Part shown: in pieces, positions 1 through 64,000 of the stretch
How positions within the stretch are numbered: the stretch's first letter is position 1
Layout: each line of letters opens with the position of its first letter
Assembly: GCF_001570525.1 (NCBI RefSeq)
Contig: NZ_BBXC01000007.1
Coordinates: 289,085-353,084 of the forward strand
Direction: 5' to 3'
Source of the DNA: Herbidospora sakaeratensis
Lineage (GTDB): Bacteria > Actinomycetota > Actinomycetes > Streptosporangiales > Streptosporangiaceae
Length of the DNA stretch: 64,000 nucleotides
Program-made: the position numbers and the translations under genes
The notes under the pieces: generated by a model
What the model saw: the letters and a program-made list of their open reading frames with translations, nothing else
The model's database searches: none
Told to the model about the DNA's origin: nothing

Positions 1-2190
1 CCCGGCCAGTCGCTCGGCGCGCTGGTCCGCGGCGCGGGCTGCCCGCCGCGGCGGTGGCCGCTGATCCTGCACGCGCTGCCCGGCGCGAGCGACCCGCGCC
101 CGGACGACGAGGTGCTGGCCGGGTGCCTGGCCCGCCTCTGGCTGGTCGGCGCGGAGCTGGACTGGAACGCCTACCACGGGCGGCTGCCCGAGGCCGCGAC
201 CGCCGGCCTGCCGGGCCGGATCCCGCTGCCGACCTACCCGTTCCAGCGCCGCCGCCACTGGATCGAGGGCACGCCGGGCGTTTCGACGAGCCCGGCCGGA
301 CCGGCGAAGCCGACGGCCGTGGACGCCGGGACCATCTTCGACGCGATCACCAGCCTGCCCAAGCTGCCCGAGGAACAGTGGCTCCACCTGCCGGTCTGGC
401 GGCAGACCGCGGCCCCCGCGCCCAGCCTGGAGCGGCCCGGCTCGTGGCTCGTCCTCACCCGTGAGGGGGCGGCCGACGACGTGACCGCCGAACTCGCCGC
501 GACCGGCGCGACCGTCACCACGGTCCGCCCCGGCGAGGGCTACGCCGCCACCGGAGCCGGTTACACGATCCGCCCGGGAAACGTGGCCGACGCGCTCGCC
601 CTGCTGCGCGACCTGCGCGCCGCCGGCCGGGGCCTCGACCGGGTCGTGCACCTGTGGAGCCTGGAGCCCGGTGACGACACCGCCGAGTACGGCCTGCACA
701 CCCTGGTCGCCCTGGCCAGGGCGGCGGGCGACTCGGGCGTCGACCGCTGGTCGCTGGACGTCGCGGTCTCCGGCACCCAGGAGGTGCTCCCCGGCGAGGT
801 CCGCGACCCCGACGGCTCGACGTTGCTCGGCCCGGCGCTGGTGATCCCCCTGGAGTACCCGAGGGTGACCACCCGGTTCATCGACGTCGACACCCCCGCC
901 GGGCTGGTCGCCGAGCTGGCCCGCCCGCAGACCGACCGGATCGTGGCGCTGCGCCGGGGCCGCCGCCACCTCCCCGGCTACGAGACCATGGCCACCCCGG
1001 AAGCCGCTCCGCTGCGCGACGGCGGCGTCTACCTGATCACCGGCGGCCTCGGCGGCATCGCGCTCGGCCTGGCCGAACGCATGGCCCGCGACGTCAAGGC
1101 CAGGCTCGTCCTGCTCGCCCGTTCCGGCCTGCCTGGCCGGGACGAGGCCGCCCGGCGGGTCCAGGCCGTCCGCGACCTCGGCGGCGAGGTCGAGATCGTG
1201 GTCGGCGACGTGTCCGACCCGGCCGCCGTGCGGCGGGCGGTGGACACCGCGATCGAGCGGTTCGGCGCGCTCCACGGCGTCCTGCACGCGGCCGGCCTCC
1301 CGGCCATGGGCCTGATGCAGTTCAAGCGGCCCACGGAACTGGACGCCGTGCTCGCCCCCAAGATCGCCGGCACGCTGGCGCTGGCCGAGGCGCTCCGCAT
1401 CGGCGAGCCCGGCGAGACCGAGCTGGACTTCCTGGCGCTGTTCTCCTCCATCACCTCCGCCACCGGCGGCGGCCCCGGCCAGGTCGACTACTGCGCCGCC
1501 AACGCCTACCTGGACGGCTACGCGCTGCGGCTGGCCGCGACCGGCCGCAGGGTCGTCTCGATCGACTGGGGCGAGTGGACCTGGAACGCCTGGGAGGCCG
1601 GCCTGGCCGGCTACGACGAGGGTCTGCAGACCTTCTTCAAGGAGAACCGGGCCAGGGTCGGCATCGGCTTCGAGGAGGGCTACCGCTCGCTGCTGCGCGC
1701 CCTGGCCAGCGGCGAACCCCGGGTGATCGTCTCCACCCAGGACTTCGAGACCGTCGTCTCCGGCAGCGCGCTGTTCAACCTGGAGGCGGTGACCGCGCCC
1801 GCCGTGGCCGGCGTCGCCGGGGACCGGCATCCCCGGCCCGAGCTGCTCACGCCCTACCAGGAGCCGTCCGGGCCGAAGGAGGAGGCCATCGCGGCCATCT
1901 GGGGCGACGCGCTGCGCCTCGACCAGATCGGCGTGCTCGACAACTTCTTCGAACTGGGCGGCAACTCGCTGCTGGGCGTCACCATCGTGGCCGCCCTGCG
2001 CCGTGAGTTCGCCCTCGCCGAGCTCCCCCCGCACATCTTGTACGAGGCGCCGACCGTGGCCGCGCTCGCCGCGACCATCGAGGACCTCGTCTCGGGACCC
2101 GTACCGGCGGCCGAGAACGGGGGCAGCCATGTGCGCGCCCAGCTCCGCCGCTCGGGCCTGGAAGCGTCGGCGTCCCGCCGGCGCCGATGA
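1..2190 (+). CDS. Type I polyketide synthase, C-terminal part (AT tail-KR-ACP), 5' end outside window
   Basis: The frame is open from base 1, so the gene begins upstream. About 729 residues are visible. Residues 1-30 match the end of an acyltransferase (PGQSLGALVRG aligns with the corresponding AT region of the module at 11856-16559). A post-AT linker follows, then a ketoreductase: NADPH-binding ITGGLGGI near residue 345 and the catalytic stretch [26 protein letters not shown] near 480-505. An acyl carrier protein follows, with [12 protein letters not shown] near residue 650 (Ser carries phosphopantetheine). The last 30 residues are Arg-rich and may be a docking tail. There is no thioesterase domain, so the chain passes on or is released in trans. 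It heads the operon that continues with extender-unit genes. The product is unknown. Confidence 0.93.
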   Translation, partial: PGQSLGALVRGAGCPPRRWPLILHALPGASDPRPDDEVLAGCLARLWLVGAELDWNAYHGRLPEAATAGLPGRIPLPTYPFQRRRHWIEGTPGVSTSPAGPAKPTAVDAGTIFDAITSLPKLPEEQWLHLPVWRQTAAPAPSLERPGSWLVLTREGAADDVTAELAATGATVTTVRPGEGYAATGAGYTIRPGNVADALALLRDLRAAGRGLDRVVHLWSLEPGDDTAEYGLHTLVALARAAGDSGVDRWSLDVAVSGTQEVLPGEVRDPDGSTLLGPALVIPLEYPRVTTRFIDVDTPAGLVAELARPQTDRIVALRRGRRHLPGYETMATPEAAPLRDGGVYLITGGLGGIALGLAERMARDVKARLVLLARSGLPGRDEAARRVQAVRDLGGEVEIVVGDVSDPAAVRRAVDTAIERFGALHGVLHAAGLPAMGLMQFKRPTELDAVLAPKIAGTLALAEALRIGEPGETELDFLALFSSITSATGGGPGQVDYCAANAYLDGYALRLAATGRRVVSIDWGEWTWNAWEAGLAGYDEGLQTFFKENRARVGIGFEEGYRSLLRALASGEPRVIVSTQDFETVVSGSALFNLEAVTAPAVAGVAGDRHPRPELLTPYQEPSGPKEEAIAAIWGDALRLDQIGVLDNFFELGGNSLLGVTIVAALRREFALAELPPHILYEAPTVAALAATIEDLVSGPVPAAENGGSHVRAQLRRSGLEASASRRRR

Positions 2191-2225
2191 GCCGTCAGCA
2201 GCACAACCAGAGAAACGGAGAGGTC

Positions 2226-3074
2226 ATGACACTTATCGGTGTGGTGGGCGCCGGCGTGATGGGCGTCGGCGTGGCCCAGAACCTGGCCCAGACCGGCCAC
2301 GACGTGGTCCTGGTGGACAAGGACGAGGAGATCCTCGCCGCGGCCCGCGCCACCATCTGGCGCAACGCCAGGATGAGCCGCCTGATGGGCGGCCCGGCCC
2401 TGGACCCCGACGACGTGCTGTCGCGGATCACCACCGCGGTGGGCGCCGAGGCGGTCGCCAAGTGCGACGTCGTCATCGAGAACGTGACGGAGAACTGGGA
2501 CGTCAAGCGGGCGGTCTACGAGACGATGGACGCGGCCTGCGGGCCGGACACCGTCTTCGTCGTCAACACCTCCGCGATCCCGATCACCAAGGTCGCCGCC
2601 GTCACCGGCCGCCCCGACAAGGTGGTCGGGGTGCACTTCATGAACCCGGTCCCGGCCAAGCCGGCGTGCGAGCTGATCCCCGGCTTCCACACCACCGCCG
2701 AGACCGTCGAGCGGGTCCGCGACCTGCTGTCGGCGATGGGCAAGAAGGCCATCGACGTCAAGGACGCCTGCGGCTTCGTCTCCAACCGCGTCCTGATGCT
2801 GACCGTGAACGAGGCCGCGTTCCTCGTCCACGAGGGCGTCGCCACCGCCGAGTCGGTCGACGAGGTGTTCCGGAGCTGTTTCGGCCACCCGATGGGCCCG
2901 CTGGAGACGGCCGACCTGATCGGCGTCGACACCATCCTCTACAGCGTCGAGGTGCTCTACGAGCACTACGCCGACAGCAAGTACCGCCCCTGCCCCCTGC
3001 TCAAGCAGATGACCGACGCGGGCCTGCACGGCCGCAAGTCGGGCCGCGGTTTCTACACCTACGACGCCAACTAA
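2226..3074 (+). CDS. 3-hydroxyacyl-CoA dehydrogenase family protein (FkbK-like)
   Basis: A 282-aa NAD-dependent 3-hydroxyacyl-CoA dehydrogenase homologue. The N-terminal Rossmann motif is GVVGAGVMGVGVAQ, and the signature VGVHFMNPVPAKP matches the HxFNP region of the family. An ATG at 2226 preceded by GGAGAGG is preferred to the upstream ATG at 2187, which lies inside the end of the PKS gene. In methoxymalonyl-ACP and hydroxymalonyl-ACP pathways (FkbK, ZmaG types) this enzyme oxidises the C3 hydroxyl of glyceryl-ACP to the aldehyde. The next three genes are the other members of that pathway, which makes the assignment firm. Confidence 0.88.
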   Translation: MTLIGVVGAGVMGVGVAQNLAQTGHDVVLVDKDEEILAAARATIWRNARMSRLMGGPALDPDDVLSRITTAVGAEAVAKCDVVIENVTENWDVKRAVYETMDAACGPDTVFVVNTSAIPITKVAAVTGRPDKVVGVHFMNPVPAKPACELIPGFHTTAETVERVRDLLSAMGKKAIDVKDACGFVSNRVLMLTVNEAAFLVHEGVATAESVDEVFRSCFGHPMGPLETADLIGVDTILYSVEVLYEHYADSKYRPCPLLKQMTDAGLHGRKSGRGFYTYDAN

Positions 3075-3084
3075 GGAGCCAGAC

Positions 3085-3333
3085 ATGTCCGGCAACGCCA
3101 AAGAGCAGATCCTCGACTTCGTGCGCGCCCGCTACCCGCAGGCGGAGATCGACGAGACCCAGGACATCTTCGCCCTGGGCTTCGTGAACTCGCTGTTCGC
3201 CATGGAGCTGGTGATGTTCATCGAGAAGACGTTCGAGGTCACCATCCCCAACGACGAGTTGAAGATCGACAACTTCCGGTCCGCCAACACCATGGCGGAG
3301 CTGGTGGACCGGCTTTCGCCCGCACGAGTCTGA
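3085..3333 (+). CDS. Discrete acyl carrier protein for the glycerate-derived extender unit (FkbJ-like)
   Basis: An 82-aa ACP. The phosphopantetheine-attachment serine is probably the Ser of GFVNSLFAMEL near residue 35, in the expected position between helices I and II. It sits 10 bp after the dehydrogenase gene behind AAGGAG and 1 bp before the FkbI-like gene, so it is part of one transcription unit. Family knowledge: FkbH loads a glyceryl group onto this ACP, which then carries the unit through oxidation to the malonyl level. It is a carrier only. The PPTase at 6322-6954 is an obvious candidate to activate it. Confidence 0.88.
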   Translation: MSGNAKEQILDFVRARYPQAEIDETQDIFALGFVNSLFAMELVMFIEKTFEVTIPNDELKIDNFRSANTMAELVDRLSPARV

Positions 3334-3334
3334 C

Positions 3335-4483
3335 ATGACGACCCAGGCTGAGATCGCGCCGGGCGTGCTCCAGGTCACCGACCGGAAGTCCGCCCGGGCG
3401 TTCGTCGACACCCACATCGTCCCGTACGCCGACGCGTACGACCGGCAGGGCCGGGTGCCCGAGGAACTGCTGGAGCGGATGACCGCCGCCGGGCTCTGGG
3501 CGCCCTTCCTGCCCGGGGACTCCGGCGGCGGGGGGATGGACCTGGTCACCCTCGGCGAGGTCCACGAGGAGGTGGGCCGGGGCTGCTCCTCCGTGCGCAG
3601 CCTGCTCACCGTCCACACGATGGTGTCGTGGGCGGTGCAGCGGTGGGGCAGCCCGGCGCAGCGCGAACAGTGGGTGCCGGCGCTCGGCCGGGGAGACGTG
3701 CTCGCCGCGTTCTGCCTGTCCGAGCCCGGCGCCGGCAGCGACGCCTCCGGGATCGCCAGCAACGTCGTGGAGAAGAACGGCGGCTGGGTGCTCAACGGCG
3801 TCAAGAAGTGGATCACCAACGGCCAGCGCGCCGACCTCTTCCTGGTCTTCGCCCGCACGGCCACCAGCATCGGGGCGTTCCTGGTGCCCAGGGACACCCC
3901 CGGCGTCGAGGTGACGCCGATCGAGGACGTGCTCGGCACCCGGGCGTCGATGATCGCGGAGATCTCCTTCCGCGACGTCGCGCTCGGCCCGGACGCGCTG
4001 CTCGGCCCGAGCGGCTTCACCGCCGGCATGGTGCTGACCGGCACCCTGGACCTCGGCCGCTACAGCGTGGCGACCGGCTCGGTCGGCATCATCCAGGCCG
4101 CGCTGGAGGCCTGCGCCGCGTACGCCTCCCGCCGCACCGTCGGCGGGTCGCTCCTCAAGGACCTGCCGCTGATCCAGGCGAAGCTCTCCGACATGGTCAC
4201 CGACGCGCGGGCGGCCCGCCTGCTCGTCGCCGAGGCCGGTCGCCTCAAGGACGCCGGGGAGGCGTCCACGATCATGGCGACCTGGGTGGCGAAGTACTTC
4301 GCCTCCACCGCCGCCGCCCGGCACGCGTCCGAGGCGGTCCAGATCCACGGCGCGAACGGCTGCTCCCACGACTACCCGGTGGCGCGGCTGTACCGGGACG
4401 CCAAGGTCATGGAGATCATCGAGGGCAGCAACGAGATCCAGCGCATCACCATCGCCAGCCAGGCAGAACGGGAGATCATCTGA
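3335..4483 (+). CDS. Acyl-CoA dehydrogenase homologue (FkbI-like)
   Basis: A 382-aa FAD-dependent acyl-CoA dehydrogenase of normal family length. The middle-domain motif CLSEPGAGSDASG and the C-terminal VMEIIEGSNEIQRI (with the position of the usual catalytic Glu) are present. In methoxymalonyl- or hydroxymalonyl-ACP pathways the FkbI/ZmaE-type enzyme acts on the ACP-bound 2-hydroxy-3-oxopropionyl group and yields hydroxymalonyl-ACP. It starts 1 bp after the ACP stop and its stop overlaps the next start (TGATG), indicating translational coupling. The context separates it from a fatty-acid degradation role. Confidence 0.88.
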   Translation: MTTQAEIAPGVLQVTDRKSARAFVDTHIVPYADAYDRQGRVPEELLERMTAAGLWAPFLPGDSGGGGMDLVTLGEVHEEVGRGCSSVRSLLTVHTMVSWAVQRWGSPAQREQWVPALGRGDVLAAFCLSEPGAGSDASGIASNVVEKNGGWVLNGVKKWITNGQRADLFLVFARTATSIGAFLVPRDTPGVEVTPIEDVLGTRASMIAEISFRDVALGPDALLGPSGFTAGMVLTGTLDLGRYSVATGSVGIIQAALEACAAYASRRTVGGSLLKDLPLIQAKLSDMVTDARAARLLVAEAGRLKDAGEASTIMATWVAKYFASTAAARHASEAVQIHGANGCSHDYPVARLYRDAKVMEIIEGSNEIQRITIASQAEREII

Positions 4484-5562
4484 TGACCGTGGTCGACGAA
4501 ACGCCTCTTGTCGTCCCGGAGAAGCCGGTCCAGGGCCGGATCAAGTGCGTGGTCTGGGACCTGGACAACACGCTCTGGGACGGCGTGCTGCTGGAGGACG
4601 GCGAGGTCACCCTGCGGCCCGCGGTGGCGGCGCACATCCACCGGCTCGACCAGATGGGCGTGCTGCACTCGATCGCCAGCAAGAACGACAGTGACGCCGC
4701 TCTGGAGAAGCTGCGCGAGTTCGGCCTCGACGAGATGTTCCTGCACCCGCAGATCAACTGGAACGCCAAGTCCGAGTCCATCGCGCGCATCGCGAAGGCG
4801 CTCAACCTCGGGCTCGACGCGTTCGCCTTCGTCGACGACCAGGAGTTCGAGCGCGGCGAGGTCGGCCACGGCCTGCCCGCCGTCACCCTCGTCGACGTCG
4901 TCGACTTGGAGGAGGCGATGGCGCGGCCGGAGTTCATCCCCCGGTTCGTCACCGACGAGTCCGCCCAGCGCCGCCCCATGTACCAGGCGCAGGCCGCGCG
5001 CGACGACCTGGAGTCGGGCTTCGTCGGCACCAACGAGGAGTTCCTGGCCGGGCTGGACATGCGGTTCACCATCGCCCCCGCCGTCCGGGACGACCTCCAG
5101 CGGGCCGAGGAACTGACCGTCCGCACCAACCAGCTCAACTCGACCGGCCGCACCTACTCCTACGAGGAGCTCGACGAGCTGCGCGAGTCGCCCGACCACC
5201 TGCTGCTGGTCGCCTCGCTGACCGACCGGTTCGGTAGTTACGGCAAGATCGGCCTGGCCCTGGTGGAGAAGGGCGAGACCGAGTGGCGGCTCAACATGAT
5301 GCTGATGTCGTGCCGGGTGATGTCCCGCGGCGTCGGCATGGTGCTGCTCAACCACATCATGCGGCTGGCCCAGGCGGCCGGGGTGAGCGTGCGCGCCGAC
5401 TTCGTGGAGACCGGCCGGAACCGGATGATGCAGATCACCTACGCCTTCGCCGGGTTCCGCGAGGTCGGCAGGGACGGCGTCCACGTGGTGCTGGAGGCCG
5501 ACCTGAGCACCGTCCAGCCGCCCCCGCCCTACGTCCAGCTGGAGATCATCGATGAGCTTTGA
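4483..5562 (+). CDS. FkbH-like HAD-family glyceryltransferase/phosphatase
   Basis: A 359-aa protein of the FkbH/OzmB type. The N-terminal HAD motif CVVWDLDNTLWDGVLLEDG supplies the nucleophilic Asp pair, and VDDQEFERGEV is the downstream HAD acidic motif. The C-terminal third is a GNAT-like domain. The family dephosphorylates 1,3-bisphosphoglycerate and loads D-glycerate on a dedicated ACP, committing glycolytic carbon to a hydroxy- or methoxymalonyl extender. Together with the preceding three genes the set is complete to hydroxymalonyl-ACP. An O-methyltransferase (FkbG) is absent from the adjacent genes. The stop overlaps the thioesterase start by 11 bp. Confidence 0.9.
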   Translation: MTVVDETPLVVPEKPVQGRIKCVVWDLDNTLWDGVLLEDGEVTLRPAVAAHIHRLDQMGVLHSIASKNDSDAALEKLREFGLDEMFLHPQINWNAKSESIARIAKALNLGLDAFAFVDDQEFERGEVGHGLPAVTLVDVVDLEEAMARPEFIPRFVTDESAQRRPMYQAQAARDDLESGFVGTNEEFLAGLDMRFTIAPAVRDDLQRAEELTVRTNQLNSTGRTYSYEELDELRESPDHLLLVASLTDRFGSYGKIGLALVEKGETEWRLNMMLMSCRVMSRGVGMVLLNHIMRLAQAAGVSVRADFVETGRNRMMQITYAFAGFREVGRDGVHVVLEADLSTVQPPPPYVQLEIIDEL

Positions 5563-6331
5563 CGACGCGGCCGGCCGCTGGATGCCGTTCGCGGGCCAGA
5601 CCGGCGCCGGCCCGGGCGCGCTCGCGCTGTACTGCCTGCCGCACGCCGGCGGTGCCGCCTCCACCTTCCGGAGCTGGTTGCGCGTCCTGCCGGGGGTGGC
5701 CGTCCAGCCCCTCCAGCTCCCGGGCCGCGACAGCAGGCTCAGGGAGCCCGCCTACGACCGGATGGGCCCGCTGGTGGCCGACCTCGCCGAGATCGTCCAG
5801 GCGGACGTCTCGCTCGGCTCGATCGACCGCCGGTACGCCCTGTACGGCCACAGCCTCGGCGCGCTCGTCGCGTTCGAGCTGGCCCGCGAGATCCGCCGCC
5901 GCGGCGGCCCGCCGCCGGTGCACCTGTTCGTCTCCGGTTCGGTCGCCCCGCAGCTCGCCTACGAGGACGGCAAGCCGGTCGGGCAGATGTCCCGGCCGGA
6001 GGTCGTCTCGATGCTCCGCGAGCTGGGCGGCACGCCGGAGTGGCTGCTGACCGATCCCGGCGTGCTGGACATGATCCTCCCGGCCGTGGTCGCCGACTTC
6101 ACCATCAAGGAGACCTACGAGTACCGCGACGAGAAGCCGCTGGACCTGCCCATCACGGCCATGCCCAGCACCGACGACGCGCGGATCAAGGCCGAGACGG
6201 TGACGCCGTGGGGGGAGCAGACCACCAGGGAGTACGAGCTCCAGCCGTTCGTCGGCGGCCACTTCGCGGTGTTCGAGCAGGCCGCGCTGACCCACAAGCT
6301 CATCTCCAAAGCCCTGCTCAAATGGATGTGA
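5552..6331 (+). CDS. Type II thioesterase (PKS editing hydrolase)
   Basis: A 259-aa alpha/beta-hydrolase of the discrete thioesterase II family. The nucleophile elbow is YGHSLGALVAFE near residue 100, and the catalytic His lies in VGGHFAVFE near the C-terminus. The lid region is short, as expected for TEII. Such enzymes hydrolyse aberrant acyl groups from carrier proteins and restore stalled PKS modules. It overlaps the FkbH-like gene by 11 bp and the PPTase gene by 10 bp, so all three are translated together. As no integrated TE is visible in the window's PKS genes, a role in product release cannot be excluded. Confidence 0.92.
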   Translation: MSFDDAAGRWMPFAGQTGAGPGALALYCLPHAGGAASTFRSWLRVLPGVAVQPLQLPGRDSRLREPAYDRMGPLVADLAEIVQADVSLGSIDRRYALYGHSLGALVAFELAREIRRRGGPPPVHLFVSGSVAPQLAYEDGKPVGQMSRPEVVSMLRELGGTPEWLLTDPGVLDMILPAVVADFTIKETYEYRDEKPLDLPITAMPSTDDARIKAETVTPWGEQTTREYELQPFVGGHFAVFEQAALTHKLISKALLKWM

Positions 6332-6954
6332 CGGACTCCTTCGTGTGGCGGGTCCACCTCGATCAGCCGGATGGCGCGAGGTGGGCCTCGCTGCTTTCCG
6401 GGCCCGAGCGGGCCCGAGCGGCGGCGCTGGCGACCCCGGCCGAGCGCCGCCGCTTCACCGTCGCGCACGGCGTCCTGCGGGTGCTCCTCGGGCGGCTCAC
6501 CGGCCTGCCGCCGGCCGGTCTCGTCTTCGGCGCGGAGTCCGGCGGCCGACCGTACCTCGTCGGCCGGCCGATCGACTTCAACCTGTCGCACTCCGACGAG
6601 TGGGCGCTGATCGGGGTGGCCCGGCCGGGCCTGCGGGTCGGCGTCGACGTCGAGCGCGTGCGCGACGACCTCGACCATCTGGCCATGGCCCGGCACCTGT
6701 ACCGGCCCGCCGAGGTCGAGCGCCTGACCCGGGCCGCGTGCCCCCGCGAGGAGTACTTCCGGTTGTGGTGCGCCAAGGAGGCGTACATCAAGGCGACCGG
6801 GGCGGGCCTGGCCGGCCTGCGCGACGCGCCGGTGACGCACGAAGGGAACGCGACGGTGGGTTCGTCGCGTTCCCTTCGCTGGCTCGACGTGGCGCCCGGC
6901 TACGCGGGCGCCATCGTCACGACCGTTGGGACACCGGCACCACGTACCGGTTGA
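6322..6954 (+). CDS. Sfp-type 4'-phosphopantetheinyl transferase
   Basis: A 210-aa protein with Sfp-family motifs: [14 protein letters not shown] near residue 90, [11 protein letters not shown] (Mg-binding Asp and Glu) near 110, and the signature [16 protein letters not shown] near 150. It transfers phosphopantetheine from CoA to carrier-protein serines and would activate the PKS ACPs, the discrete ACP and probably the NRPS T domains further on. It is the last gene of the plus-strand operon. Its 3' end overlaps the converging acyl-CoA dehydrogenase gene by 38 bp, and a 16-bp perfect inverted repeat lies inside its final codons. Confidence 0.92.
6840..6878. terminator. 16-bp perfect stem-loop between converging operons
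   Basis: The arms 6840-6855 and 6863-6878 are perfectly complementary (16 bp, beginning CGAAGGGAACGC) with a 7-nt loop. The hairpin lies about 40 bp downstream of the minus-strand acyl-CoA dehydrogenase stop and inside the last 40 codons of the plus-strand PPTase gene. There is no U-tract, which is common for actinobacterial terminators. It could end transcripts from either side, most likely the minus-strand operon; this is inferred from position and structure. Confidence 0.6.
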
Positions 6955-8077
6955 ACACCAGGTCCCGCAGCACGTCGTCGCCGCCCTCGACGATCGACAC
7001 GTACCGCACGTCGCGCAGCAGCTTGCCGATCACGGCGTCGTGGGTGTAGCCGACGCCGCCGAACATCTCCGAGGCGGCCGAGGCGATCTGCCACCCCGTC
7101 TGGCCGCAGAACATCTTGGTGGTCAGCGCCGCCTTCAGCGTGCCCACCCGGAGGAACTCCGCGGCCGCGTCCGGGCGGGCCGCGATCTCGTCGTAGCGGC
7201 GGGCCGCCGCCAGGCACTGGTTGGCCATCACGTCGATCTGCATCTCGAACTGGCCCAGCTTGGCGGCGAACACCGCGTTGCCGGCCAGGACGGCGCCCTT
7301 GACCTGCTTGGTCCTGCCGTACTCCAGGCACACGTCCCGGATCCGGCGGGCGATGCCGAGCGCCGTGGTGGCGATCAGGATGCGGCTGGCGTTCAGCCCC
7401 ACCTCCAGCAGCCGCACCCCGTTGCCGCGCAGCACGTTGGCGGCCGGCACCCGGCAGTCGGTCAGCGTCACCTGGTACGTCGCCGAGGAGCGCAGCCCCA
7501 GCACGTCCCAGCGTTTGTCGATCCGGATGCCCGGGGTGTCGCGGGGGACCAGCACCGCGAGGTAGCCGGCCGGGTCGTGTTCGGCCCGGGCGACCACCAC
7601 CAGGAACTCGGCGAAGTCGGCGTTCGTGGAGAACGCCTTCTCCCCGTTCAGCACGACGTCGTCCCCGTCGCGGCGGGCCGTCGTGGTGATCCTGGCCAGC
7701 TCGCTGCCGGCCGCGTGCTCGCTGCCGAGCGTCGCGCAGAACCCGCTGCCGGCCACCAGCTTGCCCAGGTAGTGGTCCCGCAGGTCGGGGGAGCCGTACC
7801 AGGACACCATGCTGGTGGTCAGGACCGGGATGAACAGGGTGAACGCGGCGCCGGCGTCGGCGTAGGCGAGTTCGGCGACGATCCGCACGCCGTCCTCCAG
7901 GCCGAGGCCGGGGCCGCCGTACTCCTTCGGCACCCACCAGTTCGCCAGGCCGGTGTCGGCGAACCGCTCGTACAGCGGGAGCGGCGCCTCGGCCAGCGAG
8001 TCGAGGTAGGCGTCCTTGCCGATGAGCTCCCTGCGCGCGAAGGCCTGGACGGCCCGCACGTGCTCCGGCTGCCTCAT
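6917..8077 (-). CDS. Acyl-CoA dehydrogenase associated with the PKS operon
   Basis: A 386-aa acyl-CoA dehydrogenase, last gene of the minus-strand PKS operon. The family layout is complete: N-terminal helical domain, beta domain with [14 protein letters not shown] (ordinarily LTEPxAGSD), and C-terminal [14 protein letters not shown] plus [13 protein letters not shown] containing the likely catalytic Glu. The ATG at 8077 overlaps the TGA of the upstream PKS gene (ATGA). In this context it probably desaturates an acyl-ACP or acyl-CoA intermediate or starter rather than working in general beta-oxidation. It is distinct from the FkbI-like enzyme at 3335-4483. The substrate is unknown. Confidence 0.85.
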
Positions 8078-11000
8078 CCGGTCTCCCGTTCGTCGAGCAG
8101 CTCGGCCAGCAGGCGCACCGTCGGGCACTCCAGCAGCCCCGTCACCGGGACCGACGCGTTCAGCGACTTGCGGATCCGGGTGGTCAGCTCGATCGCCAGG
8201 AGCGAGTGGCCGCCCAGCTCGAAGAAGTTGTCGGTGGCGCCGATCGGCTCGATGCCCAGCACCCGCGACCAGATCTCGGCGAGCGCCGCCTCGGTGCCCT
8301 CCCTCGGCTCCACGTAGGGGTTGTTGAGGTCCGGCCTCGGATGGCGTTCCTGGTCGTCGGGGGTGTCGTCGGCGCCGTGGATGTCGCCGGTGACCCACTG
8401 CGCCAGCCGGCCTTCCAGCGGGCCGGTCGAGATGACCAGATGGCCGACCCGGTCGGTGGCCGACAGGGCGCGCTCGAAGACGTCGACGCCTTCGGCCGGG
8501 GCCATCGCGAAGCCGACGACGGCCTCGCTGTGGCCTTCCAGACGGCTGGCGTCGATGCTCCAGGTGTCCCAGTCGACGGTCACCCAGCGGCTGCCGCCCG
8601 CCACCCGGGACTGCCGGATGTAGGCGTCCAGCGCCGCGTTGGCCGCCGCGTACGGCGCGAGCGTCATGCCGCCCAGCACCGCCGCGATGGACGACAACGT
8701 GATGCGCCGGTCGGCGGCGTGCCCGCCGAGCACCTTCTGCAGCACGTGGAAGCCCGTGACCTTGGTGGCCAGGTGGGCGTCGCACTGCGCGCGGTCCATC
8801 AGGTGGGCGAAGTTGAAGTACGCCCCGTCCTGCACGCCCGCGCCGTGCACCGCCACGTCGATCCCGCCGAACCGCTCGACCGCGGCCTCGACCACGGCCG
8901 CCATCGCCTCCTCGTCGGCCACGTCGGCCGACAGGCAGAGCACGGTCGCGCCCCGGCTCTCCAGGTCCAGGATGTTGCGGATGTGCCGGGCGGTGCGCTC
9001 GCCACCCTGGGGCGTTCCGGCCAGGAACTCCTCCCACTCCTCGCGGGGCGGCAGCGGCGACCGGGCGGTGAGCACCAGGTTGCAGCGGTACGCGGCGGCC
9101 AGGTGCCGGGAGAGCACGAGCCCGACGTCGCCGAGGCCGCCGGTGATCAGCACGGTCTCGCCGTGCTTGATCGGGCGGGTCTCCTCGGTCAGCTCGTCGA
9201 TCGGGAACTGCTCGTAGGCGCGCAGCCAGGTCTCGCCGGCGCGGACCGCGACCGGGCCTTCGTGCGGGGCCAGGATCGCGGCCAGGATCTGGACGGCGTC
9301 GCCGGCGGCGTCGACGTCGATGGTGCGGGCCCGGATGCGCGGGTTCTCCTGGGCCAGGCTGGGGGCCAGCGCCGCCAGCGTGGAGTGCTCCGGGTGGCGC
9401 AGGTCCGAGCCGACCACGCCGACCGCACCCGAGGTGAGCAGGGCGAGTTCGGCGCGCGGCGCGGAGCCGCTGTTGTCGACCAGTTCCCTGGCCAGCGCCA
9501 GCACGGAGTAGAAGCCGCGGTGCTGTTCGGCGTCGAAGTGCGCGGCCGGGTCGTGACCCGGTCCGGGCTCGGCCGAGGCCAGGCTGAACCCGTGGACGAT
9601 CGCGCGGGGCGCGACCAGCAGCGAGTAGAGCAGCTCGGCCATGTCGTCGGGCTGGTCCAGCCGGATGGTGAAGTCGCCGGAGTCGTCCTGGTCGAAGCTC
9701 TCGCCGCTCCGCACCGCCGTGACCTCGGCGCCCGCCGCGTTCAGCCGGTCGATCAGGGCCTCGCCCCGGGCGTCGTCGGCGAAGACCAGCCAGGGACCGG
9801 CCGCGCGCAGCCGCTCGTCGAGGTCGGCGACCGCGAACGGCCGCTGCCTCCAGGTCGGCAGGTACGTCCACTTCGACCGGTCGAAGGTCTTGTCGTTGCT
9901 CACCGGGGCGGCCTGGGTGTTCGGGGTGGCCTTCACCCAGTAGCGGCGCTTCTGCCACGGGTAGGTGGGCAGTTCGACCCGGCGGCCCGCGCCCCGGTGC
10001 AGCGCGGTCCAGTCGATCGTGCTGCCGGCCTGCCACAACCGGGCCAGCGTGGCCAGCAGCCACTCGGCCGCGGGCGCCCCGTCGACGGGGGCGACGGCGA
10101 TCTCCTCCGACGCCTGACCGGCGTCCTCGCGCGTCACCTGGACGCCGAGCCGCCGCAGCCCGTCGGCCAGCGCGCCGACCGCGTCGTGCCGGTCGGTGCC
10201 GTCCTCGATGCCGAGCACGGCGTCGACCGCCGCGAGCAGCTCCGGCCACCAGCTCTCCGGCACGCCCTCCGGCGTGACCAGGCGCACCTTCGGGTTGCGG
10301 CGCTGGGTCTTGGCGTCGATCCAGCGGGCCGGGTCGGTCAGCGCCACGACCGCGTCGTCGCGGTCGGCGACCACGACCGCGCGCCGCAGCGCGAACCCGC
10401 CGCGCGACACCTGCAGCGTGAACGCCACGTCCGCGACGTCGTCGCCGGAGTCGCCGGCCAGGTGGGCGGCCAGCCGCTCGCCGAGCGCGTTCAGCGCCTT
10501 CTCGTCGGCGGCCGAGAACGTCAGCAGGTGCGGGCCCGGCCGGTGCGGGAGGGCCGCGCGCGGCGGCGCCTGCTCCAGCACCACGTGCGCGTTGGTGCCG
10601 CCGAGGCCGAACGAGCTGACCCCGGCCCGGCGCGGGTGCGGGCCCTCCGGCCACGGCCGGTGCTCGGTCAGGACCGTGAACCGGTCCTGCGCGGTGGCCA
10701 GCGCCGGGTTCGGCTGGACGTAGTCGGGCACGCCCTGCAGCAGCTCGTGCTTGAGGCTCAGCGCGGCCCGCATCAGCCCGGTCACGCCGGAGGCCCGGTC
10801 GAGGTGGCCCAGGTTCGGCTTCAGCGAACCGAGCACGGCCGGGGTCTCGCGCGGCTGGGTGAACACCCGGTTCATCGCGGCCAGCTCGATCGAGTCGCCC
10901 AGCATGGTGCCGGTGGCGTGGCACTCGACGTACCCGATGGTGTCGGGCTTGACCCCGGCCACGCCGAGCGCCGACTCGATCACGTCGGCCTGGCCGTCGA

Positions 11001-11859
11001 CGCCCGGCGCGGTGTAGCCGGCCCGCATGCGGCCGTCGTTGTTGGACGCCGAGCCGAGGATGACGGCGTGGATCACGTCGCCGTCGGCGAGCGCGTCCTC
11101 CATGCGCTTGAGCGCCACCGTGCCGACGCCGCTGCCCATCACGGTGCCGCCCGCCTCGGCGTCGAAGCTGCGGACCTTCCCGTCGGGCGACATGATGCCG
11201 CCCTGCTCGTACAGGTAGCCGGCCGGCTGGGGGAGCGGCGTGAACGCGCCGCCGGCCAGCGCCATGTCGCACTCGTAGGTCAGCAGGCTCTGGCAGGCCA
11301 GGTGCACCGCCACCAGCGACGTGGAGCAGAAGGTCTGCACCGACACCGCCGGTCCGCGCAGCCCCAGCTTGTACGACACCAGCGAGGCCAGCGAGTCGCG
11401 CTCGTTGCCGATCGCCATCAGCATCGCGCCGCCGGGCTGGCTGGCCTGGTGGAAGATGTTCTTCACGACGTAGTCGGGGAACCCGCACCCGCCGAACACC
11501 GCGACCTGGCCCGGCACGTCGGTGGGGCAGTAGCCGGCCCCCTCCAGCGCCTCCCACGAGCACTCCAGGAACAGCCGGTGCTGCGGGTCCATCATCTCGG
11601 CCTCGCGCGGGTTGATCCCGAAGACCCCCGCGTCGAAGTGCTCCAGGTCGGCCAGCGGGCCGCCGATCCGCACGTAGCGCGGGTCGGCGATCTGCCCGGG
11701 CTCGACGCCGGCCTCGCGCAGCTCCGCGTCGGTGATCTCGCGCAGCCCCTTGATCCCGGACAGTACGTTGCGCCACAGGTCGGCGACGCTGTCGGCGCCC
11801 GGGAAACGACCGGACATGCCGATCAGCGCCACCGCCGAGGCGTAGTCGGTTTCTGTCAT
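8074..11859 (-). CDS. Type I PKS module lacking an acyltransferase: KS-(AT deleted)-KR-ACP
   Basis: A 1261-aa single module. The ketosynthase occupies about residues 10-430, with the active-site Cys in [13 protein letters not shown] near 178 and histidines in [12 protein letters not shown] and [10 protein letters not shown]. The KS-AT linker is present, but about 100 residues with no GxSxG nucleophile motif stand where a 300-residue AT is expected. The post-AT linker follows. The KR has ITGGLGDVG near 905 and [12 protein letters not shown] near 1080, and the ACP has [12 protein letters not shown] near 1218. The sister protein at 11856-16559 has the full AT at this place. The module must be loaded in trans, possibly with the ACP-bound extender made at 2226-5562. 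Start and stop overlap the neighbouring genes by 4 bp. Confidence 0.92.
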
Positions 11860-14800
11860 GACGTCCTTCCGCTCCGGAGCATGTTCCGCCGCTGTTCGAT
11901 GCGCGAGGTGCGCTGCTGTTCGCGCACGTCGGCCGTCTGCTCTTCGCTGGCCTCGCCCGCGGTGGCCGCTTCGGCGAGCGACGAGATGGTGGGCGACTGG
12001 TAGAGGATGTGCGGGGGGAGGTAGGTCAGGCCGAGCGCCTTGCGGACCTCCGCGATGATCTCCATGCCCAGCAGCGAGTTGCCGCCCAGCTCGAAGAAGT
12101 TGTCGTGGACGCCGACCGACTCCAGCCCGAGCGCCTCGGTCCACACCTCGGCGATCTTCTCCTCGGTCTCGTTCTGCGGCTCCACGAACGCGGTCGACAG
12201 GTCGGGCCTGGGGTGCCGCCCGAAGGCGTCCCGCAGCTTCTTGACCGTCGCCTGGTGGCTCTCGATCGACGACTTGCGGCTCATCGCGACCAGCGGCGCG
12301 AAGTCCTGCGTGGAGGCGACGACATGGCGCTCGCCGCTGGCCAGCACCCGGACGAGCGCCTCGAAGCCGTCCTCGAAGCTGAGCCCGAACAGGCCCCGGT
12401 ACCAGGTGAAGTACTGCTTGGAGCCCTCGTCGTAGTTCTCCAGGCCCTCCGTCCAGCCGTTCCACGTCCACTCGCACCAGTCGACCGAGGTGACCAGCGC
12501 GCCGGGCAGCGGGTCGCTGAGCGCGAAGGAGTCGAGGAACGCGTTGGCCGCGCAGTAGTCGACCTGGCCGGCGCCGCCGCCGGTGGCGGAGGTGGTGGAG
12601 GAGTAGAGGGCCAGGAAGTCGACCGGCACGTCCTTGAGCACCTCGGCCAGGGCCAGCGAACCGGCCACCTTCGGCGCGAGCGTGCGCTCGATGTCGGCCA
12701 CGGTCTTGAACTGCATCAGGCCGACCGCCGGCACGCCCGCGCAGTGCAGCACGCCGTTGAGCTCGCCGAAGTGCTCGATCGCCGCGTCGACGGCCCGCCG
12801 CACGTCGGCGACCTTGGACACGTCCCCGGCCACGGTGACGACCCCGGCGCCGTTCGCCTCCAGCCGGCGCAGCCCCTCGACGCGCCGCCGCACCTCGTCG
12901 GCGGTGCCGGGGGCGGCCAGGATCTGGTTCCACTGGTCCTTCGGCGGGACCGCGGTGCGCCCCATGAGGACCACGTTGGCCTGGTATTTGCCGGCCAGCA
13001 GTTCGGCCATGCCCAGGCCGATGCCGCCCAGGCCGCCGGTCACCAGGTAGGTGCCGCCGCGCCGCACCTCCACGGCCGGGGCGGTCCGGTCGATGTTGGC
13101 GGCGTCCAGCACCTCGTAGCCCGGCGTCCAGCGGCGGCCCTCGCGCAGCGCGACGACCTGGTCGGCGGGCTCGGCCCGCAGCTCGGCCAGCAGCCCCCGC
13201 AGGGCGGCCGGTCCGGTGCCGGCGTCGACGTCGATCAGGCGGGTCCTGACCCTGGGGTACTCGACCGGGATGAGCCGGGTCGGGCCGAGCAGCGTGTTGC
13301 GCTCGGGGATGACGTCGTCGCCGGTCAGCACCTTCTGGCTGCCGACGGTGACGATGTCCAGCGCCCAGGTCGGCAGGCCGAGGTCGACCGCGGCCCGGGC
13401 GAACGAGACCAGCGTGTGGAGGCCGCGCTTCAGGCACTCCTGGGTGGCGTCGCCGCCGGCGGGGGCCGGGTCGGCGGTCCACAGGTGCACGACCCGCTCC
13501 GGCGCGAAGTCACGGCCGCCGAGCGTCCGCAGGGCGGCGACGACGTCGTCCTGTGACCCGGGGCGGACGACGAAGCCGTCGGGGGTGTCGGCGTAGGCGT
13601 CGCCGGGCCGGACCAGGACCACCTCGTGGCCGAGCGCGGCCAGGGCGGCGCGCACCGATCCGGTCAGCGTGTCGGCCAGGCCGGCGTCGGTGAAGAGCAG
13701 CCACTTGGTCTGCTCCTCCTCGCGCACCAGCTGGGGCGCGGTCTGCCGCCACACCGGGACGTTGATCCAGCGCTCGTCGGGCAGCCGCGGCAGCGCGGTC
13801 GCGATGCTGGTGGGGTCGCTCTCGTCCAGCAGGGGCACGCCGGTGGTCAGCGCCGACTGGTCGATCTCCAGCCAGTAGTCCTGGCGGTCGAAGGGGTAGG
13901 TCGGCAGCGGGACACGGCCGGGCGTCCAGCCGTCGTGCAGGGCGTCCCAGTCGATCGGAACCCCGGCCAGCCAGAGTTTGGCGACGGCGGTCGCGGTGGC
14001 GGCGAGCGTCTCCACCTGGTCGCCCTGGCCGGGCAGGGTGGTGACGATCAGCGGCCACTGGTCGCGGTCGCAGTCGGGGTGGCCGCGGGTCAGCGCGCCG
14101 AGCGACGAGCCGGGGCCGATCTCGGTCAGGGTCAGGTCGCCGCCGCGCAGCACGTGCGCGAGCCCGGCGCCGAACTCGACCGTCTCGCACATGTGGCGGG
14201 CCCAGTAGCCGGGGTCGGTGACCAGGCCGGCGGTGGCGATCTCGCCGGTGACGTTGCTGACGTACGGGATGACCGGCGGGTGCAGCGTCACGTTGGCGCT
14301 GATCCAGGAGGTCAGCTCGGCCGCGACCGGTTCGAGCATCCGGGAGTGGAAGGCGTGCGTGGTCTGGAGGCGGCGGCAGCCGATCTCGGCCGCTCTGAGC
14401 CGCGCCGCGGCGGCCTCGACGACGTCGTCGGGCCCGGCCAGCACGAGCTGCGAGCCGGTGCGGACCGCGACGTCGAGGTCGAGGTCGCCCAACACCGCCT
14501 TCAGCCGCCGCTCGTCGGCGGCCACGGCCAGCATGCCGCCCTCCGGCTGGGAGGTGATCAGCTTGGCCCGGTAGGCGACCAGCTTGAGCGCGTCGGCCAG
14601 CGACAACACGCCGGACAGGCAGGCCGCGACGTACTCGCCGAGGCTGTAGCCGACCATGATCTCCGGCTTGACGCCCCAGCTGGTCAGCAGCCGGGCCAGC
14701 GCGTACTCGGCGACGAACACGGCGGGCTGGATGAGGTGCGCGTTCGGCACCGACCGCGCCGAGGTGTCACCGGTCCGCCCGAGCAGCGCGGCCAGGTCGG

Positions 14801-16559
14801 GGGCGCTCGCGGGTGCGGCCGGCACGAAGACGTCGGAGAGCTGCGACGCCTCGGTGAGGCCCAGCAGGCTGACGCACTCGTCCACGTCGGCCCGGAAACC
14901 GGGCTCGGCCTCGTACAGGGCGGCGACCATGCCCGGGTACTGCTCGCCGACGCCGGCGATCAGGAACCCGGTCTTGCGGCCGACCGCCGTGTCGGTCCGG
15001 CCCAGAGGCCCGGCCGGGTCCGCGAGCAGCGCGGCGGCTTTGGCGTTGCCGTCGGCGACGACGACCTTGCGGTGGTTGAAGACCTTGCGGCCCTTCTGCA
15101 GGGTGTACGCGACGTCGCCCAGGTCCAGCCCGGGGTCGGCGGCGAGGCGCTCGCCCAGGCGGGCCGCCATGCGCTCGGCGGAGGCGGCCGACCGGGCCGA
15201 CACCGGGAGGATCTGCCAGCGGCGCGGCCGCTCCCGGCGCGCGGCCGGGACGGGGGCCTCGACGATGATCGCGTGCGCGTTCGTGCCGCCCATGCCGAGT
15301 GAGCTGATCCCGGCGATGCGCGGCCGGTCGGCGCTGCGCGGCCAGGGAGTGGGCTGGGACGTGACGTAGAACGGGCTGGTCTCGAAGTCGATCTCGGGGT
15401 TCGGCGAGGTGTAGTGCAGCGTCCCGGGGATCAGCTCGTTGCGCAGCGACTGGACGACCTTGATCAGGCCGGTCGCGCCGGAGGCGCGGTCGAGGTGGCC
15501 GACGTTCGGCTTGATCGAACCGAGGATGCAGTACTGCTTCTTCTCGGTCTGGCCGAACGCCCTGGTCAGGGCCGCGACCTCCATCGGGTCGCCGACCTCG
15601 GTGGCGGTGCCGTGCGCCTCGACGTAGGAGATCTGCGACGGGTCCACGCCCGCCTTCTCGATCGCCTTGGAGACGCAGCGGCGCTGGCCGTCGATGCTGG
15701 GGGCCAGGTAGCTGAACTTCATCGCGCCGTCGTTGTTGATCGCCGAGGCGCGGATGACCGCGAGCACGGTGTCCCGGTCCTCGATCGCCTTGCCCAGACG
15801 CTTCAGCGCGACCACGGCCGCGCCGTCGCCGAACATGCTGCCGCGGCCCTGCGCGTCGAAGGTCCGCACGTGGCCGTCGGGCGACTCCTGGCCGCCCTCC
15901 TCCCACAGGTAGCCCGTCCGGTCCGGGATGCGGACCGACACGCCGCCCGCGAGGGCCATGTCGCACTCGTCGCGGCGCAGCGCCTCGCCGGCCAGGTGCA
16001 CCGCGACCAGCGAGGTCGAGCAGAACGTCTGCACGGTCACGCTCGGCCCCGACAGGTCGAGCCGGAACGACACGTTCGTGGCCAGCGAGTCCTTGTCGTT
16101 GCCGATCATCAGCGCGGAGGTGTCGATGCCCATGGCGAACGCCTGCAGCCGGGTCAGCAGGTAGCCGCTGATGTTCATGCCGGCGAACACCCCGACCGAG
16201 CCCCGGCTCTCCGGCGAGCCGTACCCGGCCGACTCCAGCACCTCCCACACGCACTCGAGGAAGAGCCGCTGCTGCGGATCGGCCAGCGTGGCCTCGCGCG
16301 GGTTGTAGCCGAAGAACGCCGCGTCGAAGCCGCGGATCTCGTCGAGAATCGGCCGGCTCCGGACGTAGTTCGGCTTCGAGAACGTCGCCGCCGGCACACC
16401 CGCCTCAATGAGTTCCTCATCCGAGAAACGCGTGAAGGATTCGACTCCGGTGCTGATGTTCCGCCAGAACGTTTCTACGTCATTGGCTCCCGGGAATCGA
16501 CCGGCCATGCCGATGATCGCAATATCGGAATCGTCCGCGGGTGGATGTTGCTGCGTCAT
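11856..16559 (-). CDS. Type I PKS module KS-AT-KR-ACP
   Basis: A 1567-aa single module. The KS spans about residues 12-440, with Cys in [13 protein letters not shown] near 177 and His in [12 protein letters not shown] and [10 protein letters not shown]. The AT has nucleophile [10 protein letters not shown] near 640 and the HAFHS signature typical of malonyl-CoA selection. The KR has [12 protein letters not shown] near 1178 with [12 protein letters not shown], and the ACP has [12 protein letters not shown] near 1490, followed by an Arg-rich tail. The ATG at 16559, seven bases after AGGGG, is preferred to the in-frame GTG at 16577. The AT belongs to the subgroup with GVGEQYPGM in place of GQGxQ. 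It is expressed with the exporter genes upstream and the AT-less module downstream. Confidence 0.93.
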
Positions 16560-16601
16560 CAACACGCCCCTATTCACCGAGTTTTTTAAGTGGGAATTCT
16601 C

Positions 16602-17396
16602 TTAGAGCAGCCCGCCGCGGCCCCAGCCGCGGGTGAGCCGGCGGATCGCGAACACGCCGCAGACCAGCGCGATGCCCAGCAGGATCGCCGCGGGCAGCAG
16701 GACTCCGGCCGTGTCGCCGACGACCGCGGCCTGCAGCATCTGCAGGGCCCAGTAACCGGGGGACGCCTGCGCGGCGACCTGCGCCCACTCCGGCATCAGG
16801 CTCAGCGGCACCAGCGCCCCGCCGAGCGAGCTGAGCGTCAGCGCGCCCACGTCCGTGATCACGCTGAGCTCGCCGTGGCTGCGCACGACGGCGGCCAGCA
16901 GCGCGCCGATCGCCAGCAACGTGAACGCCCAGAGCAGGATGGCCCCCAGGACCAGCGGGACGTTGCCCGGGATGGGCAGGCCGATGACCAGGCAGCCGTA
17001 CACCAGCAGGATGGTCTGCTGCGCGACCATCACCACGTAGATCGGCAGGGTCTTGCCGATCAGCAGCTCGGCGGCCGGCGCCCGGCTCACCCGGAGCCGG
17101 TCCCAGGTCTTCCAGGTGCGCTCGGCCAGGATCGCGTTGCCCGCGATGGAGATCGCGAACACCGAGAACATGACCAGCAGCCCGGTCACCACCTTGGTGG
17201 TGCCGCCCTCGACCGCCCGTACGTAGAGCGGCTTCAGGACCAGCATCAGGACCATCGGCATGACCACGTAGCTGATCGTCTGGCCGGGGTCGCGGAGCCG
17301 GATGAGGGTGTTGTTGCTCGCCAGCGCGCGGATCCGGTAGAGGGATTCGCGCAGGGTGGCGGCCGGCCCGGCGCGGTAGCCGGTGTCAAGGAGCAT
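16602..17396 (-). CDS. ABC-2 type transporter permease (putative polyketide export)
   Basis: A 264-aa membrane protein with about six hydrophobic segments and the layout of the ABC-2 permease family (DrrB/NodJ-like), including ILAERTWKTWDRLRVSRAP in the cytoplasmic loop after TM2 and a late SLGGALVPLSLMPEW segment. The start overlaps the end of the ATPase gene by 11 bp, so the two form one exporter. It lies directly upstream of the PKS genes on the same strand, which suggests export of, and self-resistance to, the polyketide. The 42-bp gap to the PKS start is AT-rich and could contain an internal promoter. Confidence 0.9.
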   Translation of the reverse strand: MLLDTGYRAGPAATLRESLYRIRALASNNTLIRLRDPGQTISYVVMPMVLMLVLKPLYVRAVEGGTTKVVTGLLVMFSVFAISIAGNAILAERTWKTWDRLRVSRAPAAELLIGKTLPIYVVMVAQQTILLVYGCLVIGLPIPGNVPLVLGAILLWAFTLLAIGALLAAVVRSHGELSVITDVGALTLSSLGGALVPLSLMPEWAQVAAQASPGYWALQMLQAAVVGDTAGVLLPAAILLGIALVCGVFAIRRLTRGWGRGGLL

Positions 17397-18222
17397 CGCT
17401 GACCGCCAGGGATCGGTAGAGGTCGTCCAAGGAGGGGTTGTGCACCTCGATCGTGCTGATCGGCCGCTCGGCGCGGCCCAGCAGGTCGATCAGGGTGGCG
17501 GCCGGCTGCGTGGTGGAGACGCGGACCTCCTCCTCGTTGTCGTGGATCAGCCGCACCTCCCCGGGCAGTCCGTCGACCAGTTCGTCGTAGGTGCCCCGCG
17601 CGATGATCTTCCCGTTGCGCGCCACCGCGATGGTGGCCTGCAGCTCGACCAGTTCGGGCAGGTAGTGGGTGGTGTAGACGACGGCCGCGCCGTCGCCCGC
17701 GCGCTGCTTAACGACGTCGAGCATCGCCTCGCGGGTCTCCAGGTCGGCGCCCGCGGTCGGCTCGTCCAGCAGCAGCAGGCCGGGCCGGTTGATGAGCGCG
17801 GTGGCCGCCTGGACCCGCCGCTGCTGCCCGCCCGACAACCCCGCCGTCCGGCGGTCGATGAACGCGCCCATCCGCAGCGCGACGGTCAGCTCCTCGACGG
17901 CGCCGTCGAGCGCGGCCCGGCGCAGCCCCGCGAGCTTCCCGAACAGGGTGAGGTGCTCGCGCACGGTGACGGACGGATAGAGCGCGATGTGCTGCGGCGC
18001 GACGCCCACCCGCCCCCTGCTCGCCGACGGCGGACGTCCGTCGATGGTCACGTGACCGCCGTCCTGACGGATCAGGTACGACACGATCTCCACGAAGGTC
18101 GTCTTGCCCGCGCCGTTGTGCCCGACCAGGCCGACGATCTCGCCGGCCGCCACACTCAGGCTGAACCCGTCCAACGCCAGGACCGGGCCGTATCGCTTGA
18201 CAAGATCGATGGCTTGCAGCAA
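17386..18222 (-). CDS. ABC transporter ATP-binding protein
   Basis: A 278-aa DrrA-like ATPase. Walker A is GHNGAGKTT, the signature is LSGGQQRR, Walker B is LLLLDEPTAG, and the switch His lies in TTHYLPE. The C-terminal extension resembles the regulatory tail of DrrA-type subunits. A TTG start at 18222 is chosen because a strong AAGGAGG lies 7 bp before it; the longer frame from GTG 18246 would put that ribosome-binding site inside the coding sequence. It is the first gene of the minus-strand PKS operon and energises the permease encoded next. Confidence 0.9.
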   Translation of the reverse strand: MLQAIDLVKRYGPVLALDGFSLSVAAGEIVGLVGHNGAGKTTFVEIVSYLIRQDGGHVTIDGRPPSASRGRVGVAPQHIALYPSVTVREHLTLFGKLAGLRRAALDGAVEELTVALRMGAFIDRRTAGLSGGQQRRVQAATALINRPGLLLLDEPTAGADLETREAMLDVVKQRAGDGAAVVYTTHYLPELVELQATIAVARNGKIIARGTYDELVDGLPGEVRLIHDNEEEVRVSTTQPAATLIDLLGRAERPISTIEVHNPSLDDLYRSLAVSDAP

Positions 18223-18317
18223 CGTGTCACCTCCTTGAGTATTCACCTCGAAAAGACGGTGCTTTTCGCGTGCTCGCGAATTGATAATTCGAGAATTCGG
18301 CTGGGGAAATCGAGTTA

Positions 18318-18332
18318 CCGCTACAGTAGCGG
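18318..18332. promoter_or_regulatory. 15-bp perfect palindrome, candidate operator
   Basis: CCGCTAC-A-GTAGCGG: 7-bp perfect arms around one base, about 95-110 bp upstream of the ATPase start on the minus strand. The size and symmetry fit a dimeric repressor such as a TetR-family protein, which often controls exporter genes. No such regulator gene is in the window. Confidence 0.45.
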
Positions 18333-18473
18333 CGGGCGGCCCGGCCGCTATTGGCAGGAAGTGGCCGGGGACAACCGGCCAACGGCGCGCAGGGGTTTCC
18401 CCCTACCGCCCGCGCGGCGAAGACAGGGGTTCCGGCTCCGGGCCCGCTGAACTGCGAAAACGGCCGTTTCCGC

Positions 18474-18500
18474 TTGACATGAACTCGCTGTTCATATTGA
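18474..18500 (+). promoter_or_regulatory. TTGACA -35-like element overlapping an ATGAAC-N5-GTTCAT dyad
   Basis: TTGACA (18474-18479) is followed by a dyad with 6-bp perfect arms, ATGAAC (18479-18484) and GTTCAT (18490-18495). A weak TATTGA at 18495-18500 is the best -10 candidate, with a 15-bp spacer. A repressor bound here would occupy the promoter of the glycosyltransferase gene starting at 18524. This is inferred from position only. Confidence 0.4.
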
Positions 18501-18523
18501 CCCGTCGATGTCAGACTCTCCGG

Positions 18524-20032
18524 GTGACTATCGAACGCTCTGACACGAAGCTGCCGGAGGAAGGCGACAGTCGCCTCAGGGGGCTGCCCTCCCTCGCGGC
18601 AGGCCCGGTCGCCGCGGTCGCGGCGGCGCTCGCGGCCGTGCTGACCGCCCTGTCCGGCCGCTACGGATTCCACCGGGACGAGCTCTACTTCATGGTCGCC
18701 GGCGACCACCCCGACTGGGGCTACGTCGACCAGCCGCCGCTGACCCCCCTGCTCGCCCGCGCGAGCACCGCCCTGCTCGGCGACTCCCCGTCCGCGCTCC
18801 GCGTCGTCGCGACGATCCTCTGCGTGGCCTCGGTCGTGACCGTCGCCCTGATCGCCCGCGAACTCGGCGGCGACCGCCGGGTGCAGACCGTCGCCGCCTG
18901 CTGCGCGGCCGCCTCGGCGATCGTGCTGGGCCTGGGCCACCTGCTCGCCACCGCGACCTTCGACATGCTCGCCTGGCTGGTGATCAGCCTGCTGGTGCTG
19001 CGCCTGCTCCGCACCGGGGACGGCCGCTGGTTCGTGGCGATCGGCGTCGCGGTCGGCGTCGGCATGGAGAACAAGCAGCTGCTGGGCCTGCTGGTGGTGA
19101 GCCTGTTCCTGGCGCTGCTGCTGGTCGGGCCGAGAGACGTGCTGCGCACCCGGTGGTTGCCGATCGGCGCGCTCATCGCCGTGGTCATCGCCGCGCCCAA
19201 CCTGATCTGGAGCGCCGCCCACGGCTGGCCGCAGTTCACGGTCGCGGCCGGGATCAGCGAAGACGGCGCCGACGACCGCGCGATGCTCTTCCCGCTCCTG
19301 ATCGTGCAGCTCTCCCCGCTGTTCTTCCCCATCTGGGCGGCCGGCCTGATCCGCCTGTGGCGCGACCCGTCGGTCCGCTGGGCCCGGCTGATCCCCGTGG
19401 CGACCGTGTTGCTGTTCGCCGCCGTGCTGGTCGCGGGCGGCAAGTCCTACTACGTGCTGCCGCTGCTGCTGGTCTCGCTGGCGGCCGGCGTGGCGCCCGT
19501 CGTCCGCCGGGTCCGCCCGCGCCTTCTCGTCGCGGGCATCGCGGTCGCGGCCGCCGTCAACGCCGTCATCGGGCTGCCGGTCCTGCCGCCCGCCGCCGCG
19601 GGGGTGCCGAACGCGGTGAACGCCGAAGTGGGGGAGCAGATCGGCTGGCCGGAGTTCGTGAGGTCGGTCGCCGGCGCCTGGCGCCAGATCCCCGAAGCCG
19701 ACCGCGCCCGCGCCGTCATCCTCGCCCAGAACTACGGCGAGGCCGCCGCCATCGCGCGCTACGGCCCGGAGCACGGCCTCCCCGACGCCTATTCGGGGCA
19801 CATGAGCTACGCCGACTGGGGGCCGCCCCCGGACAGCGCCGACGGCCCCGTCCTCCTGGTGCACGCCGCCGAGAACCGCCGCATCCCCGCGCGGTTCACC
19901 GACTGCCGTCTCGTCGGCCCGGTCGACATCGGATACGACGTCGACAATCAGGTGAGCGAGAACGTCATCCGCCTCTGCGGGGCCGCTCCGGTCCCCTGGT
20001 CGGCCCTGTGGCCGAGCCTCCGGCACGCCTGA
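18524..20032 (+). CDS. Membrane glycosyltransferase, ArnT/PMT-like (GT39-type fold)
   Basis: A 502-aa integral membrane protein with roughly 10-12 hydrophobic segments. The first extracytoplasmic loop has YGFHRDELYF and WGYVDQPPLTPLL, hallmarks of polyprenyl-phosphate-sugar-dependent transferases of the ArnT/PMT type; the acidic HRDE pair is the likely metal- or donor-binding site. The family moves sugars from lipid-linked donors onto lipids, proteins or envelope glycans. A GTG at 18524 is chosen because the longer frame would include the promoter-like elements upstream. It may belong to the PKS cluster edge or simply be a chromosomal neighbour. Confidence 0.75.
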   Translation: MTIERSDTKLPEEGDSRLRGLPSLAAGPVAAVAAALAAVLTALSGRYGFHRDELYFMVAGDHPDWGYVDQPPLTPLLARASTALLGDSPSALRVVATILCVASVVTVALIARELGGDRRVQTVAACCAAASAIVLGLGHLLATATFDMLAWLVISLLVLRLLRTGDGRWFVAIGVAVGVGMENKQLLGLLVVSLFLALLLVGPRDVLRTRWLPIGALIAVVIAAPNLIWSAAHGWPQFTVAAGISEDGADDRAMLFPLLIVQLSPLFFPIWAAGLIRLWRDPSVRWARLIPVATVLLFAAVLVAGGKSYYVLPLLLVSLAAGVAPVVRRVRPRLLVAGIAVAAAVNAVIGLPVLPPAAAGVPNAVNAEVGEQIGWPEFVRSVAGAWRQIPEADRARAVILAQNYGEAAAIARYGPEHGLPDAYSGHMSYADWGPPPDSADGPVLLVHAAENRRIPARFTDCRLVGPVDIGYDVDNQVSENVIRLCGAAPVPWSALWPSLRHA

Positions 20033-20111
20033 TGCCGACATCGATCAGCGGTGAGAAGATGTCACCGGGAGGCCCGACAAATGCGGCCCTTGACCGCTTA
20101 ACCTGACTACC

Positions 20112-20801
20112 ATGCGCGTGGGTTGCCTGATCGGATCGGGGCGTGACTGCGACATCTACGAGGCCGGAGCGGGCAAGGTCATCCGGCGGGCCAAAGACGG
20201 CCGCAGCCTCGAACGCGAGGCGTCGGTCATGCGCCACGCCAGCCGTGGCGGCTTCCCCGCGCCGCAGGTCTACGACGCCGAGGGTCCCGACATCCTGATG
20301 GAGCGCCTCGACGGCCCGAGCCTCTTCCAGGACGCCGCCGCCCACCCGCGCCGCGTCCGCGACCACGGCACCCTCCTCGCCGACCTGCTCGAGAAGTTGT
20401 CCGCCGTCCGCGCCCCCGGCTGGCTGCCCGCCGCCTGTGCCGGCCACCACCTGCTCCACCTCGATCTCCACCCGCACAACGTCCTGCTGACCGGCGACGG
20501 CCCGCGCGTCATCGACTGGGCCACCGCCGGCCGGGGCGCCTCGGCCGCCGACGTCGCCGCCACCTGGCTGGCCCTCGCGTCGGGCCACGTCGACCCCGCG
20601 CTGCGCCACAGCCGCGATCTGATGCTGGCGGCCTTCCTCGACCGCGTCGACCGCGAGGCGGCCCGGCCCTACCTGACCGTTATGGCGGAACGCCGCCGTA
20701 CCGACCGAAACGCCGACAACGCGGAGACGGCCGCCATCGACCGCCTCCTGGCCCGCGAACACATGACCCTCGAGGAGACAGTCAATGGCAGACCGACGTG
20801 A
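20112..20801 (+). CDS. Aminoglycoside-phosphotransferase-like small-molecule kinase
   Basis: A 229-aa protein kinase-fold phosphotransferase. The Brenner-type catalytic motif is HLDLHPHNVLL near residue 115 and the metal-binding motif is VIDWATAG near 135; a Lys for ATP binding is present in the N-terminal GKVIRR region. Relatives phosphorylate antibiotics, choline or similar small molecules, and many have no known substrate. It is short for APH enzymes. Its end overlaps the DUF1707 gene by 17 bp, so the two are co-transcribed. Confidence 0.75.
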   Translation: MRVGCLIGSGRDCDIYEAGAGKVIRRAKDGRSLEREASVMRHASRGGFPAPQVYDAEGPDILMERLDGPSLFQDAAAHPRRVRDHGTLLADLLEKLSAVRAPGWLPAACAGHHLLHLDLHPHNVLLTGDGPRVIDWATAGRGASAADVAATWLALASGHVDPALRHSRDLMLAAFLDRVDREAARPYLTVMAERRRTDRNADNAETAAIDRLLAREHMTLEETVNGRPT

Positions 20802-21222
20802 CGTCCGGGTTTCTGACAACGATCGCGAGGCCGCCGTCGCCCGCCTGCTGGCCGCCGTGGACGAGGGCCGCCTCAGCCTCGACGAGTACAACGACCGCAT
20901 GAGCCGCGCCTACACCTCGGTGACCTTCGGCGACCTCGACAACCTGCTGCTCGACCTCCCCAGCGCCCAGACGGCGGCCCCCACCGTCACCCAGACGAAG
21001 GCCCCGGCGGTGGCGACGTCGTCGTTACCCCGCTGGCTCAAGGTCGTCTGGATCGCCTGGGCCGCCAAGGTCGCCCTCAACCTGGTCATCTGGGTCATCC
21101 TCAGCCTGACCGAGGGCGAACTGCTCTACTTCTGGCCGATGTGGGTCTTCCTCCCGCCGGCCCTGATCCTCCTCGCCGTCAGCTACGCCGTCACCGCGTC
21201 GCGCAAGAGCGTGCGTTCCTGA
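20785..21222 (+). CDS. DUF1707 domain membrane protein
   Basis: A 145-aa protein. The N-terminal 55 residues match the DUF1707 (SHOCT-like) domain: RVSDNDREAAVARLLAA, GRLSLDEYNDRM and VTFGDLDNLLLDLP. A linker and two C-terminal transmembrane helices follow (about 75-97 and 110-130). Such proteins are widespread in actinomycetes, probably membrane-associated, and have no settled function. The ATG at 20785 has GGAG at a good distance. The 3' end overlaps the converging reductase gene by 40 bp. Confidence 0.85.
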   Translation: MADRRDVRVSDNDREAAVARLLAAVDEGRLSLDEYNDRMSRAYTSVTFGDLDNLLLDLPSAQTAAPTVTQTKAPAVATSSLPRWLKVVWIAWAAKVALNLVIWVILSLTEGELLYFWPMWVFLPPALILLAVSYAVTASRKSVRS

Positions 21223-21845
21223 CGGGTGAACGTCAGGTGCGTGACACCTGAGGGCGTCGAGACCGCCTCGATCGTGTACGTCTCCTCCAGCGCCTCCAGC
21301 CCGTCCCAGAGCCGCACCCCACGGCCGAGCAGGATCGGCACCTGCACCACGTGCAGGTGATCGACGAGCCCCGCGGCGAGGAAGTCGCGAACGACCGTGG
21401 GCCCGCCGCCGACGCGCACGTCCAGCCCGTCGGCGGCCTTCCGCGCGCGCCCGAGCGCCTCGGCGGGCGAGGCGTCCAGGAAGTGAAACGTGGTGCCGCC
21501 GTCCATCTCGATCGACGGCCTGGGCCGGTGCGTGAGCACGAACACGGGCGTCCGGAACGGCGGCGTCTCCCCCCACCAGCCCCGCCAGGCAGGGTCGTCC
21601 TGCCAGCCGGGCGGCCCGAACTTCCCGGCCCCCATGATCTCGGCCCCGATGCCGTGACCGTGCCGCGCCGCGAAGACGTGGTCGGCCCCGCTGCCCCCTC
21701 CCGTCTCGTCCCAGAAGCGGGTGGCGAACATCCACTCGTGCAGCCGTTCCCCGGCGTGCCCGAACGGCGCGTCGAGGGCCTGACCGTCACCGGTGGCGAA
21801 ACCGTCGAGCGAGATCGAGAGGTTGTGCACGCGTACCGCGGACAT
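21183..21845 (-). CDS. Dihydrofolate reductase family protein (RibD C-terminal-like)
   Basis: A 220-aa reductase of the RibD_C/DHFR-like family. It begins with VHNLSISLDGFATG, and the NADPH-binding region is VGGGPTVVRDFLAAGLVDHLH followed by VPILLGRGVRLW, typical of YyaP/YwjB-type proteins. These are NADPH-dependent reductases, mostly of unknown substrate. AAAGGAG precedes the ATG at 21845. It is a monocistronic gene of the chromosomal stretch between clusters and is unlikely to belong to either. Confidence 0.85.
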   Translation of the reverse strand: MSAVRVHNLSISLDGFATGDGQALDAPFGHAGERLHEWMFATRFWDETGGGSGADHVFAARHGHGIGAEIMGAGKFGPPGWQDDPAWRGWWGETPPFRTPVFVLTHRPRPSIEMDGGTTFHFLDASPAEALGRARKAADGLDVRVGGGPTVVRDFLAAGLVDHLHVVQVPILLGRGVRLWDGLEALEETYTIEAVSTPSGVTHLTFTRQERTLLRDAVTA

Positions 21846-21927
21846 GAGCGGGCTCCTTTGGTCGGGCTTCCACCCATGAGTCGGAGCCGCCGGCCCGTTT
21901 TCTACACGCCTCTCGGCGGACGGTTCC

Positions 21928-23118
21928 TCACGAGCCCGCGATGATCCGCCGCAGGTCGACGAACACGAGCTCGTCGCCGCGCCAGTAGGCGATGGCGTCG
22001 CGGGTCATGACGTCGGTGTAGAGCAGCACGAAGGACTCGTTGGTGACCTCGGGGATCACCACCCCCAGGTCGGCGACCTTCCCGGTCCGCAGGTCGACCA
22101 GCCTCCCGGTGCCCTCTTTCAGGTGCTGGAACCGGTCGGCGGCCAGCGCGGGCCCGAGGCCCTGGATCGCCCGTTCGTGCGATCCGTCGCGGTCGCGGAC
22201 GAACGACCGGTGGCCGCCGTCCACCTCGCGCGCGCCCGTGCAGGTGGTCACCCCGCACTGCACGTACAGGTCGCCCGGTCCGACGACGGCGTCGGCCGTC
22301 TCGCCGGTCTGCAGGTTGACCAGGTGACGGAACAGGACCTTGTCGTCCCCGTCCACGGTGGGCGGCGTGCCCGCCCACGGCCACTCCAGCAGGGTCAGTC
22401 CCTGCCCGCCCGGCACCGGCGCCGCCGTTCCGCCGTCCAGGGGGAGGCTGAGCACGTCGCCGCCCTGGAGGGAGTAGACCAGCCGGTCGCCGACGAGCTC
22501 GACGCGCCCGAACGCGCCACGCGGCAACTTGGCCAGCCGGACCGGCGGCCCGCCGGCCAGCGGCGCCGCCCACACCTCTCCGTCGGCGTATCTCTCGGTG
22601 TTCACCCACCAGACGAGCCGGTCGCCCGCCACGGCGTGACCGCCGGAGAACCGCCGCTCCGGCACGAGGGCGTCGGTGATCTTGCGGAACTCCCGGGTGG
22701 TCAGGTCGTAGGCGTAGAAGGCGGCGGTACGTTCGTGGTCGACCTTGCTCCGCAGCACGAGAGTCGTGCGGTCGGCGAACAGGAGCCCTTCGAGAGAGGT
22801 CCCGTCGTCGAGTTTCCGCGGCACCGTCACCACGGCCTCCGGCCACACCTCCTCCGGAGGCGCGCCGTCGGGCAGTATGACCTCCGCCGGCTCGGGTGAT
22901 CCCGACGTGGGCAGGACCGTCCGCCGGCTGTCCGCCGGCTCCTCGCCGATCCCGGCCGCCGGATCTGCGGGGAGCAGGTCCGAGCCGACCCCGGCCACCG
23001 CCCCGACGACGACCACGACCGCCACTGCGGCGGCCGCGATGAGGGTCGAAATGAGCAATCGGCTCCGCCGCTCGCGGTGAACGAGCCGGTTCCGGCCGAG
23101 GTCGTCTTCGACGGTCAC
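21928..23118 (-). CDS. Membrane-anchored extracytoplasmic propeller-like protein, function unknown
   Basis: A 396-aa protein. A short cytoplasmic N-terminus is followed by one transmembrane helix (about 22-45), a Pro/Glu-rich linker and an extracytoplasmic domain of repeated beta-strand segments (LVWWVNT, LVYSLQGG, LVDLRTGKVADLG) resembling TolB/WD40-type propellers. It starts at GTG 23118 with AGGAG six bases before. No catalytic motif was recognised. Similar anchored propellers appear beside actinobacterial sigma-factor genes, but none is visible here. Confidence 0.7.
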   Translation of the reverse strand: MTVEDDLGRNRLVHRERRSRLLISTLIAAAAVAVVVVVGAVAGVGSDLLPADPAAGIGEEPADSRRTVLPTSGSPEPAEVILPDGAPPEEVWPEAVVTVPRKLDDGTSLEGLLFADRTTLVLRSKVDHERTAAFYAYDLTTREFRKITDALVPERRFSGGHAVAGDRLVWWVNTERYADGEVWAAPLAGGPPVRLAKLPRGAFGRVELVGDRLVYSLQGGDVLSLPLDGGTAAPVPGGQGLTLLEWPWAGTPPTVDGDDKVLFRHLVNLQTGETADAVVGPGDLYVQCGVTTCTGAREVDGGHRSFVRDRDGSHERAIQGLGPALAADRFQHLKEGTGRLVDLRTGKVADLGVVIPEVTNESFVLLYTDVMTRDAIAYWRGDELVFVDLRRIIAGS

Positions 23119-23349
23119 CGCGAACTCCTGTCGTCAGCGGGAGTCTCGCCCATGGCAGCTCGAAGCCTAGCCAGACCGCCGGCGCCGTCATTGACTCCGC
23201 GCGCCAGATGTGGGTGGCCGAGACGGGTCCTGGAACCTTCTGCCCCGCCCGCCGCGATAGAGGACACATGAGCCCCGACGGCGACGCCGCCCGCAAGGGT
23301 GCGGCGGGCGCCGGCTGGTGGTGGGCGGTGGCCCGCTACCCTCCGGTGC

Positions 23350-24081
23350 ATGATCATGAAATTAGCCGGCGTCGCCGTCGCGGCGTTCGTCCTGTTCGCC
23401 GGGCCCGCCCAGGCCGCCCCCGTCAAGGGCCAGCCCACCCTGACCGACAACGCCGTCTACAAGAAGCCGGCGCTCAAGAAGGTCTCCTGCAAGGCGGTCA
23501 AGGGCACCACCAAGGCCTCGGCCGAGAAGTACGTCAAGAAGATCGTCTCCTGCCTGAACACCGCCTGGAAGGGCACGATCAACGGCTTCCAGCCGGTCAA
23601 GGTGCGTTTCAAGCAGGACGAGCAGGCGTGCGCCAGCGGAAACGACATCGCCGGTTCCTACGCCGAGATCTGCTCCCGGTCCCTGGACGTCCGGCTGGCC
23701 GACGACTGGATCAAGGCCAAGAGCGACACGAAGGTGTTCGCGGCCCTCATCAGGGCCTGGAACGGCGTCGTCCAGGGCATGACGGGCATCGGCGCGGCCT
23801 ACTCGGCCATGCCCAACGACCGGAGCGGCGAGGACATCGCGGAGCAGACGCACCGCTACTTCCTGCAGGGCGACTGCTTCGCCGGGGTGTCGGCCAAGAG
23901 CCTGGGCCGCAAGGTCACCGACTTCAAGCAGGTGATCTCGGGCATGGAGCCGCCGGAGTACTCCTACCTCAAGCACAACGGCAAGCCCGCCAACCGCGTG
24001 TACTGGATGAAGAAGGGCTACCAGTCGGGCCGGCCCGGCGCCTGCAACACCTGGACCGCGCCCGCGGCGAAGGTCGCCTAG
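23350..24081 (+). CDS. Secreted neutral zinc metallopeptidase-fold protein without the HExxH motif (pseudoenzyme)
   Basis: A 243-aa secreted protein with the signal peptide LAGVAVAAFVLFAGPAQA cleaved near residue 20. The mature part matches the YpfJ-like neutral zinc metallopeptidase family: CLNTAWKGTINGF near 65 and the late QGDCFAGVSAKSLG near 180. Where the family has an HExxH helix of the type HEYGHHVQ followed by TGI, this protein reads RAWNGVVQGMTGI, so both zinc-binding histidines and the catalytic Glu are replaced. It is full length, Lys-rich and probably a binding protein derived from a peptidase. The start is ATG 23350 or 23356. Confidence 0.7.
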   Translation: MIMKLAGVAVAAFVLFAGPAQAAPVKGQPTLTDNAVYKKPALKKVSCKAVKGTTKASAEKYVKKIVSCLNTAWKGTINGFQPVKVRFKQDEQACASGNDIAGSYAEICSRSLDVRLADDWIKAKSDTKVFAALIRAWNGVVQGMTGIGAAYSAMPNDRSGEDIAEQTHRYFLQGDCFAGVSAKSLGRKVTDFKQVISGMEPPEYSYLKHNGKPANRVYWMKKGYQSGRPGACNTWTAPAAKVA

Positions 24082-24115
24082 AGAATCCGGCGGCGGGTGG
24101 GAGCTCTACGAGCGC

Positions 24116-24214
24116 ATGGTCGTCGTCGGCGTCGAGCCCGAGTGGGTCAAGCTGCTCGACTTCGCGACCACCCTGCCCCAAGCCGTCGAAGACCTGATCC
24201 TGGCCCGGGCCTGA
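24116..24214 (+). pseudogene. Short C-terminal gene remnant
   Basis: After the metallopeptidase-like gene another frame reads WELYERMVVVGVEPEW and ends QAVEDLILARA before TGA. The amphipathic, well-composed peptide looks like the tail of a real protein, but no start or upstream body remains. An ATG at 24116 would give only 32 aa without a ribosome-binding site. It is interpreted as a decayed gene; a functional micropeptide is less likely. Confidence 0.35.
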
Positions 24215-24233
24215 GGTCGCCGTCGTCAGGCCC
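24207..24233. terminator. Stem-loop at converging gene ends
   Basis: GGGCCTGA (24207-24214) and TCAGGCCC (24226-24233) form an 8-bp perfect stem with an 11-nt loop. The stem includes the TGA of the plus-strand remnant and the TGA of the minus-strand gene at 24226-24528, the usual place for a bidirectional terminator. Confidence 0.5.
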
Positions 24234-24528
24234 AGTGGAGGCCCTCGGGGGCGGGCCGCGCCCCGGTCGTGGCGCTGAAGAGCGACTCCTCGCCGCGCAC
24301 CAGTTCGCCGCCTTCGTTGGCGCTGGTCAGCCGGTGCCACGTCCGCTCGACCCGGTCGGGCGTGACGCCCATCGAGGCCAGGGCCCGGTGGACGGCGGCC
24401 TCCAGCGGCTCGCCCGGAGCCCGCGTCACCCTCGGGAGTTCCCCGGCGGGGTCGCGCAGCACCCGGCCCGAAGGGTCGGCGATCGACAGGTGGGCGATCG
24501 GATCGCGGTGGCGGGTCAGGACGATCAT
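24226..24528 (-). CDS. Small hypothetical protein coupled to the amidotransferase gene
   Basis: A 100-aa protein of no recognised family. It is translationally coupled: its ATG overlaps the TGA of the amidotransferase gene (ATGA). It has a central amphipathic stretch, GEPLEAAVHRALASMG, and ends PEGLHWA. A loose resemblance to the Nudix helix was considered, but the glutamate pattern is not there. It is the last gene of the minus-strand supply operon that begins with the SHMT-like gene. Whether it is part of the biosynthesis is unknown. Confidence 0.55.
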   Translation of the reverse strand: MIVLTRHRDPIAHLSIADPSGRVLRDPAGELPRVTRAPGEPLEAAVHRALASMGVTPDRVERTWHRLTSANEGGELVRGEESLFSATTGARPAPEGLHWA

Positions 24529-25223
24529 CGCAGCACCGTCGTCCGGACGTTGTCGACCAGGGCCGCGAACAGCCGGTCGTCGCCCATCTCCTCCGGGTGC
24601 CACTGCACGCCGAGCACGAACCGGCGCGCCGGGTCCTCGGCCGCCTCCGGCAGGCCGTCGGGCGACCACCCGGTGACGGTCAGCGTGCCGGGGTCGGCGA
24701 CGCCCTGGTGGTGGTAGCACTTGACGGTGGCCGACGGCCCGAGGATCGAGGCCGCCAGGCTGCCGGGCGCGAGGGTGACGGGCACCTCGCCGTAGACGGC
24801 GACGGCCGGTCGGTGGGCCGAGGTGCCGAGCGCCTCGGGGAGGTGCTGGTGGAGGCGGCCGCCGTACACGACGGCGAGGAGCTGCAGGCCCCGGCAGACG
24901 GCCAGCACCGGCAGGTCGCGGGCGAGCGCCTCGCGCAGCAGGGTCAGTTCGGCGGCGTCCCGGTAGGGGGCGGTCCGCGTCTCGCGGTGGGCCGGTGAAC
25001 CGTAGAGGGCGGGGGCGAGGTCGGCGCCGCCCGAAAGGATCAGGCCGTCGAGCCGGTCCAGGACGCCCACATCCTCCTCGTCGGGCGGGATCACGACCGG
25101 GCGGCCGCCCGCGCGGGTCACGCCGTCGACGTAACCCTGCGGGACGAGCGTGACCGGCACGTCCCAGACCCCCCACGCCGCCTTCTCGATGTAGGAGGTG
25201 ATGCCGATGACCGGTCTGCTCAT
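24525..25223 (-). CDS. Class I glutamine amidotransferase-like hydrolase (PuuD/gamma-glutamyl hydrolase type)
   Basis: A 232-aa protein of the gamma-glutamyl-GABA hydrolase type. The nucleophile is the Cys of AVCRGLQLLAVVYGG near residue 115 and the His-Glu pair is VQWHPEE near 215; the N-terminus has PVIGITSY and LILSGGADLAP. PuuD-type enzymes cleave gamma-glutamyl amides, and related enzymes in antibiotic pathways remove gamma-glutamyl protecting groups. It begins 2 bp after the CobD/HisC-like gene. A deprotection or amine-release step on an amino-acid precursor is plausible but unproven. Confidence 0.82.
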   Translation of the reverse strand: MSRPVIGITSYIEKAAWGVWDVPVTLVPQGYVDGVTRAGGRPVVIPPDEEDVGVLDRLDGLILSGGADLAPALYGSPAHRETRTAPYRDAAELTLLREALARDLPVLAVCRGLQLLAVVYGGRLHQHLPEALGTSAHRPAVAVYGEVPVTLAPGSLAASILGPSATVKCYHHQGVADPGTLTVTGWSPDGLPEAAEDPARRFVLGVQWHPEEMGDDRLFAALVDNVRTTVLR

Positions 25224-25225
25224 GG

Positions 25226-26272
25226 TCAGACCCCGCTTTCTCTCAGGGCGGCCGCCAGCAGGGGCAGCTCGGACTCGGTGGGGGCGGTGATCCGCAGGCC
25301 GGGCACGCGGCCGGGTTCGGCGCCGTCGAAGGCGCGCACCGCCACCCCGGCGCGCAGCAGGCGGGCGTGCAGGCCGGCCGCGTCGGCGGTGGGCACGAAC
25401 CGGTAGTGGACGGGCGCCGCGACGACCGGCCCGAGGTGCGCGGCCAGCAGGGCGTCCATGCGCCGCGCGGTGCGCAGCAGGCGGGCCCGCGTGTCGGCCA
25501 GCCAGCCGGTGGAGGCCAGGGCGACGGCGGCGACGAGGGCGTCCAGGTAGGAGATGGGCCAGTTCATCTGCCGCCGCCTGATGCGCTCGCGCAGCTCGGC
25601 CGACGGCGTCCACATGATGCCGGTGCGGGTGCCCGCGATCCCGAACGGCTTGTTCGGCGACATCAGCACGACCAGGTTGCGCGCCCCCGACCAGGCCGTC
25701 GAGCCCCGCGCGCCGTCGGCGGTGAACTCGATGTACGCCTCGTCGACCACCAGCGTCGAGCCCGGGTGGCGGGCGCAGACCTCGGCCAGCCGGGCGGGCG
25801 GGACGTGCAGCCCGAGAGGGTTGTTGGGGTTGGAGACCACGACGTGGGAGAACCGGCTCATGGCCAGGTCGATGCGGTCGAGCCGGGTGTCGACCGTGTC
25901 GACGAGACCCGGCGGCGGGCCGACGTGCCGGGGGAACACCCGGATCGTGTCGGTGTAGTCGGGGGTGACGACGGCGGTGCGCCCGGCGGGCAGCACCTGG
26001 CCGAGCAGCCGGATGAACTCGGTGATGCCGCGCCCCGCCACCAGTTCCTCCTCGGGCAGCCCGAGGTGGTCGGCGCAGGCGGCGGTGAACAACCGCTCGG
26101 CCTCGTACGGGTGGGGCATCAGGTGACGCGCGTCGAGCCCGTTGAGCGCGGCCCCGACGGCGGGCGGCGGCCCGTAACGGTTGACGCAGGTGCTCAGGTC
26201 GAGCACGGCGTCGCCGAGGTCGCGCAGGTCGCCGCCCTGACGGCGGGTGGGGTCACGCAGCGTGAGCGGCAT
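25226..26272 (-). CDS. PLP-dependent aminotransferase of the HisC/CobD type
   Basis: A 348-aa fold-type I PLP enzyme. The N-terminus DLSTCVNRYGPPPAV resembles CobD (threonine-phosphate decarboxylase), the cofactor region has SNPNNPLG and LVVDEAYIEF, and the Schiff-base Lys lies in MSPNKPFGIAGTRTG. It could be an aminotransferase or an amino-acid decarboxylase; sequence alone does not separate these. The start overlaps the SHMT-like gene by 20 bp behind GAGGAGG. The context (SHMT-like enzyme, amidotransferase, NRPS) suggests production of an unusual amino acid or amine building block. Confidence 0.82.
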   Translation of the reverse strand: MPLTLRDPTRRQGGDLRDLGDAVLDLSTCVNRYGPPPAVGAALNGLDARHLMPHPYEAERLFTAACADHLGLPEEELVAGRGITEFIRLLGQVLPAGRTAVVTPDYTDTIRVFPRHVGPPPGLVDTVDTRLDRIDLAMSRFSHVVVSNPNNPLGLHVPPARLAEVCARHPGSTLVVDEAYIEFTADGARGSTAWSGARNLVVLMSPNKPFGIAGTRTGIMWTPSAELRERIRRRQMNWPISYLDALVAAVALASTGWLADTRARLLRTARRMDALLAAHLGPVVAAPVHYRFVPTADAAGLHARLLRAGVAVRAFDGAEPGRVPGLRITAPTESELPLLAAALRESGV

Positions 26273-27611
26273 CGGGCACCTCCTCGGGAGAGACGTCGAG
26301 CAGCGCCGCCAGGCACAGCCGCACCGCCGTGTCCCGCAGCGGGGAGATCGTCAGGTCGGGGCTGGTCGCCGTGCGCACGCTGTGCCGGAGCGCGGCCGTA
26401 CGGGCGGCGAGCACCGACGCCGGGGCGGAGTCGGTCACGGCGGCGGCGAACACGTCCGACAGTTCCTCCACCTCGGCCTTGCCGAGCCCCCGGTAAGTGA
26501 CCTCGTTGAGGCCGATCCGGACGGCGGGCCGCGGCAGGCCGGGCAGGTCCTGGAAGTTCACCCGGATGCCCGCCCGGTAGAGGCGGCCGGCGGCCTCGCG
26601 GGCGGGCAGCCCGGCCGCCTCGGTGTCGAGCCAGAGCTGGTGGCCGGCGGTGAAGCCGCGTTCGGCGGCGACCACGGGCAGCCCCCGGTCGTGCAGCAGG
26701 CCGCCGAAGCGGCGGGTGTTGGCGACCACACGCCCGGCGTACTCGGCGCCGCCGAGGTCGCGGAACTCGGCCAGGGCCAGGCCCAGGCTGAGCACCGCGC
26801 CGAAGTGGTGGCTGCTGATCAGGTAGTCCTGCGCCTGCCTGATCCGGTCGGCCACGTCGTCGCGGTTGGTGCAGAAGACCGCCTTCTGCGGGCCGGGGAA
26901 CGTCTTGTGCGTGGAGCCGCCGAAGCTGTCGGCGCCGCATTCCAGCGGGTTGGCGAAGACGCCGCCGAGGATGAGGCCCATCCAGTGGCTGGCGTCGACG
27001 TGCACGAGCACGCCGGGGTCGGCGGCCCGCGCGGCGGCCACCAGGCGGGCGACGTCCACGGGGAACAGGCAGTTCGACTGGTCGACGTACACCAGGGCGG
27101 GCCGGTGGGCGGCGACCACCCGCGTCACCCCCTCGTAGTCGAGTTCGTGCGGGTTCGGCCCGGCCAGGGTGACGACCCGCTGGCCGAGACGCCCGGCGAT
27201 GCCCTCGGTCGCGTAGTGGCCGCCGTTCTCCTGGGCGATCGTCGCGACGGTCGAGCCCGGCGGGCCGCCGAGCGCGGCCAGGACCAGCAGCATGCCGTTG
27301 AGGCCGCTGAGCGGGCGCACGGTCACGTGCCCGGCGCGGGCCAGTTCGCGCAGCAGCGGGATCGTGACGGACGTCTCGACGTCCGCCGCCGGCGCGCCGC
27401 TGGGGAAGTGCCAGCGGCCGGGGTCGTGGAGTTCGTTGAAGAAGTAGCGGTGATACGTGTCGAGGAGCAGCGGCAGCTTGGCCAGGCCCGACATGGCGTT
27501 CTCGGATGGGACCATCGTCAGCGTCCTACGCGCGGCGTGCTCGTTGTCCACGAGCGTGCGCAGAATGCGCTCGATCGCCGCTTCGGTACGTACAGCGTCA
27601 TCATCAGCCAC
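26253..27611 (-). CDS. Serine hydroxymethyltransferase-like PLP enzyme
   Basis: A 452-aa fold-type I enzyme of the SHMT family. VPSENAMS corresponds to the SHMT SENxxS motif, HVDASHWMGLILGG to the DxAHxxGL motif, and GGSTHKTFPGPQ holds the PLP Lys. Overall similarity appears low, and the extended C-terminus is unlike housekeeping GlyA, which is usually about 420 aa. Divergent relatives act as threonine aldolases, alpha-methylserine synthases or L-threonine transaldolases that build beta-hydroxy amino acids for peptide antibiotics. The start is taken as GTG 27611; no strong ribosome-binding site is visible. It is the first gene of the minus-strand supply operon, divergent from the A-T gene. 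Confidence 0.78.
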   Translation of the reverse strand: MADDDAVRTEAAIERILRTLVDNEHAARRTLTMVPSENAMSGLAKLPLLLDTYHRYFFNELHDPGRWHFPSGAPAADVETSVTIPLLRELARAGHVTVRPLSGLNGMLLVLAALGGPPGSTVATIAQENGGHYATEGIAGRLGQRVVTLAGPNPHELDYEGVTRVVAAHRPALVYVDQSNCLFPVDVARLVAAARAADPGVLVHVDASHWMGLILGGVFANPLECGADSFGGSTHKTFPGPQKAVFCTNRDDVADRIRQAQDYLISSHHFGAVLSLGLALAEFRDLGGAEYAGRVVANTRRFGGLLHDRGLPVVAAERGFTAGHQLWLDTEAAGLPAREAAGRLYRAGIRVNFQDLPGLPRPAVRIGLNEVTYRGLGKAEVEELSDVFAAAVTDSAPASVLAARTAALRHSVRTATSPDLTISPLRDTAVRLCLAALLDVSPEEVPDAAHAA

Positions 27612-27713
27612 GATGGCGAGTCTGGGAGCGGCCGTTATCCCCGCGCCCTCACGCAGGTATCGCCGAGGTCGCGGAGAAACCGCCCGGATACCGGCGGCCC
27701 CGACAGTGACCGC

Positions 27714-29399
27714 ATGGCCGTCATCCACGAGCTCTTCGAGGAGCGGGCGCGCATCGCGCCCGCCGCCGTCGCGCTGGAGTCCGCGTCCGGGCTCATGTCG
27801 TACGCCGATCTCAACGCCGCCGCGAACCGGCTGGCCCGGCACCTGGCCGGGCGGGGCGTGCGCCCGCGTGACGTGGTCGGCGTCTCGATGCCGCGCGGCA
27901 TCGAGACGATCGTCACCATGCTCGCCACCCTCAAGGCGGGCGCCGCCTACCTGCCGCTCGAACCGGGGCTGCCCGCCGACCGGCTCGCGGCGATGACCGA
28001 ACGGGCCCGCCCCAAGCTGATCGTCTCCGCGCCGCCCCCCGAGAGCGAGCTCGCGGGCCTCCCGGCGACCGACCTCGGCCTGCCGGTGGACCCGGACGAC
28101 CTGGTCTACCTCCCGTTCACGTCGGGCTCGACCGGGGTGCCGAAGGGCATCGAGGTGCCCCACCGCGCCGTCCCCGGGTTCTTCGCCGGCACGCCCTGGG
28201 GCGCCCCGCGGGTCGCCCTGCACCACTCGGCGCAGTCGTGGGACGGCCACGTGCTCGACGTCTACCCGGCGCTCCTCACCGGCGGCCGGGTCGTCGTGTG
28301 CCCGCCGGAGGTCACCGACCCGCTCGACGTGGCCCGGCTGGCCCGCGACGCGGGCGTGACCGTCCTGTGGCTGACCGCGACGGCGTTCAACGTCGTCGTC
28401 GACACCGAGCCCGGCCTGCTGGCCGGGGTGCGCTGGCTGCTCACCGGCGGTGAGACGCTCTCGCGCGCGCACGTCGCCCGCGCCCGCGCCGCGTTGCCCG
28501 GCACCCGCCTGGTCAACGGCTACGGCCCGTCGGAGTGCACGGTCTTCGCGACCACCCACGAGATCACCTCGGCCGACGGGGAGATCCCGATCGGCCGGCC
28601 GGTCGGCGACCGGCGGGTCAGCCTGTCGGAGGAGGGGGAGATCCACGTCGGCGGCCCGGCCGTGGCGCGCGGCTACCTCGGCGACCCCCGGCTCACCGCC
28701 GACCGGTTCACGCCCGACCCCGACGGCCCGCCCGGCGCCCGCCGCTACCGCACCGGCGACCTGGGCCGCCGCGAACCCGACGGGAGCTACGCCTTCCTCG
28801 GCCGCGCCGACGACCAGGTCAAGATCCGCGGGTTCCGCGTCGAGCTCGGCGAGGTCGAGACCGCGCTGCGCGAGGTCGCCGGGGTCCGCGACGCGGCCGT
28901 CGCCGTGCGCGGCGCGGCGGCGCTGGGCGCGGCCACGCTCGTCGGCTACGTCGTCGGCGGCCCCGCCCCGGCCGCGATCCTGGCCACGCTGCGCGCCCGC
29001 CTGCTGCCCGCGATGGTGCCCTCGGCGATCGTGCCGCTCGACCGGCTGCCGCTGACCCGGACGGGCAAGGTCGACCGCGCCGCCCTGCCCGCGCCGGCCC
29101 GGACCGCCGACGCGCCGGTCACCGACGTGGAGCGGCTGATCGCCGGGATCTGGCGCGAGGTGTTCGGCGTCGCCGACGTCGGCCGCTCGGACGACTTCTT
29201 CGGCCTCGGCGGCCACTCGCTGACCGCGACGCGGACGATCTCCCGCATCCGCCGCCACCTCGACGTCGACCTCCCGATCAGGGCCCTCTACGAGACGCCC
29301 CGGCTGGCCGACCTGGCGGTCGCCGTCGAACGCGCCAGGAGCGCGCCGCCGCCGGCCCCGCTGCCCCCCATCGTCTCCCGGCGCTCCGGCCGGGCCTGA
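27714..29399 (+). CDS. Free-standing NRPS adenylation-thiolation didomain, valine-like code
   Basis: A 561-aa A-T protein. The adenylation core has LPFTSGSTGVPKG near 140, NGYGPSECTVF near 265, YRTGDLG near 345 and the catalytic Lys in LTRTGKVDR near 450. The T domain has DDFFGLGGHSLTAT near 500. By eye the binding pocket reads DGLWLGGVFK, close to published valine codes of the DALWxGGTFK type, with Ala236 changed to Gly. There is no condensation domain. Such didomains usually load one amino acid for tailoring on the carrier, for example by the CmlA-type hydroxylase at 34677-36263, before hand-over. Branched-chain aminotransferase and SnoaL-like genes follow directly. Confidence 0.88.
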   Translation: MAVIHELFEERARIAPAAVALESASGLMSYADLNAAANRLARHLAGRGVRPRDVVGVSMPRGIETIVTMLATLKAGAAYLPLEPGLPADRLAAMTERARPKLIVSAPPPESELAGLPATDLGLPVDPDDLVYLPFTSGSTGVPKGIEVPHRAVPGFFAGTPWGAPRVALHHSAQSWDGHVLDVYPALLTGGRVVVCPPEVTDPLDVARLARDAGVTVLWLTATAFNVVVDTEPGLLAGVRWLLTGGETLSRAHVARARAALPGTRLVNGYGPSECTVFATTHEITSADGEIPIGRPVGDRRVSLSEEGEIHVGGPAVARGYLGDPRLTADRFTPDPDGPPGARRYRTGDLGRREPDGSYAFLGRADDQVKIRGFRVELGEVETALREVAGVRDAAVAVRGAAALGAATLVGYVVGGPAPAAILATLRARLLPAMVPSAIVPLDRLPLTRTGKVDRAALPAPARTADAPVTDVERLIAGIWREVFGVADVGRSDDFFGLGGHSLTATRTISRIRRHLDVDLPIRALYETPRLADLAVAVERARSAPPPAPLPPIVSRRSGRA

Positions 29400-29417
29400 C
29401 CCCCGAAGGCGGTCATC

Positions 29418-29786
29418 ATGAGCACCACCATCCGCGACGACGTCGCGCTCGTCCGCGCCTACTACGACCGGGTCGACTCCGACGACGTCGACGGCCTGCT
29501 GGCCCTGTTCGCCGACGACGCGGTCTACGAACGCCCCGGCTACGTGCCGCTGAACGGGCGGGCCGCGCTCAAGCGCTTCTACCAGGACCAGCGCATCATC
29601 GAGCACGGCCGGCACACCCTCGACGAGGTGATCGCCGGCCCCGACAGGATCGCGGTCAGCGGCGCGTTCGCGGGCCGCCTCAAGGACGGCAGGAACGTCG
29701 ACCTGCGCTTCGCCGACTTCTTCACCTTCGCCCCGTCGGGGCGGTTCGCCCGGCGGACGACCTTCTTCTACACGCCCCTGGTCTGA
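29418..29786 (+). CDS. SnoaL-like/NTF2-fold protein
   Basis: A 122-aa protein of the ketosteroid-isomerase-like NTF2 superfamily: VRAYYDRVDSDDVDGLLALFADDAVYERPG at the N-terminus and the paired strands DLRFADFFTFAP and RRTTFFYTPLV at the C-terminus. Members catalyse cyclisation, isomerisation or hydroxylation, or only bind small molecules. It lies 18 bp after the A-T gene and 11 bp before the aminotransferase gene, so it shares their operon and probably acts on the same building block. The exact reaction is unknown. Confidence 0.78.
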   Translation: MSTTIRDDVALVRAYYDRVDSDDVDGLLALFADDAVYERPGYVPLNGRAALKRFYQDQRIIEHGRHTLDEVIAGPDRIAVSGAFAGRLKDGRNVDLRFADFFTFAPSGRFARRTTFFYTPLV

Positions 29787-29797
29787 GGAGGACCACC

Positions 29798-30892
29798 ATG
29801 ACCATGCTCACCGGGGCGCCCTTCCGGATCGAACCGGCCGCCGCGCCCACCCCGGCCGCGCGGCGGCGCGAGCTCGTCGCCGACCCGGGGTTCGGCCGGG
29901 TCTTCACCGACCACCTCGTCTCGCTGCGGTGGTCGCCGCGGGACGGCTGGCACGACGGGGCGCTGACGCCGTACCGGCCGATCAGCCTCGACCCCGCGAC
30001 GGTCGGCCTGCACTACGGGCAGGTCGTGTTCGAGGGGCTCAACGCCCACCGCGGGGAGGACGGCGGCGTCGCCGTCTTCCGGCCGCACGCCCACGCGGCC
30101 CGGTTCCGGCGCTCGGCTCGGCGGCTGGCGATGCCCGAGCTGCCCGACGACCTGTTCGTCGCCGCCGTGGACACGCTGGTGCGGCACGACCGCGACTGGG
30201 TCGGCGAGGCGCCCGGAAGCTGCCTCTACCTGCGGCCGCTGATGTTCGCCTCGGAGGCGACGCTGGCGCTGCGGCCCGCCCTGGAGTACCGCTTCCTGCT
30301 CATGGCCTTCGCCAGCGGCGGCTACTTCGCCTCCGGGTTCGGCGCGGTCACGGTCTGGGTGAGCGAGACCTTCACCCGGGCCGCGCCCGGCGGCACCGGC
30401 TCGGTCAAGTGCGCGGGCAACTACGGCGGCGCGCTGCTCGCCCAGGCGGAGGCCGCCGGGCAGGGGTGCGACCAGGTGGTCTGGCTCGACCCGGTCGAGC
30501 GCCGCCAGGTCGAGGAACTGGGCGGCATGAACCTCTTCTTCGTGTACGACGACCGCCTGGTCACCCCGCCGCTGACCTCGACCGTGCTCCCCGGCGTCAC
30601 CCGCGAGTGCCTGCTCGACCTCGCCCCGCGGCTCGGCCTCCCGGTCGAGGAGGCCCCGATCACGGTCGACCGGTGGCGGCGCGACTGCGCCTCCGGCGCG
30701 CTCACCGAGGTGTTCGCCTGCGGCACCGCCGCGCGGGTGACCCCGGTCGGGACCGTGCGCTCCGCCGGGGGAGAGTGGCGGATCGGCGACGGCACGCCCG
30801 GCCCGGTGACCACCCGGCTGGCCCGGCACCTGTCGGCCGTGCAGCGCGGCGCGGTGCCCGGCCCCCCGGGCTGGCGGTACGAGATCGGCTAG
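29798..30892 (+). CDS. Branched-chain amino acid aminotransferase (IlvE family)
   Basis: A 364-aa fold-type IV PLP aminotransferase of normal length. The PLP Lys lies in GTGSVKCAGNYGGALLAQAEA (family GGxxxKxGGNY), and EELGGMNLFFVYDD matches the substrate-strand region of IlvE. The ATG follows GAGGAG. The enzyme would interconvert a branched-chain 2-oxo acid and the amino acid, in agreement with the valine-like code of the A-T protein two genes upstream. Its stop and the stop of the converging MFS gene share the bases CTAG. Confidence 0.88.
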   Translation: MTMLTGAPFRIEPAAAPTPAARRRELVADPGFGRVFTDHLVSLRWSPRDGWHDGALTPYRPISLDPATVGLHYGQVVFEGLNAHRGEDGGVAVFRPHAHAARFRRSARRLAMPELPDDLFVAAVDTLVRHDRDWVGEAPGSCLYLRPLMFASEATLALRPALEYRFLLMAFASGGYFASGFGAVTVWVSETFTRAAPGGTGSVKCAGNYGGALLAQAEAAGQGCDQVVWLDPVERRQVEELGGMNLFFVYDDRLVTPPLTSTVLPGVTRECLLDLAPRLGLPVEEAPITVDRWRRDCASGALTEVFACGTAARVTPVGTVRSAGGEWRIGDGTPGPVTTRLARHLSAVQRGAVPGPPGWRYEIG

Positions 30893-32094
30893 AGCCGCAG
30901 CCGCCGCACCCCCGGAACGGCCAGCGCGGCGGCCACGGCCCCGACGATCAGCACCCCGCAGAACGCGACGGTGGGCCCGAGTCCGAACACCACGGACACG
31001 GGCCCGGCCAGCGCCTGCCCGACCGGGATCGCCACGAACGAGCCGAGCGCGTCGTAGGCGTACACGCGCGAGAGCACCTCCTGCGGCACGTTGCGCTGCA
31101 CCGAGGTGTCCCACAACACGCCGAAGACCTCCATCGCCGCCCCGGCCAGCGCCGACAGCGCGACCAGCGGCGCCAGCGCGGGCGCCAGCCCCAGCACGAA
31201 CAGGACGGGCGCGGTCGCCAGCATCGCCGCCATCGCCGTCAGCAGCGGCCGGTCGGCCCGCAGCCGCAGCGCCGCGAGCCCGCCGAGCAGGAAGCCGGCC
31301 GCCTGCGCGCCGACCACCAGCCCCCACCCGGCCCGGCCGACGGACGTGTCGGCGACCACCGGGCCCAGCGTCGCGAACGCGGCCGCGAAGGCGGCGTTGA
31401 TGACGCAGAACGCGGCGACCACGACCCACAACCAGGTGCGGGCGGCGAACTCGCGCCACCCCGTCCGCAGGTCGGCGGCGAACCCGGCGCCCTCCTCCCC
31501 GCCCTCGGGGACGGCGCGGCCGACCCGCATCAGCGTGAAGATCCCCGCGGCGAAGGCGAAGGCGGCGGCGTCGATGGCCAGCCCCCAGCCGGGCCCCAGC
31601 GCCGCGACGGCGAAGCCGCCCAGGCTGGCGCCGCCGACGGCCGCCGCGTTGGTGCCGATCCGCAGCAGGGTGTTGCCCCGCTGCAGCAGCGTCGGCGGCA
31701 GCGTCTGCGGGATGATCCCCGACGCGGCCGGCAACACGAACGCCGCCGCCGCGCCGTTGACCGCCTCCAGCCCGATCAGCGCGGGCACGCTCGCGTTGCC
31801 CGTCAGCACCACCGTCGCCGCCACGGCCTGCGTGGCCGCGCTGACGAGGTTGGCCGCGACGAGCACCGCGTTGCGCGGCAGCCGGTCGGCCCACACCCCG
31901 CCGACCAGCACGAACACGCCGAGCGCCAGGCTGCGGGCGGCCAGCACGAGGCCGACGTCGCCCGCCGAGCCCGTCAGGTCGAGAACGGCGAACGCCACCG
32001 CCACGGGGGCCACCGCGTTGCCGAGGAAGGCGACGAAGCGGCCCGCGAACAGCAGCGTGAACGCGTGGTGCCGGAAGGGCGCCCAGCCGGTCAT
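30889..32094 (-). CDS. MFS exporter
   Basis: A 401-aa major facilitator with about 12 transmembrane helices, of the EntS/MefA-like drug and siderophore exporter group. It starts FRHHAFTLLFAGRFVAFLGNAV and has the loop 2-3 motif GGVWADRLPRN. It is the last gene of the long minus-strand NRPS operon, its ATG overlapping the methyltransferase stop by 4 bp. Export of the peptide, and self-protection, is the natural role. Confidence 0.88.
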   Translation of the reverse strand: MTGWAPFRHHAFTLLFAGRFVAFLGNAVAPVAVAFAVLDLTGSAGDVGLVLAARSLALGVFVLVGGVWADRLPRNAVLVAANLVSAATQAVAATVVLTGNASVPALIGLEAVNGAAAAFVLPAASGIIPQTLPPTLLQRGNTLLRIGTNAAAVGGASLGGFAVAALGPGWGLAIDAAAFAFAAGIFTLMRVGRAVPEGGEEGAGFAADLRTGWREFAARTWLWVVVAAFCVINAAFAAAFATLGPVVADTSVGRAGWGLVVGAQAAGFLLGGLAALRLRADRPLLTAMAAMLATAPVLFVLGLAPALAPLVALSALAGAAMEVFGVLWDTSVQRNVPQEVLSRVYAYDALGSFVAIPVGQALAGPVSVVFGLGPTVAFCGVLIVGAVAAALAVPGVRRLRL

Positions 32095-32879
32095 CCGGCG
32101 GCGCGGACGGCGACGAACAGGGCCTTGTCGGCGGCGTGCTCGTCGAGCTCGTCGAACAGGGAGCCGTCGACGAACCCGTACACCCGGGCGACCGTCAGGC
32201 CGGCCTTCTCCAGCAGGGCGCGCACGTCGGCCGCCGGATGGTGGCGCTGGTGGTGGCTGGAGTCGGCCCGGCGCCAGTGGTCGCCGTCGTGGCTGAAGGT
32301 GGCGAAGTCGAGCGTCAGGCGCTCGCCCGGGGCGTGGTCGGGGCGGGCGGTGCCGGTCAGCACGACGTACTCGGTGTCGGTGTCCATGATCACGGTGGTG
32401 GTGGCGCCGACGCCCCGGTAGGCGTGCAGGGTGTTGAGGTCGAAGACCAGCACGCCCCCCGGCGCGAGCAGCCCCGCCAGGCCGGTGAGCGCGCGGTCGA
32501 GGTCGGCCGGGTCGAGCAGGTAGTTGAGGGCGTCGTCGAGACAGGTGACGACGTCGAAGCGGCCCAGGCCGGGCGGCGGATCGAGCAGGTCGCCGACCTG
32601 GAACGCGACGCCGGGGCCGCGGGAGAGCGCCGCCGCGATCATCGACGGGCTGAGGTCGAAGCCGGCCACCTTGTAGCCGAGGTCGCGCAGCGCCAGCGTG
32701 GTCTTGCCGGTGCCGCAGGCGGCGTCCATGAGCCGGACGCCGGGCGGGCCCGCCTCCCGGATCACGCCGTCGAGCAGTTTGGCCCAGTTCCCGGTGTTGT
32801 TGCCGGCCTTCATGGTGTCGTAGACGGGCGCGAGCGACTCGTACGCGGCCAGTGCCGCCTCGGCGGAACGGGTGGTCAT
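32091..32879 (-). CDS. SAM-dependent class I methyltransferase
   Basis: A 262-aa methyltransferase. After YESLAPVYDTM (a frequent N-terminal signature) comes motif I VRLMDAACGTGKTTLALRDLG near residue 50, then the acidic loop VAGFDLSPSMI and FDVVTCLDDALNYLL. It overlaps the genes on both sides by 4 bp, so it is a tailoring enzyme of the NRPS pathway. O-, N- or C-methylation cannot be told from the sequence. It is unlikely to be the missing hydroxymalonyl O-methyltransferase, since it lies in a separate operon 27 kb away. Confidence 0.85.
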   Translation of the reverse strand: MTTRSAEAALAAYESLAPVYDTMKAGNNTGNWAKLLDGVIREAGPPGVRLMDAACGTGKTTLALRDLGYKVAGFDLSPSMIAAALSRGPGVAFQVGDLLDPPPGLGRFDVVTCLDDALNYLLDPADLDRALTGLAGLLAPGGVLVFDLNTLHAYRGVGATTTVIMDTDTEYVVLTGTARPDHAPGERLTLDFATFSHDGDHWRRADSSHHQRHHPAADVRALLEKAGLTVARVYGFVDGSLFDELDEHAADKALFVAVRAAG

Positions 32880-33784
32880 GACGGGGCTCCGATCGTGATG
32901 GGGTCGTGGACCACCCGGCCGAGCCAGGAGGTCATGCCGTCGAGATAGCCTGCCGCCAGGTCGCCCCGGGAGTCACGCAGGCGGTGGCCCGCGCCGGGGA
33001 CGACCTGAAGGGTGAAGTCGGCGCCGCCCCCGTCGGCGAGGGCGGCGGCGGTGATCGCGGCGCAGCGCGCGGCGGGCATGTGCGGGTCGAGCGCGCCCCA
33101 GATCGCCAGCAGCGGGCAGCGCAGCGCCGCCAGGTGGGGCAGCACGTCGAAGTGCCAGATGGGCCGGATGAAGTCGAGCTCCTCCGCCGTCGTGGCGACG
33201 TGCGGGTACCAGGGCAGCAGGGCCAGCTCCGGCGGTTCGCCGGCCAGGATGCGGGCTCCGGGCACTCCGTCGGCCAGCAGGGCGGTGCGTTCGGCGAGCA
33301 GGCCGAGCGCCGCGCCGACCTCGTCCTCGGTGCGGCCGGCCGCGCGCAGTTCGCCGCCGATCTGGTGGGCGGCCTGCTCGTACGGCGTGATCGGCGAGGC
33401 CGACACCAGGATCGCGAAGGCGATCTCATCGGGCGCCGCCGAAGCGGCCATCGGGCCGATCCAGCCGCCCTGGCTGATGCCCCACAGGCCCACCCGCCGC
33501 GCGTCGACGCGGGGGTGGGCGGCCAGGAACCGGCAGGCGGCGACCGTCTCGGCGGCCCGGTCGTCGAACGTCTGGGTCTCCCAGTGGCCCGGCTTGTCGG
33601 AGGACAGGACGGCGTATCCCGCCGCGGCGAAGTGCCCGATGATCGGGCGCAGGGTGCCCTCGGCCCCGAAGCGGTCGACCGCGCCCGACCCGTGCACGAT
33701 CACCACGCCCGGATGGGGTCCCGGCGTCTCCGGCCACGCGATCAGGCCCGTGAGGCCGTCGAACACGATCTCCTCGGCGGTCAT
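32876..33784 (-). CDS. Alpha/beta-hydrolase of the dienelactone-hydrolase/acyl-esterase type
   Basis: A 302-aa alpha/beta-hydrolase. The oxyanion-hole region is VIVHGSGAVDRFG, the nucleophile is the Ser of LWGISQGGWIGPMAA near residue 120, the acid is in IWGALDPHMP, and the His is in VPGAGHRLRDSRGD. There is no signal peptide. It is coupled to its neighbours by 4-bp overlaps in the NRPS operon. As the NRPS has no integrated thioesterase, this enzyme is one candidate for peptide release or ester hydrolysis, along with the type II thioesterase at 52890-53666. Confidence 0.82.
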   Translation of the reverse strand: MTAEEIVFDGLTGLIAWPETPGPHPGVVIVHGSGAVDRFGAEGTLRPIIGHFAAAGYAVLSSDKPGHWETQTFDDRAAETVAACRFLAAHPRVDARRVGLWGISQGGWIGPMAASAAPDEIAFAILVSASPITPYEQAAHQIGGELRAAGRTEDEVGAALGLLAERTALLADGVPGARILAGEPPELALLPWYPHVATTAEELDFIRPIWHFDVLPHLAALRCPLLAIWGALDPHMPAARCAAITAAALADGGGADFTLQVVPGAGHRLRDSRGDLAAGYLDGMTSWLGRVVHDPITIGAPS

Positions 33785-34683
33785 GACAGGACCTCCTTCA
33801 GCAGTTCCGGCGTGACGTCCTCCAGCAGCCCCTCGGCGACCAGGAACTCGGCCAGGGCGGCCGGGCTCCAGCAGACGTCCGGGCGGCCGAAGTCGGCGGG
33901 CGTGCGGCGGGCGGCGGCGCGGGCGGCGGCCCGCCGGTCCGGGCCGGGCTCGACCTGGTGCACGCCGGTGTAGTCGGGCGACAACGAGGCCAGGCCCGCC
34001 GTGTTGAACTCGTCGACGAGCGCCCGCACCCGGCGCTCGCTCAGCAGCAGGCGGCGGGCGACCGAGCCCGCGTTCCAGCCCTGCGAGCTGGACAACACCG
34101 CGGCGGCCCGGCGGCGGGTGATCTCCGACCCGGACGGGTCGATCAGCCGCCACAACTCGCCGGTCTCGCGCTCGGTGAGCGGCCGCAGGCGGGGTTCGGC
34201 GGGCCCGCGCGCCGGGATCGGCACGGTGGCCCGCCCGGCCACGGTGATCAGCCGCGCCTGCCAGAGGGCCAGCGCCGGGTGCCACTCGACCTGGACGGGC
34301 GGGGCGCCCCGGTCGAACCGGGCCAGGTCGAGGTCGAGCAGCGCCGTGTACGCCGCCGGCGGCAGACCGGCGTCCATCAGGACGGCGTGGCCGGTCTGCG
34401 CGTCCTCGAACTTGAGCCTGTGCGGGCGGCCCCAGCGCGCCGGGTCGGCCCGCAGGGCGAGCAGGTCGGCGGTCAGGGCGGCCAGGTCTCCGGGGGTGAG
34501 CCGGTCGAGGAAGGGGGCGAGCAGGGTGTTGACGACGATGAGGAAGGCCGAGGTCGGCGGCGGGCCGCCGTAGGAATGGCCCTCGGTGGTGACGGTCAGG
34601 CCGTGCGCGGCGAACCGCGCCTCGACCCGCGCCACCTCGGCCTCGGTGGGGCCGGTGTCGAGGAGGAGCCGGACGTCTACCAC
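33781..34683 (-). CDS. Protein with C-terminal IS630-transposase-like helix-turn-helix and unknown N-terminal domain
   Basis: A 300-aa protein starting at GTG 34683 (AAGGAA before it), 7 bp inside the end of the CmlA-like gene. Residues 1-165 match nothing recognised. From about 185 it has a two-part HTH (ITRRRAAAVLSSSQGWNAGSVARRLLLSERRVRALVDEF) followed by FGRPDVCWSPAALAEFLVAEGL, the arrangement found in the DNA-binding half of IS630-type transposases. The DDE catalytic half is absent. Its position inside a tightly coupled biosynthetic operon suggests a domesticated DNA-binding protein rather than a mobile element. A regulatory or structural role is conjecture. Confidence 0.6.
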   Translation of the reverse strand: MVDVRLLLDTGPTEAEVARVEARFAAHGLTVTTEGHSYGGPPPTSAFLIVVNTLLAPFLDRLTPGDLAALTADLLALRADPARWGRPHRLKFEDAQTGHAVLMDAGLPPAAYTALLDLDLARFDRGAPPVQVEWHPALALWQARLITVAGRATVPIPARGPAEPRLRPLTERETGELWRLIDPSGSEITRRRAAAVLSSSQGWNAGSVARRLLLSERRVRALVDEFNTAGLASLSPDYTGVHQVEPGPDRRAAARAAARRTPADFGRPDVCWSPAALAEFLVAEGLLEDVTPELLKEVLS

Positions 34684-36263
34684 CGCAGTTCCTTCCTGAC
34701 GAGCAGCGCCTCGGCGCCGAGACCACGGGCCCGGGCCCCGGAGAGGAACTCGGCGACCTGCTTGAGCTGGTACGACTCGGGGGTGTAGCTGGTGGCCATG
34801 ATGTGCTGGAGCCAGTCCTCCTGGCCCATGGCGTACACGTAGGCCTCCTTGGCGCGCAGTTCCCCGGCGATGCCGAGCGCCTGTTCGGCGTTGGAGCCCG
34901 ACAACTTGCGGGTGATGGCCATCTTGCGCGGCACCGGCTGGGTGAACAGATGGCTGTAGAGCCAGGTCAGCGGCGCGCCGTCGCACTCCATGCCGATGAA
35001 GGCGACGTCCACGGGGCCGACGTTCTCGCGGATGCGCGCGTAGCAGTCGCGGTCGAGGCCGGAGGAGTCGGCGCCGACGAAGACGCTACGGCCGGCGATC
35101 CTGACCCAGTAGGTCGACTTGGCCCGGATGTCGAGGTCGCAGTGCTCGCCTAGGAACGGGGTCGCGACGATCGAGCCGCCCTCGAAGGGGATCTCGTCGT
35201 AGTCGTCGACCTCCTTGACCGTGAACCCGGCCGCCTCCAGCATCAGCCGCAGCGACGGGTCCTGCCGGTGGCCGCCGCCGTTGCGGGGCACGACCACGAC
35301 GCCCAGCTTGTGCCGGATCTGGAGCAGTGACTCCAGCACGATGTGGTCCTGGTGGCCGTGGGTGATCAGGCAGTAGTCGAGGTGGTCGGGCAGGTCGACG
35401 TAGGTGAACCGGTCGCCGGTGCCGCTGTCCGAGCTGATCAGCGGGTCGACGATCACCGACGTCGACGGGCTCTGCAGCACCAGGCAGGCGTGGCCGTAGT
35501 AGCGGATCCGGCCGCCCTCGCCGAGGTTGCGGTCGCGGGGCAGGCGGGGGTCGTCGGTGAGGAGGGTGCGCAGCGTGCGGGCCGTCGCGTCGTCGCCGAC
35601 CTGGAGGAACTCCCGGATCTCGGAGAACGGGCGGGGCTTGTCGCGCAGCGCGAAGAACGCGTCGATGCCGGGGTGGGCCAGCGCCAGCGGCAACTGGACG
35701 TGGCCCGGCTCGGGCAGCCGCGGCGTGCTCAGGATGAACGGCGGCTCCGAACCGTCGTCGAGGGACAGGTCGATCGACTGGCGCGACTCGCGGTGGTAGT
35801 CCGAGCGGTAGAGCAGCGGCTCCATGAACCGCAACGAGGGGGCGTGGTCGAGGTCGTACACGAGCTCGGTCAGGCCGCGCAGCTCCGGGGGGAGCTGGGC
35901 GTAGAGCGGGGTCAGGTCGTAGCCGGTCGCCTGGGCCCGGATCATGGCCTCCGCGCTCTTGACGGCCTCGGCCAGGGCGAGCGGGGCCCGGTTCGCCGAC
36001 CGGATCTCCTCGGTCAGGGCGCGCACCTCCGCCAGCCGCGCCCGGTCGACGTTGACGAAGAAGCCGCCCTTCATCTTGGGGTTGGCGACGGCGGCGGCGT
36101 GGACGTCGGGCTGCTGGAGGTAGGAGTCGAGCATCGGCAGTTGCAGGTTGGCCAGGTTCATGGCGCCCGCGACCGGCGCCAGCGTGTGCAACCACGCCGC
36201 GAACCGGTCGACCAGGCCCTGGATCCGGACGTTCGGTCGCACGTAGAGGTCTTCGCCGTTCAT
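34677..36263 (-). CDS. CmlA-type diiron beta-hydroxylase of carrier-bound amino acids
   Basis: A 528-aa protein, nearly the length of CmlA (about 532 aa). The N-terminal domain has VRPNVRIQGLVDRFAAW, AMNLANLQLPMLDSYL and HAAAVANPKMKGGFF, recognisable CmlA-family features. The C-terminal half is a metallo-beta-lactamase fold with metal motif LITHGHQDH near residue 300 and further ligands around GEHCDLD and VFVGADSSG. CmlA-type enzymes use a non-haem diiron centre to beta-hydroxylate an aminoacyl group held on a T domain. The start overlaps the NRPS stop by 4 bp. The target may be the free A-T protein (valine-like) or one of the Asn-like modules. Confidence 0.8.
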   Translation of the reverse strand: MNGEDLYVRPNVRIQGLVDRFAAWLHTLAPVAGAMNLANLQLPMLDSYLQQPDVHAAAVANPKMKGGFFVNVDRARLAEVRALTEEIRSANRAPLALAEAVKSAEAMIRAQATGYDLTPLYAQLPPELRGLTELVYDLDHAPSLRFMEPLLYRSDYHRESRQSIDLSLDDGSEPPFILSTPRLPEPGHVQLPLALAHPGIDAFFALRDKPRPFSEIREFLQVGDDATARTLRTLLTDDPRLPRDRNLGEGGRIRYYGHACLVLQSPSTSVIVDPLISSDSGTGDRFTYVDLPDHLDYCLITHGHQDHIVLESLLQIRHKLGVVVVPRNGGGHRQDPSLRLMLEAAGFTVKEVDDYDEIPFEGGSIVATPFLGEHCDLDIRAKSTYWVRIAGRSVFVGADSSGLDRDCYARIRENVGPVDVAFIGMECDGAPLTWLYSHLFTQPVPRKMAITRKLSGSNAEQALGIAGELRAKEAYVYAMGQEDWLQHIMATSYTPESYQLKQVAEFLSGARARGLGAEALLVRKELRW

Positions 36264-39200
36264 GACGCCTTCCCTTCCAGAAGCGCGCGGAGTTCGGCCA
36301 GGTGGTCGAGAGCGAGCCCGCGCACGGTGGCCTCGGCGTGCGCGTTCGGTGAGTAGGCCCAGGTCACGGTGAGGGCCCCGGTGCGGGCGGCGGCGTCCAC
36401 CTCGAACAGGCGGGACCGGCGGCCGGTGACGGCCCGCGCGGGGGAGGGGCCGCCGGGTGCGGGGGTGAAACGGTCGCCGCCGCGCCCGGCGTCGCCGGCG
36501 CCCGTGTAGTTGAACCTGATCTGCGGCTCGGGCAGGTCGGCGAGCCGGTCGCGGAGCACCCCGTGGCCGACCCCGCCGCCGGGGACGGCGCGCAGCGCCC
36601 GCGCCACCTCGGCGGCCTGGTCGTCGGCCTGGTCGGCCAGGCCCAGCTCGACGGGGTGCAGCACGGTGAACCAGCCGACCGTCCGCGAGACGTCGGGGTC
36701 GGCGGGGCGGCCGTGCGCCTCCACCTCGACCAGCAGCCGGTCGCCGCCGGTGCGGCGGGTGAAGGCGCGGACCAGCGCCGCGAGCAGCAGGTCGCGCAGC
36801 CCGGCGACCGGCCCGCCGAGGTCGAGCCCGACCGTGAGCTCCCGCTGGCCGGCCTGGGTGTTCTCGCCGTCGAAGTCGACGGGGATCGGGTGGTAGGGCC
36901 CCCGGTCCCGCCAGTAGGGCAGTTCCGCCGCCGCGTCGGCCGACCGGAGGCGGGCGGCCCAGTCGCGGAACGCGGTGGTCTTGGGCGGCGGCGCGGGTTC
37001 CCGGCCGGTCTCCCTCCTGCGGTAGGCCTCGTTCAGGTCGTCGACGACGAACCGCCAGGACACGCCGTCGACGGTCAGCCGGTGGGCCGCGACGAGCAGG
37101 TCGGCCGGGCCGGCGCCGCTCTCGACGAGCACGGCGGCGACGGCCGGGCCGGTGGCGGGATCGGGGGACAGCGCGGCGGCCTCGGCCCGCAGCGTCTCCG
37201 CCGCGAGTCCGGGGGCGACGGTGCGCACCCGCAGCAGCGGCCGGTCCTCGGCGGCGGGCAGGACCATCCGGCCGCCGTCGAGCCGCAGGCGGAGCATGTC
37301 GTGGTGGGCGACCACGTCGTGCAGCGCCCGCTCCAGCAGGCCGGGGTCGGGCGCCGGATCGACCCGCAGGTGCGCGATCTGCGGATATTCGCGCAGGTCG
37401 GCGCCCTCGTCGGCGAAGGCCAGCATGATCGGGGTGACCGGCACCTCGCCGGTCACCGGCCCCTGCTCGGCGGCCGAGCCCACGGCCTCCTCGGCCAGGG
37501 CCGCCGCCACGGCGGCGGGCGTGCGGCGCTCCAGCACCATGCGCGGCGTGACGGCCAGCCCGGCCCGGCGGGCCGCCGCGACCGCGTGCACGGCCAGGAT
37601 CGAGTCGCCGCCGAGGTCGAAGAAGTCGTCGTCGCCGCCGGCGCGGCCGACCCCGATGACCCGGGCCCAGACCTGCGCCACCAGCGCCTCGGCGCCCGGC
37701 CGGGGCTCGCGGTACGGCCGGGGCGCGGCCGCGCCGGGCTCCGGCAGCGCCCGGCGGTCGACCTTGCCGCCCGCGCCGAGCGGCACCTCGGCGATCGGCA
37801 CGACCACCGACGGCACCATGTACGCCGGCAGCCGCCCGCCCAGGAAGCCGATCACGTCGGCCTCCCCGTCGGCCACCACATGGGCGGTCAGCCGCCCTCC
37901 CGGCGCCGTCACCACGGCGTCCCGGACGGCCGGATGGGCGCGCAGGTGCGCCTCCACCTCGCCCGGCTCGATGCGGTGGCCGCGCACCTTCAGCTGGTCG
38001 TCGAGGCGGCCGAGGTACTCCAGGTCGCCGTCGCCGCGCACGACCCCCAGGTCGCCCGTCCGGTAGAGACGGGCTCCCGGCGGCCCGAGCGGGTCGGGCA
38101 CGAACCGCTCGGCGGTCAGCGCGGGCCGGTTCAGATACCCGCGCGCCACCCCGTCGCCGCCGATGCACAACTCGCCCGCGACACCCGGCGGCACCGGGAC
38201 GAGGGAGGCGTCCAGGACGCGCATGACGGTCCCGGCGATGGGCCGGCCGATGGGGACGACGGCGCCGGGCGCGCCGGGGCGGGCCTCGTGCACGCAGCAG
38301 CCGACGACGGTCTCGGTCGGGCCGTACTCGTTGACGAACCGGGCGTGCGGGGCGAGGGCGCGGACCGCCTCGACGGCGCCGGTCCGCAGCTGCTCGCCGC
38401 CGACGACGAAGGTCGCCACGTTGCCCGCGTCGGCGACCCCGCCGCGCAGCGCCTCCAGATGGGCGGGGGTGATCTTGAGGAGGGTGTACTCCTCGGCGGT
38501 TCCCATGGCCCGTGCGACGTCCTCGAACACGACGTCGCGGCCCAGCACGAGCGGCAGCAGCAGCGAGGTGACGGCCAGGTCGAAGGCGACCGACCCGGCG
38601 ACCACCGCGCCGTGGGTCCGGGCGGGGCCGTAGGCCGCCGCCGCCCAGGCGAGGTAGTTGCCGAGGCCGCCGTGGGTGACCATGACGCCCTTCGGACGGC
38701 CGGTGGAGCCCGAGGTGTAGATCACGTAGGCGAGGTCGCCGGGCGACACGGGCACCTCGGGGTCGGTCGCGGGCCGGGCGGCGACGACGGCGGCGTCGCG
38801 GTCGAGCAGCACCGCGCCCCCGGCGTCGCCGAGCACCTCGGAGCGGGTGATCACGGTGAGCGCGCCGCTGTCGGCCAGGCAGCCGGTCAGCCGGTCGCCC
38901 CGGTGGGCGGGGTCGAGCGGCACGTACGCCGCGCCCGAGCGCAGCACGGCCAGCACCGAGGTGACCAGCTCGGGGCCGGGCGGCAGGCAGACCGCGACCA
39001 GCGTCCCGGGCCCGGCGCCCAGGCCGCGCAGGTGGTGGGCGAGGCGGTTGGCGCCGGCGTCCAGGTCCGCGTAGGTGGTGACGCCGGCGGCGCACACCAC
39101 GGCGGCCGACTCCGGCCGCTCGCGGGCGTGCCGGGCGACCGCCTCGTGGACGGCGACCGTGCCGCCCGTCGGGCCGTGCAGGGACGATCCGGGGAACGCG

Positions 39201-42200
39201 GGCAGGGCGTCGCGCGGGTCGCCGTCGAGCCCTTCGGCGAGCGCCTCCAGCACCGACCGGTACATCGCGGCCAGCAGTTCGCCGTGCTCCCGGCCGATGA
39301 CGTCGGCGTGGATCGTCAGGTCGACGACGCCGAGCCGGAACACGGTGACCGAGAGCGGGAACTCGTTGGGGCTGTCGTCGATGCTGTGGTGGATGTCGAC
39401 GAGCTCCTCGTCGACCGACCGGAAGTCCAGGTAGTTGAACATCACGTCGATGAGCCGCCGGCCGCCCGCGAACTCGCGCTGCATGGCGGGCACGGGGAAC
39501 CGCCGGTGCGGCCAGAGCGCGATCTCGCGCGCGAAGACGTCCTTGACCGTCTCGCGCCACGTGGGGGCCGAGAGCCGGAACGCGAACGGGACGGTGTTGA
39601 GGAACATGCCCAGCACCCGGTCGGCGCCGCTCGCCTCCGGCCGGGCGTCGCACACCAGGCCGGTGAAGAAGTCGCGCTCGTGGGTGAGCGCGTTCATGAC
39701 GGTGAGATGGGCGGCGTGCAGCACGCTCTTGAGCGGCACCTCGGCGTCGCGGGCGAGCGTCGTCAGCTTGGGCAGCAGGTCGTCGAAGGCGACCTCGATC
39801 TTGTACTGGCCGCCCTCCCCGCGCCACGCGGGCGGCGGCTCGAACCGGGCCGCGCCGCCGACGACGCCCGCCCAGAAGGCGCGGTCCGCCTCGCCCGCCA
39901 GGGAGTCCCGCTCGGCGGCGACGAAGTCGGCGAACCTGACCCTCGGGATCTCGGGCGTGACCGGGTCCCGGCCCGAGACGAGGTCCTGGTAGGTGGTGAG
40001 CAGCTCCATCAGGAGCTGGTGGTAGCTCCAGCCTTCGAGGATGGCGTGGCACTCGGTGATCGTCAGCGCCCACCGGCCGGGCCCGAAGACGAAGGCGCGC
40101 ATCCGCAGCAGCGACGGCCGGGCCAGGTCGAACAGGGTCCGCCGCTCGGCGGCCATGAACGCGCGCACCCGGCGGTCCTGCTCGGCGGGGGTCAGCCCGG
40201 TCAGATCGGTCAGCTCGACCGGCAGCTCGGCCCGGTCGTGCACGAGCTGCAGGGGCTCGCCGTAGCCCGTCAGGTCGATCGAGGTGCGCAGCAGCTCGTG
40301 CCGTCCGGTCATCAGGGCGGCGGCGGCCCGCATGGCCTCGGGGGAGAACGGGCGGCCGTCGCGGATCTCGTAGGTCGTGGTGTTGAGGTAGTGGTTGGCG
40401 CCGTCGCCGGTGAGCATCTCGTACACCATGCCGGCCTGGACCAGCGACAGCGGATAGGCGTCCTGGACGCCGGCCGGGAGCAGGGCCCGGTCGGCCTCGG
40501 TGATCAGCGCGAACGGGGGCGTGCCGGGCTCGTCTTCGGCGTCGGGGCGGTCGGCGGCCAGGGCGGCCATCGCCGCGATCGTGGGGCGTTCGAACACGTC
40601 CTGCACCGACAGGTCGAGCCCGAGGTCGCGCAGCGCGCCGACGAGGGCGACCGCGCGCAGCGAGTCGCCGCCCACGTCGAAGAAGTTGTCGCCGGCCCCG
40701 ACCTCGTCCAGGCCGAGCACCGTCCGCCACACCTCGGCGACCCGGGTCTGCGCGCCGCCGCCCGGCGCGACGTAACCGGCGTCGAGATCGCGGTCGTCGC
40801 GCGTCGGGGCGGGCAGCGCGCGGCGGTCGACCTTGCCGTTGGCGGTCAGCGGCAGCGCGTCCACGGCGACGAACGCGGCCGGCACCATGTGGGCGGGCAG
40901 CGACCTGGCCAGCGCGTCCCGCAGCTCACCGGGCGCGGGCGGCGCGCCGGGGTCGGCCGCCACGACGTGGGCGACGAGCGCGCCGTCGAGCAGGGTCACG
41001 ACGCAGGCGCGGACCCCCGGGCGGGCGGCCAGCGCCGCCTCGACCTCGGCCGGTTCCACCCGGTGGCCGCGCACCTTGACCTGGTCGTCGGCGCGCCGCA
41101 GGTACTCGACCGCGCCGCCCGGCAACACCCGGCACACGTCGCCGGTCCGATAGAGGCGGGCGCCCGGCGGGCCGAAGGGGTCGGGGACGAAGCGGTCAGC
41201 GGTCAGGCCCGGCCTGTTGTGGTAGCCGTGGGCCAGCTGGAGGCCGCCGACGTGCAGTTCGCCCAGGACGCCGGGCGGGACCGGGCGCAGGTCCTCGTCC
41301 AGCACGTACATGGTGGTGCCGGGGATCGGGCGGCCGATGGGCAGCAGGTCGCCGGTCTCCCTGCCGTCGGCGACGTGGGTGGAGTTGGCGACCGTGATCT
41401 CGGTCGGGCCGTACTCGTTGACCACCTTCGTGCCCCGCCAGCGGACGGCCAGGCGGGTGGCGAAGCCCTCGCCGCCGACCACCAGCGTGCCCGCCAGACC
41501 GGGGTCCGGCGGCAGCAGTTCGAGGTGGCCGGGGGTGAGCTTCACGAAGTCGTAGGGAGCGCGGGCGGCCAGCGCGTCGGCGAGCCCGGCGGCCTCGACG
41601 TCTTTCGGGATGACGGTGACCGGGCGGCCGAGCAGCAGCGGCGTGTAGAGGGTGGTGACGACGAGGTCGTAGGCGACCGAGGAGAACAGCGGCGCGCCGT
41701 GGCCCGCCCCGCCCGCGTAGTCACGGGCCGCCCAGGCCAGGTAGTTGGCCAGCCCGCCGTGGGTGACCAGCACGCCCTTGGGCTTTCCGGTGCTCCCCGA
41801 GGTGTAGATCATGTACGCCGCCTCGTCCGGCCCCGGGGCCGGAACCTCCACGGGCGGGCCCGCCCGGAACGCCTCCCGGTCGAGGGCCACGACCTGCCCC
41901 GGCAGCCGGGCGGCGTGCGCCGACTCCGACAGCGTGACCGTCGCGCCCGCGTCGACGAGGACCTCGGCGATGCGCTCGTCCGGATGCCCCGGCTCGACCG
42001 GGACGTACGCGGCCCCGGCCCGCCACACGCCCAGCAGCGCGGGCAGCAGCAGCGGCCCCCGGTCGAGGCAGACGCCGACGACGTCACCCCGGCCCACCCC
42101 GAGCCCGATGAGACGGCGGGCCACCGCGTCGGCGCGCCCGTCCAGGTCGGCGTAGGAGACCGTCTCGCCCGCGCACCGCACGGCCGGGGCGTCGGGGGCG

Positions 42201-43648
42201 CGCCGGGCGTGCGCCGCGACCGCGGCCTCCACCGACGGGTGGCGGGGGAGCGGCGGGCCGCCGTCTCCGGCGCGGAGCAGGGCGTGCCGGTCGCCCTCGG
42301 TCATCGCGGTGAGCTCGGACACCCTGACGCCGGGGTCGGCGGCGATCAGGTCGAGAACACGCAGGTAACCGGCGGTCAGCCGGTCGGCCGTGGCCCGGTC
42401 GAACAGCGCGCCGGCGTAGCCGAGCCCGCCGAGGAGGGAGCCGTCGGGGCGTTCGGCGAGCTGGAGGGTCAGGTCGAACTTGGCCACGCCGCCGCCGGTC
42501 TCCAGCTGCTCCCAGGGCCCGCCGCCGGCGCCCGCTCCTTCGAGCAGGTCGAACATGACCTGGAAGAGCGGGGTGCGGGCGGCGTCCATGAGCAGGTGCA
42601 GCGGCACCTCCTGGTGGTCGAGCGCGCCGAGCAGGAAGGCCCTGCCGTCGTCGAGCAGGTCGGCGAAAGAAGGGTCGCCCTCCCATCGGGCTCGCAGCAC
42701 CAGCGTGTTGAGCAGCAGCCCCACCAGGTCCTGTTCGTGCGGGCGGCTTCTGGCCGCCATCGCCGTGCCGACCGCGACGTCGCGGCGGCCCGCCCGGCCC
42801 GCGAGCAGCACCTGGTACGCCGTCAGCAGCACCGTGAACAGCGTGGTCCCGGCCTCGGCGGCGACGGCGCGCAGCGCGGCGGTCCGGGCGGCGGACAGCT
42901 CGAAGACCACCTCGTCGCCCGCCCAGTCGCGGACGGCCGCGCGGGGCCGGTCGGAGGGGAGGTCGAGCGGGGTGATCCCGTCGAGCGCCGCCCGCCAGTG
43001 GGCCAGCGCGCGCTCCAGGCCCGGCCCGGCCACCCGGCCGCGCTGCCAGGCGGCGTGGTCGGCGTACTGGACGGACAGGGGGCGGAGCCCGGCGGGCACG
43101 CCGGTGGCCTTCTCCCGGTAGAGGGCCGCCAGCTCCTCGACGAGGATCCCGAGCGAGCGGTTGTCGCAGGCGATGTGGTGCAGCACGAGGCTGAGCACGT
43201 GCTCGCCGGGCCCGATGGAGAACAGGCGGGCCCGAAGCGGGTGGTCGGTCTCCACGTCGATCGGCGCGGCGGCCTCGGCGGCCAGCGCGGCGGGAAGGTC
43301 GCCGACGGGCTCGGCCGGCAGCGTGAGCCGCGGCGGCGGGTCGATCACCTGGACCGGCTGGGCGCCGGCCAGGGCGTACCTGGTGCGGAGGATCTCGTGC
43401 CGGGCGACCAGGGCGGTCAGGGCCGCACCCAGCGCCGCCTCGTCGACGGGCCCGGGCAGCCGCAGCGCCAGCGGGACCAGGTACTCGGGGCTGTCGGGGG
43501 CCAGGCGGCTCAGGAACCACAACCGCTCCTGGCCGAACGAGAGCGGCAGCGGGCCGGTCCGGTCGGCGGCCGGGACGCCGGCGCGCCGCCGTCCGCCGCC
43601 GGAGAGCCGCAGCCGGATCAGCTCCTCGCGTGAGATGTCGATGGTCAT
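36260..43648 (-). CDS. NRPS, two modules plus terminal E-like domain (C-A-T-C-A-T-E*)
   Basis: 2462 aa. C1 carries HHIACDN near 158. A1 has YTSGSTGKPKG near 617 and pocket DLTKVGEVA(K); T1 has NFFDVGGDSLRAV near 990. C2 has CHAILEGWS near 1197 instead of HHxxxDGWS. A2 is near 1644 with pocket DLTKVGEVG(K); T2 has DDFFDLGGDSILAV near 2010. Both pockets match published Asn codes (DLTKxGEVGK). The last 410 residues resemble an epimerisation domain (DVSRTVGWFT, RFNYTG), but the catalytic HHxxxDG reads HRLTVDG and the first motif lacks QRWF. No thioesterase follows. The protein accepts from the three-module NRPS upstream and should add two Asn-type residues. Confidence 0.92.
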   Translation of the reverse strand: MTIDISREELIRLRLSGGGRRRAGVPAADRTGPLPLSFGQERLWFLSRLAPDSPEYLVPLALRLPGPVDEAALGAALTALVARHEILRTRYALAGAQPVQVIDPPPRLTLPAEPVGDLPAALAAEAAAPIDVETDHPLRARLFSIGPGEHVLSLVLHHIACDNRSLGILVEELAALYREKATGVPAGLRPLSVQYADHAAWQRGRVAGPGLERALAHWRAALDGITPLDLPSDRPRAAVRDWAGDEVVFELSAARTAALRAVAAEAGTTLFTVLLTAYQVLLAGRAGRRDVAVGTAMAARSRPHEQDLVGLLLNTLVLRARWEGDPSFADLLDDGRAFLLGALDHQEVPLHLLMDAARTPLFQVMFDLLEGAGAGGGPWEQLETGGGVAKFDLTLQLAERPDGSLLGGLGYAGALFDRATADRLTAGYLRVLDLIAADPGVRVSELTAMTEGDRHALLRAGDGGPPLPRHPSVEAAVAAHARRAPDAPAVRCAGETVSYADLDGRADAVARRLIGLGVGRGDVVGVCLDRGPLLLPALLGVWRAGAAYVPVEPGHPDERIAEVLVDAGATVTLSESAHAARLPGQVVALDREAFRAGPPVEVPAPGPDEAAYMIYTSGSTGKPKGVLVTHGGLANYLAWAARDYAGGAGHGAPLFSSVAYDLVVTTLYTPLLLGRPVTVIPKDVEAAGLADALAARAPYDFVKLTPGHLELLPPDPGLAGTLVVGGEGFATRLAVRWRGTKVVNEYGPTEITVANSTHVADGRETGDLLPIGRPIPGTTMYVLDEDLRPVPPGVLGELHVGGLQLAHGYHNRPGLTADRFVPDPFGPPGARLYRTGDVCRVLPGGAVEYLRRADDQVKVRGHRVEPAEVEAALAARPGVRACVVTLLDGALVAHVVAADPGAPPAPGELRDALARSLPAHMVPAAFVAVDALPLTANGKVDRRALPAPTRDDRDLDAGYVAPGGGAQTRVAEVWRTVLGLDEVGAGDNFFDVGGDSLRAVALVGALRDLGLDLSVQDVFERPTIAAMAALAADRPDAEDEPGTPPFALITEADRALLPAGVQDAYPLSLVQAGMVYEMLTGDGANHYLNTTTYEIRDGRPFSPEAMRAAAALMTGRHELLRTSIDLTGYGEPLQLVHDRAELPVELTDLTGLTPAEQDRRVRAFMAAERRTLFDLARPSLLRMRAFVFGPGRWALTITECHAILEGWSYHQLLMELLTTYQDLVSGRDPVTPEIPRVRFADFVAAERDSLAGEADRAFWAGVVGGAARFEPPPAWRGEGGQYKIEVAFDDLLPKLTTLARDAEVPLKSVLHAAHLTVMNALTHERDFFTGLVCDARPEASGADRVLGMFLNTVPFAFRLSAPTWRETVKDVFAREIALWPHRRFPVPAMQREFAGGRRLIDVMFNYLDFRSVDEELVDIHHSIDDSPNEFPLSVTVFRLGVVDLTIHADVIGREHGELLAAMYRSVLEALAEGLDGDPRDALPAFPGSSLHGPTGGTVAVHEAVARHARERPESAAVVCAAGVTTYADLDAGANRLAHHLRGLGAGPGTLVAVCLPPGPELVTSVLAVLRSGAAYVPLDPAHRGDRLTGCLADSGALTVITRSEVLGDAGGAVLLDRDAAVVAARPATDPEVPVSPGDLAYVIYTSGSTGRPKGVMVTHGGLGNYLAWAAAAYGPARTHGAVVAGSVAFDLAVTSLLLPLVLGRDVVFEDVARAMGTAEEYTLLKITPAHLEALRGGVADAGNVATFVVGGEQLRTGAVEAVRALAPHARFVNEYGPTETVVGCCVHEARPGAPGAVVPIGRPIAGTVMRVLDASLVPVPPGVAGELCIGGDGVARGYLNRPALTAERFVPDPLGPPGARLYRTGDLGVVRGDGDLEYLGRLDDQLKVRGHRIEPGEVEAHLRAHPAVRDAVVTAPGGRLTAHVVADGEADVIGFLGGRLPAYMVPSVVVPIAEVPLGAGGKVDRRALPEPGAAAPRPYREPRPGAEALVAQVWARVIGVGRAGGDDDFFDLGGDSILAVHAVAAARRAGLAVTPRMVLERRTPAAVAAALAEEAVGSAAEQGPVTGEVPVTPIMLAFADEGADLREYPQIAHLRVDPAPDPGLLERALHDVVAHHDMLRLRLDGGRMVLPAAEDRPLLRVRTVAPGLAAETLRAEAAALSPDPATGPAVAAVLVESGAGPADLLVAAHRLTVDGVSWRFVVDDLNEAYRRRETGREPAPPPKTTAFRDWAARLRSADAAAELPYWRDRGPYHPIPVDFDGENTQAGQRELTVGLDLGGPVAGLRDLLLAALVRAFTRRTGGDRLLVEVEAHGRPADPDVSRTVGWFTVLHPVELGLADQADDQAAEVARALRAVPGGGVGHGVLRDRLADLPEPQIRFNYTGAGDAGRGGDRFTPAPGGPSPARAVTGRRSRLFEVDAAARTGALTVTWAYSPNAHAEATVRGLALDHLAELRALLEGKAS

Positions 43649-46600
43649 GCGCGTGTCTCCTGTGGGGTCGTCTCGGCGCGGACCTCCGCGTCGGAGAGGC
43701 CGGCCACCTCCGCTCGGATCAGGTCCTCGACCGCGGCGGCGAGCTGGGCGACCGTCGGCCTCTCGAACAGCGTCCGCAGGGACACCTCGAGGTCGAACCG
43801 GTCCTGCACCGCCGCGATCACCTGGGCCGCGAGCAGCGAGTGGCCGCCCGCGTGGAAGAAGTCGTTGTGCACGCCGACCTCGGCGCCGAGCGCCTCGCTC
43901 CAGATGCCGGCGATGATCTCCTCCGCGGCGGTGCGCGGCGGCGTCACCCCCTGCTCGCGGAGCGCGGCGGCGGGGTCGGGCGGCGGCAGCGCCGCCCGGT
44001 CGGTCTTGCCCGCCGCCGTGCGCGGGACGGCGGGCAGCGGGATCAGCGCCGAGGGCACCAGGTAGCCCGGCAGCCGGTCCTCCAGGTGCCGCCGGACGTC
44101 GGCGCCGGTCGTCCCCCCGGCGGCCTGGAAGTAGCCGGCCAGCCGCAGGTCGCCCGAGGGCGGCCGCCACACGTCGACCACGGCGTCGAGGACGCCGGGG
44201 CAACCGCGCAACACGCTCTCGATCTCGCCGGGCTCGACCCGGACGCCCCGGATCTTGACCTGGTGGTCGGTCCGGCCGAGGAAGACGATCGTGCCGTCCT
44301 CGCGCCGCCGGGCGAGGTCGCCGGTGCGGTAGAGGCGGCCGCCCGGGGTGAACGGGTCGGGCACGAACGCCGCCGCGGTCCTGGCGGGGTCGCCGTGGTA
44401 GCCGCGAGCCACGCCGGGGCCGCCGATGTAGAGCTCGCCCCGGGTGCCGGGGAGCACCGGGCGCAGGTCGGCGTCCAGGACGTGGACGCGGGCCCCGGGC
44501 AGCGGGCGGCCGATGGGCACCGCGCCCGGCTCGCCGGCGTCGGCGCGGCTCACCCGGTGCCGCGTCGAGTCGATGGACGCCTCGGTGACGCCCCAGTGGT
44601 TGTGCAGCGTGACGCCGGGGAAGCGGTCGAGGAACGCCATGGCCAGCTCGGGGCGCAGCGCCTCGCCGCTGGTGCCGACGTGCCGCAGCCCGGCCGGGGG
44701 CGCGAGCTCCGTGAGCATCGCGAGCATGCTCGGCACGACCAGCACGACCGCGACGTCGTGGTCGGCGGCGGCACGCAGGATCGCCGCCGGGTCACGGTGC
44801 GCGCCCGGCGCCAGGAGGACGACCCGGCCGCCGGTCACGAGCGGCCAGAACACCTCGACCGGCAGGTCGTCGAAGACCACCGTGGTCTTCTGCAGCACCC
44901 CCTGGCCCGGCCGCAGCCCGATCGCCTCCTGCATCGCGGCGATCCGGACCGCCCAGCCCCGGTGGGTCGCGGCCACGCCCTTCGGCCGCCCGGTCGAGCC
45001 CGAGGTGTAGTAGACCGCGACGAGGTGGTCGGGCCGGGTGGTGGACGCGGGTCCGGCGGCGGCGGTGGCGTCGTCCACGGTCACCGCCCGCACCCCGGCG
45101 GGGAGCGGGGTGCCGGGCGCGGTCAGGCACAATCGTGCGCCCGCCTCGCCGAGGAGCCGGCCGATCCTGGCTGGTGGGTACTCGGTCTCCAGCGGCACGT
45201 AGCAGCCGCCCGCCTTCAGCACCCCGAGCAGCCCGACGACCAGCTCGAACGACCGGTCGAGCAGCACCCCGACCGGCACGTCGGGGCCGACGCCGAGGGC
45301 GCGCAGCCGGTGGGCCAGGGCGTTCGCCCGGGCGTCCAGTTCCGCGTACGTCAGCGACTCGGCCCCGAACTCGACCGCCACGGCGTCGGGCGTCCGGCGG
45401 ACCTGCTCCTCCACCATCTCGGGCAGGACGCCGCCCTCCGGGACGTCGTCCGGCGGCGCGGGCGTCTCGGTCACGATCGGCTCCCCGGCCAGGATCCGCG
45501 TGTACGCGCCCGCGAGGCGGGCGATCGCCTCCGGGGTGAAGAGGTCGGTGGCGTACTCGAAGACCGCGCGCAGCGAGCCGTCCGGGCGCCGGGCGACGTT
45601 GAGGGTCAGGTCGAACTTGGCCCGGGTCCAGGCGCCGAGCACCTCGTCGTCGCCCGGGACCTCCTCGCCCATCTCGAACATCACCTGGAACAGCGGGGTC
45701 CGGCCCAGGTCCCGGTCGGGGGCGAGCTCCTCGACCAGGCGCTCGAACGGCAGCCCCTGGTGGGCGAACGCGCCCAGCGCGGTCTCCCGCGCCCGGGGGA
45801 TCGCCCCGGCCAGGCCGGTCACGTCCGCCAGGTCGCAGCGCAGCACGAGCGTGTTCACGAAGAACCCGACGACCCCGGCCGACTCGGGCGAGAGGCGGCC
45901 GGCGACGGGCGTGCCGACGACGACGTCGGTGGTGGCGCACACGTGCGAGAGCAGGACGGCGAACGCCGCCAGCGTGGTCATGTACGGGGTCGCGCCCAGC
46001 TCCCGGCCGGTCGCCAGGGCCGCGCCGGCGACGCCGGCGGGGACGTCGAAGCCCAGGGTCGCCCCGCCGGGAGTGCGCCGGGAGGGCCGGTCGGCGGGCA
46101 GGTCCATGGTGGGCAGGCCGGCCAGGCGGGCCCGCCAGTAGCCGAGGTCGCCCTCGTCGTGGGCGGCGGCGACGTCGGCGTACCGGAACGGCAGCGGGGC
46201 GAGCGGGCGGCCCGCGAGCAGGTCGTCGAGGTCGCGGCGGATGATCCCGGCCGAGTGGCCGTCGCAGGCGATGTGGTGGACGAGCAGCAGCAGCCGCCCG
46301 TCGGCGGCCAGGGTGGCCCGCCAGACGGGACCGGCCGCCAGGTCGAACCCGGTGGCGAGCTCCCGCGCCAGCACCGTGCCGAGGTCGTCGGCGGAGACGG
46401 TGAAGTCGACCGTGGGGTGGGGGTCGACGATCTGGGCGGGAGTGTCGTCGTAGCGGGTGCGCAGGATCTCGTGCCGGTCGGCCAGCGCGCGCAGGGCCGC
46501 CGCCATCGCCTCCGGGGTGCCTTGTGGGCGCAGGACGATCGGGAGGACGTACTCGGGACTGCCGGGTTCGAGCCGGTCGAGGAACCAGAGCCGGCGCTGC

Positions 46601-49600
46601 CCCGGCGACAGCGGCGGCGGGACCGACCGGTCGCGGGCGACCGGCGCGGGTGCGGGGTCGCGGGAGGTGAGCAGCCGGGCCTGCGCCTCGACGGTCGAGG
46701 CGGCGAACAGGTCGCGCAGCGGGATCGGCGCGCCCGACCGGCCGCGCAGCGCGGCGGCCAGCCGGGGGACCAGCAGGGAGTAGCCGCCGAGCTGGAAGAA
46801 GTCGTCGTCGGCCCCGATGTCGCCGACGCCGAGGACGTCGGACCAGACGTCGCGGACCAGCCGCTCCTCGGGCGTGCGCGGGGCCACCCGGGAGACGGTT
46901 CTGCCGACCTCGGGGAGGGCGGCTCTGTCGATCTTCCCGTTGGGGGTCAGCGGCAGCTCGGGCAGCGTGGCGAAGTCGGTGGGCACGTACTCGGCGGGCA
47001 GCGAACGGCGCAGGAACGCGCGCAGGTCTGCCGGGGCGGCGGTGCCCGCGACGTAGCCGATGAGGCGGTTGTCCCTGGCGGTGACGGCCGCGGCGGCGAC
47101 CTCGGGGTGGCGCAGCAGCGCCGCCTCGACCTCGCCGGGCTCGATGCGCACCCCGCGCACCTTGAGCTGGGCGTCGGTCCGGCCGCAGAAGGCGTAGCGG
47201 CCGTCGGGCAGGCGGCGGACCAGGTCGCCGGTGCGGTAGAGCCGCCCGCCGCCGCCCCTCGGGTCGGGCACGAACGCGGCGGCGGTCCTGGCGGGGTCGC
47301 CGTGGTATCCCTGCGCGACGGCGATGCCGCCCACGTACAGTTCGCCGACGGCTCCGTCGGCGACGGGCCCGCCGCCGGGCCCGGCCACCAGCACGTCGAC
47401 CCCGGCGATCGGCGTGCCGATCGGCACCGCCTCGCCCGGGTCGCCGGCGAGGTGGCGGCCCTCCAGGCAGCCGATCGAACACTCCGTCGGGCCGTAGGCG
47501 TTCCAGAGTTCCGCGCCGGGCAGCCCGGCCGCCACGCGTTCGGCGGTCGCCCGGTCGAGCTGCTCGCCCGCCGAGTAGACCAGCCGCAGCCCGGCCGCGC
47601 CCTCGTCGGCGAGCAGCCGGAGCATCGACGGCACCGCCTGGAGCACGGTCACCCCGCGCTCGGCCACGGCGGTGACGACCGCGCGGGCGTCCCACGCGGT
47701 GTCGCCCTCGCCGACCACGACGGCGGCCCCCGCCAGCAGCGGGACGAAGATCTCCCAGGCGGCGGCGTCGAAGCCGATGGGCGTGCGCAGCAGCACCCGG
47801 TCGGCGGGGGTCACCCGATGGCGGCGGATCGTGTCGGCGACCCGGTTGGCCACCCCCCGGTGCGTGACGGCCACGCCCTTCGGCCGCCCGGTCGAGCCCG
47901 AGGTGTGGATCAGGTACGCCACCGAGCCGGGCCCCTCCCCGGGCCGGTGACCGGCGGTCGCCGCGACGAGCGCGCGGCGGCGCTCCTCGGGCAGGTCGGG
48001 GTCGAGCGGCAGGTAGGGCGCGCCCGACTTCAGCACCGCGAGCAGGGTGGTGACCAGCCCGGCGCCGTGCGGCAGGCACACGGGCACGGGCCGGCCGTCG
48101 CCCGGCAGCGTCGCGGCCAGCGCGTCGGCGGCCGCGTTCAGCTGGGCGTAGGTCAGGCGGGCGTCGGGGGCGTCGACGGCGAGGGCGTCCGGGGTGCGGG
48201 CGGCCTGGCGTTCGAAGAGGGTGTGCAGGCAGTCGTCCGCCGCCGGGGGCGCGGCCTGGGCGGCGGGCCACGCCAGGCGGTGGCGGCCGGCGTCGGCGTC
48301 CGGGTCGGCGGCCATCGCCGCCAGCACGCCGCGCAGCGTCGCCGTCAGCAGCTCGCCGTACGGCCGGGCCAGCCGGTCCTCCCGCGCGGTCAGCAGCAGG
48401 CCGTCCGGGGTGGTGGACACGTCGAAGGCCAGTTCCGACTGGGTGACGTCGTAGGTGGCCGTGTGGTCGAGCCGTTCGTCGGCGGACGTGGCGAAGTCGA
48501 CGTAGTTGAACACCGCGTCCACGAGCCGGCCCGCGCTGGGGTGGCGGCGCTGGAGCTCGGCGAGCGGATGGGCCCGGTGCGGTTCCAGGTCCAGGTGCCC
48601 GGCGAAGACGCGGCGCACGACGTCGGTCCAGGTGCCGGTCAGCCGGGCCCCGAAGGGCACCGAGTTCACGAACAGCCCGAGCACCCGGTCGCCGCCCGGC
48701 TCCTCGGGGCGGCCGTGGCTGACCAGACCCGACCAGACGGTGTCCCGGCCGGTCAGCACGCCGAGGGCTTTCAGATAGGCCGTGTGCAGCACCGCCTTCA
48801 TCGGCGCGCCCGCCAGCGCCGCCAGGGCGCGCAGCCCGGCGTCGAGGTCGCCCGTGTGGACGGGCAGCGTGTAGTGGCCGGTTCCGGTCCCGCCCCAGGC
48901 GGCGGGCACGGTGAGGGGGTCGGCGGCGGCCAGCACGGCGTCCCAGTAGGCCGATTCGGCCGGCCGCCGCCGTTCGGCGCGGACGAAGTCGGCGTACCGG
49001 ATCGGGATCGGGCCCGGTTCGCGGCCGAGCAGCTCGCCGACGAGCAGGTGCTGGCTCCAGCCGTCGAGGACGGCGTGGCACTGCACCAGCGTGAGCCGCC
49101 ACGCGTCGCCGGGCAGCAGGTGCGCGGTGATCCGCAGCAGCGGCGCCCGGGTCACGTCGAGCGGCGTGCGCCGCCACCGGTCGAGGAAGGCCCGCACCGC
49201 CCGGTCGGCCTCGGGGCCGGTCAGGTGGCGCAGGTCGTCGACGTCCACGCACGGCCCGGCGTCGTGGTGCACGAGCTGCATCGGCTCGCCGAACGAGGTG
49301 AGGTCGAACGACGTGCGCAGGACGTCGTGCCGGGCGTGCGCGGCGGCGGCGCGGGCGCGCAGCCCGTCGGCGTCGAACGCGCCCCGCACCAGGAAGCTGG
49401 TGATCGTGTGGTAGTCGGCCTCGCCGCCTTTGAGCTGCTCGTAGAGCATGCCGACCTGGTTGGCCGAGGCGGGGTAGGCGTCGTCGAGCCCGGCGGGCAG
49501 CCGGGCGCGGTCGCCGGGCTCCAGCAGCGCGAACGGGGCCGCGCCCTCCTGGCCCGAGGCGGGGGCGCGCCCGGTGACGGCCTCGGTGAGGGCGGCGACG

Positions 49601-52542
49601 GTGCGGTGGGTGAAGACGTCCCTGACGCTGACCCGGTAACCCGCCCGCCGCATCTCTCCGACCACGGCCACCGCCCTGATCGAGTCGCCGCCGGCGTCGA
49701 AGAACACGTCGTCGACGCCGACGGCGGACCCGAGCGCGGCGGCCCAGATCGCGGCGATCCGCGCCTCGTCGGGGGTGCGCGGGGCCGACCCGGATGACAC
49801 GGAGGACACGGCCGGGGCGGGCAGCGCGGCGAGGTCGATCTTGCCGCTGGTGGTGAGCGGGAACCGGTCGAGCACCTGGAGCTGCGCGGGGATCATGTAC
49901 TCGGGCAGGCCCCGCCGCAGGAAGGCGCGCAGCGCGGCGGGTTCGGCGGCCCCGGTGACGTACGCGGCGATCCGGTCGCCGTGCGGCACCACCACGGCGG
50001 CGCCGACGTCCGGGTGCCGGGCCAGCGCGGCCCGGATCTCGCCCAGCTCGACCCGATGGCCGCGGATCTTGACCTGGTGGTCGAGCCGCCCCAGGAACTC
50101 GATCCGCCCGTCGGGCAGCCAGCGGGCCTCGTCACCGGACCGGTAGAGACGCGAGCCGGGCGGCCCCCACGGGTCGGGCACGAACCGGCCGGCGGTCAGG
50201 CCCGGCCGGCCCGCGTAACCCCGGGCGACGCCGTCGCCGCCGAGGAACAACTCGCCCCGTGCGCCCACGGGCATGGGGTTCAGCGCGTCGTCGAGGATGT
50301 GCAGGCGCATGCCGGGGATCGGCCGCCCGATGGGGGGCACCCCGTCCGCCGGGTCGCAGTCGACCGCGCTCGCCAGGATGGTGATCTCGGTGGGGCCGTA
50401 GAGGTTGACCAGGCGGCGTCCCGGCGCCGACCAGTCGCGGACGACGGCCTCGGGGCACGCCTCGCCGCCCACGGTGAGCACCCGCAGCCGGGGCAGCTCG
50501 CGCGGCGGGGTCGCGGCCAGGCACGACGGCGGGATCAGCGCGGCGGTCACCTCCAGCCGTTCGAGGGTGGCGGCCAGGGCGTCGCCGGGCAGCAGGTCGT
50601 CGGCGTCGGCCAGGCAGAGGGTGGCGCCGTGCGCCAGCGCCATGACGATCTCGTAGACGGAGGCGTCGAAACTCGGCGACCCGAACTGGAGCACCCGGTC
50701 GGCGGCGGTGAGGCCCAGCAGCCCGGCCTGGTGCGCGGCCACTCCGGCCAGGCCCCGGTGCGGCACCGCCACGCCCTTCGGCCGCCCGGTCGACCCGGAG
50801 GTGTAGATGACGTACGCGAGCCGGTCGGGATCGTCGGTCCTCTCAAGGTCCGCCGAACCCCCCTCGTCGCCCGCCAGCACGATCGGGCGGCCGGGGAAGC
50901 GGGCGGCCAGGGCCGGTTCGGTGACCAGGAGCGGGGCCCCGGCGTCGTCGAGGGTCGCGTGGAGGCGCTCGTCGGGATGGGCGGGGTCGAGCGGGAGGTA
51001 GGCGGCGCCCGCCTTCAGCGCGGCCAGGAAGGCGATCACCCCCGACGGGCCGCGCCGCAGGCACACCGCCACCGGCGACTCGGCGGGCACGTCGAGCCGG
51101 GCGGCCAGCGCGGTCGCCCGCGCGTCGAGCTCGGCGTAGGTGAGCGTCGTGCCGCCGAACTCGACCGCGATCGCGCCGGGCGTGGCGGCGGCGTGCCGTT
51201 CGACGAGCCGGTGCAGGGGCGGCCACGGGCCGGGGGCCTCGGTGCGGTTCCAGCCGGCCAGGGCGTCGTGCTCGCCGGCCGTCAGCGGGTCGAGCGCGCC
51301 CAGCCGGAGGTCCGGGTCGGCGGCGACCTGCTCCAGGACCGCGACGTAGCGGGCGGCGAGCCGGGCGGCGGTCGGGTGGTCGTAGAGGGCCTCGGCGTAG
51401 GTGAGCAGCCCGTCGAGGCCGCCGTCGGGGGTCTCGGTCAGCTCGAAGGTGAGGTCGAAGAGCGCCGCCTGCCGTCGCGGCGGCAGCCGCCGCCAGTGGT
51501 CCTGCGGGGTGTTCTGGAGCACGAACGCGATCTGGAAGACGGGGTTGCGGCTCAGGTCCCGCTCCACCCCGAGATGGTCGACGACCAGGTCGAACGGGGC
51601 TCCGGCGTGCGCGAACGCGTCGAGCGCGACCTCGCGCGCCCGCCGCACCGCCTCGCGGAACGACGGGTCGCCGCCCAGGTCGGCGCGGAGCGCCACCGAG
51701 TTGACGAAGTAGCCGACGAGGTCCTCCACCTCGGGCACCGGGCGTCCGGCGACCGGGGTGCCCACGACCACGTCGGTGACCCGGGTGTGCCGGGCGAGCG
51801 TCATCGCGAAGGCGGCGTACAGGGTCGAGAACAACGAGGCCCGCTCGGCCGTGCCGAGGTCCCGCAGCGCGGCGGCGAGCGCGGCCGGCACGCGGAAGGG
51901 GTGGATGGCCCCCTCGCCCTGCTGGGTCTGCGGGCGGGGCCGGTCGCCGGGCAACTCGGCCGGGGCCGCGCCCGCCAATGTCTGCGCCCAGTAGGCCAGG
52001 TCGCCGTCGTGGCGCAGCGACTCCTGCCAGAGGGCGTAGTCGGCGTACTGGAGCGCGGGCTCCGGCAGCCGGGGGACCCGCCCCGCCGCGAAGGCCGTGT
52101 ACGCCTCCCGCAGCTCCCGGCACAACACGTCCAGCGACCAGCCGTCGACCGCGATGTGGTGCACGGCGAGGACCAGCGTGTCCTCCTCCTCGCCGACGGC
52201 CAGGACCGCACGCAGGATCGGCCCGGTCGTCAGGTCGATGGGGGTCGCCGCCTCGGCGTCGGCGACCTCCTCGCGGGGCGCGCGGGTGACCGCGAGCGGG
52301 ACGGGCGCCGGCGGGTCCACGATCTGGACCGGGCCGGACCCGTCGTCGGCGTAGCGGGTCCGCAGGATCTCGTGGCGGACCACCAGCTCCCCGAGCGCGG
52401 CGCCCAGCGCGCCCGCGTCGACGTGGCCGCCCAGCGGGACGGCCACGATCTCGACGTAGTGGGTCGCGCCGGGGGCGAGCTGGTCGAGGAACCACATCCG
52501 CCGCTGGCCGGGGGAGAGCGGGAAGGTGGCCGCCGCGTCCAT
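43645..52542 (-). CDS. NRPS, three modules (C-A-T)x3
   Basis: 2965 aa. C1 at 1-450 (HHIAVDG); A1 near 470-900, pocket read as DAYLTGLIL(K); T1 with GGDSIRAV near 950. C2 has CHAVLDGWS near 1155; A2 near 1440-1860, pocket DAWQYAAIG(K); T2 with GGYSLLVP near 1919. C3 (HHIACDG near 2092); A3 near 2410-2830, pocket DDVLGSHID(K), with NHWGVTE in place of NxYGPTE; T3 with GGHSLLAA near 2899. The three codes do not match a substrate with confidence. The N-terminal C domain means a donor is needed, such as the free A-T protein or an acyl starter. ATG 52542 shares one base with the MbtH stop. Confidence 0.92.
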   Translation of the reverse strand: MDAAATFPLSPGQRRMWFLDQLAPGATHYVEIVAVPLGGHVDAGALGAALGELVVRHEILRTRYADDGSGPVQIVDPPAPVPLAVTRAPREEVADAEAATPIDLTTGPILRAVLAVGEEEDTLVLAVHHIAVDGWSLDVLCRELREAYTAFAAGRVPRLPEPALQYADYALWQESLRHDGDLAYWAQTLAGAAPAELPGDRPRPQTQQGEGAIHPFRVPAALAAALRDLGTAERASLFSTLYAAFAMTLARHTRVTDVVVGTPVAGRPVPEVEDLVGYFVNSVALRADLGGDPSFREAVRRAREVALDAFAHAGAPFDLVVDHLGVERDLSRNPVFQIAFVLQNTPQDHWRRLPPRRQAALFDLTFELTETPDGGLDGLLTYAEALYDHPTAARLAARYVAVLEQVAADPDLRLGALDPLTAGEHDALAGWNRTEAPGPWPPLHRLVERHAAATPGAIAVEFGGTTLTYAELDARATALAARLDVPAESPVAVCLRRGPSGVIAFLAALKAGAAYLPLDPAHPDERLHATLDDAGAPLLVTEPALAARFPGRPIVLAGDEGGSADLERTDDPDRLAYVIYTSGSTGRPKGVAVPHRGLAGVAAHQAGLLGLTAADRVLQFGSPSFDASVYEIVMALAHGATLCLADADDLLPGDALAATLERLEVTAALIPPSCLAATPPRELPRLRVLTVGGEACPEAVVRDWSAPGRRLVNLYGPTEITILASAVDCDPADGVPPIGRPIPGMRLHILDDALNPMPVGARGELFLGGDGVARGYAGRPGLTAGRFVPDPWGPPGSRLYRSGDEARWLPDGRIEFLGRLDHQVKIRGHRVELGEIRAALARHPDVGAAVVVPHGDRIAAYVTGAAEPAALRAFLRRGLPEYMIPAQLQVLDRFPLTTSGKIDLAALPAPAVSSVSSGSAPRTPDEARIAAIWAAALGSAVGVDDVFFDAGGDSIRAVAVVGEMRRAGYRVSVRDVFTHRTVAALTEAVTGRAPASGQEGAAPFALLEPGDRARLPAGLDDAYPASANQVGMLYEQLKGGEADYHTITSFLVRGAFDADGLRARAAAAHARHDVLRTSFDLTSFGEPMQLVHHDAGPCVDVDDLRHLTGPEADRAVRAFLDRWRRTPLDVTRAPLLRITAHLLPGDAWRLTLVQCHAVLDGWSQHLLVGELLGREPGPIPIRYADFVRAERRRPAESAYWDAVLAAADPLTVPAAWGGTGTGHYTLPVHTGDLDAGLRALAALAGAPMKAVLHTAYLKALGVLTGRDTVWSGLVSHGRPEEPGGDRVLGLFVNSVPFGARLTGTWTDVVRRVFAGHLDLEPHRAHPLAELQRRHPSAGRLVDAVFNYVDFATSADERLDHTATYDVTQSELAFDVSTTPDGLLLTAREDRLARPYGELLTATLRGVLAAMAADPDADAGRHRLAWPAAQAAPPAADDCLHTLFERQAARTPDALAVDAPDARLTYAQLNAAADALAATLPGDGRPVPVCLPHGAGLVTTLLAVLKSGAPYLPLDPDLPEERRRALVAATAGHRPGEGPGSVAYLIHTSGSTGRPKGVAVTHRGVANRVADTIRRHRVTPADRVLLRTPIGFDAAAWEIFVPLLAGAAVVVGEGDTAWDARAVVTAVAERGVTVLQAVPSMLRLLADEGAAGLRLVYSAGEQLDRATAERVAAGLPGAELWNAYGPTECSIGCLEGRHLAGDPGEAVPIGTPIAGVDVLVAGPGGGPVADGAVGELYVGGIAVAQGYHGDPARTAAAFVPDPRGGGGRLYRTGDLVRRLPDGRYAFCGRTDAQLKVRGVRIEPGEVEAALLRHPEVAAAAVTARDNRLIGYVAGTAAPADLRAFLRRSLPAEYVPTDFATLPELPLTPNGKIDRAALPEVGRTVSRVAPRTPEERLVRDVWSDVLGVGDIGADDDFFQLGGYSLLVPRLAAALRGRSGAPIPLRDLFAASTVEAQARLLTSRDPAPAPVARDRSVPPPLSPGQRRLWFLDRLEPGSPEYVLPIVLRPQGTPEAMAAALRALADRHEILRTRYDDTPAQIVDPHPTVDFTVSADDLGTVLARELATGFDLAAGPVWRATLAADGRLLLLVHHIACDGHSAGIIRRDLDDLLAGRPLAPLPFRYADVAAAHDEGDLGYWRARLAGLPTMDLPADRPSRRTPGGATLGFDVPAGVAGAALATGRELGATPYMTTLAAFAVLLSHVCATTDVVVGTPVAGRLSPESAGVVGFFVNTLVLRCDLADVTGLAGAIPRARETALGAFAHQGLPFERLVEELAPDRDLGRTPLFQVMFEMGEEVPGDDEVLGAWTRAKFDLTLNVARRPDGSLRAVFEYATDLFTPEAIARLAGAYTRILAGEPIVTETPAPPDDVPEGGVLPEMVEEQVRRTPDAVAVEFGAESLTYAELDARANALAHRLRALGVGPDVPVGVLLDRSFELVVGLLGVLKAGGCYVPLETEYPPARIGRLLGEAGARLCLTAPGTPLPAGVRAVTVDDATAAAGPASTTRPDHLVAVYYTSGSTGRPKGVAATHRGWAVRIAAMQEAIGLRPGQGVLQKTTVVFDDLPVEVFWPLVTGGRVVLLAPGAHRDPAAILRAAADHDVAVVLVVPSMLAMLTELAPPAGLRHVGTSGEALRPELAMAFLDRFPGVTLHNHWGVTEASIDSTRHRVSRADAGEPGAVPIGRPLPGARVHVLDADLRPVLPGTRGELYIGGPGVARGYHGDPARTAAAFVPDPFTPGGRLYRTGDLARRREDGTIVFLGRTDHQVKIRGVRVEPGEIESVLRGCPGVLDAVVDVWRPPSGDLRLAGYFQAAGGTTGADVRRHLEDRLPGYLVPSALIPLPAVPRTAAGKTDRAALPPPDPAAALREQGVTPPRTAAEEIIAGIWSEALGAEVGVHNDFFHAGGHSLLAAQVIAAVQDRFDLEVSLRTLFERPTVAQLAAAVEDLIRAEVAGLSDAEVRAETTPQETRA

Positions 52543-52751
52543 CAGCTGTCCCCGTTCTCGGCCATCCTGCGCCGCAGGCTCAGCGGGCGCATGTCGGTCC
52601 AGACCCGCTCGATGTGGTCGAGGCAGTGGTCCCTGGGGCCCTCCACCCCGTCCCGCCGCCAGCCGGCCGGCGGCTCGCGGTCCGCGAGCCAGATGGAGTA
52701 CTGCTCTTCGTCGTTGAGCACGACGCTGTAGGTGCGGTCGTCGTCGGCCAT
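52542..52751 (-). CDS. MbtH-like protein
   Basis: A 69-aa protein with the complete family signature: NDEEQYSIW, PPAGW about ten residues later, then CLDHIERVWTDMRPLSLRRRM. MbtH-like proteins bind NRPS adenylation domains and are needed for their solubility or activity. It is the first gene of the 22-kb NRPS operon, with GGGGAGG before its ATG, and its stop is fused to the NRPS start (TGATG), which would keep the partner proteins in step. Confidence 0.95.
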   Translation of the reverse strand: MADDDRTYSVVLNDEEQYSIWLADREPPAGWRRDGVEGPRDHCLDHIERVWTDMRPLSLRRRMAENGDS

Positions 52752-52841
52752 CGCCCTCCCCTTCCTGTACGGCTTCCCGATCTGGCTTGACGTCCCGAAG
52801 TCTCGGCCGCGCCGACATCGCGCCGGTGTCGCCCGAGTATG

Positions 52842-52858
52842 GGAACCGTTCGGAACCG
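52842..52858. promoter_or_regulatory. Direct repeat GGAACCG-N3-GGAACCG between divergent NRPS promoters
   Basis: Two identical heptamers (52842-52848 and 52852-52858) with a 10-bp period sit in the 138-bp region between the divergent mbtH-like and thioesterase genes. On the minus strand a CATACT -10-like hexamer adjoins them. One-helical-turn direct repeats are typical operators of OmpR-fold activators such as SARPs; a SARP is encoded at 53603-54388. This is inference. Confidence 0.45.
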
Positions 52859-52889
52859 CGCCGATACCGCGCGCCGCCAGGCTCCGGCC

Positions 52890-53666
52890 ATGACCTCCGC
52901 CATGACCTCCGGCGCCTGGGCCGTGCGGCTGGGCGACCGGCCCGCGCCCGTCCGGCTCTTCTGCTTCCCCTATGCGGGCGGCGGCGCGGCCGTCTTCCGC
53001 CGCTGGCCGGCCGCGCTGCCGGGCGTCGAGGTGTACGCGATCAGGCTGCCCGGCCGCGAGAACCGGTTCTGCGAACCGCTGCTGACGAGTCACGACGGCC
53101 TGCCCGAACGGCTGGCCGACGCCCTGCGGCCGCTGCTCGACCGGCCCTACGCGCTGTTCGGGCACAGCCTGGGCGCGCTGCTCGCGTACGAGACGGCGCG
53201 GCTGCTGCGCCCGGCGCACCTGTTCGTGGGCGGCTCCCGCGCTCCGCACCTGCCGCGCCCGGCCACCGCGCCCGACGTCGCGGGCCTGGACGACGCGGCG
53301 TTCACGGCGATGGTGCGGGAGATGGGCGGCACGCCGCCGGAGTTCTTCGGCTCGGCCGAACTGGCCGAGCTGCTGCTACCGGTGCTGCGGGCCGACTTCG
53401 GCCTGGCCGAGGCCTACCGCCACCGGCCGGGCCCGCCGCTGGAGGCGCCGATCACGGCGCTGCGCGGCGCCGACGAGGACGTGACCCCGGCCATGGCGCG
53501 GGCGTGGGCGCCGCACACGGCGGCCGGGTTCGCGCTGCACGAGTTCCCCGGCGGGCACTTCTTCCTCCAGGACGGATGGGAGCGCGTCTGCCGGCTGGTC
53601 GCTCAGAACCTGCCGGCCGCGACGCCGCTGAGAAGCGCGGGGTCGCCCGACAGAATCGCCTGGTGA
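52890..53666 (+). CDS. Type II thioesterase (NRPS-associated)
   Basis: A 258-aa TEII enzyme: FCFPYAGGGAAVFRRW, nucleophile elbow LFGHSLGALLAYE near residue 88, acid in LRGADEDVTP, and His in PGGHFFLQDGW. The start is ATG 52890 or 52902. It is transcribed divergently from MbtH and overlaps the converging SARP gene by 64 bp. The usual role is removal of wrong acyl groups from T domains. It is the only dedicated thioesterase near the NRPS, which lacks an integrated TE, so final release is possible. Confidence 0.92.
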   Translation: MTSAMTSGAWAVRLGDRPAPVRLFCFPYAGGGAAVFRRWPAALPGVEVYAIRLPGRENRFCEPLLTSHDGLPERLADALRPLLDRPYALFGHSLGALLAYETARLLRPAHLFVGGSRAPHLPRPATAPDVAGLDDAAFTAMVREMGGTPPEFFGSAELAELLLPVLRADFGLAEAYRHRPGPPLEAPITALRGADEDVTPAMARAWAPHTAAGFALHEFPGGHFFLQDGWERVCRLVAQNLPAATPLRSAGSPDRIAW

Positions 53667-54388
53667 ACCCGGCGCAGCCCCGGTCCGGGCTCCACGCCGA
53701 GCTCGTCGACGAGCAGCCGCCGCGTCGAGGCGTACACCTCCAGCGCGTCGGCCTGCAGGCCGCACCGGTAGAGCGCGACCATCAGGCGGCTCTTCAGCCC
53801 CTCGCGGAGCGGCTGGCGGGCGGCGGCCTCGCCGAGGTCCCTGATGAGGTCGCGGTGGCGGCCCAGCCGCAGTTCCAGCTCGGCGCACTCGTCGAGCGTG
53901 CTCCAGCGCAGCTCGTTGAGCCAGGTCGCGCGGGCGGCGACCGGCGGGCTGGGCAGCCCGGCCAGCGCCTCGCCCCGCCACAGCGCGAGCGCCTGCCGGA
54001 GCAGCGCGGCGGCGTCGGCGGGACGGCCGTCGGCGGCGGCCGACCGGGCGGCGGCACGCAGCGCGTCGAAGCGGTCGACGTCGAGGCGGCAGCCGTCGAC
54101 CGCGAGGGCGTAGCCGGCGGACGAGGTCGTGATCTCGCACGCGGCGCCGGTCAGCGAGAACAGGCGGCGCAGCGCGGACACGCAGATCTGCACCTGCTTA
54201 CGCGCCGTCAGGGGCGGGTCGTCGCCCCACACGGCCTCGATGAGGCGGTCGAGCGCGACCACGCGACCGCTTTCCAGCACCAGGACGGCCAGGATGACCT
54301 GCTGCCTGCTCGACTGGAGGTCGACCCGCTGGGCGCCGACCCGGAGTTCGAGCGGTCCGAGAATCAGGAGTTCCACGTCTTTCGGCAT
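53603..54388 (-). CDS. SARP-family transcriptional activator
   Basis: A 261-aa Streptomyces antibiotic regulatory protein. An N-terminal OmpR-type winged helix begins ELLILGPLELRVGAQRVDL, and the bacterial transcriptional activation domain follows from about 100 (DVDRFDALRAAARSA, LWRGEALAGLP, RHRDLIRDLGEAAARQPLREGLKSRLMVALYRCG). It probably switches on the adjacent NRPS operon. ATG 54388 is chosen; a GTG at 54397 would start within the palindrome 54393-54411. The 3' end overlaps the thioesterase gene by 64 bp. Confidence 0.88.
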   Translation of the reverse strand: MPKDVELLILGPLELRVGAQRVDLQSSRQQVILAVLVLESGRVVALDRLIEAVWGDDPPLTARKQVQICVSALRRLFSLTGAACEITTSSAGYALAVDGCRLDVDRFDALRAAARSAAADGRPADAAALLRQALALWRGEALAGLPSPPVAARATWLNELRWSTLDECAELELRLGRHRDLIRDLGEAAARQPLREGLKSRLMVALYRCGLQADALEVYASTRRLLVDELGVEPGPGLRRVHQAILSGDPALLSGVAAGRF

Positions 54389-54392
54389 TGGC

Positions 54393-54411
54393 GTCACATA
54401 CGGAATGTGAC
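54393..54411. promoter_or_regulatory. Palindrome GTCACAT-N5-ATGTGAC directly upstream of the SARP gene
   Basis: 7-bp perfect arms with a 5-bp spacer, beginning 5 bp upstream of the chosen SARP start. Binding here would block initiation or overlap the 5' leader, so autoregulation or repression is likely. Its ATGTGA half-site also appears in the repeats before the AfsR-like gene (61532-61549). Confidence 0.45.
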
Positions 54412-54443
54412 ACGCGGGCCGATCATCGTGCAGTGCAGTCGGC

Positions 54444-54460
54444 CACCAATCGACCGTGAG
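54444..54460. promoter_or_regulatory. 17-bp box upstream of the SARP gene, matching a box upstream of the RiPP precursor gene
   Basis: CACCAATCGACCGTGAG differs by one base from the sequence at 58791-58807. It lies 56-72 bp upstream of the SARP start and next to the histidine-kinase stop. The two copies have the same orientation relative to their downstream genes. A binding site for the response regulator at 57869-58474 is a reasonable guess. Confidence 0.45.
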
Positions 54461-54464
54461 GAAC

Positions 54465-55589
54465 TCACATGTCCGGCCGCGGCAGCGTCACCGTGACCGT
54501 GAACGTCTCGCCGGGCCGGACCTCGACCGACACCGTGCCGCCGACGGAGGCCGCGCGTTCCTCGATGCCCTGCAGGCCGCCGGCCGGCGTCACCTCCTGC
54601 ACGCCGTGGGCGACCCCGTTGTTGACCACGGTCAGCCGGATCCCCTCGGGCACGTCGACGAGCTCGACCAGCATCCGCTGGGCCTTGCTGTGCCGCAGCG
54701 CGTTGGTGGCGGCCTCGCTGAGGATCTTGGCGACCAGTTCGTTCAGCTCCGGGGGCAGCGGCCGGTGGTCCTGGGTGCAGCTGTACTCGATCTCGGCCGC
54801 CTTGAGCAGCGGGCCGAGCGCCGACAACTCGGCCTCCAGGGTCATCCGGCGGTAGCCGGCCACGACGGCCCGCACCTCGCTGAGCGACTTGCGGGCCAGT
54901 TCGGTGATGTCGGTGATCTCCCGGCGGGCGTCGGGGTCGCCGCCGACCATCCGGTAGACGAGCTCGCCCTTGATCGCGATGGTCGACAACGCGCGGCCGA
55001 GCACGTCGTGCAGGTCGCGGGTGATGCGGGTGCGCTCGTCGGCCACGGCCATCTGGGCGAGCTCGTTCTTGGCCTGGCTCAGCTCCATCGCCCCCTGGGC
55101 GAGCCGGACCATGGCGAACAACACGCCGCCCGTGAGGGCGGTGGACAGGGTGCCGTACAGGACGCTCGTCAGGGGCAGCTCCAGCACCCACATGGTGCCG
55201 AACTGCACGGCGATGACCACGGAGAACAGCCCCCACGACCACGGCGGCGGGACCAGCACGAGCAGCGCGAACGCCAGGAACCCCGGCATGCCCAGCCAGA
55301 TCCACCCGAAGAACGCGAACGGCGCGTACGTCAGCACGACCTGCAGCGCCAGCGACCACTCCCAGCGGACGTGGACGATCCGGAGCGCGGTCAGCACGTG
55401 CAGCGTGTGCAGCGCCGTCATCGCGGCGAACAGCGACAGGGCGGCGCCGAAGGCGTCGGGCGGCAGGCCGCGGTCGACGATGCCCAGGACGGCCGCCGCC
55501 ACGTAGCCGAGATGGACGAGCAGCGTGGTCAGGAACGCGGTCCTGGCCGCGGGGTGATGGCGCAGTGAGTCGAGGATCACGGTCCGCAC
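54465..55589 (-). CDS. Two-component sensor histidine kinase (HisKA_3, NarL-partner type)
   Basis: A 374-aa membrane kinase. Five or six transmembrane helices fill residues 15-165 without a large sensor domain. The HisKA_3 phosphoacceptor is the His of TRDLHDVLGRALSTI near 195, the N box is EAATNALRHSKA and the G box is GGLQGIEERA. It starts at GTG 55589 behind GAGGAAG, 18 bp after the YcaO gene on the same strand. The partner is the NarL-type regulator at 57869-58474, separated from it by the YcaO gene. Small DesK/LiaS-like sensors often detect membrane or envelope-active compounds. Confidence 0.9.
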   Translation of the reverse strand: MRTVILDSLRHHPAARTAFLTTLLVHLGYVAAAVLGIVDRGLPPDAFGAALSLFAAMTALHTLHVLTALRIVHVRWEWSLALQVVLTYAPFAFFGWIWLGMPGFLAFALLVLVPPPWSWGLFSVVIAVQFGTMWVLELPLTSVLYGTLSTALTGGVLFAMVRLAQGAMELSQAKNELAQMAVADERTRITRDLHDVLGRALSTIAIKGELVYRMVGGDPDARREITDITELARKSLSEVRAVVAGYRRMTLEAELSALGPLLKAAEIEYSCTQDHRPLPPELNELVAKILSEAATNALRHSKAQRMLVELVDVPEGIRLTVVNNGVAHGVQEVTPAGGLQGIEERAASVGGTVSVEVRPGETFTVTVTLPRPDM

Positions 55590-55607
55590 GCCACTTCCTC
55601 CAGGGTC

Positions 55608-57791
55608 CTACAGGAACAGGGGCACGGGGTTGAGCGCGTCCTCGGGCGTGCGCGCCGGCAGGCGGCCGAGCTCGACGGGGACGTCGAAGAGACGGCCGGG
55701 CGCGAACCTGGCCCAGAAGTGCCGCATGCCCGGCACGACGACCTTCACGACGGGCAGCCCGACGTCGGGCCGCGTCTGGTCGAGCACGAGCACGTCCAGG
55801 CCGCGCGCCTCGGCGAGCGCGGCCAGGGTGGCGACGTCGGCGCCCAGGTCGGGGCCCGACAGGTCGGCATGGGTGCCCGGCCGGGTGGGCGGCGCCGCCC
55901 GATCGGGCAGCAGGTGCGGATCGGTCTCGATCGTGGCCGTCCGCCACCACGACACCAACGCGGGGTCGGTGACGGCGTACCGGGGGCCGGGCCCGGGGGT
56001 CACGGCGGGCAGGAACTGGTTCAGCTCCGTCAGCGCGCGGGACAGCGCCGCCGCCGCGCCGAAGTGGGCGCCGAAGCCGAGCATGACGTCTTCGGGCGGG
56101 CCGTCGGTCCGGCGGCTGACGGCGACGAACGCCGGCAGCCCGAAGTCGGCGGTCACGTCGAGCGCCCACACCTCGCGGCCCAGCCCGGCGTAGACCTCGC
56201 GCAGCCGGTCGAGCCAGGGGTCGGCGAAGGCGTCGAGGTCGACGGCGGGCATCCGCAGCCGGTTGTACCACCACAGGGCGACGGAGTCGCGCTCGACGAC
56301 CTCCATGAACCCCTGCACCACCGCGTCCTCCAAGGCGGCCCCCGCCGCGTTGCCGTTGGAGTCGGCGAAGGCCAGGGGCGGGCCGGGCCACGGGTAGTTG
56401 TAGTAGAGGTAGCCGGTCGGCAGGTACCGCGCGCGCCCGCCGGTCAGCGACCACAGCGGCGTCCACTCGACCGGCGTCGCGGGGTCGAACGGCTCGGAGA
56501 CCCGCTGGAAGGGGGAGCAGGCGCGGTTCCATTCGGCCCGGCCCGCGTACTGGCGCTCGCTGTAGAGCTGGCAGTCGTTCGGGTGCAGGCCCGCCTCGCC
56601 CAGGTCCTCAAGGGTGGCGGTACGCCGCAGCTCGTCGCCGTGGAAGACGCCCGAGTAGCGTTCCAGCGCCTCGCAGAGGGCGCTCGTGCGGGCCTGGACG
56701 GTGGTCCGGCCCTTGCCCGCGCTCATGCTCCGCAGGCCCGCGCGGATCTCGCCGAGGCTGCGCGCGTTGAGGGCGAAGTTGTGCCCGGCGACGTGGCCCA
56801 TCAGGAAGCGGGGCCCGCGCCGTTGCCTGCGGACGTCTCTGACCAGGCCGGTCACCGGGTCGACCAGGTGACTGTAGCGTTCCCAGACCTCCTCGGCCCG
56901 CGCGGTGCGGCCGGCCTCGGTCTTGGCCAGCGGCCGGATCTCGACGGGGCGCGCGGTCCGTGCCGCCGTCATCCCCGGGTCGCCGCAGTCCGGGCACTGC
57001 GGCCGGGCGGCGAAAGGGTGGTGGGCGGTCCGCATCGTCTGCACGTCGAAGGTGAGCACCCGGCGGGGTTCGCGCAGCCCGCCGAGCCAGCGGACCACGT
57101 CGAGGGCGGCGAGCCGGGCGCCGAGGTCGCGGGAGACCTCCAGGTCGGCCCGGGGGACCGGCGCGGGCCCCGATTGGCCGGTGGCCCGCATGACGTACAA
57201 CTCGGCGACGCGGTTGGCCCGTAATCGGTGGACCATGCACTCCCAGCAGCCCGGCGTCGCCGCGTCGAACACCGGCCCGCTCCACACCACCGATCCGCGG
57301 GGCTTCACCGGCACCCACGGCCGCCCGGCGGCGGCGACCCGCGCGGGGCCGGGCCCGAGGTAGTCGTCGCACACGGCGACGGTCAGCGCGGGGTCGTCGC
57401 CGGTGACCGTGACCCCTTCGGCGCGCAGCACCGCCGCGACCGGCTCCGGGTCGGCGCCCGCGTCCACGACCGCGACCCTGGCGGTCCGCACCGCCGCCGC
57501 GCTCAATCCCGACAGGTCCCAGAACGCGTCCTGCCCCTCGTCGTCGAGCCGGACGTACCCCTGCTGGAGCAGCCGGTCGAGCAGGTGGGCCACCTCGCCC
57601 GCCGAGGGCGGGTCGGGCCGCAGGAGCTCGACGATGTCCTCGACGGTACGGGGCTCGCCGAGCAGCGGGACGACCCGCTGGGCGACCTCCGGCCGGAGCA
57701 TCTCGACGTCGCGTTCGGACAACAGGTACGCCGCCTCGCCGGGGACGGCGATCGGATGGAGGTGCCGCTTGAGCCGATAGCGGTGTCCCAC
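55608..57791 (-). CDS. Fused TOMM cyclodehydratase: leader-binding/E1-like N-terminus plus YcaO
   Basis: About 727 aa. Residues 1-75 form a winged-helix leader-recognition region (AYLLSERDVEML, VEDIVELLRP). An E1/ThiF-like part follows with a likely zinc tetracysteine, CWEC near 175 and CPDCG near 255. From about 290 is the YcaO domain with ATP-binding GKGRTTVQARTSALCEALERYSG and ALEDAVVQGFMEVVERDSVALWW. The C-terminus reads NPVPLFL, so the usual PxPxP end is incomplete. The family turns Cys/Ser/Thr of a ribosomal peptide into azolines. GTG 57791 is chosen because GGAGGT lies just before it; ATG 57815 is the alternative. No dehydrogenase gene is near. Confidence 0.88.
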   Translation of the reverse strand: MGHRYRLKRHLHPIAVPGEAAYLLSERDVEMLRPEVAQRVVPLLGEPRTVEDIVELLRPDPPSAGEVAHLLDRLLQQGYVRLDDEGQDAFWDLSGLSAAAVRTARVAVVDAGADPEPVAAVLRAEGVTVTGDDPALTVAVCDDYLGPGPARVAAAGRPWVPVKPRGSVVWSGPVFDAATPGCWECMVHRLRANRVAELYVMRATGQSGPAPVPRADLEVSRDLGARLAALDVVRWLGGLREPRRVLTFDVQTMRTAHHPFAARPQCPDCGDPGMTAARTARPVEIRPLAKTEAGRTARAEEVWERYSHLVDPVTGLVRDVRRQRRGPRFLMGHVAGHNFALNARSLGEIRAGLRSMSAGKGRTTVQARTSALCEALERYSGVFHGDELRRTATLEDLGEAGLHPNDCQLYSERQYAGRAEWNRACSPFQRVSEPFDPATPVEWTPLWSLTGGRARYLPTGYLYYNYPWPGPPLAFADSNGNAAGAALEDAVVQGFMEVVERDSVALWWYNRLRMPAVDLDAFADPWLDRLREVYAGLGREVWALDVTADFGLPAFVAVSRRTDGPPEDVMLGFGAHFGAAAALSRALTELNQFLPAVTPGPGPRYAVTDPALVSWWRTATIETDPHLLPDRAAPPTRPGTHADLSGPDLGADVATLAALAEARGLDVLVLDQTRPDVGLPVVKVVVPGMRHFWARFAPGRLFDVPVELGRLPARTPEDALNPVPLFL

Positions 57792-57824
57792 CGCACCTCC
57801 AGAGATTGAGGGCATCGTCCCGTT

Positions 57825-57840
57825 GGCGGCAATTGTCGCC
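57825..57840. promoter_or_regulatory. Near-perfect palindrome GGCGGCAATTGTCGCC before the YcaO gene
   Basis: A 16-bp palindrome with a single mismatched pair, in the 77-bp gap between the response-regulator stop and the YcaO start. A TATAGA -10-like hexamer lies just upstream of it on the minus strand. It may mark an internal promoter with an operator. Confidence 0.35.
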
Positions 57841-57868
57841 TTGTGCCCGTCGATCGTCTATAGAGGTG

Positions 57869-58474
57869 TCAGAGCCATCCCTGTTCGCGCGCGATGCGCA
57901 CGGCGTCGACCCGGTTGCGGGCGCCGAGTTTGGTGATGCTGGCCGCGAGATAGTTCCGGACCGTGCCGAGCGAGAGGGCCAGCACCCGCGCGATGGCCCG
58001 CGGCTGCTCGCCCATCGCCACCAGCCGGAGGCACTCGATCTCCCGTGCGGTGAGCGGGCTCGCGGTCGCCTGCAGCGCGCCGATGACCACGGCCGGGTCG
58101 AGCACCGCCTCGCCGTTGCAGATCTTCCGGATGCTGGCCGAGAGCTGGTCGGGGGAGGTGTCCTTGGCGATGAACCCGAGAACGTGGGCGTCGAGCGCCC
58201 GCTTGAGGTAGCCGGGGGTGCCGAAGCTGGTGAGGATCAGCGTCTTGACCCCCGGGATCGCCTCGTGCAGCTGGCTGGCCGCCGTCAGCCCGTCGAGGCC
58301 GGGCAGGTCGACGTCGAGGATCGTGACGTCCGGGCGCACCTCCAGGGCGGTGGCCACGATCTCGTCGCCGCGCTCGATGTCCGCGACCACCTCGATGTCC
58401 TTCTCCTGCTCAAGGAGCCGGACGAGGGCCTTCCTCAGCAGGGCCATGTCCTCGGCGATCATTACGCGGATCAC
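57869..58474 (-). CDS. NarL/FixJ-type response regulator
   Basis: A 201-aa regulator. The receiver domain has VMIAEDMALLRKAL, the phosphoacceptor Asp in TILDVDLPGLDG near residue 54, and KTLILTSFG. The C-terminal LuxR-type HTH has SPLTAREIECLRLVAMGEQ and LSLGTVRNYLAASITKLGA. It starts at GTG 58474 with GGAGGA before it, 33 bp after the candidate precursor gene. Its histidine kinase is two genes downstream. Binding to the 17-bp boxes at 54444 and 58791 is suggested by their position only. Confidence 0.92.
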   Translation of the reverse strand: MIRVMIAEDMALLRKALVRLLEQEKDIEVVADIERGDEIVATALEVRPDVTILDVDLPGLDGLTAASQLHEAIPGVKTLILTSFGTPGYLKRALDAHVLGFIAKDTSPDQLSASIRKICNGEAVLDPAVVIGALQATASPLTAREIECLRLVAMGEQPRAIARVLALSLGTVRNYLAASITKLGARNRVDAVRIAREQGWL

Positions 58475-58507
58475 GGGGTCCTCCGATCGGATCTCGCACG
58501 GGCCGGC

Positions 58508-58711
58508 TTATTCGATCGAGATAAGGCAATTGCAGAATGTCAGAAATGTCGCGCTGGCCGAAGTGCCCTCGTCCTCGCGCCCGGTGAGCGACTCCACCCG
58601 GTAGGGGTCGGCGTCCGGCATCGGGACGGGGGCCCGCGGGGGGATCGCCCGTGCGGCCCCGGGCAGTCCGGCGGTCCGGATGACACCACGACGTGGATCG
58701 AAAGCCTGCAT
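58508..58711 (-). CDS. Candidate RiPP (TOMM) precursor peptide
   Basis: A 67-aa peptide from ATG 58711, preceded by GGAAGGG at seven bases. Residues 1-49 make an acidic-ended leader (Pro/Ala/Arg-rich, then PYRVESLTGREDEG). The last 18 residues, TSASATFLTFCNCLISIE, hold nine Ser/Thr/Cys including a Cys-Asn-Cys pair, the expected cyclodehydratase substrate composition. The core codons are clearly less GC-rich than the leader. It is the first gene of the set precursor, response regulator, YcaO fusion, histidine kinase, all on the minus strand. The cleavage site is not certain; after DEG is likely. No homologue is recognised. Confidence 0.65.
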   Translation of the reverse strand: MQAFDPRRGVIRTAGLPGAARAIPPRAPVPMPDADPYRVESLTGREDEGTSASATFLTFCNCLISIE

Positions 58712-58790
58712 TTCCGTGCCCTTCCGAAGCGGGTTTACACCGACTAGGCGATTGTCGGCTTCCCCCAGGAACGGCCGGTAGTGCCGCACT

Positions 58791-58807
58791 CACCGATCGA
58801 CCGTGAG
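58791..58807. promoter_or_regulatory. 17-bp box upstream of the RiPP precursor gene, matching the SARP-upstream box
   Basis: CACCGATCGACCGTGAG, 80-96 bp upstream of the precursor start and within the 217-bp divergent region shared with the secreted-protein gene. It matches 54444-54460 in 16 of 17 positions, and a TCACA follows each copy. A further CGACCGT occurs at 58825-58831. Confidence 0.45.
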
Positions 58808-58928
58808 ATTCACACATTGATCTTCGACCGTTCCATTCGTGTCCCGCGGCGGAACGGGATGGAACGCCTTATCTGTGAGACGGCCGCGACCGGCCGCCTC
58901 TCCCGTTGCGATCAGAGAAGGACAGATC

Positions 58929-59411
58929 ATGAAAAGCGTGCTCAACCGGCTGGCCGCCGTCATCGTGGCCGGCGTCGGCGTCGTCGGCCTCACCACGGCG
59001 CCCGCCCAGGCGGCGACCGTCATCACCGCCCACCTGGAGATCGGCTTCAACACCGGCGTGCCCGCCGCCCGGACCATCAACCTGAACGTCCACGTCCCGA
59101 TGAACGAGTACGACGCGAACGGCTACCTCATCCACGGCGCCCGGATCCAGGTCCGCTTCTACGGCAGCGACCCGGGCACCGACCCGATGATCTACGGGCC
59201 GATCACCTGGTACAAGGACGACTACGGCCTGACCGCCGGCCCCGACGGCATCCACCTCGACTACGGCTGGGAGGTCCCCCAGGGCTCGTTCCTCAACGAG
59301 GACAGCGGCGTCGCCAACAACGGCGACGAGGTCTACATCGTCGCCAAGTTCATCGACGGCGACGGCGCGACCATCAGCGCCAACTCCAACACCGAAGAGG
59401 GCCTCTACTAG
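58929..59411 (+). CDS. Small secreted protein, function unknown
   Basis: A 160-aa protein with a clear Sec signal peptide (MKSVLNRLAAVIVAG to TTAPAQA, cleavage near residue 28) and a mature part of about 132 residues. The mature part is acidic and rich in Asp, Gly, Tyr and Asn, probably all beta-strand, with at most no cysteine and no recognised catalytic motif. AAGGA precedes the ATG. It diverges from the RiPP precursor gene across a shared regulatory region, so it may be controlled by the same system; an extracellular binding or immunity function is speculation. Its stop overlaps the AfsR-like gene by 4 bp. Confidence 0.75.
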   Translation: MKSVLNRLAAVIVAGVGVVGLTTAPAQAATVITAHLEIGFNTGVPAARTINLNVHVPMNEYDANGYLIHGARIQVRFYGSDPGTDPMIYGPITWYKDDYGLTAGPDGIHLDYGWEVPQGSFLNEDSGVANNGDEVYIVAKFIDGDGATISANSNTEEGLY

Positions 59412-61519
59412 GCCGTCACCCCGCCCACCATCTTCAAGGCCCGTTCGAAGTACTCCGCCGCCGGCCCGAACCGCCCCTGCGTCAGATGGTCGTCCCCCAG
59501 GTCGCAGAGCGCCGCGATCGTCCGGGCCGCGTGCACCGCCGTCCGGTGCAGGACCCGCGCGTCGTCGTAGCGCGCGCACTCGTGCAGGTGCCGGTGCAGG
59601 GTCGCCGACAGGTCCAGGGCGTGCGCCGGCCAGCCGTGCCGGGCCGCGTGGACGGCCACCGCGAGCAGGTTGGCCAGTTCGCTCTCCACCGCCGCCGACG
59701 CCGTCTGCACGTAGTGGTCGAACAACCGGGTGAGCGCGGCCTGCCGGTCGTGGTCGGTGTCCTCGTCCGCGAGGGTCGCGGTGGCGTGGGCGCGGGGGAG
59801 GTCGTGGAAGCGGTACCGCCCGGGGGCGGGTTCCTGGAGCAGGTGGGCATCGACCAGGTCGTCCAGGAGACGACCGGCGTGTTCGATCGTGGTGCCGACC
59901 AGGGCGGCGGCGGCCAGGGGTTCGATGTCGGGGCCGGGGTGGAGGCCGAGCAGGCGGTACATGTCCTGCTGGCCGGGGGTGAGGTGGTGGTACGACAGGT
60001 CGAGCGCGGCCGCGATGCTGAGCGGGCCCACTTCCAGTTCGCCCAGGCGGTGCTGGTGGTCGCGCATGCGGTCGGCGAGGTGGGCGGGGGTCCAGCCGGG
60101 GCGGATGCGCAGGCGGGCGGCGGCGATCCTGATCGCCAGCGGCAGGCGGCCGCACAACTCCACGATCTCGGTGAGCAGGCCGGGGGCCTCGCCGCTGACC
60201 CGTTGCTCGCCGGCGGTGCGGGCGAACAGGGTGAGGGCGTCGGCGCGGGGGAGCACGTCCAGCGAGAGGGGGCGGACGTCTTCCAGGCCGGCCAGCCTGC
60301 GGCGGCTGGTGATCAGGACCAGGCAGGTGGGTGAACCGGGGAGCAGCGGGCGGACCTGGGCCTCGGTCGCCACGTTGTCGAGCAGCACCAGGACGCGGCG
60401 GCCCGCCAGGCGGGTGCGGTAGAGGGCGGCGCGGGCGCCGGGGTCGTGCGGGATGCGGTCGCCGGGCACGCCGAGCGAGCGGAGCAGCTGGTCGAGGGCG
60501 TCGCCCGGGTCGACCGGCGCGCCGCCCCGGGTGAAGCCGCGCAGGTCGACGAACAGCTGCCCGTCGGGGTAGCGGTCGGCCAGCCGGTGGGCGACGTGCA
60601 CGGCCAGGGTCGTCTTGCCCACCCCGGCCATCCCGTCGATGGCGCCGATCACCGGGGTCGCGAGCTCGTCCAGGACGGCGATCTCGGCGGTCCGGCCGGT
60701 GAAGCTGGCGATGTCGCGCGGCAGTTCCCGGGGGACGACCGGGGGCGTGCCCGCCGGCGCGGCCAGGTCGGCGTGGCCGCCGAGGATCTGGTGGTGCAGG
60801 CGTTGCAGCGGCGGGCTCGGGTCGATGCCGAGGTCGACGTTGAGGCGTCGCCGCAGGTCGCGGTAGGCGCGCAGGGCCTCGGCCTGGCGGCCTGAGCGGT
60901 AGAGGGCCAGCATCCACTGGGCGTGCAGGTGTTCGCGGAGCGGTTGTTCGGCGACGAGGGCGCCCAGGTCGGCGAGCAGGTCGTCGTGGTGGCCGAGGGC
61001 CAGGCGCGACTCGATCCACGACTCCTGGGCGGCCAGTTTGCTCTCCTCCAGGCGGATGCGCTCGGCGTCGAGGAGGGGGTCGAGGGCGACGTCCTCGAAA
61101 GGGCGGCCTCGCCACAGGCCCAGCGCGCCGCGCAGCCGTTCGGACGCCAGGCCCGGCCGCCCGGCCGTCAGGGCGCGGCGGCCCTGGGCGGCGAGGTCCT
61201 CGAAGGTCAGCAGGTCGAGGTCGGCGGGCGTGAGGCGGATCTCGTAGCCGCTCGGCACCGTCGACAACAACGGCGGTTCGGCGCGTCCGGCCAGGCCGAG
61301 CACCTGTCTCAGCGCCGACACGTAGGTTCGCAGGGCGACGGCCGCGGTTCTGGGCGGGCGTTGCGGCCACAGGGCGTCGACGAGCCGGTCGACGTGGACC
61401 GGCCGGTTGACGTGCAGCAACAGGACGGCCAGCAGGACCCGCTGTTTGGCCGCGCCCAGCCGGACCACGCGGTGGCCGTCGGAGCGGACTTCCAGTGTGC
61501 CAAGGACACGAAACCGCAT
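59408..61519 (-). CDS. AfsR-like SARP/NB-ARC regulator
   Basis: 703 aa. A SARP DNA-binding and BTAD region (1-240) starts MRFRVLGTLEVRSDG. The NB-ARC ATPase follows, with Walker A DGMAGVGKTTLAVH near 305, Walker B RRVLVLLDN and LITSRRRLAGL. It ends in a short helical region, RFGPAAEYFERALKM. AfsR is about 990 aa with a long TPR domain; here the repeats are mostly missing. ATG 61519 fits the family start better than upstream codons, though no ribosome-binding site is seen. Two heptamer repeats lie just before it. The targets may be the RiPP locus or the pathway beginning at 61707. Confidence 0.88.
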   Translation of the reverse strand: MRFRVLGTLEVRSDGHRVVRLGAAKQRVLLAVLLLHVNRPVHVDRLVDALWPQRPPRTAAVALRTYVSALRQVLGLAGRAEPPLLSTVPSGYEIRLTPADLDLLTFEDLAAQGRRALTAGRPGLASERLRGALGLWRGRPFEDVALDPLLDAERIRLEESKLAAQESWIESRLALGHHDDLLADLGALVAEQPLREHLHAQWMLALYRSGRQAEALRAYRDLRRRLNVDLGIDPSPPLQRLHHQILGGHADLAAPAGTPPVVPRELPRDIASFTGRTAEIAVLDELATPVIGAIDGMAGVGKTTLAVHVAHRLADRYPDGQLFVDLRGFTRGGAPVDPGDALDQLLRSLGVPGDRIPHDPGARAALYRTRLAGRRVLVLLDNVATEAQVRPLLPGSPTCLVLITSRRRLAGLEDVRPLSLDVLPRADALTLFARTAGEQRVSGEAPGLLTEIVELCGRLPLAIRIAAARLRIRPGWTPAHLADRMRDHQHRLGELEVGPLSIAAALDLSYHHLTPGQQDMYRLLGLHPGPDIEPLAAAALVGTTIEHAGRLLDDLVDAHLLQEPAPGRYRFHDLPRAHATATLADEDTDHDRQAALTRLFDHYVQTASAAVESELANLLAVAVHAARHGWPAHALDLSATLHRHLHECARYDDARVLHRTAVHAARTIAALCDLGDDHLTQGRFGPAAEYFERALKMVGGVTA

Positions 61520-61531
61520 AGACCGGCAATA

Positions 61532-61549
61532 CCACATATTGTTCACATA
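61532..61549. promoter_or_regulatory. Direct heptamer repeat (SARP-box-like) upstream of the AfsR-like gene
   Basis: On the minus strand TATGTGA and TATGTGG are separated by 4 bp (11-bp period), the classical spacing of SARP binding sites, 13-30 bp upstream of the start codon. This suggests autoregulation or cross-regulation by the SARP at 53603-54388. Confidence 0.45.
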
Positions 61550-61706
61550 CTGGGATCCTTGTTCCATTCTTCAGTTCAGGCACTCGGGGCCCGGGGGTGC
61601 CGCCGGATTTCGTGCCCTACACAATCCGGGTTTCCGGACAAAATTGCCGAACTCTGTCAAGCCACGCCTTTACCGGCTTTTTATGGGCGGGCCGCAAAGT
61701 GGCCGC

Positions 61707-63116
61707 ATGTCTGATCTGATCAGCGTCGACGAATGCGAGCGGCTCACTCCCGAACACGTCCACGACCTCTACCGCCGGCACGTCAACCGCAGCCAGGTGT
61801 CCCTGATGACCTCGTTCGGGTTCGGCCGCGAACTGGTCGAACGCGCCGAGGGGGCCTATCTCTGGACCCGGTCCGGCCGGCGGATCCTCGACTTCACCGG
61901 CGGGGTCGGGGTGCTCAACCACGGCCACAACCACCCCCGGATCCTGGCGGCCCGAAAAAGGTTCCAGGAGCTCCAGCGGATGGAGGTGCACAAGACCTAT
62001 TTCTCTCCGTACGTCGCCGCGCTCGGCCACAATCTCGCCCAGCTGCTGCCGGGCGACTTGAACATGTCCTTCTTTCCCAATTCGGGCGCTGAGGCGGTCG
62101 AGGGGGCGGTGAAGCTGGCGTACAAGTACCACGGGGGGCGCCGGCGCCGGATCCTCCGCGCCGACCTCGCCTTCCACGGCAAGCTGCTCGGCTCGGGCAG
62201 CCTCACCGGGGCCCACCAGAACTTCACCTTCCCCGGCATCCCGGGCGTGGAGGTCTTCCCGTACGGCGACCTCGACGCCGTCAGGAGGCTGGCCGGGAAG
62301 GACGTCTACGCGATCCTTATCGAGCCGTTCAGCGCGTCGACCATGACGGCCTGCTCCGAGGAGTTCCTGCGCGGGCTGCGGGAGATCTGCGACGCCCACG
62401 ACATCGTGCTCATCTTCGACGAGATCTACACGGGCTGGGGCAAGACCGGCAGCCTCTTCTACTTCATGCGCTACCCGGGCCTGGTGCCCGACGTCGTCAC
62501 CACGTCGAAGTCGTTCGGCGGCGGCAAGTCGTCCATCTCCGCCTACGTGGCCCGCGAGCCGGTGTTCAAGAAGGCGTACGACAACCTCGGCGACTCTTTG
62601 ATGAACAGCACCAGCACCACCTACTACGGGTTCGGCGAGGAGACCGCCACCGCGATCGAGGCGGTGAACATCGCCGTCGAGGACGACTACCCGGCCCGCG
62701 CCCGCGCCATCGAGCGGGTGCTCGCGCCCGGCCTCGACCGGATCAGGAAGACCCATCCCGACACGGTGGCCCAGGTCAGAGGGGCCGGCGCGCTCTACGG
62801 GATCTTCCTGGACGGCGGCCCGAAGCTGCTCGACCGGGTGGCGAGGCTGGCCCCCGTCGGGCTGGCCCGCGACCCCAACTTCCGGGTCAAGCTGATCACC
62901 TGCGCCGTGATCGACGCCCTCTACCGCGACCACGGCGTCTACGCCTACTACACCCTGAACGGCGCGAATCCGCTGGTCGCCGCCCCGCCGCTGGTGGCGG
63001 AGCCGGCCGACGTGGAGTACTTCCTCGACAGCCTCGACCAGACCCTCGCCCAGGGGCTGCTCCGGCTGGTGACCCGATTCGTCAAGGAGAAGGTGGCGCC
63101 GCGATGGGGATCGTAG
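61707..63116 (+). CDS. Class III PLP-dependent aminotransferase
   Basis: 469 aa. The class III order is present: RILDFTGGVGVLNHGHNHPRI at the N-terminus, FFPNSGAEAVEGAVKLAYKY (PLP phosphate region), IFDEIYTGWGKTG, and the Schiff-base Lys in TSKSFGGGKSS near 270. Relatives act on omega-amino groups, amino sugars or long-chain diamines, and the substrate is open. The start at ATG 61707 has a weak ribosome-binding site; ATG 61684 is possible. It overlaps the SDR gene by 13 bp. The two probably open a separate biosynthetic unit extending past the window. Confidence 0.88.
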   Translation: MSDLISVDECERLTPEHVHDLYRRHVNRSQVSLMTSFGFGRELVERAEGAYLWTRSGRRILDFTGGVGVLNHGHNHPRILAARKRFQELQRMEVHKTYFSPYVAALGHNLAQLLPGDLNMSFFPNSGAEAVEGAVKLAYKYHGGRRRRILRADLAFHGKLLGSGSLTGAHQNFTFPGIPGVEVFPYGDLDAVRRLAGKDVYAILIEPFSASTMTACSEEFLRGLREICDAHDIVLIFDEIYTGWGKTGSLFYFMRYPGLVPDVVTTSKSFGGGKSSISAYVAREPVFKKAYDNLGDSLMNSTSTTYYGFGEETATAIEAVNIAVEDDYPARARAIERVLAPGLDRIRKTHPDTVAQVRGAGALYGIFLDGGPKLLDRVARLAPVGLARDPNFRVKLITCAVIDALYRDHGVYAYYTLNGANPLVAAPPLVAEPADVEYFLDSLDQTLAQGLLRLVTRFVKEKVAPRWGS

Positions 63117-64000
63117 TCACGGGCGGCGCGGGCATGCTGGGCTCGACCCTGCTCCGCCGCCTCCACGAAGCCGGCCGCCCGGCCCTGGGCGTCGACCTGA
63201 ACCCGGCCGAGGGCGTGGCCGCCGACATCCGCGACACCGCCCGGATGACCGAGCTGCTGGCCGGCGCCGACGCCGTCGTGCACACCGCCTCGGCGCTGCC
63301 CAGCTACCCCGACGACGAGATCCACAGCGTGATCGTCGAGGGCACCCGCAGCGTGCTGACCGCCGCGCGCGACGCGGGCGTGCCCCGGGTGGTGCACATC
63401 TCCTCCACCGCCGTGTACGGCCTGCCCACGCTGGTCCCCACCCCGGAGGACCACCCGCGCGAACCCGTCGACCCCTACAGCCGGGCCAAGGCCGCCGCCG
63501 AGGAGGTCGCGGAGAAGTTCCGGGCCGACGGGATGTGCGTGCCGGTCATCCGGCCGAAGACCTTCCTCGGACCCGGGCGGATGGGCCTGTTCGCGATGCT
63601 CTTCGAGTGGGCCGAGGAGGGCCACGGCTTCCCCATCCTCGGCCGGGGCGGGGCGCGCATCCAGATGCTCGCCGTCGACGACCTCGTCGACGCGATCCTG
63701 CTGGTCCTGGACGCGCCCGCCGACGTCGCGGGCGACACCTACAACATCGCCGCCGCCGAGTTCGCCACCCTGCGGGAGGACTTCCAGGCCGTGCTCGACG
63801 CCGCCGGGCACGGCCGCCGCGTGCGGTCGGTCCCCGCCGGCCCCGCGCTCGCGGTGCTGCGCCTGCTCGGCCGCACCGGCCTGTCCCCGGTGTACGACCG
63901 GCTGCTCTACAAACTGCTCGACGACTCCTACGTCGACATCGCCAAGGCGCGCGACCGGCTCGGCTTCGCGCCGCGCCACGCCAACCGCGACGCCATCCTC
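63104..64000 (+). CDS. NAD(P)-dependent extended SDR (epimerase/dehydratase family), 3' end outside window
   Basis: 299 codons are visible and the frame is still open at the end. The Rossmann motif is VVTGGAGMLGSTLL, the catalytic Ser lies in ISSTAVYG near residue 100, and the Tyr/Lys pair in YSRAKAAAEE near 125. MLAVDDLVDAILLVLD fits the extended SDR substrate domain. The family reduces, epimerises or dehydrates nucleotide sugars and related carbonyls. It overlaps the aminotransferase gene by 13 bp, and an amination/carbonyl-reduction pair on one substrate is likely. Confidence 0.88.
   Translation, partial: MGIVVTGGAGMLGSTLLRRLHEAGRPALGVDLNPAEGVAADIRDTARMTELLAGADAVVHTASALPSYPDDEIHSVIVEGTRSVLTAARDAGVPRVVHISSTAVYGLPTLVPTPEDHPREPVDPYSRAKAAAEEVAEKFRADGMCVPVIRPKTFLGPGRMGLFAMLFEWAEEGHGFPILGRGGARIQMLAVDDLVDAILLVLDAPADVAGDTYNIAAAEFATLREDFQAVLDAAGHGRRVRSVPAGPALAVLRLLGRTGLSPVYDRLLYKLLDDSYVDIAKARDRLGFAPRHANRDAIL

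Follow-up and report, generated by a model that had tools for sequence, protein, structure and literature searches.

The stretch of DNA that was analysed (the window) comprises 64,000 nucleotides of contig NZ_BBXC01000007.1 of Herbidospora sakaeratensis. It carries, on the minus strand, an operon-like row of genes for a small candidate precursor peptide, a response regulator (RR), a YcaO fusion protein, a histidine kinase (HK) and a SARP, in this order (Table 1), so that a dedicated HK/RR pair is linked to the peptide genes as in systems of peptide autoinduction. The intergenic gaps measure 33 bp (peptide/RR), 53 bp (RR/YcaO), 18 bp (YcaO/HK) and 67 bp (HK/SARP). A preliminary description of the locus, limited to positions 54465..58711, had listed the first four parts on a single strand, and all four were recovered there, on the minus strand and with the domains described; the SARP gene lies just beyond that range and has an NRPS cluster next to it.

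Table 1. Features of the YcaO cassette and its surroundings (positions within the window)
Feature	Coordinates	Strand	Basis
Candidate precursor peptide, 67 aa, C-terminus GTSASATFLTFCNCLISIE	58508..58711	-	position, ribosome site, upstream operator
NarL/LuxR-type response regulator (RR), 201 aa	57869..58474	-	PF00072 + PF00196 (GerE)
Leader-binding/E1-like + YcaO fusion (cyclodehydratase), 735 aa	55608..57815	-	TIGR03882, TIGR03604, PF02624
Sensor histidine kinase (HK), 374 aa, N-terminal half hydrophobic	54465..55589	-	PF07730 (HisKA_3) + PF02518 (HATPase_c)
SARP (AfsR-type) activator, 264 aa	53603..54397	-	PF03704 + PF00486
Operator 1 GTGTGAATCTCACGGTCGATCGGTGAGTG, presumed RR site, peptide promoter	58787..58815	-	top window match, 15.4 bits, held-out model
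Operator 2 GTGAGTTCCTCACGGTCGATTGGTGGCCG, presumed RR site, SARP promoter	54440..54468	-	second-best window match, 12.8 bits
NRPS genes + MbtH-like gene, presumed SARP target cluster	36260..52751	-	domains / sequence reading
Thioesterase (presumed type II) of NRPS cluster	52839..53666	+	PF00975

The YcaO fusion joins a cyclodehydratase to its leader-binding partner, which makes the locus one of the TOMM/LAP type. The protein scored above the cut-offs of TIGR03604 (259.9 bits, cut-off 219.25) and TIGR03882 (127.7 bits, cut-off 36.9), and matched LynD (4v1t) over residues 15-733 with an E-value of 2.3e-156 and TruD (4bs9) with one of 3e-147. Among 78 relatives, conservation reaches 95% or more at 127 positions, and the window protein has kept 119 of these. 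No orthologue with more than 53% identity was found in 7 genomes of the genus, in 341 genomes of the family (three candidates scored per genome) or by a pattern scan across 84,980 species (best 80 of 183 relatives). The reported lack of a nearby dehydrogenase holds for the window: a comparison with seed sequences revealed no likeness to SagB, C39 exporters or LanM among the genes of positions 40001-64000. A Pfam scan of the cassette proteins and the products of five adjoining genes recognised no exporter or peptidase. The relatives differ in part, as 22 of the 45 described below carry a SagB gene.

The candidate peptide has an ATG start with a GGAAGG ribosome site 8 nt upstream, and 8 of its last 20 residues are Cys, Ser or Thr. 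Its ORF was left uncalled by the gene caller, and its frame has a negative coding score (-2.7), yet the highest among the six frames there. The sequence matched no Pfam family and, at an E-value of 0.01, none of the NCBIfam families, TIGR04351 included. For comparison, 36 precursors of related loci were hand-picked by position and by the motif LxIExLD (those of L039, L041, L059 and L154 are not among them), and given this selection the frequency of the motif within the set is partly a matter of choice. The window peptide lacks the motif and ranked 77th of 341 ORFs with a matrix built from these 36; in local alignments with the relatives' precursors it ranked 235th of 298 ORFs, and 628 of 1000 shuffles did equally well. 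As shuffles align equally well, the apparent resemblance of its FCNCL to L059 and to the FCFCL of L130 was given no weight as evidence. Without significant similarity or motif, it is its position that identifies the peptide as the precursor. The expectation that the peptide would be conserved beside homologous YcaO fusions was thus borne out in so far as a small precursor is often present there, but this particular sequence is not conserved. Some of the relatives' precursors have very short candidate C-terminal cores, such as WTYCG at L164, a locus of the same genome.

The preliminary description had called for a search for co-conservation of peptide, regulator, YcaO and kinase. Apart from the peptide sequence, the module does recur: within 45 related actinobacterial YcaO cassettes an RR was present in 41, an HK in 41, both in 37, a SARP in 27 and LanM in none, RR and HK being counted anywhere in the 10-18 kb taken per locus. 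The 39 actinobacterial loci among the best 80 were annotated and the 41 others left out; in one search for relatives the weaker matches and some matches from the same genus were also set aside. A second, LanM-type set of 33 loci (of which L038, L060, L130, L147, L153 and L161 are unusual members) contained LanM in 28, an RR in 29 and an HK in 16. In the YcaO tree, which was made without L043 (its gene was not called whole), the window protein branches between the two sets; a split with support 100 places it on the LanM-type side, and its grouping with the 45 follows from the rooting and a branch of support 92 only. The window RR clustered with 42 RRs from related YcaO loci (SH-aLRT 93 in a quick tree, short of the 95 that marks strong support), apart from the 25 other RRs of its own genome included in that tree. 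Elsewhere in that genome the window HK came closest, at 38% and 36%, to two halves of a kinase that belongs to another YcaO cassette. Moreover, the distances between YcaO proteins and between RRs correlate over 41 loci (r=0.84; 0 of 2000 permutations as high). The kinase/regulator pair is therefore part of a YcaO module that is conserved across Actinobacteria, in agreement with the view that this is not a standard TOMM locus.

The related loci share an operator-like element, with a mean site score of 28.2 bits as compared to 13.4-14.0 in five shuffled sets. In 27 of the 36 loci with a called precursor it precedes the latter by 83-127 bp, and L133 and L137, in which the precursor lies apart, have a separate site 90 and 98 bp before it. 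When clades were left out of training, 38 of the 45 loci had their best match in the 900 bp preceding YcaO, and 23 of the 27 SARP-bearing loci had a match no more than 300 bp ahead of a SARP; four of the 45 were without a site of 12 bits, a threshold of our own choice, and a further three had their top site elsewhere. Of the 33 LanM-type loci, 9 had the top match of the same model at a distance of 83-100 bp ahead of the precursor. One blind motif start yielded a different motif (third best score, 647.7), situated inside the SARP gene in L030, which was set aside.

With models trained without the window, the two best sites of the 64 kb were those at the peptide and the SARP promoters, operator 1 being centred 90 bp before the peptide start and operator 2 lying 57-66 bp before the SARP start. 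In the blind motif run operator 1 came first and operator 2 second with all four operator models, and in the whole genome of 8.6 Mb the 17-bp core common to both has two exact copies. Given that 288 kb of control DNA contained 3 sites of at least 12 bits, the best of which (15.5 bits) is as high as operator 1, the window sites rest on rank, position and shared core and not on score. The sites are predictions, and the RR may bind both. The earlier proposal that a modified peptide may be sensed and regulate its own or other clusters is supported in part, as the operators suggest probable control of the precursor and of a cluster activator by the kinase/regulator pair.

Next to the SARP gene lies its presumed target cluster. 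The region 36260-43648 encodes condensation, AMP-binding and carrier domains, and on reading of the sequence 43645-52542 was judged to be NRPS and 52542-52751 MbtH-like. The SARP presumably activates this adjacent cluster; the outcome of a search for SARP heptamer repeats upstream of the NRPS operon was equalled by 16 of 300 shuffles. Ketosynthase-, acyl-ligase- or NRPS-like genes adjoin several of the related cassettes. The enrichment of biosynthetic genes in the flanks is modest: ketoacyl synthase was found in 7 of 131 members, as compared with no more than 2 of 131 for control DNA, with up to four of the 7 supplied by L024 and L030, which have the same cluster, and AMP-binding in 5 against 3. 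The group that has the L024/L030-type cluster includes 12 Streptomycetaceae loci, 10 of which were not entered in the flank set.

Together, the operon-like gene order, the conserved module and the operator-like sites at both promoters suggest that the peptide system regulates itself, and that it may switch on neighbouring natural-product genes. We give an even chance to the reading that the locus is a ribosomal-peptide signal cassette which regulates itself and gates the neighbouring biosynthetic cluster. The LynD-like fusion would bind the 67-aa precursor and convert C-terminal Cys, Ser and Thr residues to azolines, after which general proteases and exporters might mature the modified peptide. 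The HK would respond to this peptide and, as expected from its family, phosphorylate the NarL-type RR, which at the peptide promoter would provide feedback and at the SARP promoter SARP expression, the SARP in turn activating the NRPS genes. More tentatively, and somewhat short of an even chance, the related loci may represent a widespread actinobacterial family of YcaO-made pheromones that are read by a dedicated HK/RR pair and positively control themselves and, via SARPs, unrelated neighbouring clusters, with hypervariable peptides and very short C-terminal cores; specialised metabolism would then possess a portable switch in the form of a peptide. In laboratory culture many actinomycete clusters stay silent, and the signals that wake them are sought. 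If the proposed circuit is true, a peptide signal encoded beside its target cluster and recognisable by operator and YcaO gene would be a direct handle, as the peptide to be added or the kinase to be activated could be told from the sequence. Such a signal would furthermore assign a function to a group of exporter-less YcaO loci and make peptide signalling in Actinobacteria testable in defined systems. One review mentions such signalling in passing alongside butyrolactones (PMC4748050).

The main rival, which we hold to be unlikely, is that of an auto-induced bacteriocin, an antibacterial LAP whose production is boosted by its own two-component system as in nisin, the site at the SARP promoter being a by-product of shared regulation. 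The LanM-type relatives with exporters have the same kind of RR, in part an HK, and in part an operator of this kind ahead of the precursor, and lanthipeptide clusters with two-component kinases, like that of nisin, are described as autoinducible (PMC10663231). Against this stand the lack of an exporter or peptidase recognised beside the window cassette by seed comparison or Pfam, the absence of LanM from the 45 loci, the recurrence of the site near SARPs, and the very short candidate cores in some precursors. The HK could also sense an unrelated cue, as do LiaS and DesK, kinases for envelope, lipid or temperature cues; peptide and SARP would then be co-outputs of one regulon and the peptide a co-produced metabolite. 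The membership of HK and RR in large families (own-genome matches number 62 for the RR and 27 for the HK, those of the window included) and the hydrophobic N-terminus of the HK, which on reading has no clear external domain, fit this explanation. We nevertheless judge it improbable, given that the linkage of the RR to YcaO and their co-divergence exceed what a general stress system needs, with the proviso that shared descent also raises the correlation.

A reading in which the 67-aa ORF does not encode the precursor, and the substrate of YcaO is encoded elsewhere, would agree with the missing leader motif, the lack of similarity and the weak coding score, and with the NHLP-type precursors at other YcaO loci of the same genome. 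The ORF has, however, a good ribosome site and is the first past operator 1, at a distance typical of the relatives, while nearby ORFs with higher motif scores (53603-53782, 57585-57809, 58218-58604) lie inside or opposite cassette genes, and we therefore find this alternative quite improbable. Incorporation of the modified peptide into an NRPS or PKS product, a RiPP hybrid, might be read from the biosynthetic genes beside several cassettes and from the fact that all 21 locus pairs with a YcaO identity of at least 70% share flank genes. Yet the neighbours vary (126 Pfam families were counted among 131 flank genes), 38 of the 82 pairs at 60-70% identity have no flank gene in common, and L045 and L129, at 78%, share 1 of 8, so that as a general reading the hybrid has very little chance of being correct.

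Among known systems, the cyanobactin heterocyclases LynD and TruD resemble the window protein over their full length in domain order, a leader-binding/E1-like part followed by YcaO. The cassette differs in its link to a two-component system and a SARP, in the LxIExLD motif of its relatives' precursors, and in that no PatA/PatG-type protease domain, or other protease, was recognised by Pfam in the cassette proteins and five neighbours. The loci of the TIGR04351 'putative TOMM peptide' or NHLP type are similar in that 4 of 5 scanned precursors of relatives, with YcaO genes adjoining, match this family (one above the cut-off, three below), but the window peptide does not and has no NHLP-like leader; the term TIGR04351 was not found in the open-licence PMC papers searched. 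The goadsporin cluster is not known to contain such a two-component/SARP cassette. Goadsporin differs further by its six azoles and two dehydroalanines. NosP is not known to involve a kinase in controlling the thiopeptide cluster to which it belongs. Like the proposed circuit, this regulator of the nosiheptide cluster is reported to answer to ligands from a RiPP precursor. Among the open-licence PMC papers listed by literature searches none was recognised as a description of such a cassette, and a term search of Cox 2015 (PMC4603692) gave 0 occurrences of 'two-component' and of 'histidine kinase'. Neither the exporter seeds, over positions 40001-64000, nor the Pfam scan of the neighbours pointed to a dedicated exporter or processing protease of the kind found in autoinduction systems. 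In Agr-type autoinduction a processed peptide, a kinase and a response regulator are combined with self-regulation. The same principle, with a modified peptide, applies to nisin (PMC10663231), and it is this principle that the window cassette may share. It differs from both in its YcaO chemistry, its NarL-family RR, its presumed SARP target and its occurrence in Actinobacteria, where the kinase would sense the peptide as its ligand.

The five genes of the window cassette look like one operon, with gaps of 33, 53, 18 and 67 bp from the candidate peptide gene to that of the AfsR-type activator (SARP). The row of four minus-strand genes claimed in the preliminary description is present, and the SARP gene adds a fifth member just beyond the range noted there. 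Downstream of the SARP lies an NRPS cluster, which includes a thioesterase, a CmlA-type hydroxylase, aminotransferases and an MFS transporter; no gene similar to the SagB, C39-exporter and LanM seeds was found within positions 40001-64000. A small, apparently secreted protein (58929-59411, plus strand), for which neither Pfam nor NCBIfam gives a family at E 0.01, is encoded divergently from the peptide gene with the promoter region in common, and a second, AfsR-like regulator (SARP/NB-ARC/TPR; 59408-61567, minus strand) adjoins the cassette.

Features of the cassette and its surroundings (window positions)
Feature	Position	Strand	Remark
67-aa candidate precursor peptide	58508-58711	minus	first in transcription order
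NarL/LuxR-type response regulator	57869-58474	minus	second
leader-binding/E1-like + YcaO fusion	55608-57815	minus	third
sensor kinase	54465-55589	minus	fourth
SARP activator	53603-54397	minus	fifth
operator 1	58787-58815		15.4 bits, window rank 1; centre 90 bp before peptide ATG
operator 2	54440-54468		12.8 bits, window rank 2; centre 57 or 66 bp before two possible SARP starts
NRPS	43645-52542		judged by reading the sequence
NRPS	36260-43648		in cluster downstream of SARP
MbtH-like protein			in NRPS cluster downstream of SARP; judged by reading the sequence

Judged from its sequence, the YcaO fusion probably has cyclodehydratase activity of the LynD/TruD type, because it scores above the cut-off for both TIGR03882 and TIGR03604, aligns with LynD over residues 15-733 (E=2.3e-156) and, of the 127 positions at which 78 relatives are conserved to at least 95%, retains 119. 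Three of the eight departures are in the N-terminal part (42, 53 and 54). No relative exceeded 53% identity among the matches listed (7 genomes of the genus and 341 of the family; the best 80 of 183 relatives from 84,980 species). Loci were annotated for 39 of these best 80 and, within the window's genome and family, for another 40 regions. A quick tree of 78 YcaO proteins plus that of the window separated a LanM/exporter-type set (33 loci, LanM in 28; SH-aLRT 92) from a cassette set (45 loci without the window; SH-aLRT 100), with the window on a long branch between them. Midpoint rooting makes it sister to the 45, whereas by path length the closest rows belong to the LanM-type set, so that the YcaO tree alone does not settle its membership. 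In the window's own genome, four YcaO-domain matches lie side by side within a single stretch of one contig (G000:C33:39910-43429). A further locus of this genome (L163, C10:471662-487890) combines, like its relatives, YcaO and SagB with a protein similar to LanM, two two-component systems and a pair of ABC transporters; in the relative L023, one of these transporters carries a C39 peptidase domain. Such loci are apparent azole/lanthipeptide hybrid RiPP clusters.

The module of YcaO and regulator/kinase is conserved. Accepting a gene anywhere within the locus sequence examined, 41 of the 45 cassette loci contained a response regulator, 41 a kinase and 37 the two together, while 27 had a SARP, 22 SagB and none LanM; for the 33 LanM-type loci the numbers were 29 (regulator), 16 (kinase) and 14 (both). 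The window regulator groups with 42 regulators of the cassette set (the 41 and that of locus L043; 43 rows) at an SH-aLRT of 93, under the starred level of 95, and all 25 other regulators of its genome fall outside this group. YcaO and regulator distances correlate (r=0.84, 41 loci; top of 2000 permutations 0.28), as shared descent would also produce. Two features of the flanks count against the circuit proposed below: all 21 pairs of cassettes with at least 70% YcaO identity have a flank gene in common, and at 60-70% identity 38 of 82 pairs share none; and biosynthetic genes next to the cassettes are enriched only modestly over control DNA. In a search for SARP heptamer repeats before the NRPS operon, 16 of 300 shuffles did as well.

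In 16 of the 45 cassette loci a kinase gene encodes 657-794 aa, around twice the usual size. These genes look like two kinases fused in tandem, and in L045 and the window genome's own L164 each half alone matches the window kinase. Across 24 kinases of single size, counting that of the window, mean identity is 34% over the 170 N-terminal residues versus 51% for the kinase part, as expected for a varying ligand and for membrane regions in general as well.

The upstream regions have a 29-bp element in common, approximately RTGAAnATTTCAY with RTGA after it as a third half-site. Expectation-maximisation, run without the window on 900 bp upstream of YcaO from each of the 45 loci, scored the sites at 28.2 bits on average with 42 loci above 8 bits, against 13.4-14.0 bits for five shuffled sets; as these also yielded 34-38 loci above 8 bits, the evidence lies in the score and not in the count. 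A leave-clade-out scan of 749 kb returned 92 matches of at least 12 bits, 73 of them in those 900 bp, where the top match fell in 38 of 45 loci (elsewhere in L063, L149 and L158; none of at least 12 bits in L154, L157, L159 and L162). Furthermore, 23 of 27 SARP-bearing loci have a match within 300 bp upstream of the SARP, often in a shared divergent promoter. Eighteen control regions of the same genomes (288 kb) contained three matches of at least 12 bits. In the LanM-type set, 9 of 33 loci have the best match of this model at 83-100 bp ahead of the precursor (6.5-15.7 bits).

Scanning all positions of the 64 kb on both strands with a model trained without the window put operators 1 and 2 first, the third-best non-overlapping match reaching 6.0 bits. 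By score alone operator 1 is unexceptional, since one control region attains 15.5 bits, the best control value. Because the seeds of the first model had been chosen by eye jointly with the window site, the search was repeated blind (400 random starts, 30 representative loci, window excluded). Four of the five best models were the operator, scoring 642-649 against 361-369 for the best of three shuffled sets, and all four ranked operators 1 and 2 first and second (14.8-19.4 bits), ahead of matches of 6.7-9.0 bits that partly overlap them. The fifth was a different motif (within the SARP gene in L030) and does not indicate the operator places. The core common to both operators, CTCACGGTCGATYGGTG, occurs exactly twice in the 8.6-Mb genome, at these two places, with five further places at two mismatches. 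A perfect inverted repeat, GTCACAT-TCCGT-ATGTGAC, with the GTGA half-sites of the operator facing outwards, is found at the SARP start (54393-54411).

The check proposed in the preliminary description, co-conservation of the peptide with homologous YcaO fusions, has a mixed outcome: small peptides often stand beside such fusions, but the sequence of the window peptide is not conserved. In the relatives they directly precede YcaO, or follow SagB in L133 and L137; in these two loci the precursor forms a unit of its own and has a separate operator site 90 and 98 bp before it. The 36 precursors, picked by hand, carry a motif resembling LxIExLD, after which 31 of them have a further 11-30 residues; a leader similar to TIGR04351 is present in some and almost absent in others, and the cores differ strongly from locus to locus, several ending in tiny candidates (WTYCG, PSYTG, PTYC, PWSYCG). 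In L041 and L047 motif and core occur twice (IDxLD, then YGCATGMAPLP), and one gene may thus yield two peptides. A site of at least 10 bits lies within 450 bp before the precursor in 34 of the 36 loci, 27 times at 83-127 bp and otherwise at 57, 59, 181, 189, 240, 328 and 396 bp. The window peptide is called a precursor because of its place, ribosome site and operator. No leader motif could be recognised in it (rank 77 of 341 ORFs), its similarity to the other precursors is not significant (628 of 1000 shuffles as good), and its coding score is negative, yet the best among the six frames.

Most likely, the cassette works as a circuit of peptide, kinase, regulator and SARP: YcaO would modify the 67-aa peptide, the kinase would respond to the product, the regulator would bind its own promoter and that of the SARP, and the SARP would drive the neighbouring cluster. 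Gene order and conservation are observed for this circuit, and the promoter sites are computed. Its main rivals are an auto-induced bacteriocin, in which the peptide would itself be the antibacterial product, and a regulon that answers an unrelated cue.

In the parts of the open-licence literature consulted we found no description of a YcaO/two-component/SARP cassette with its own operator, and within that scope this combination is apparently new. Known, on the other hand, are the enzyme, a TOMM protein of the LynD type, and the working principle, which as proposed for the window cassette resembles the autoinduction of nisin.
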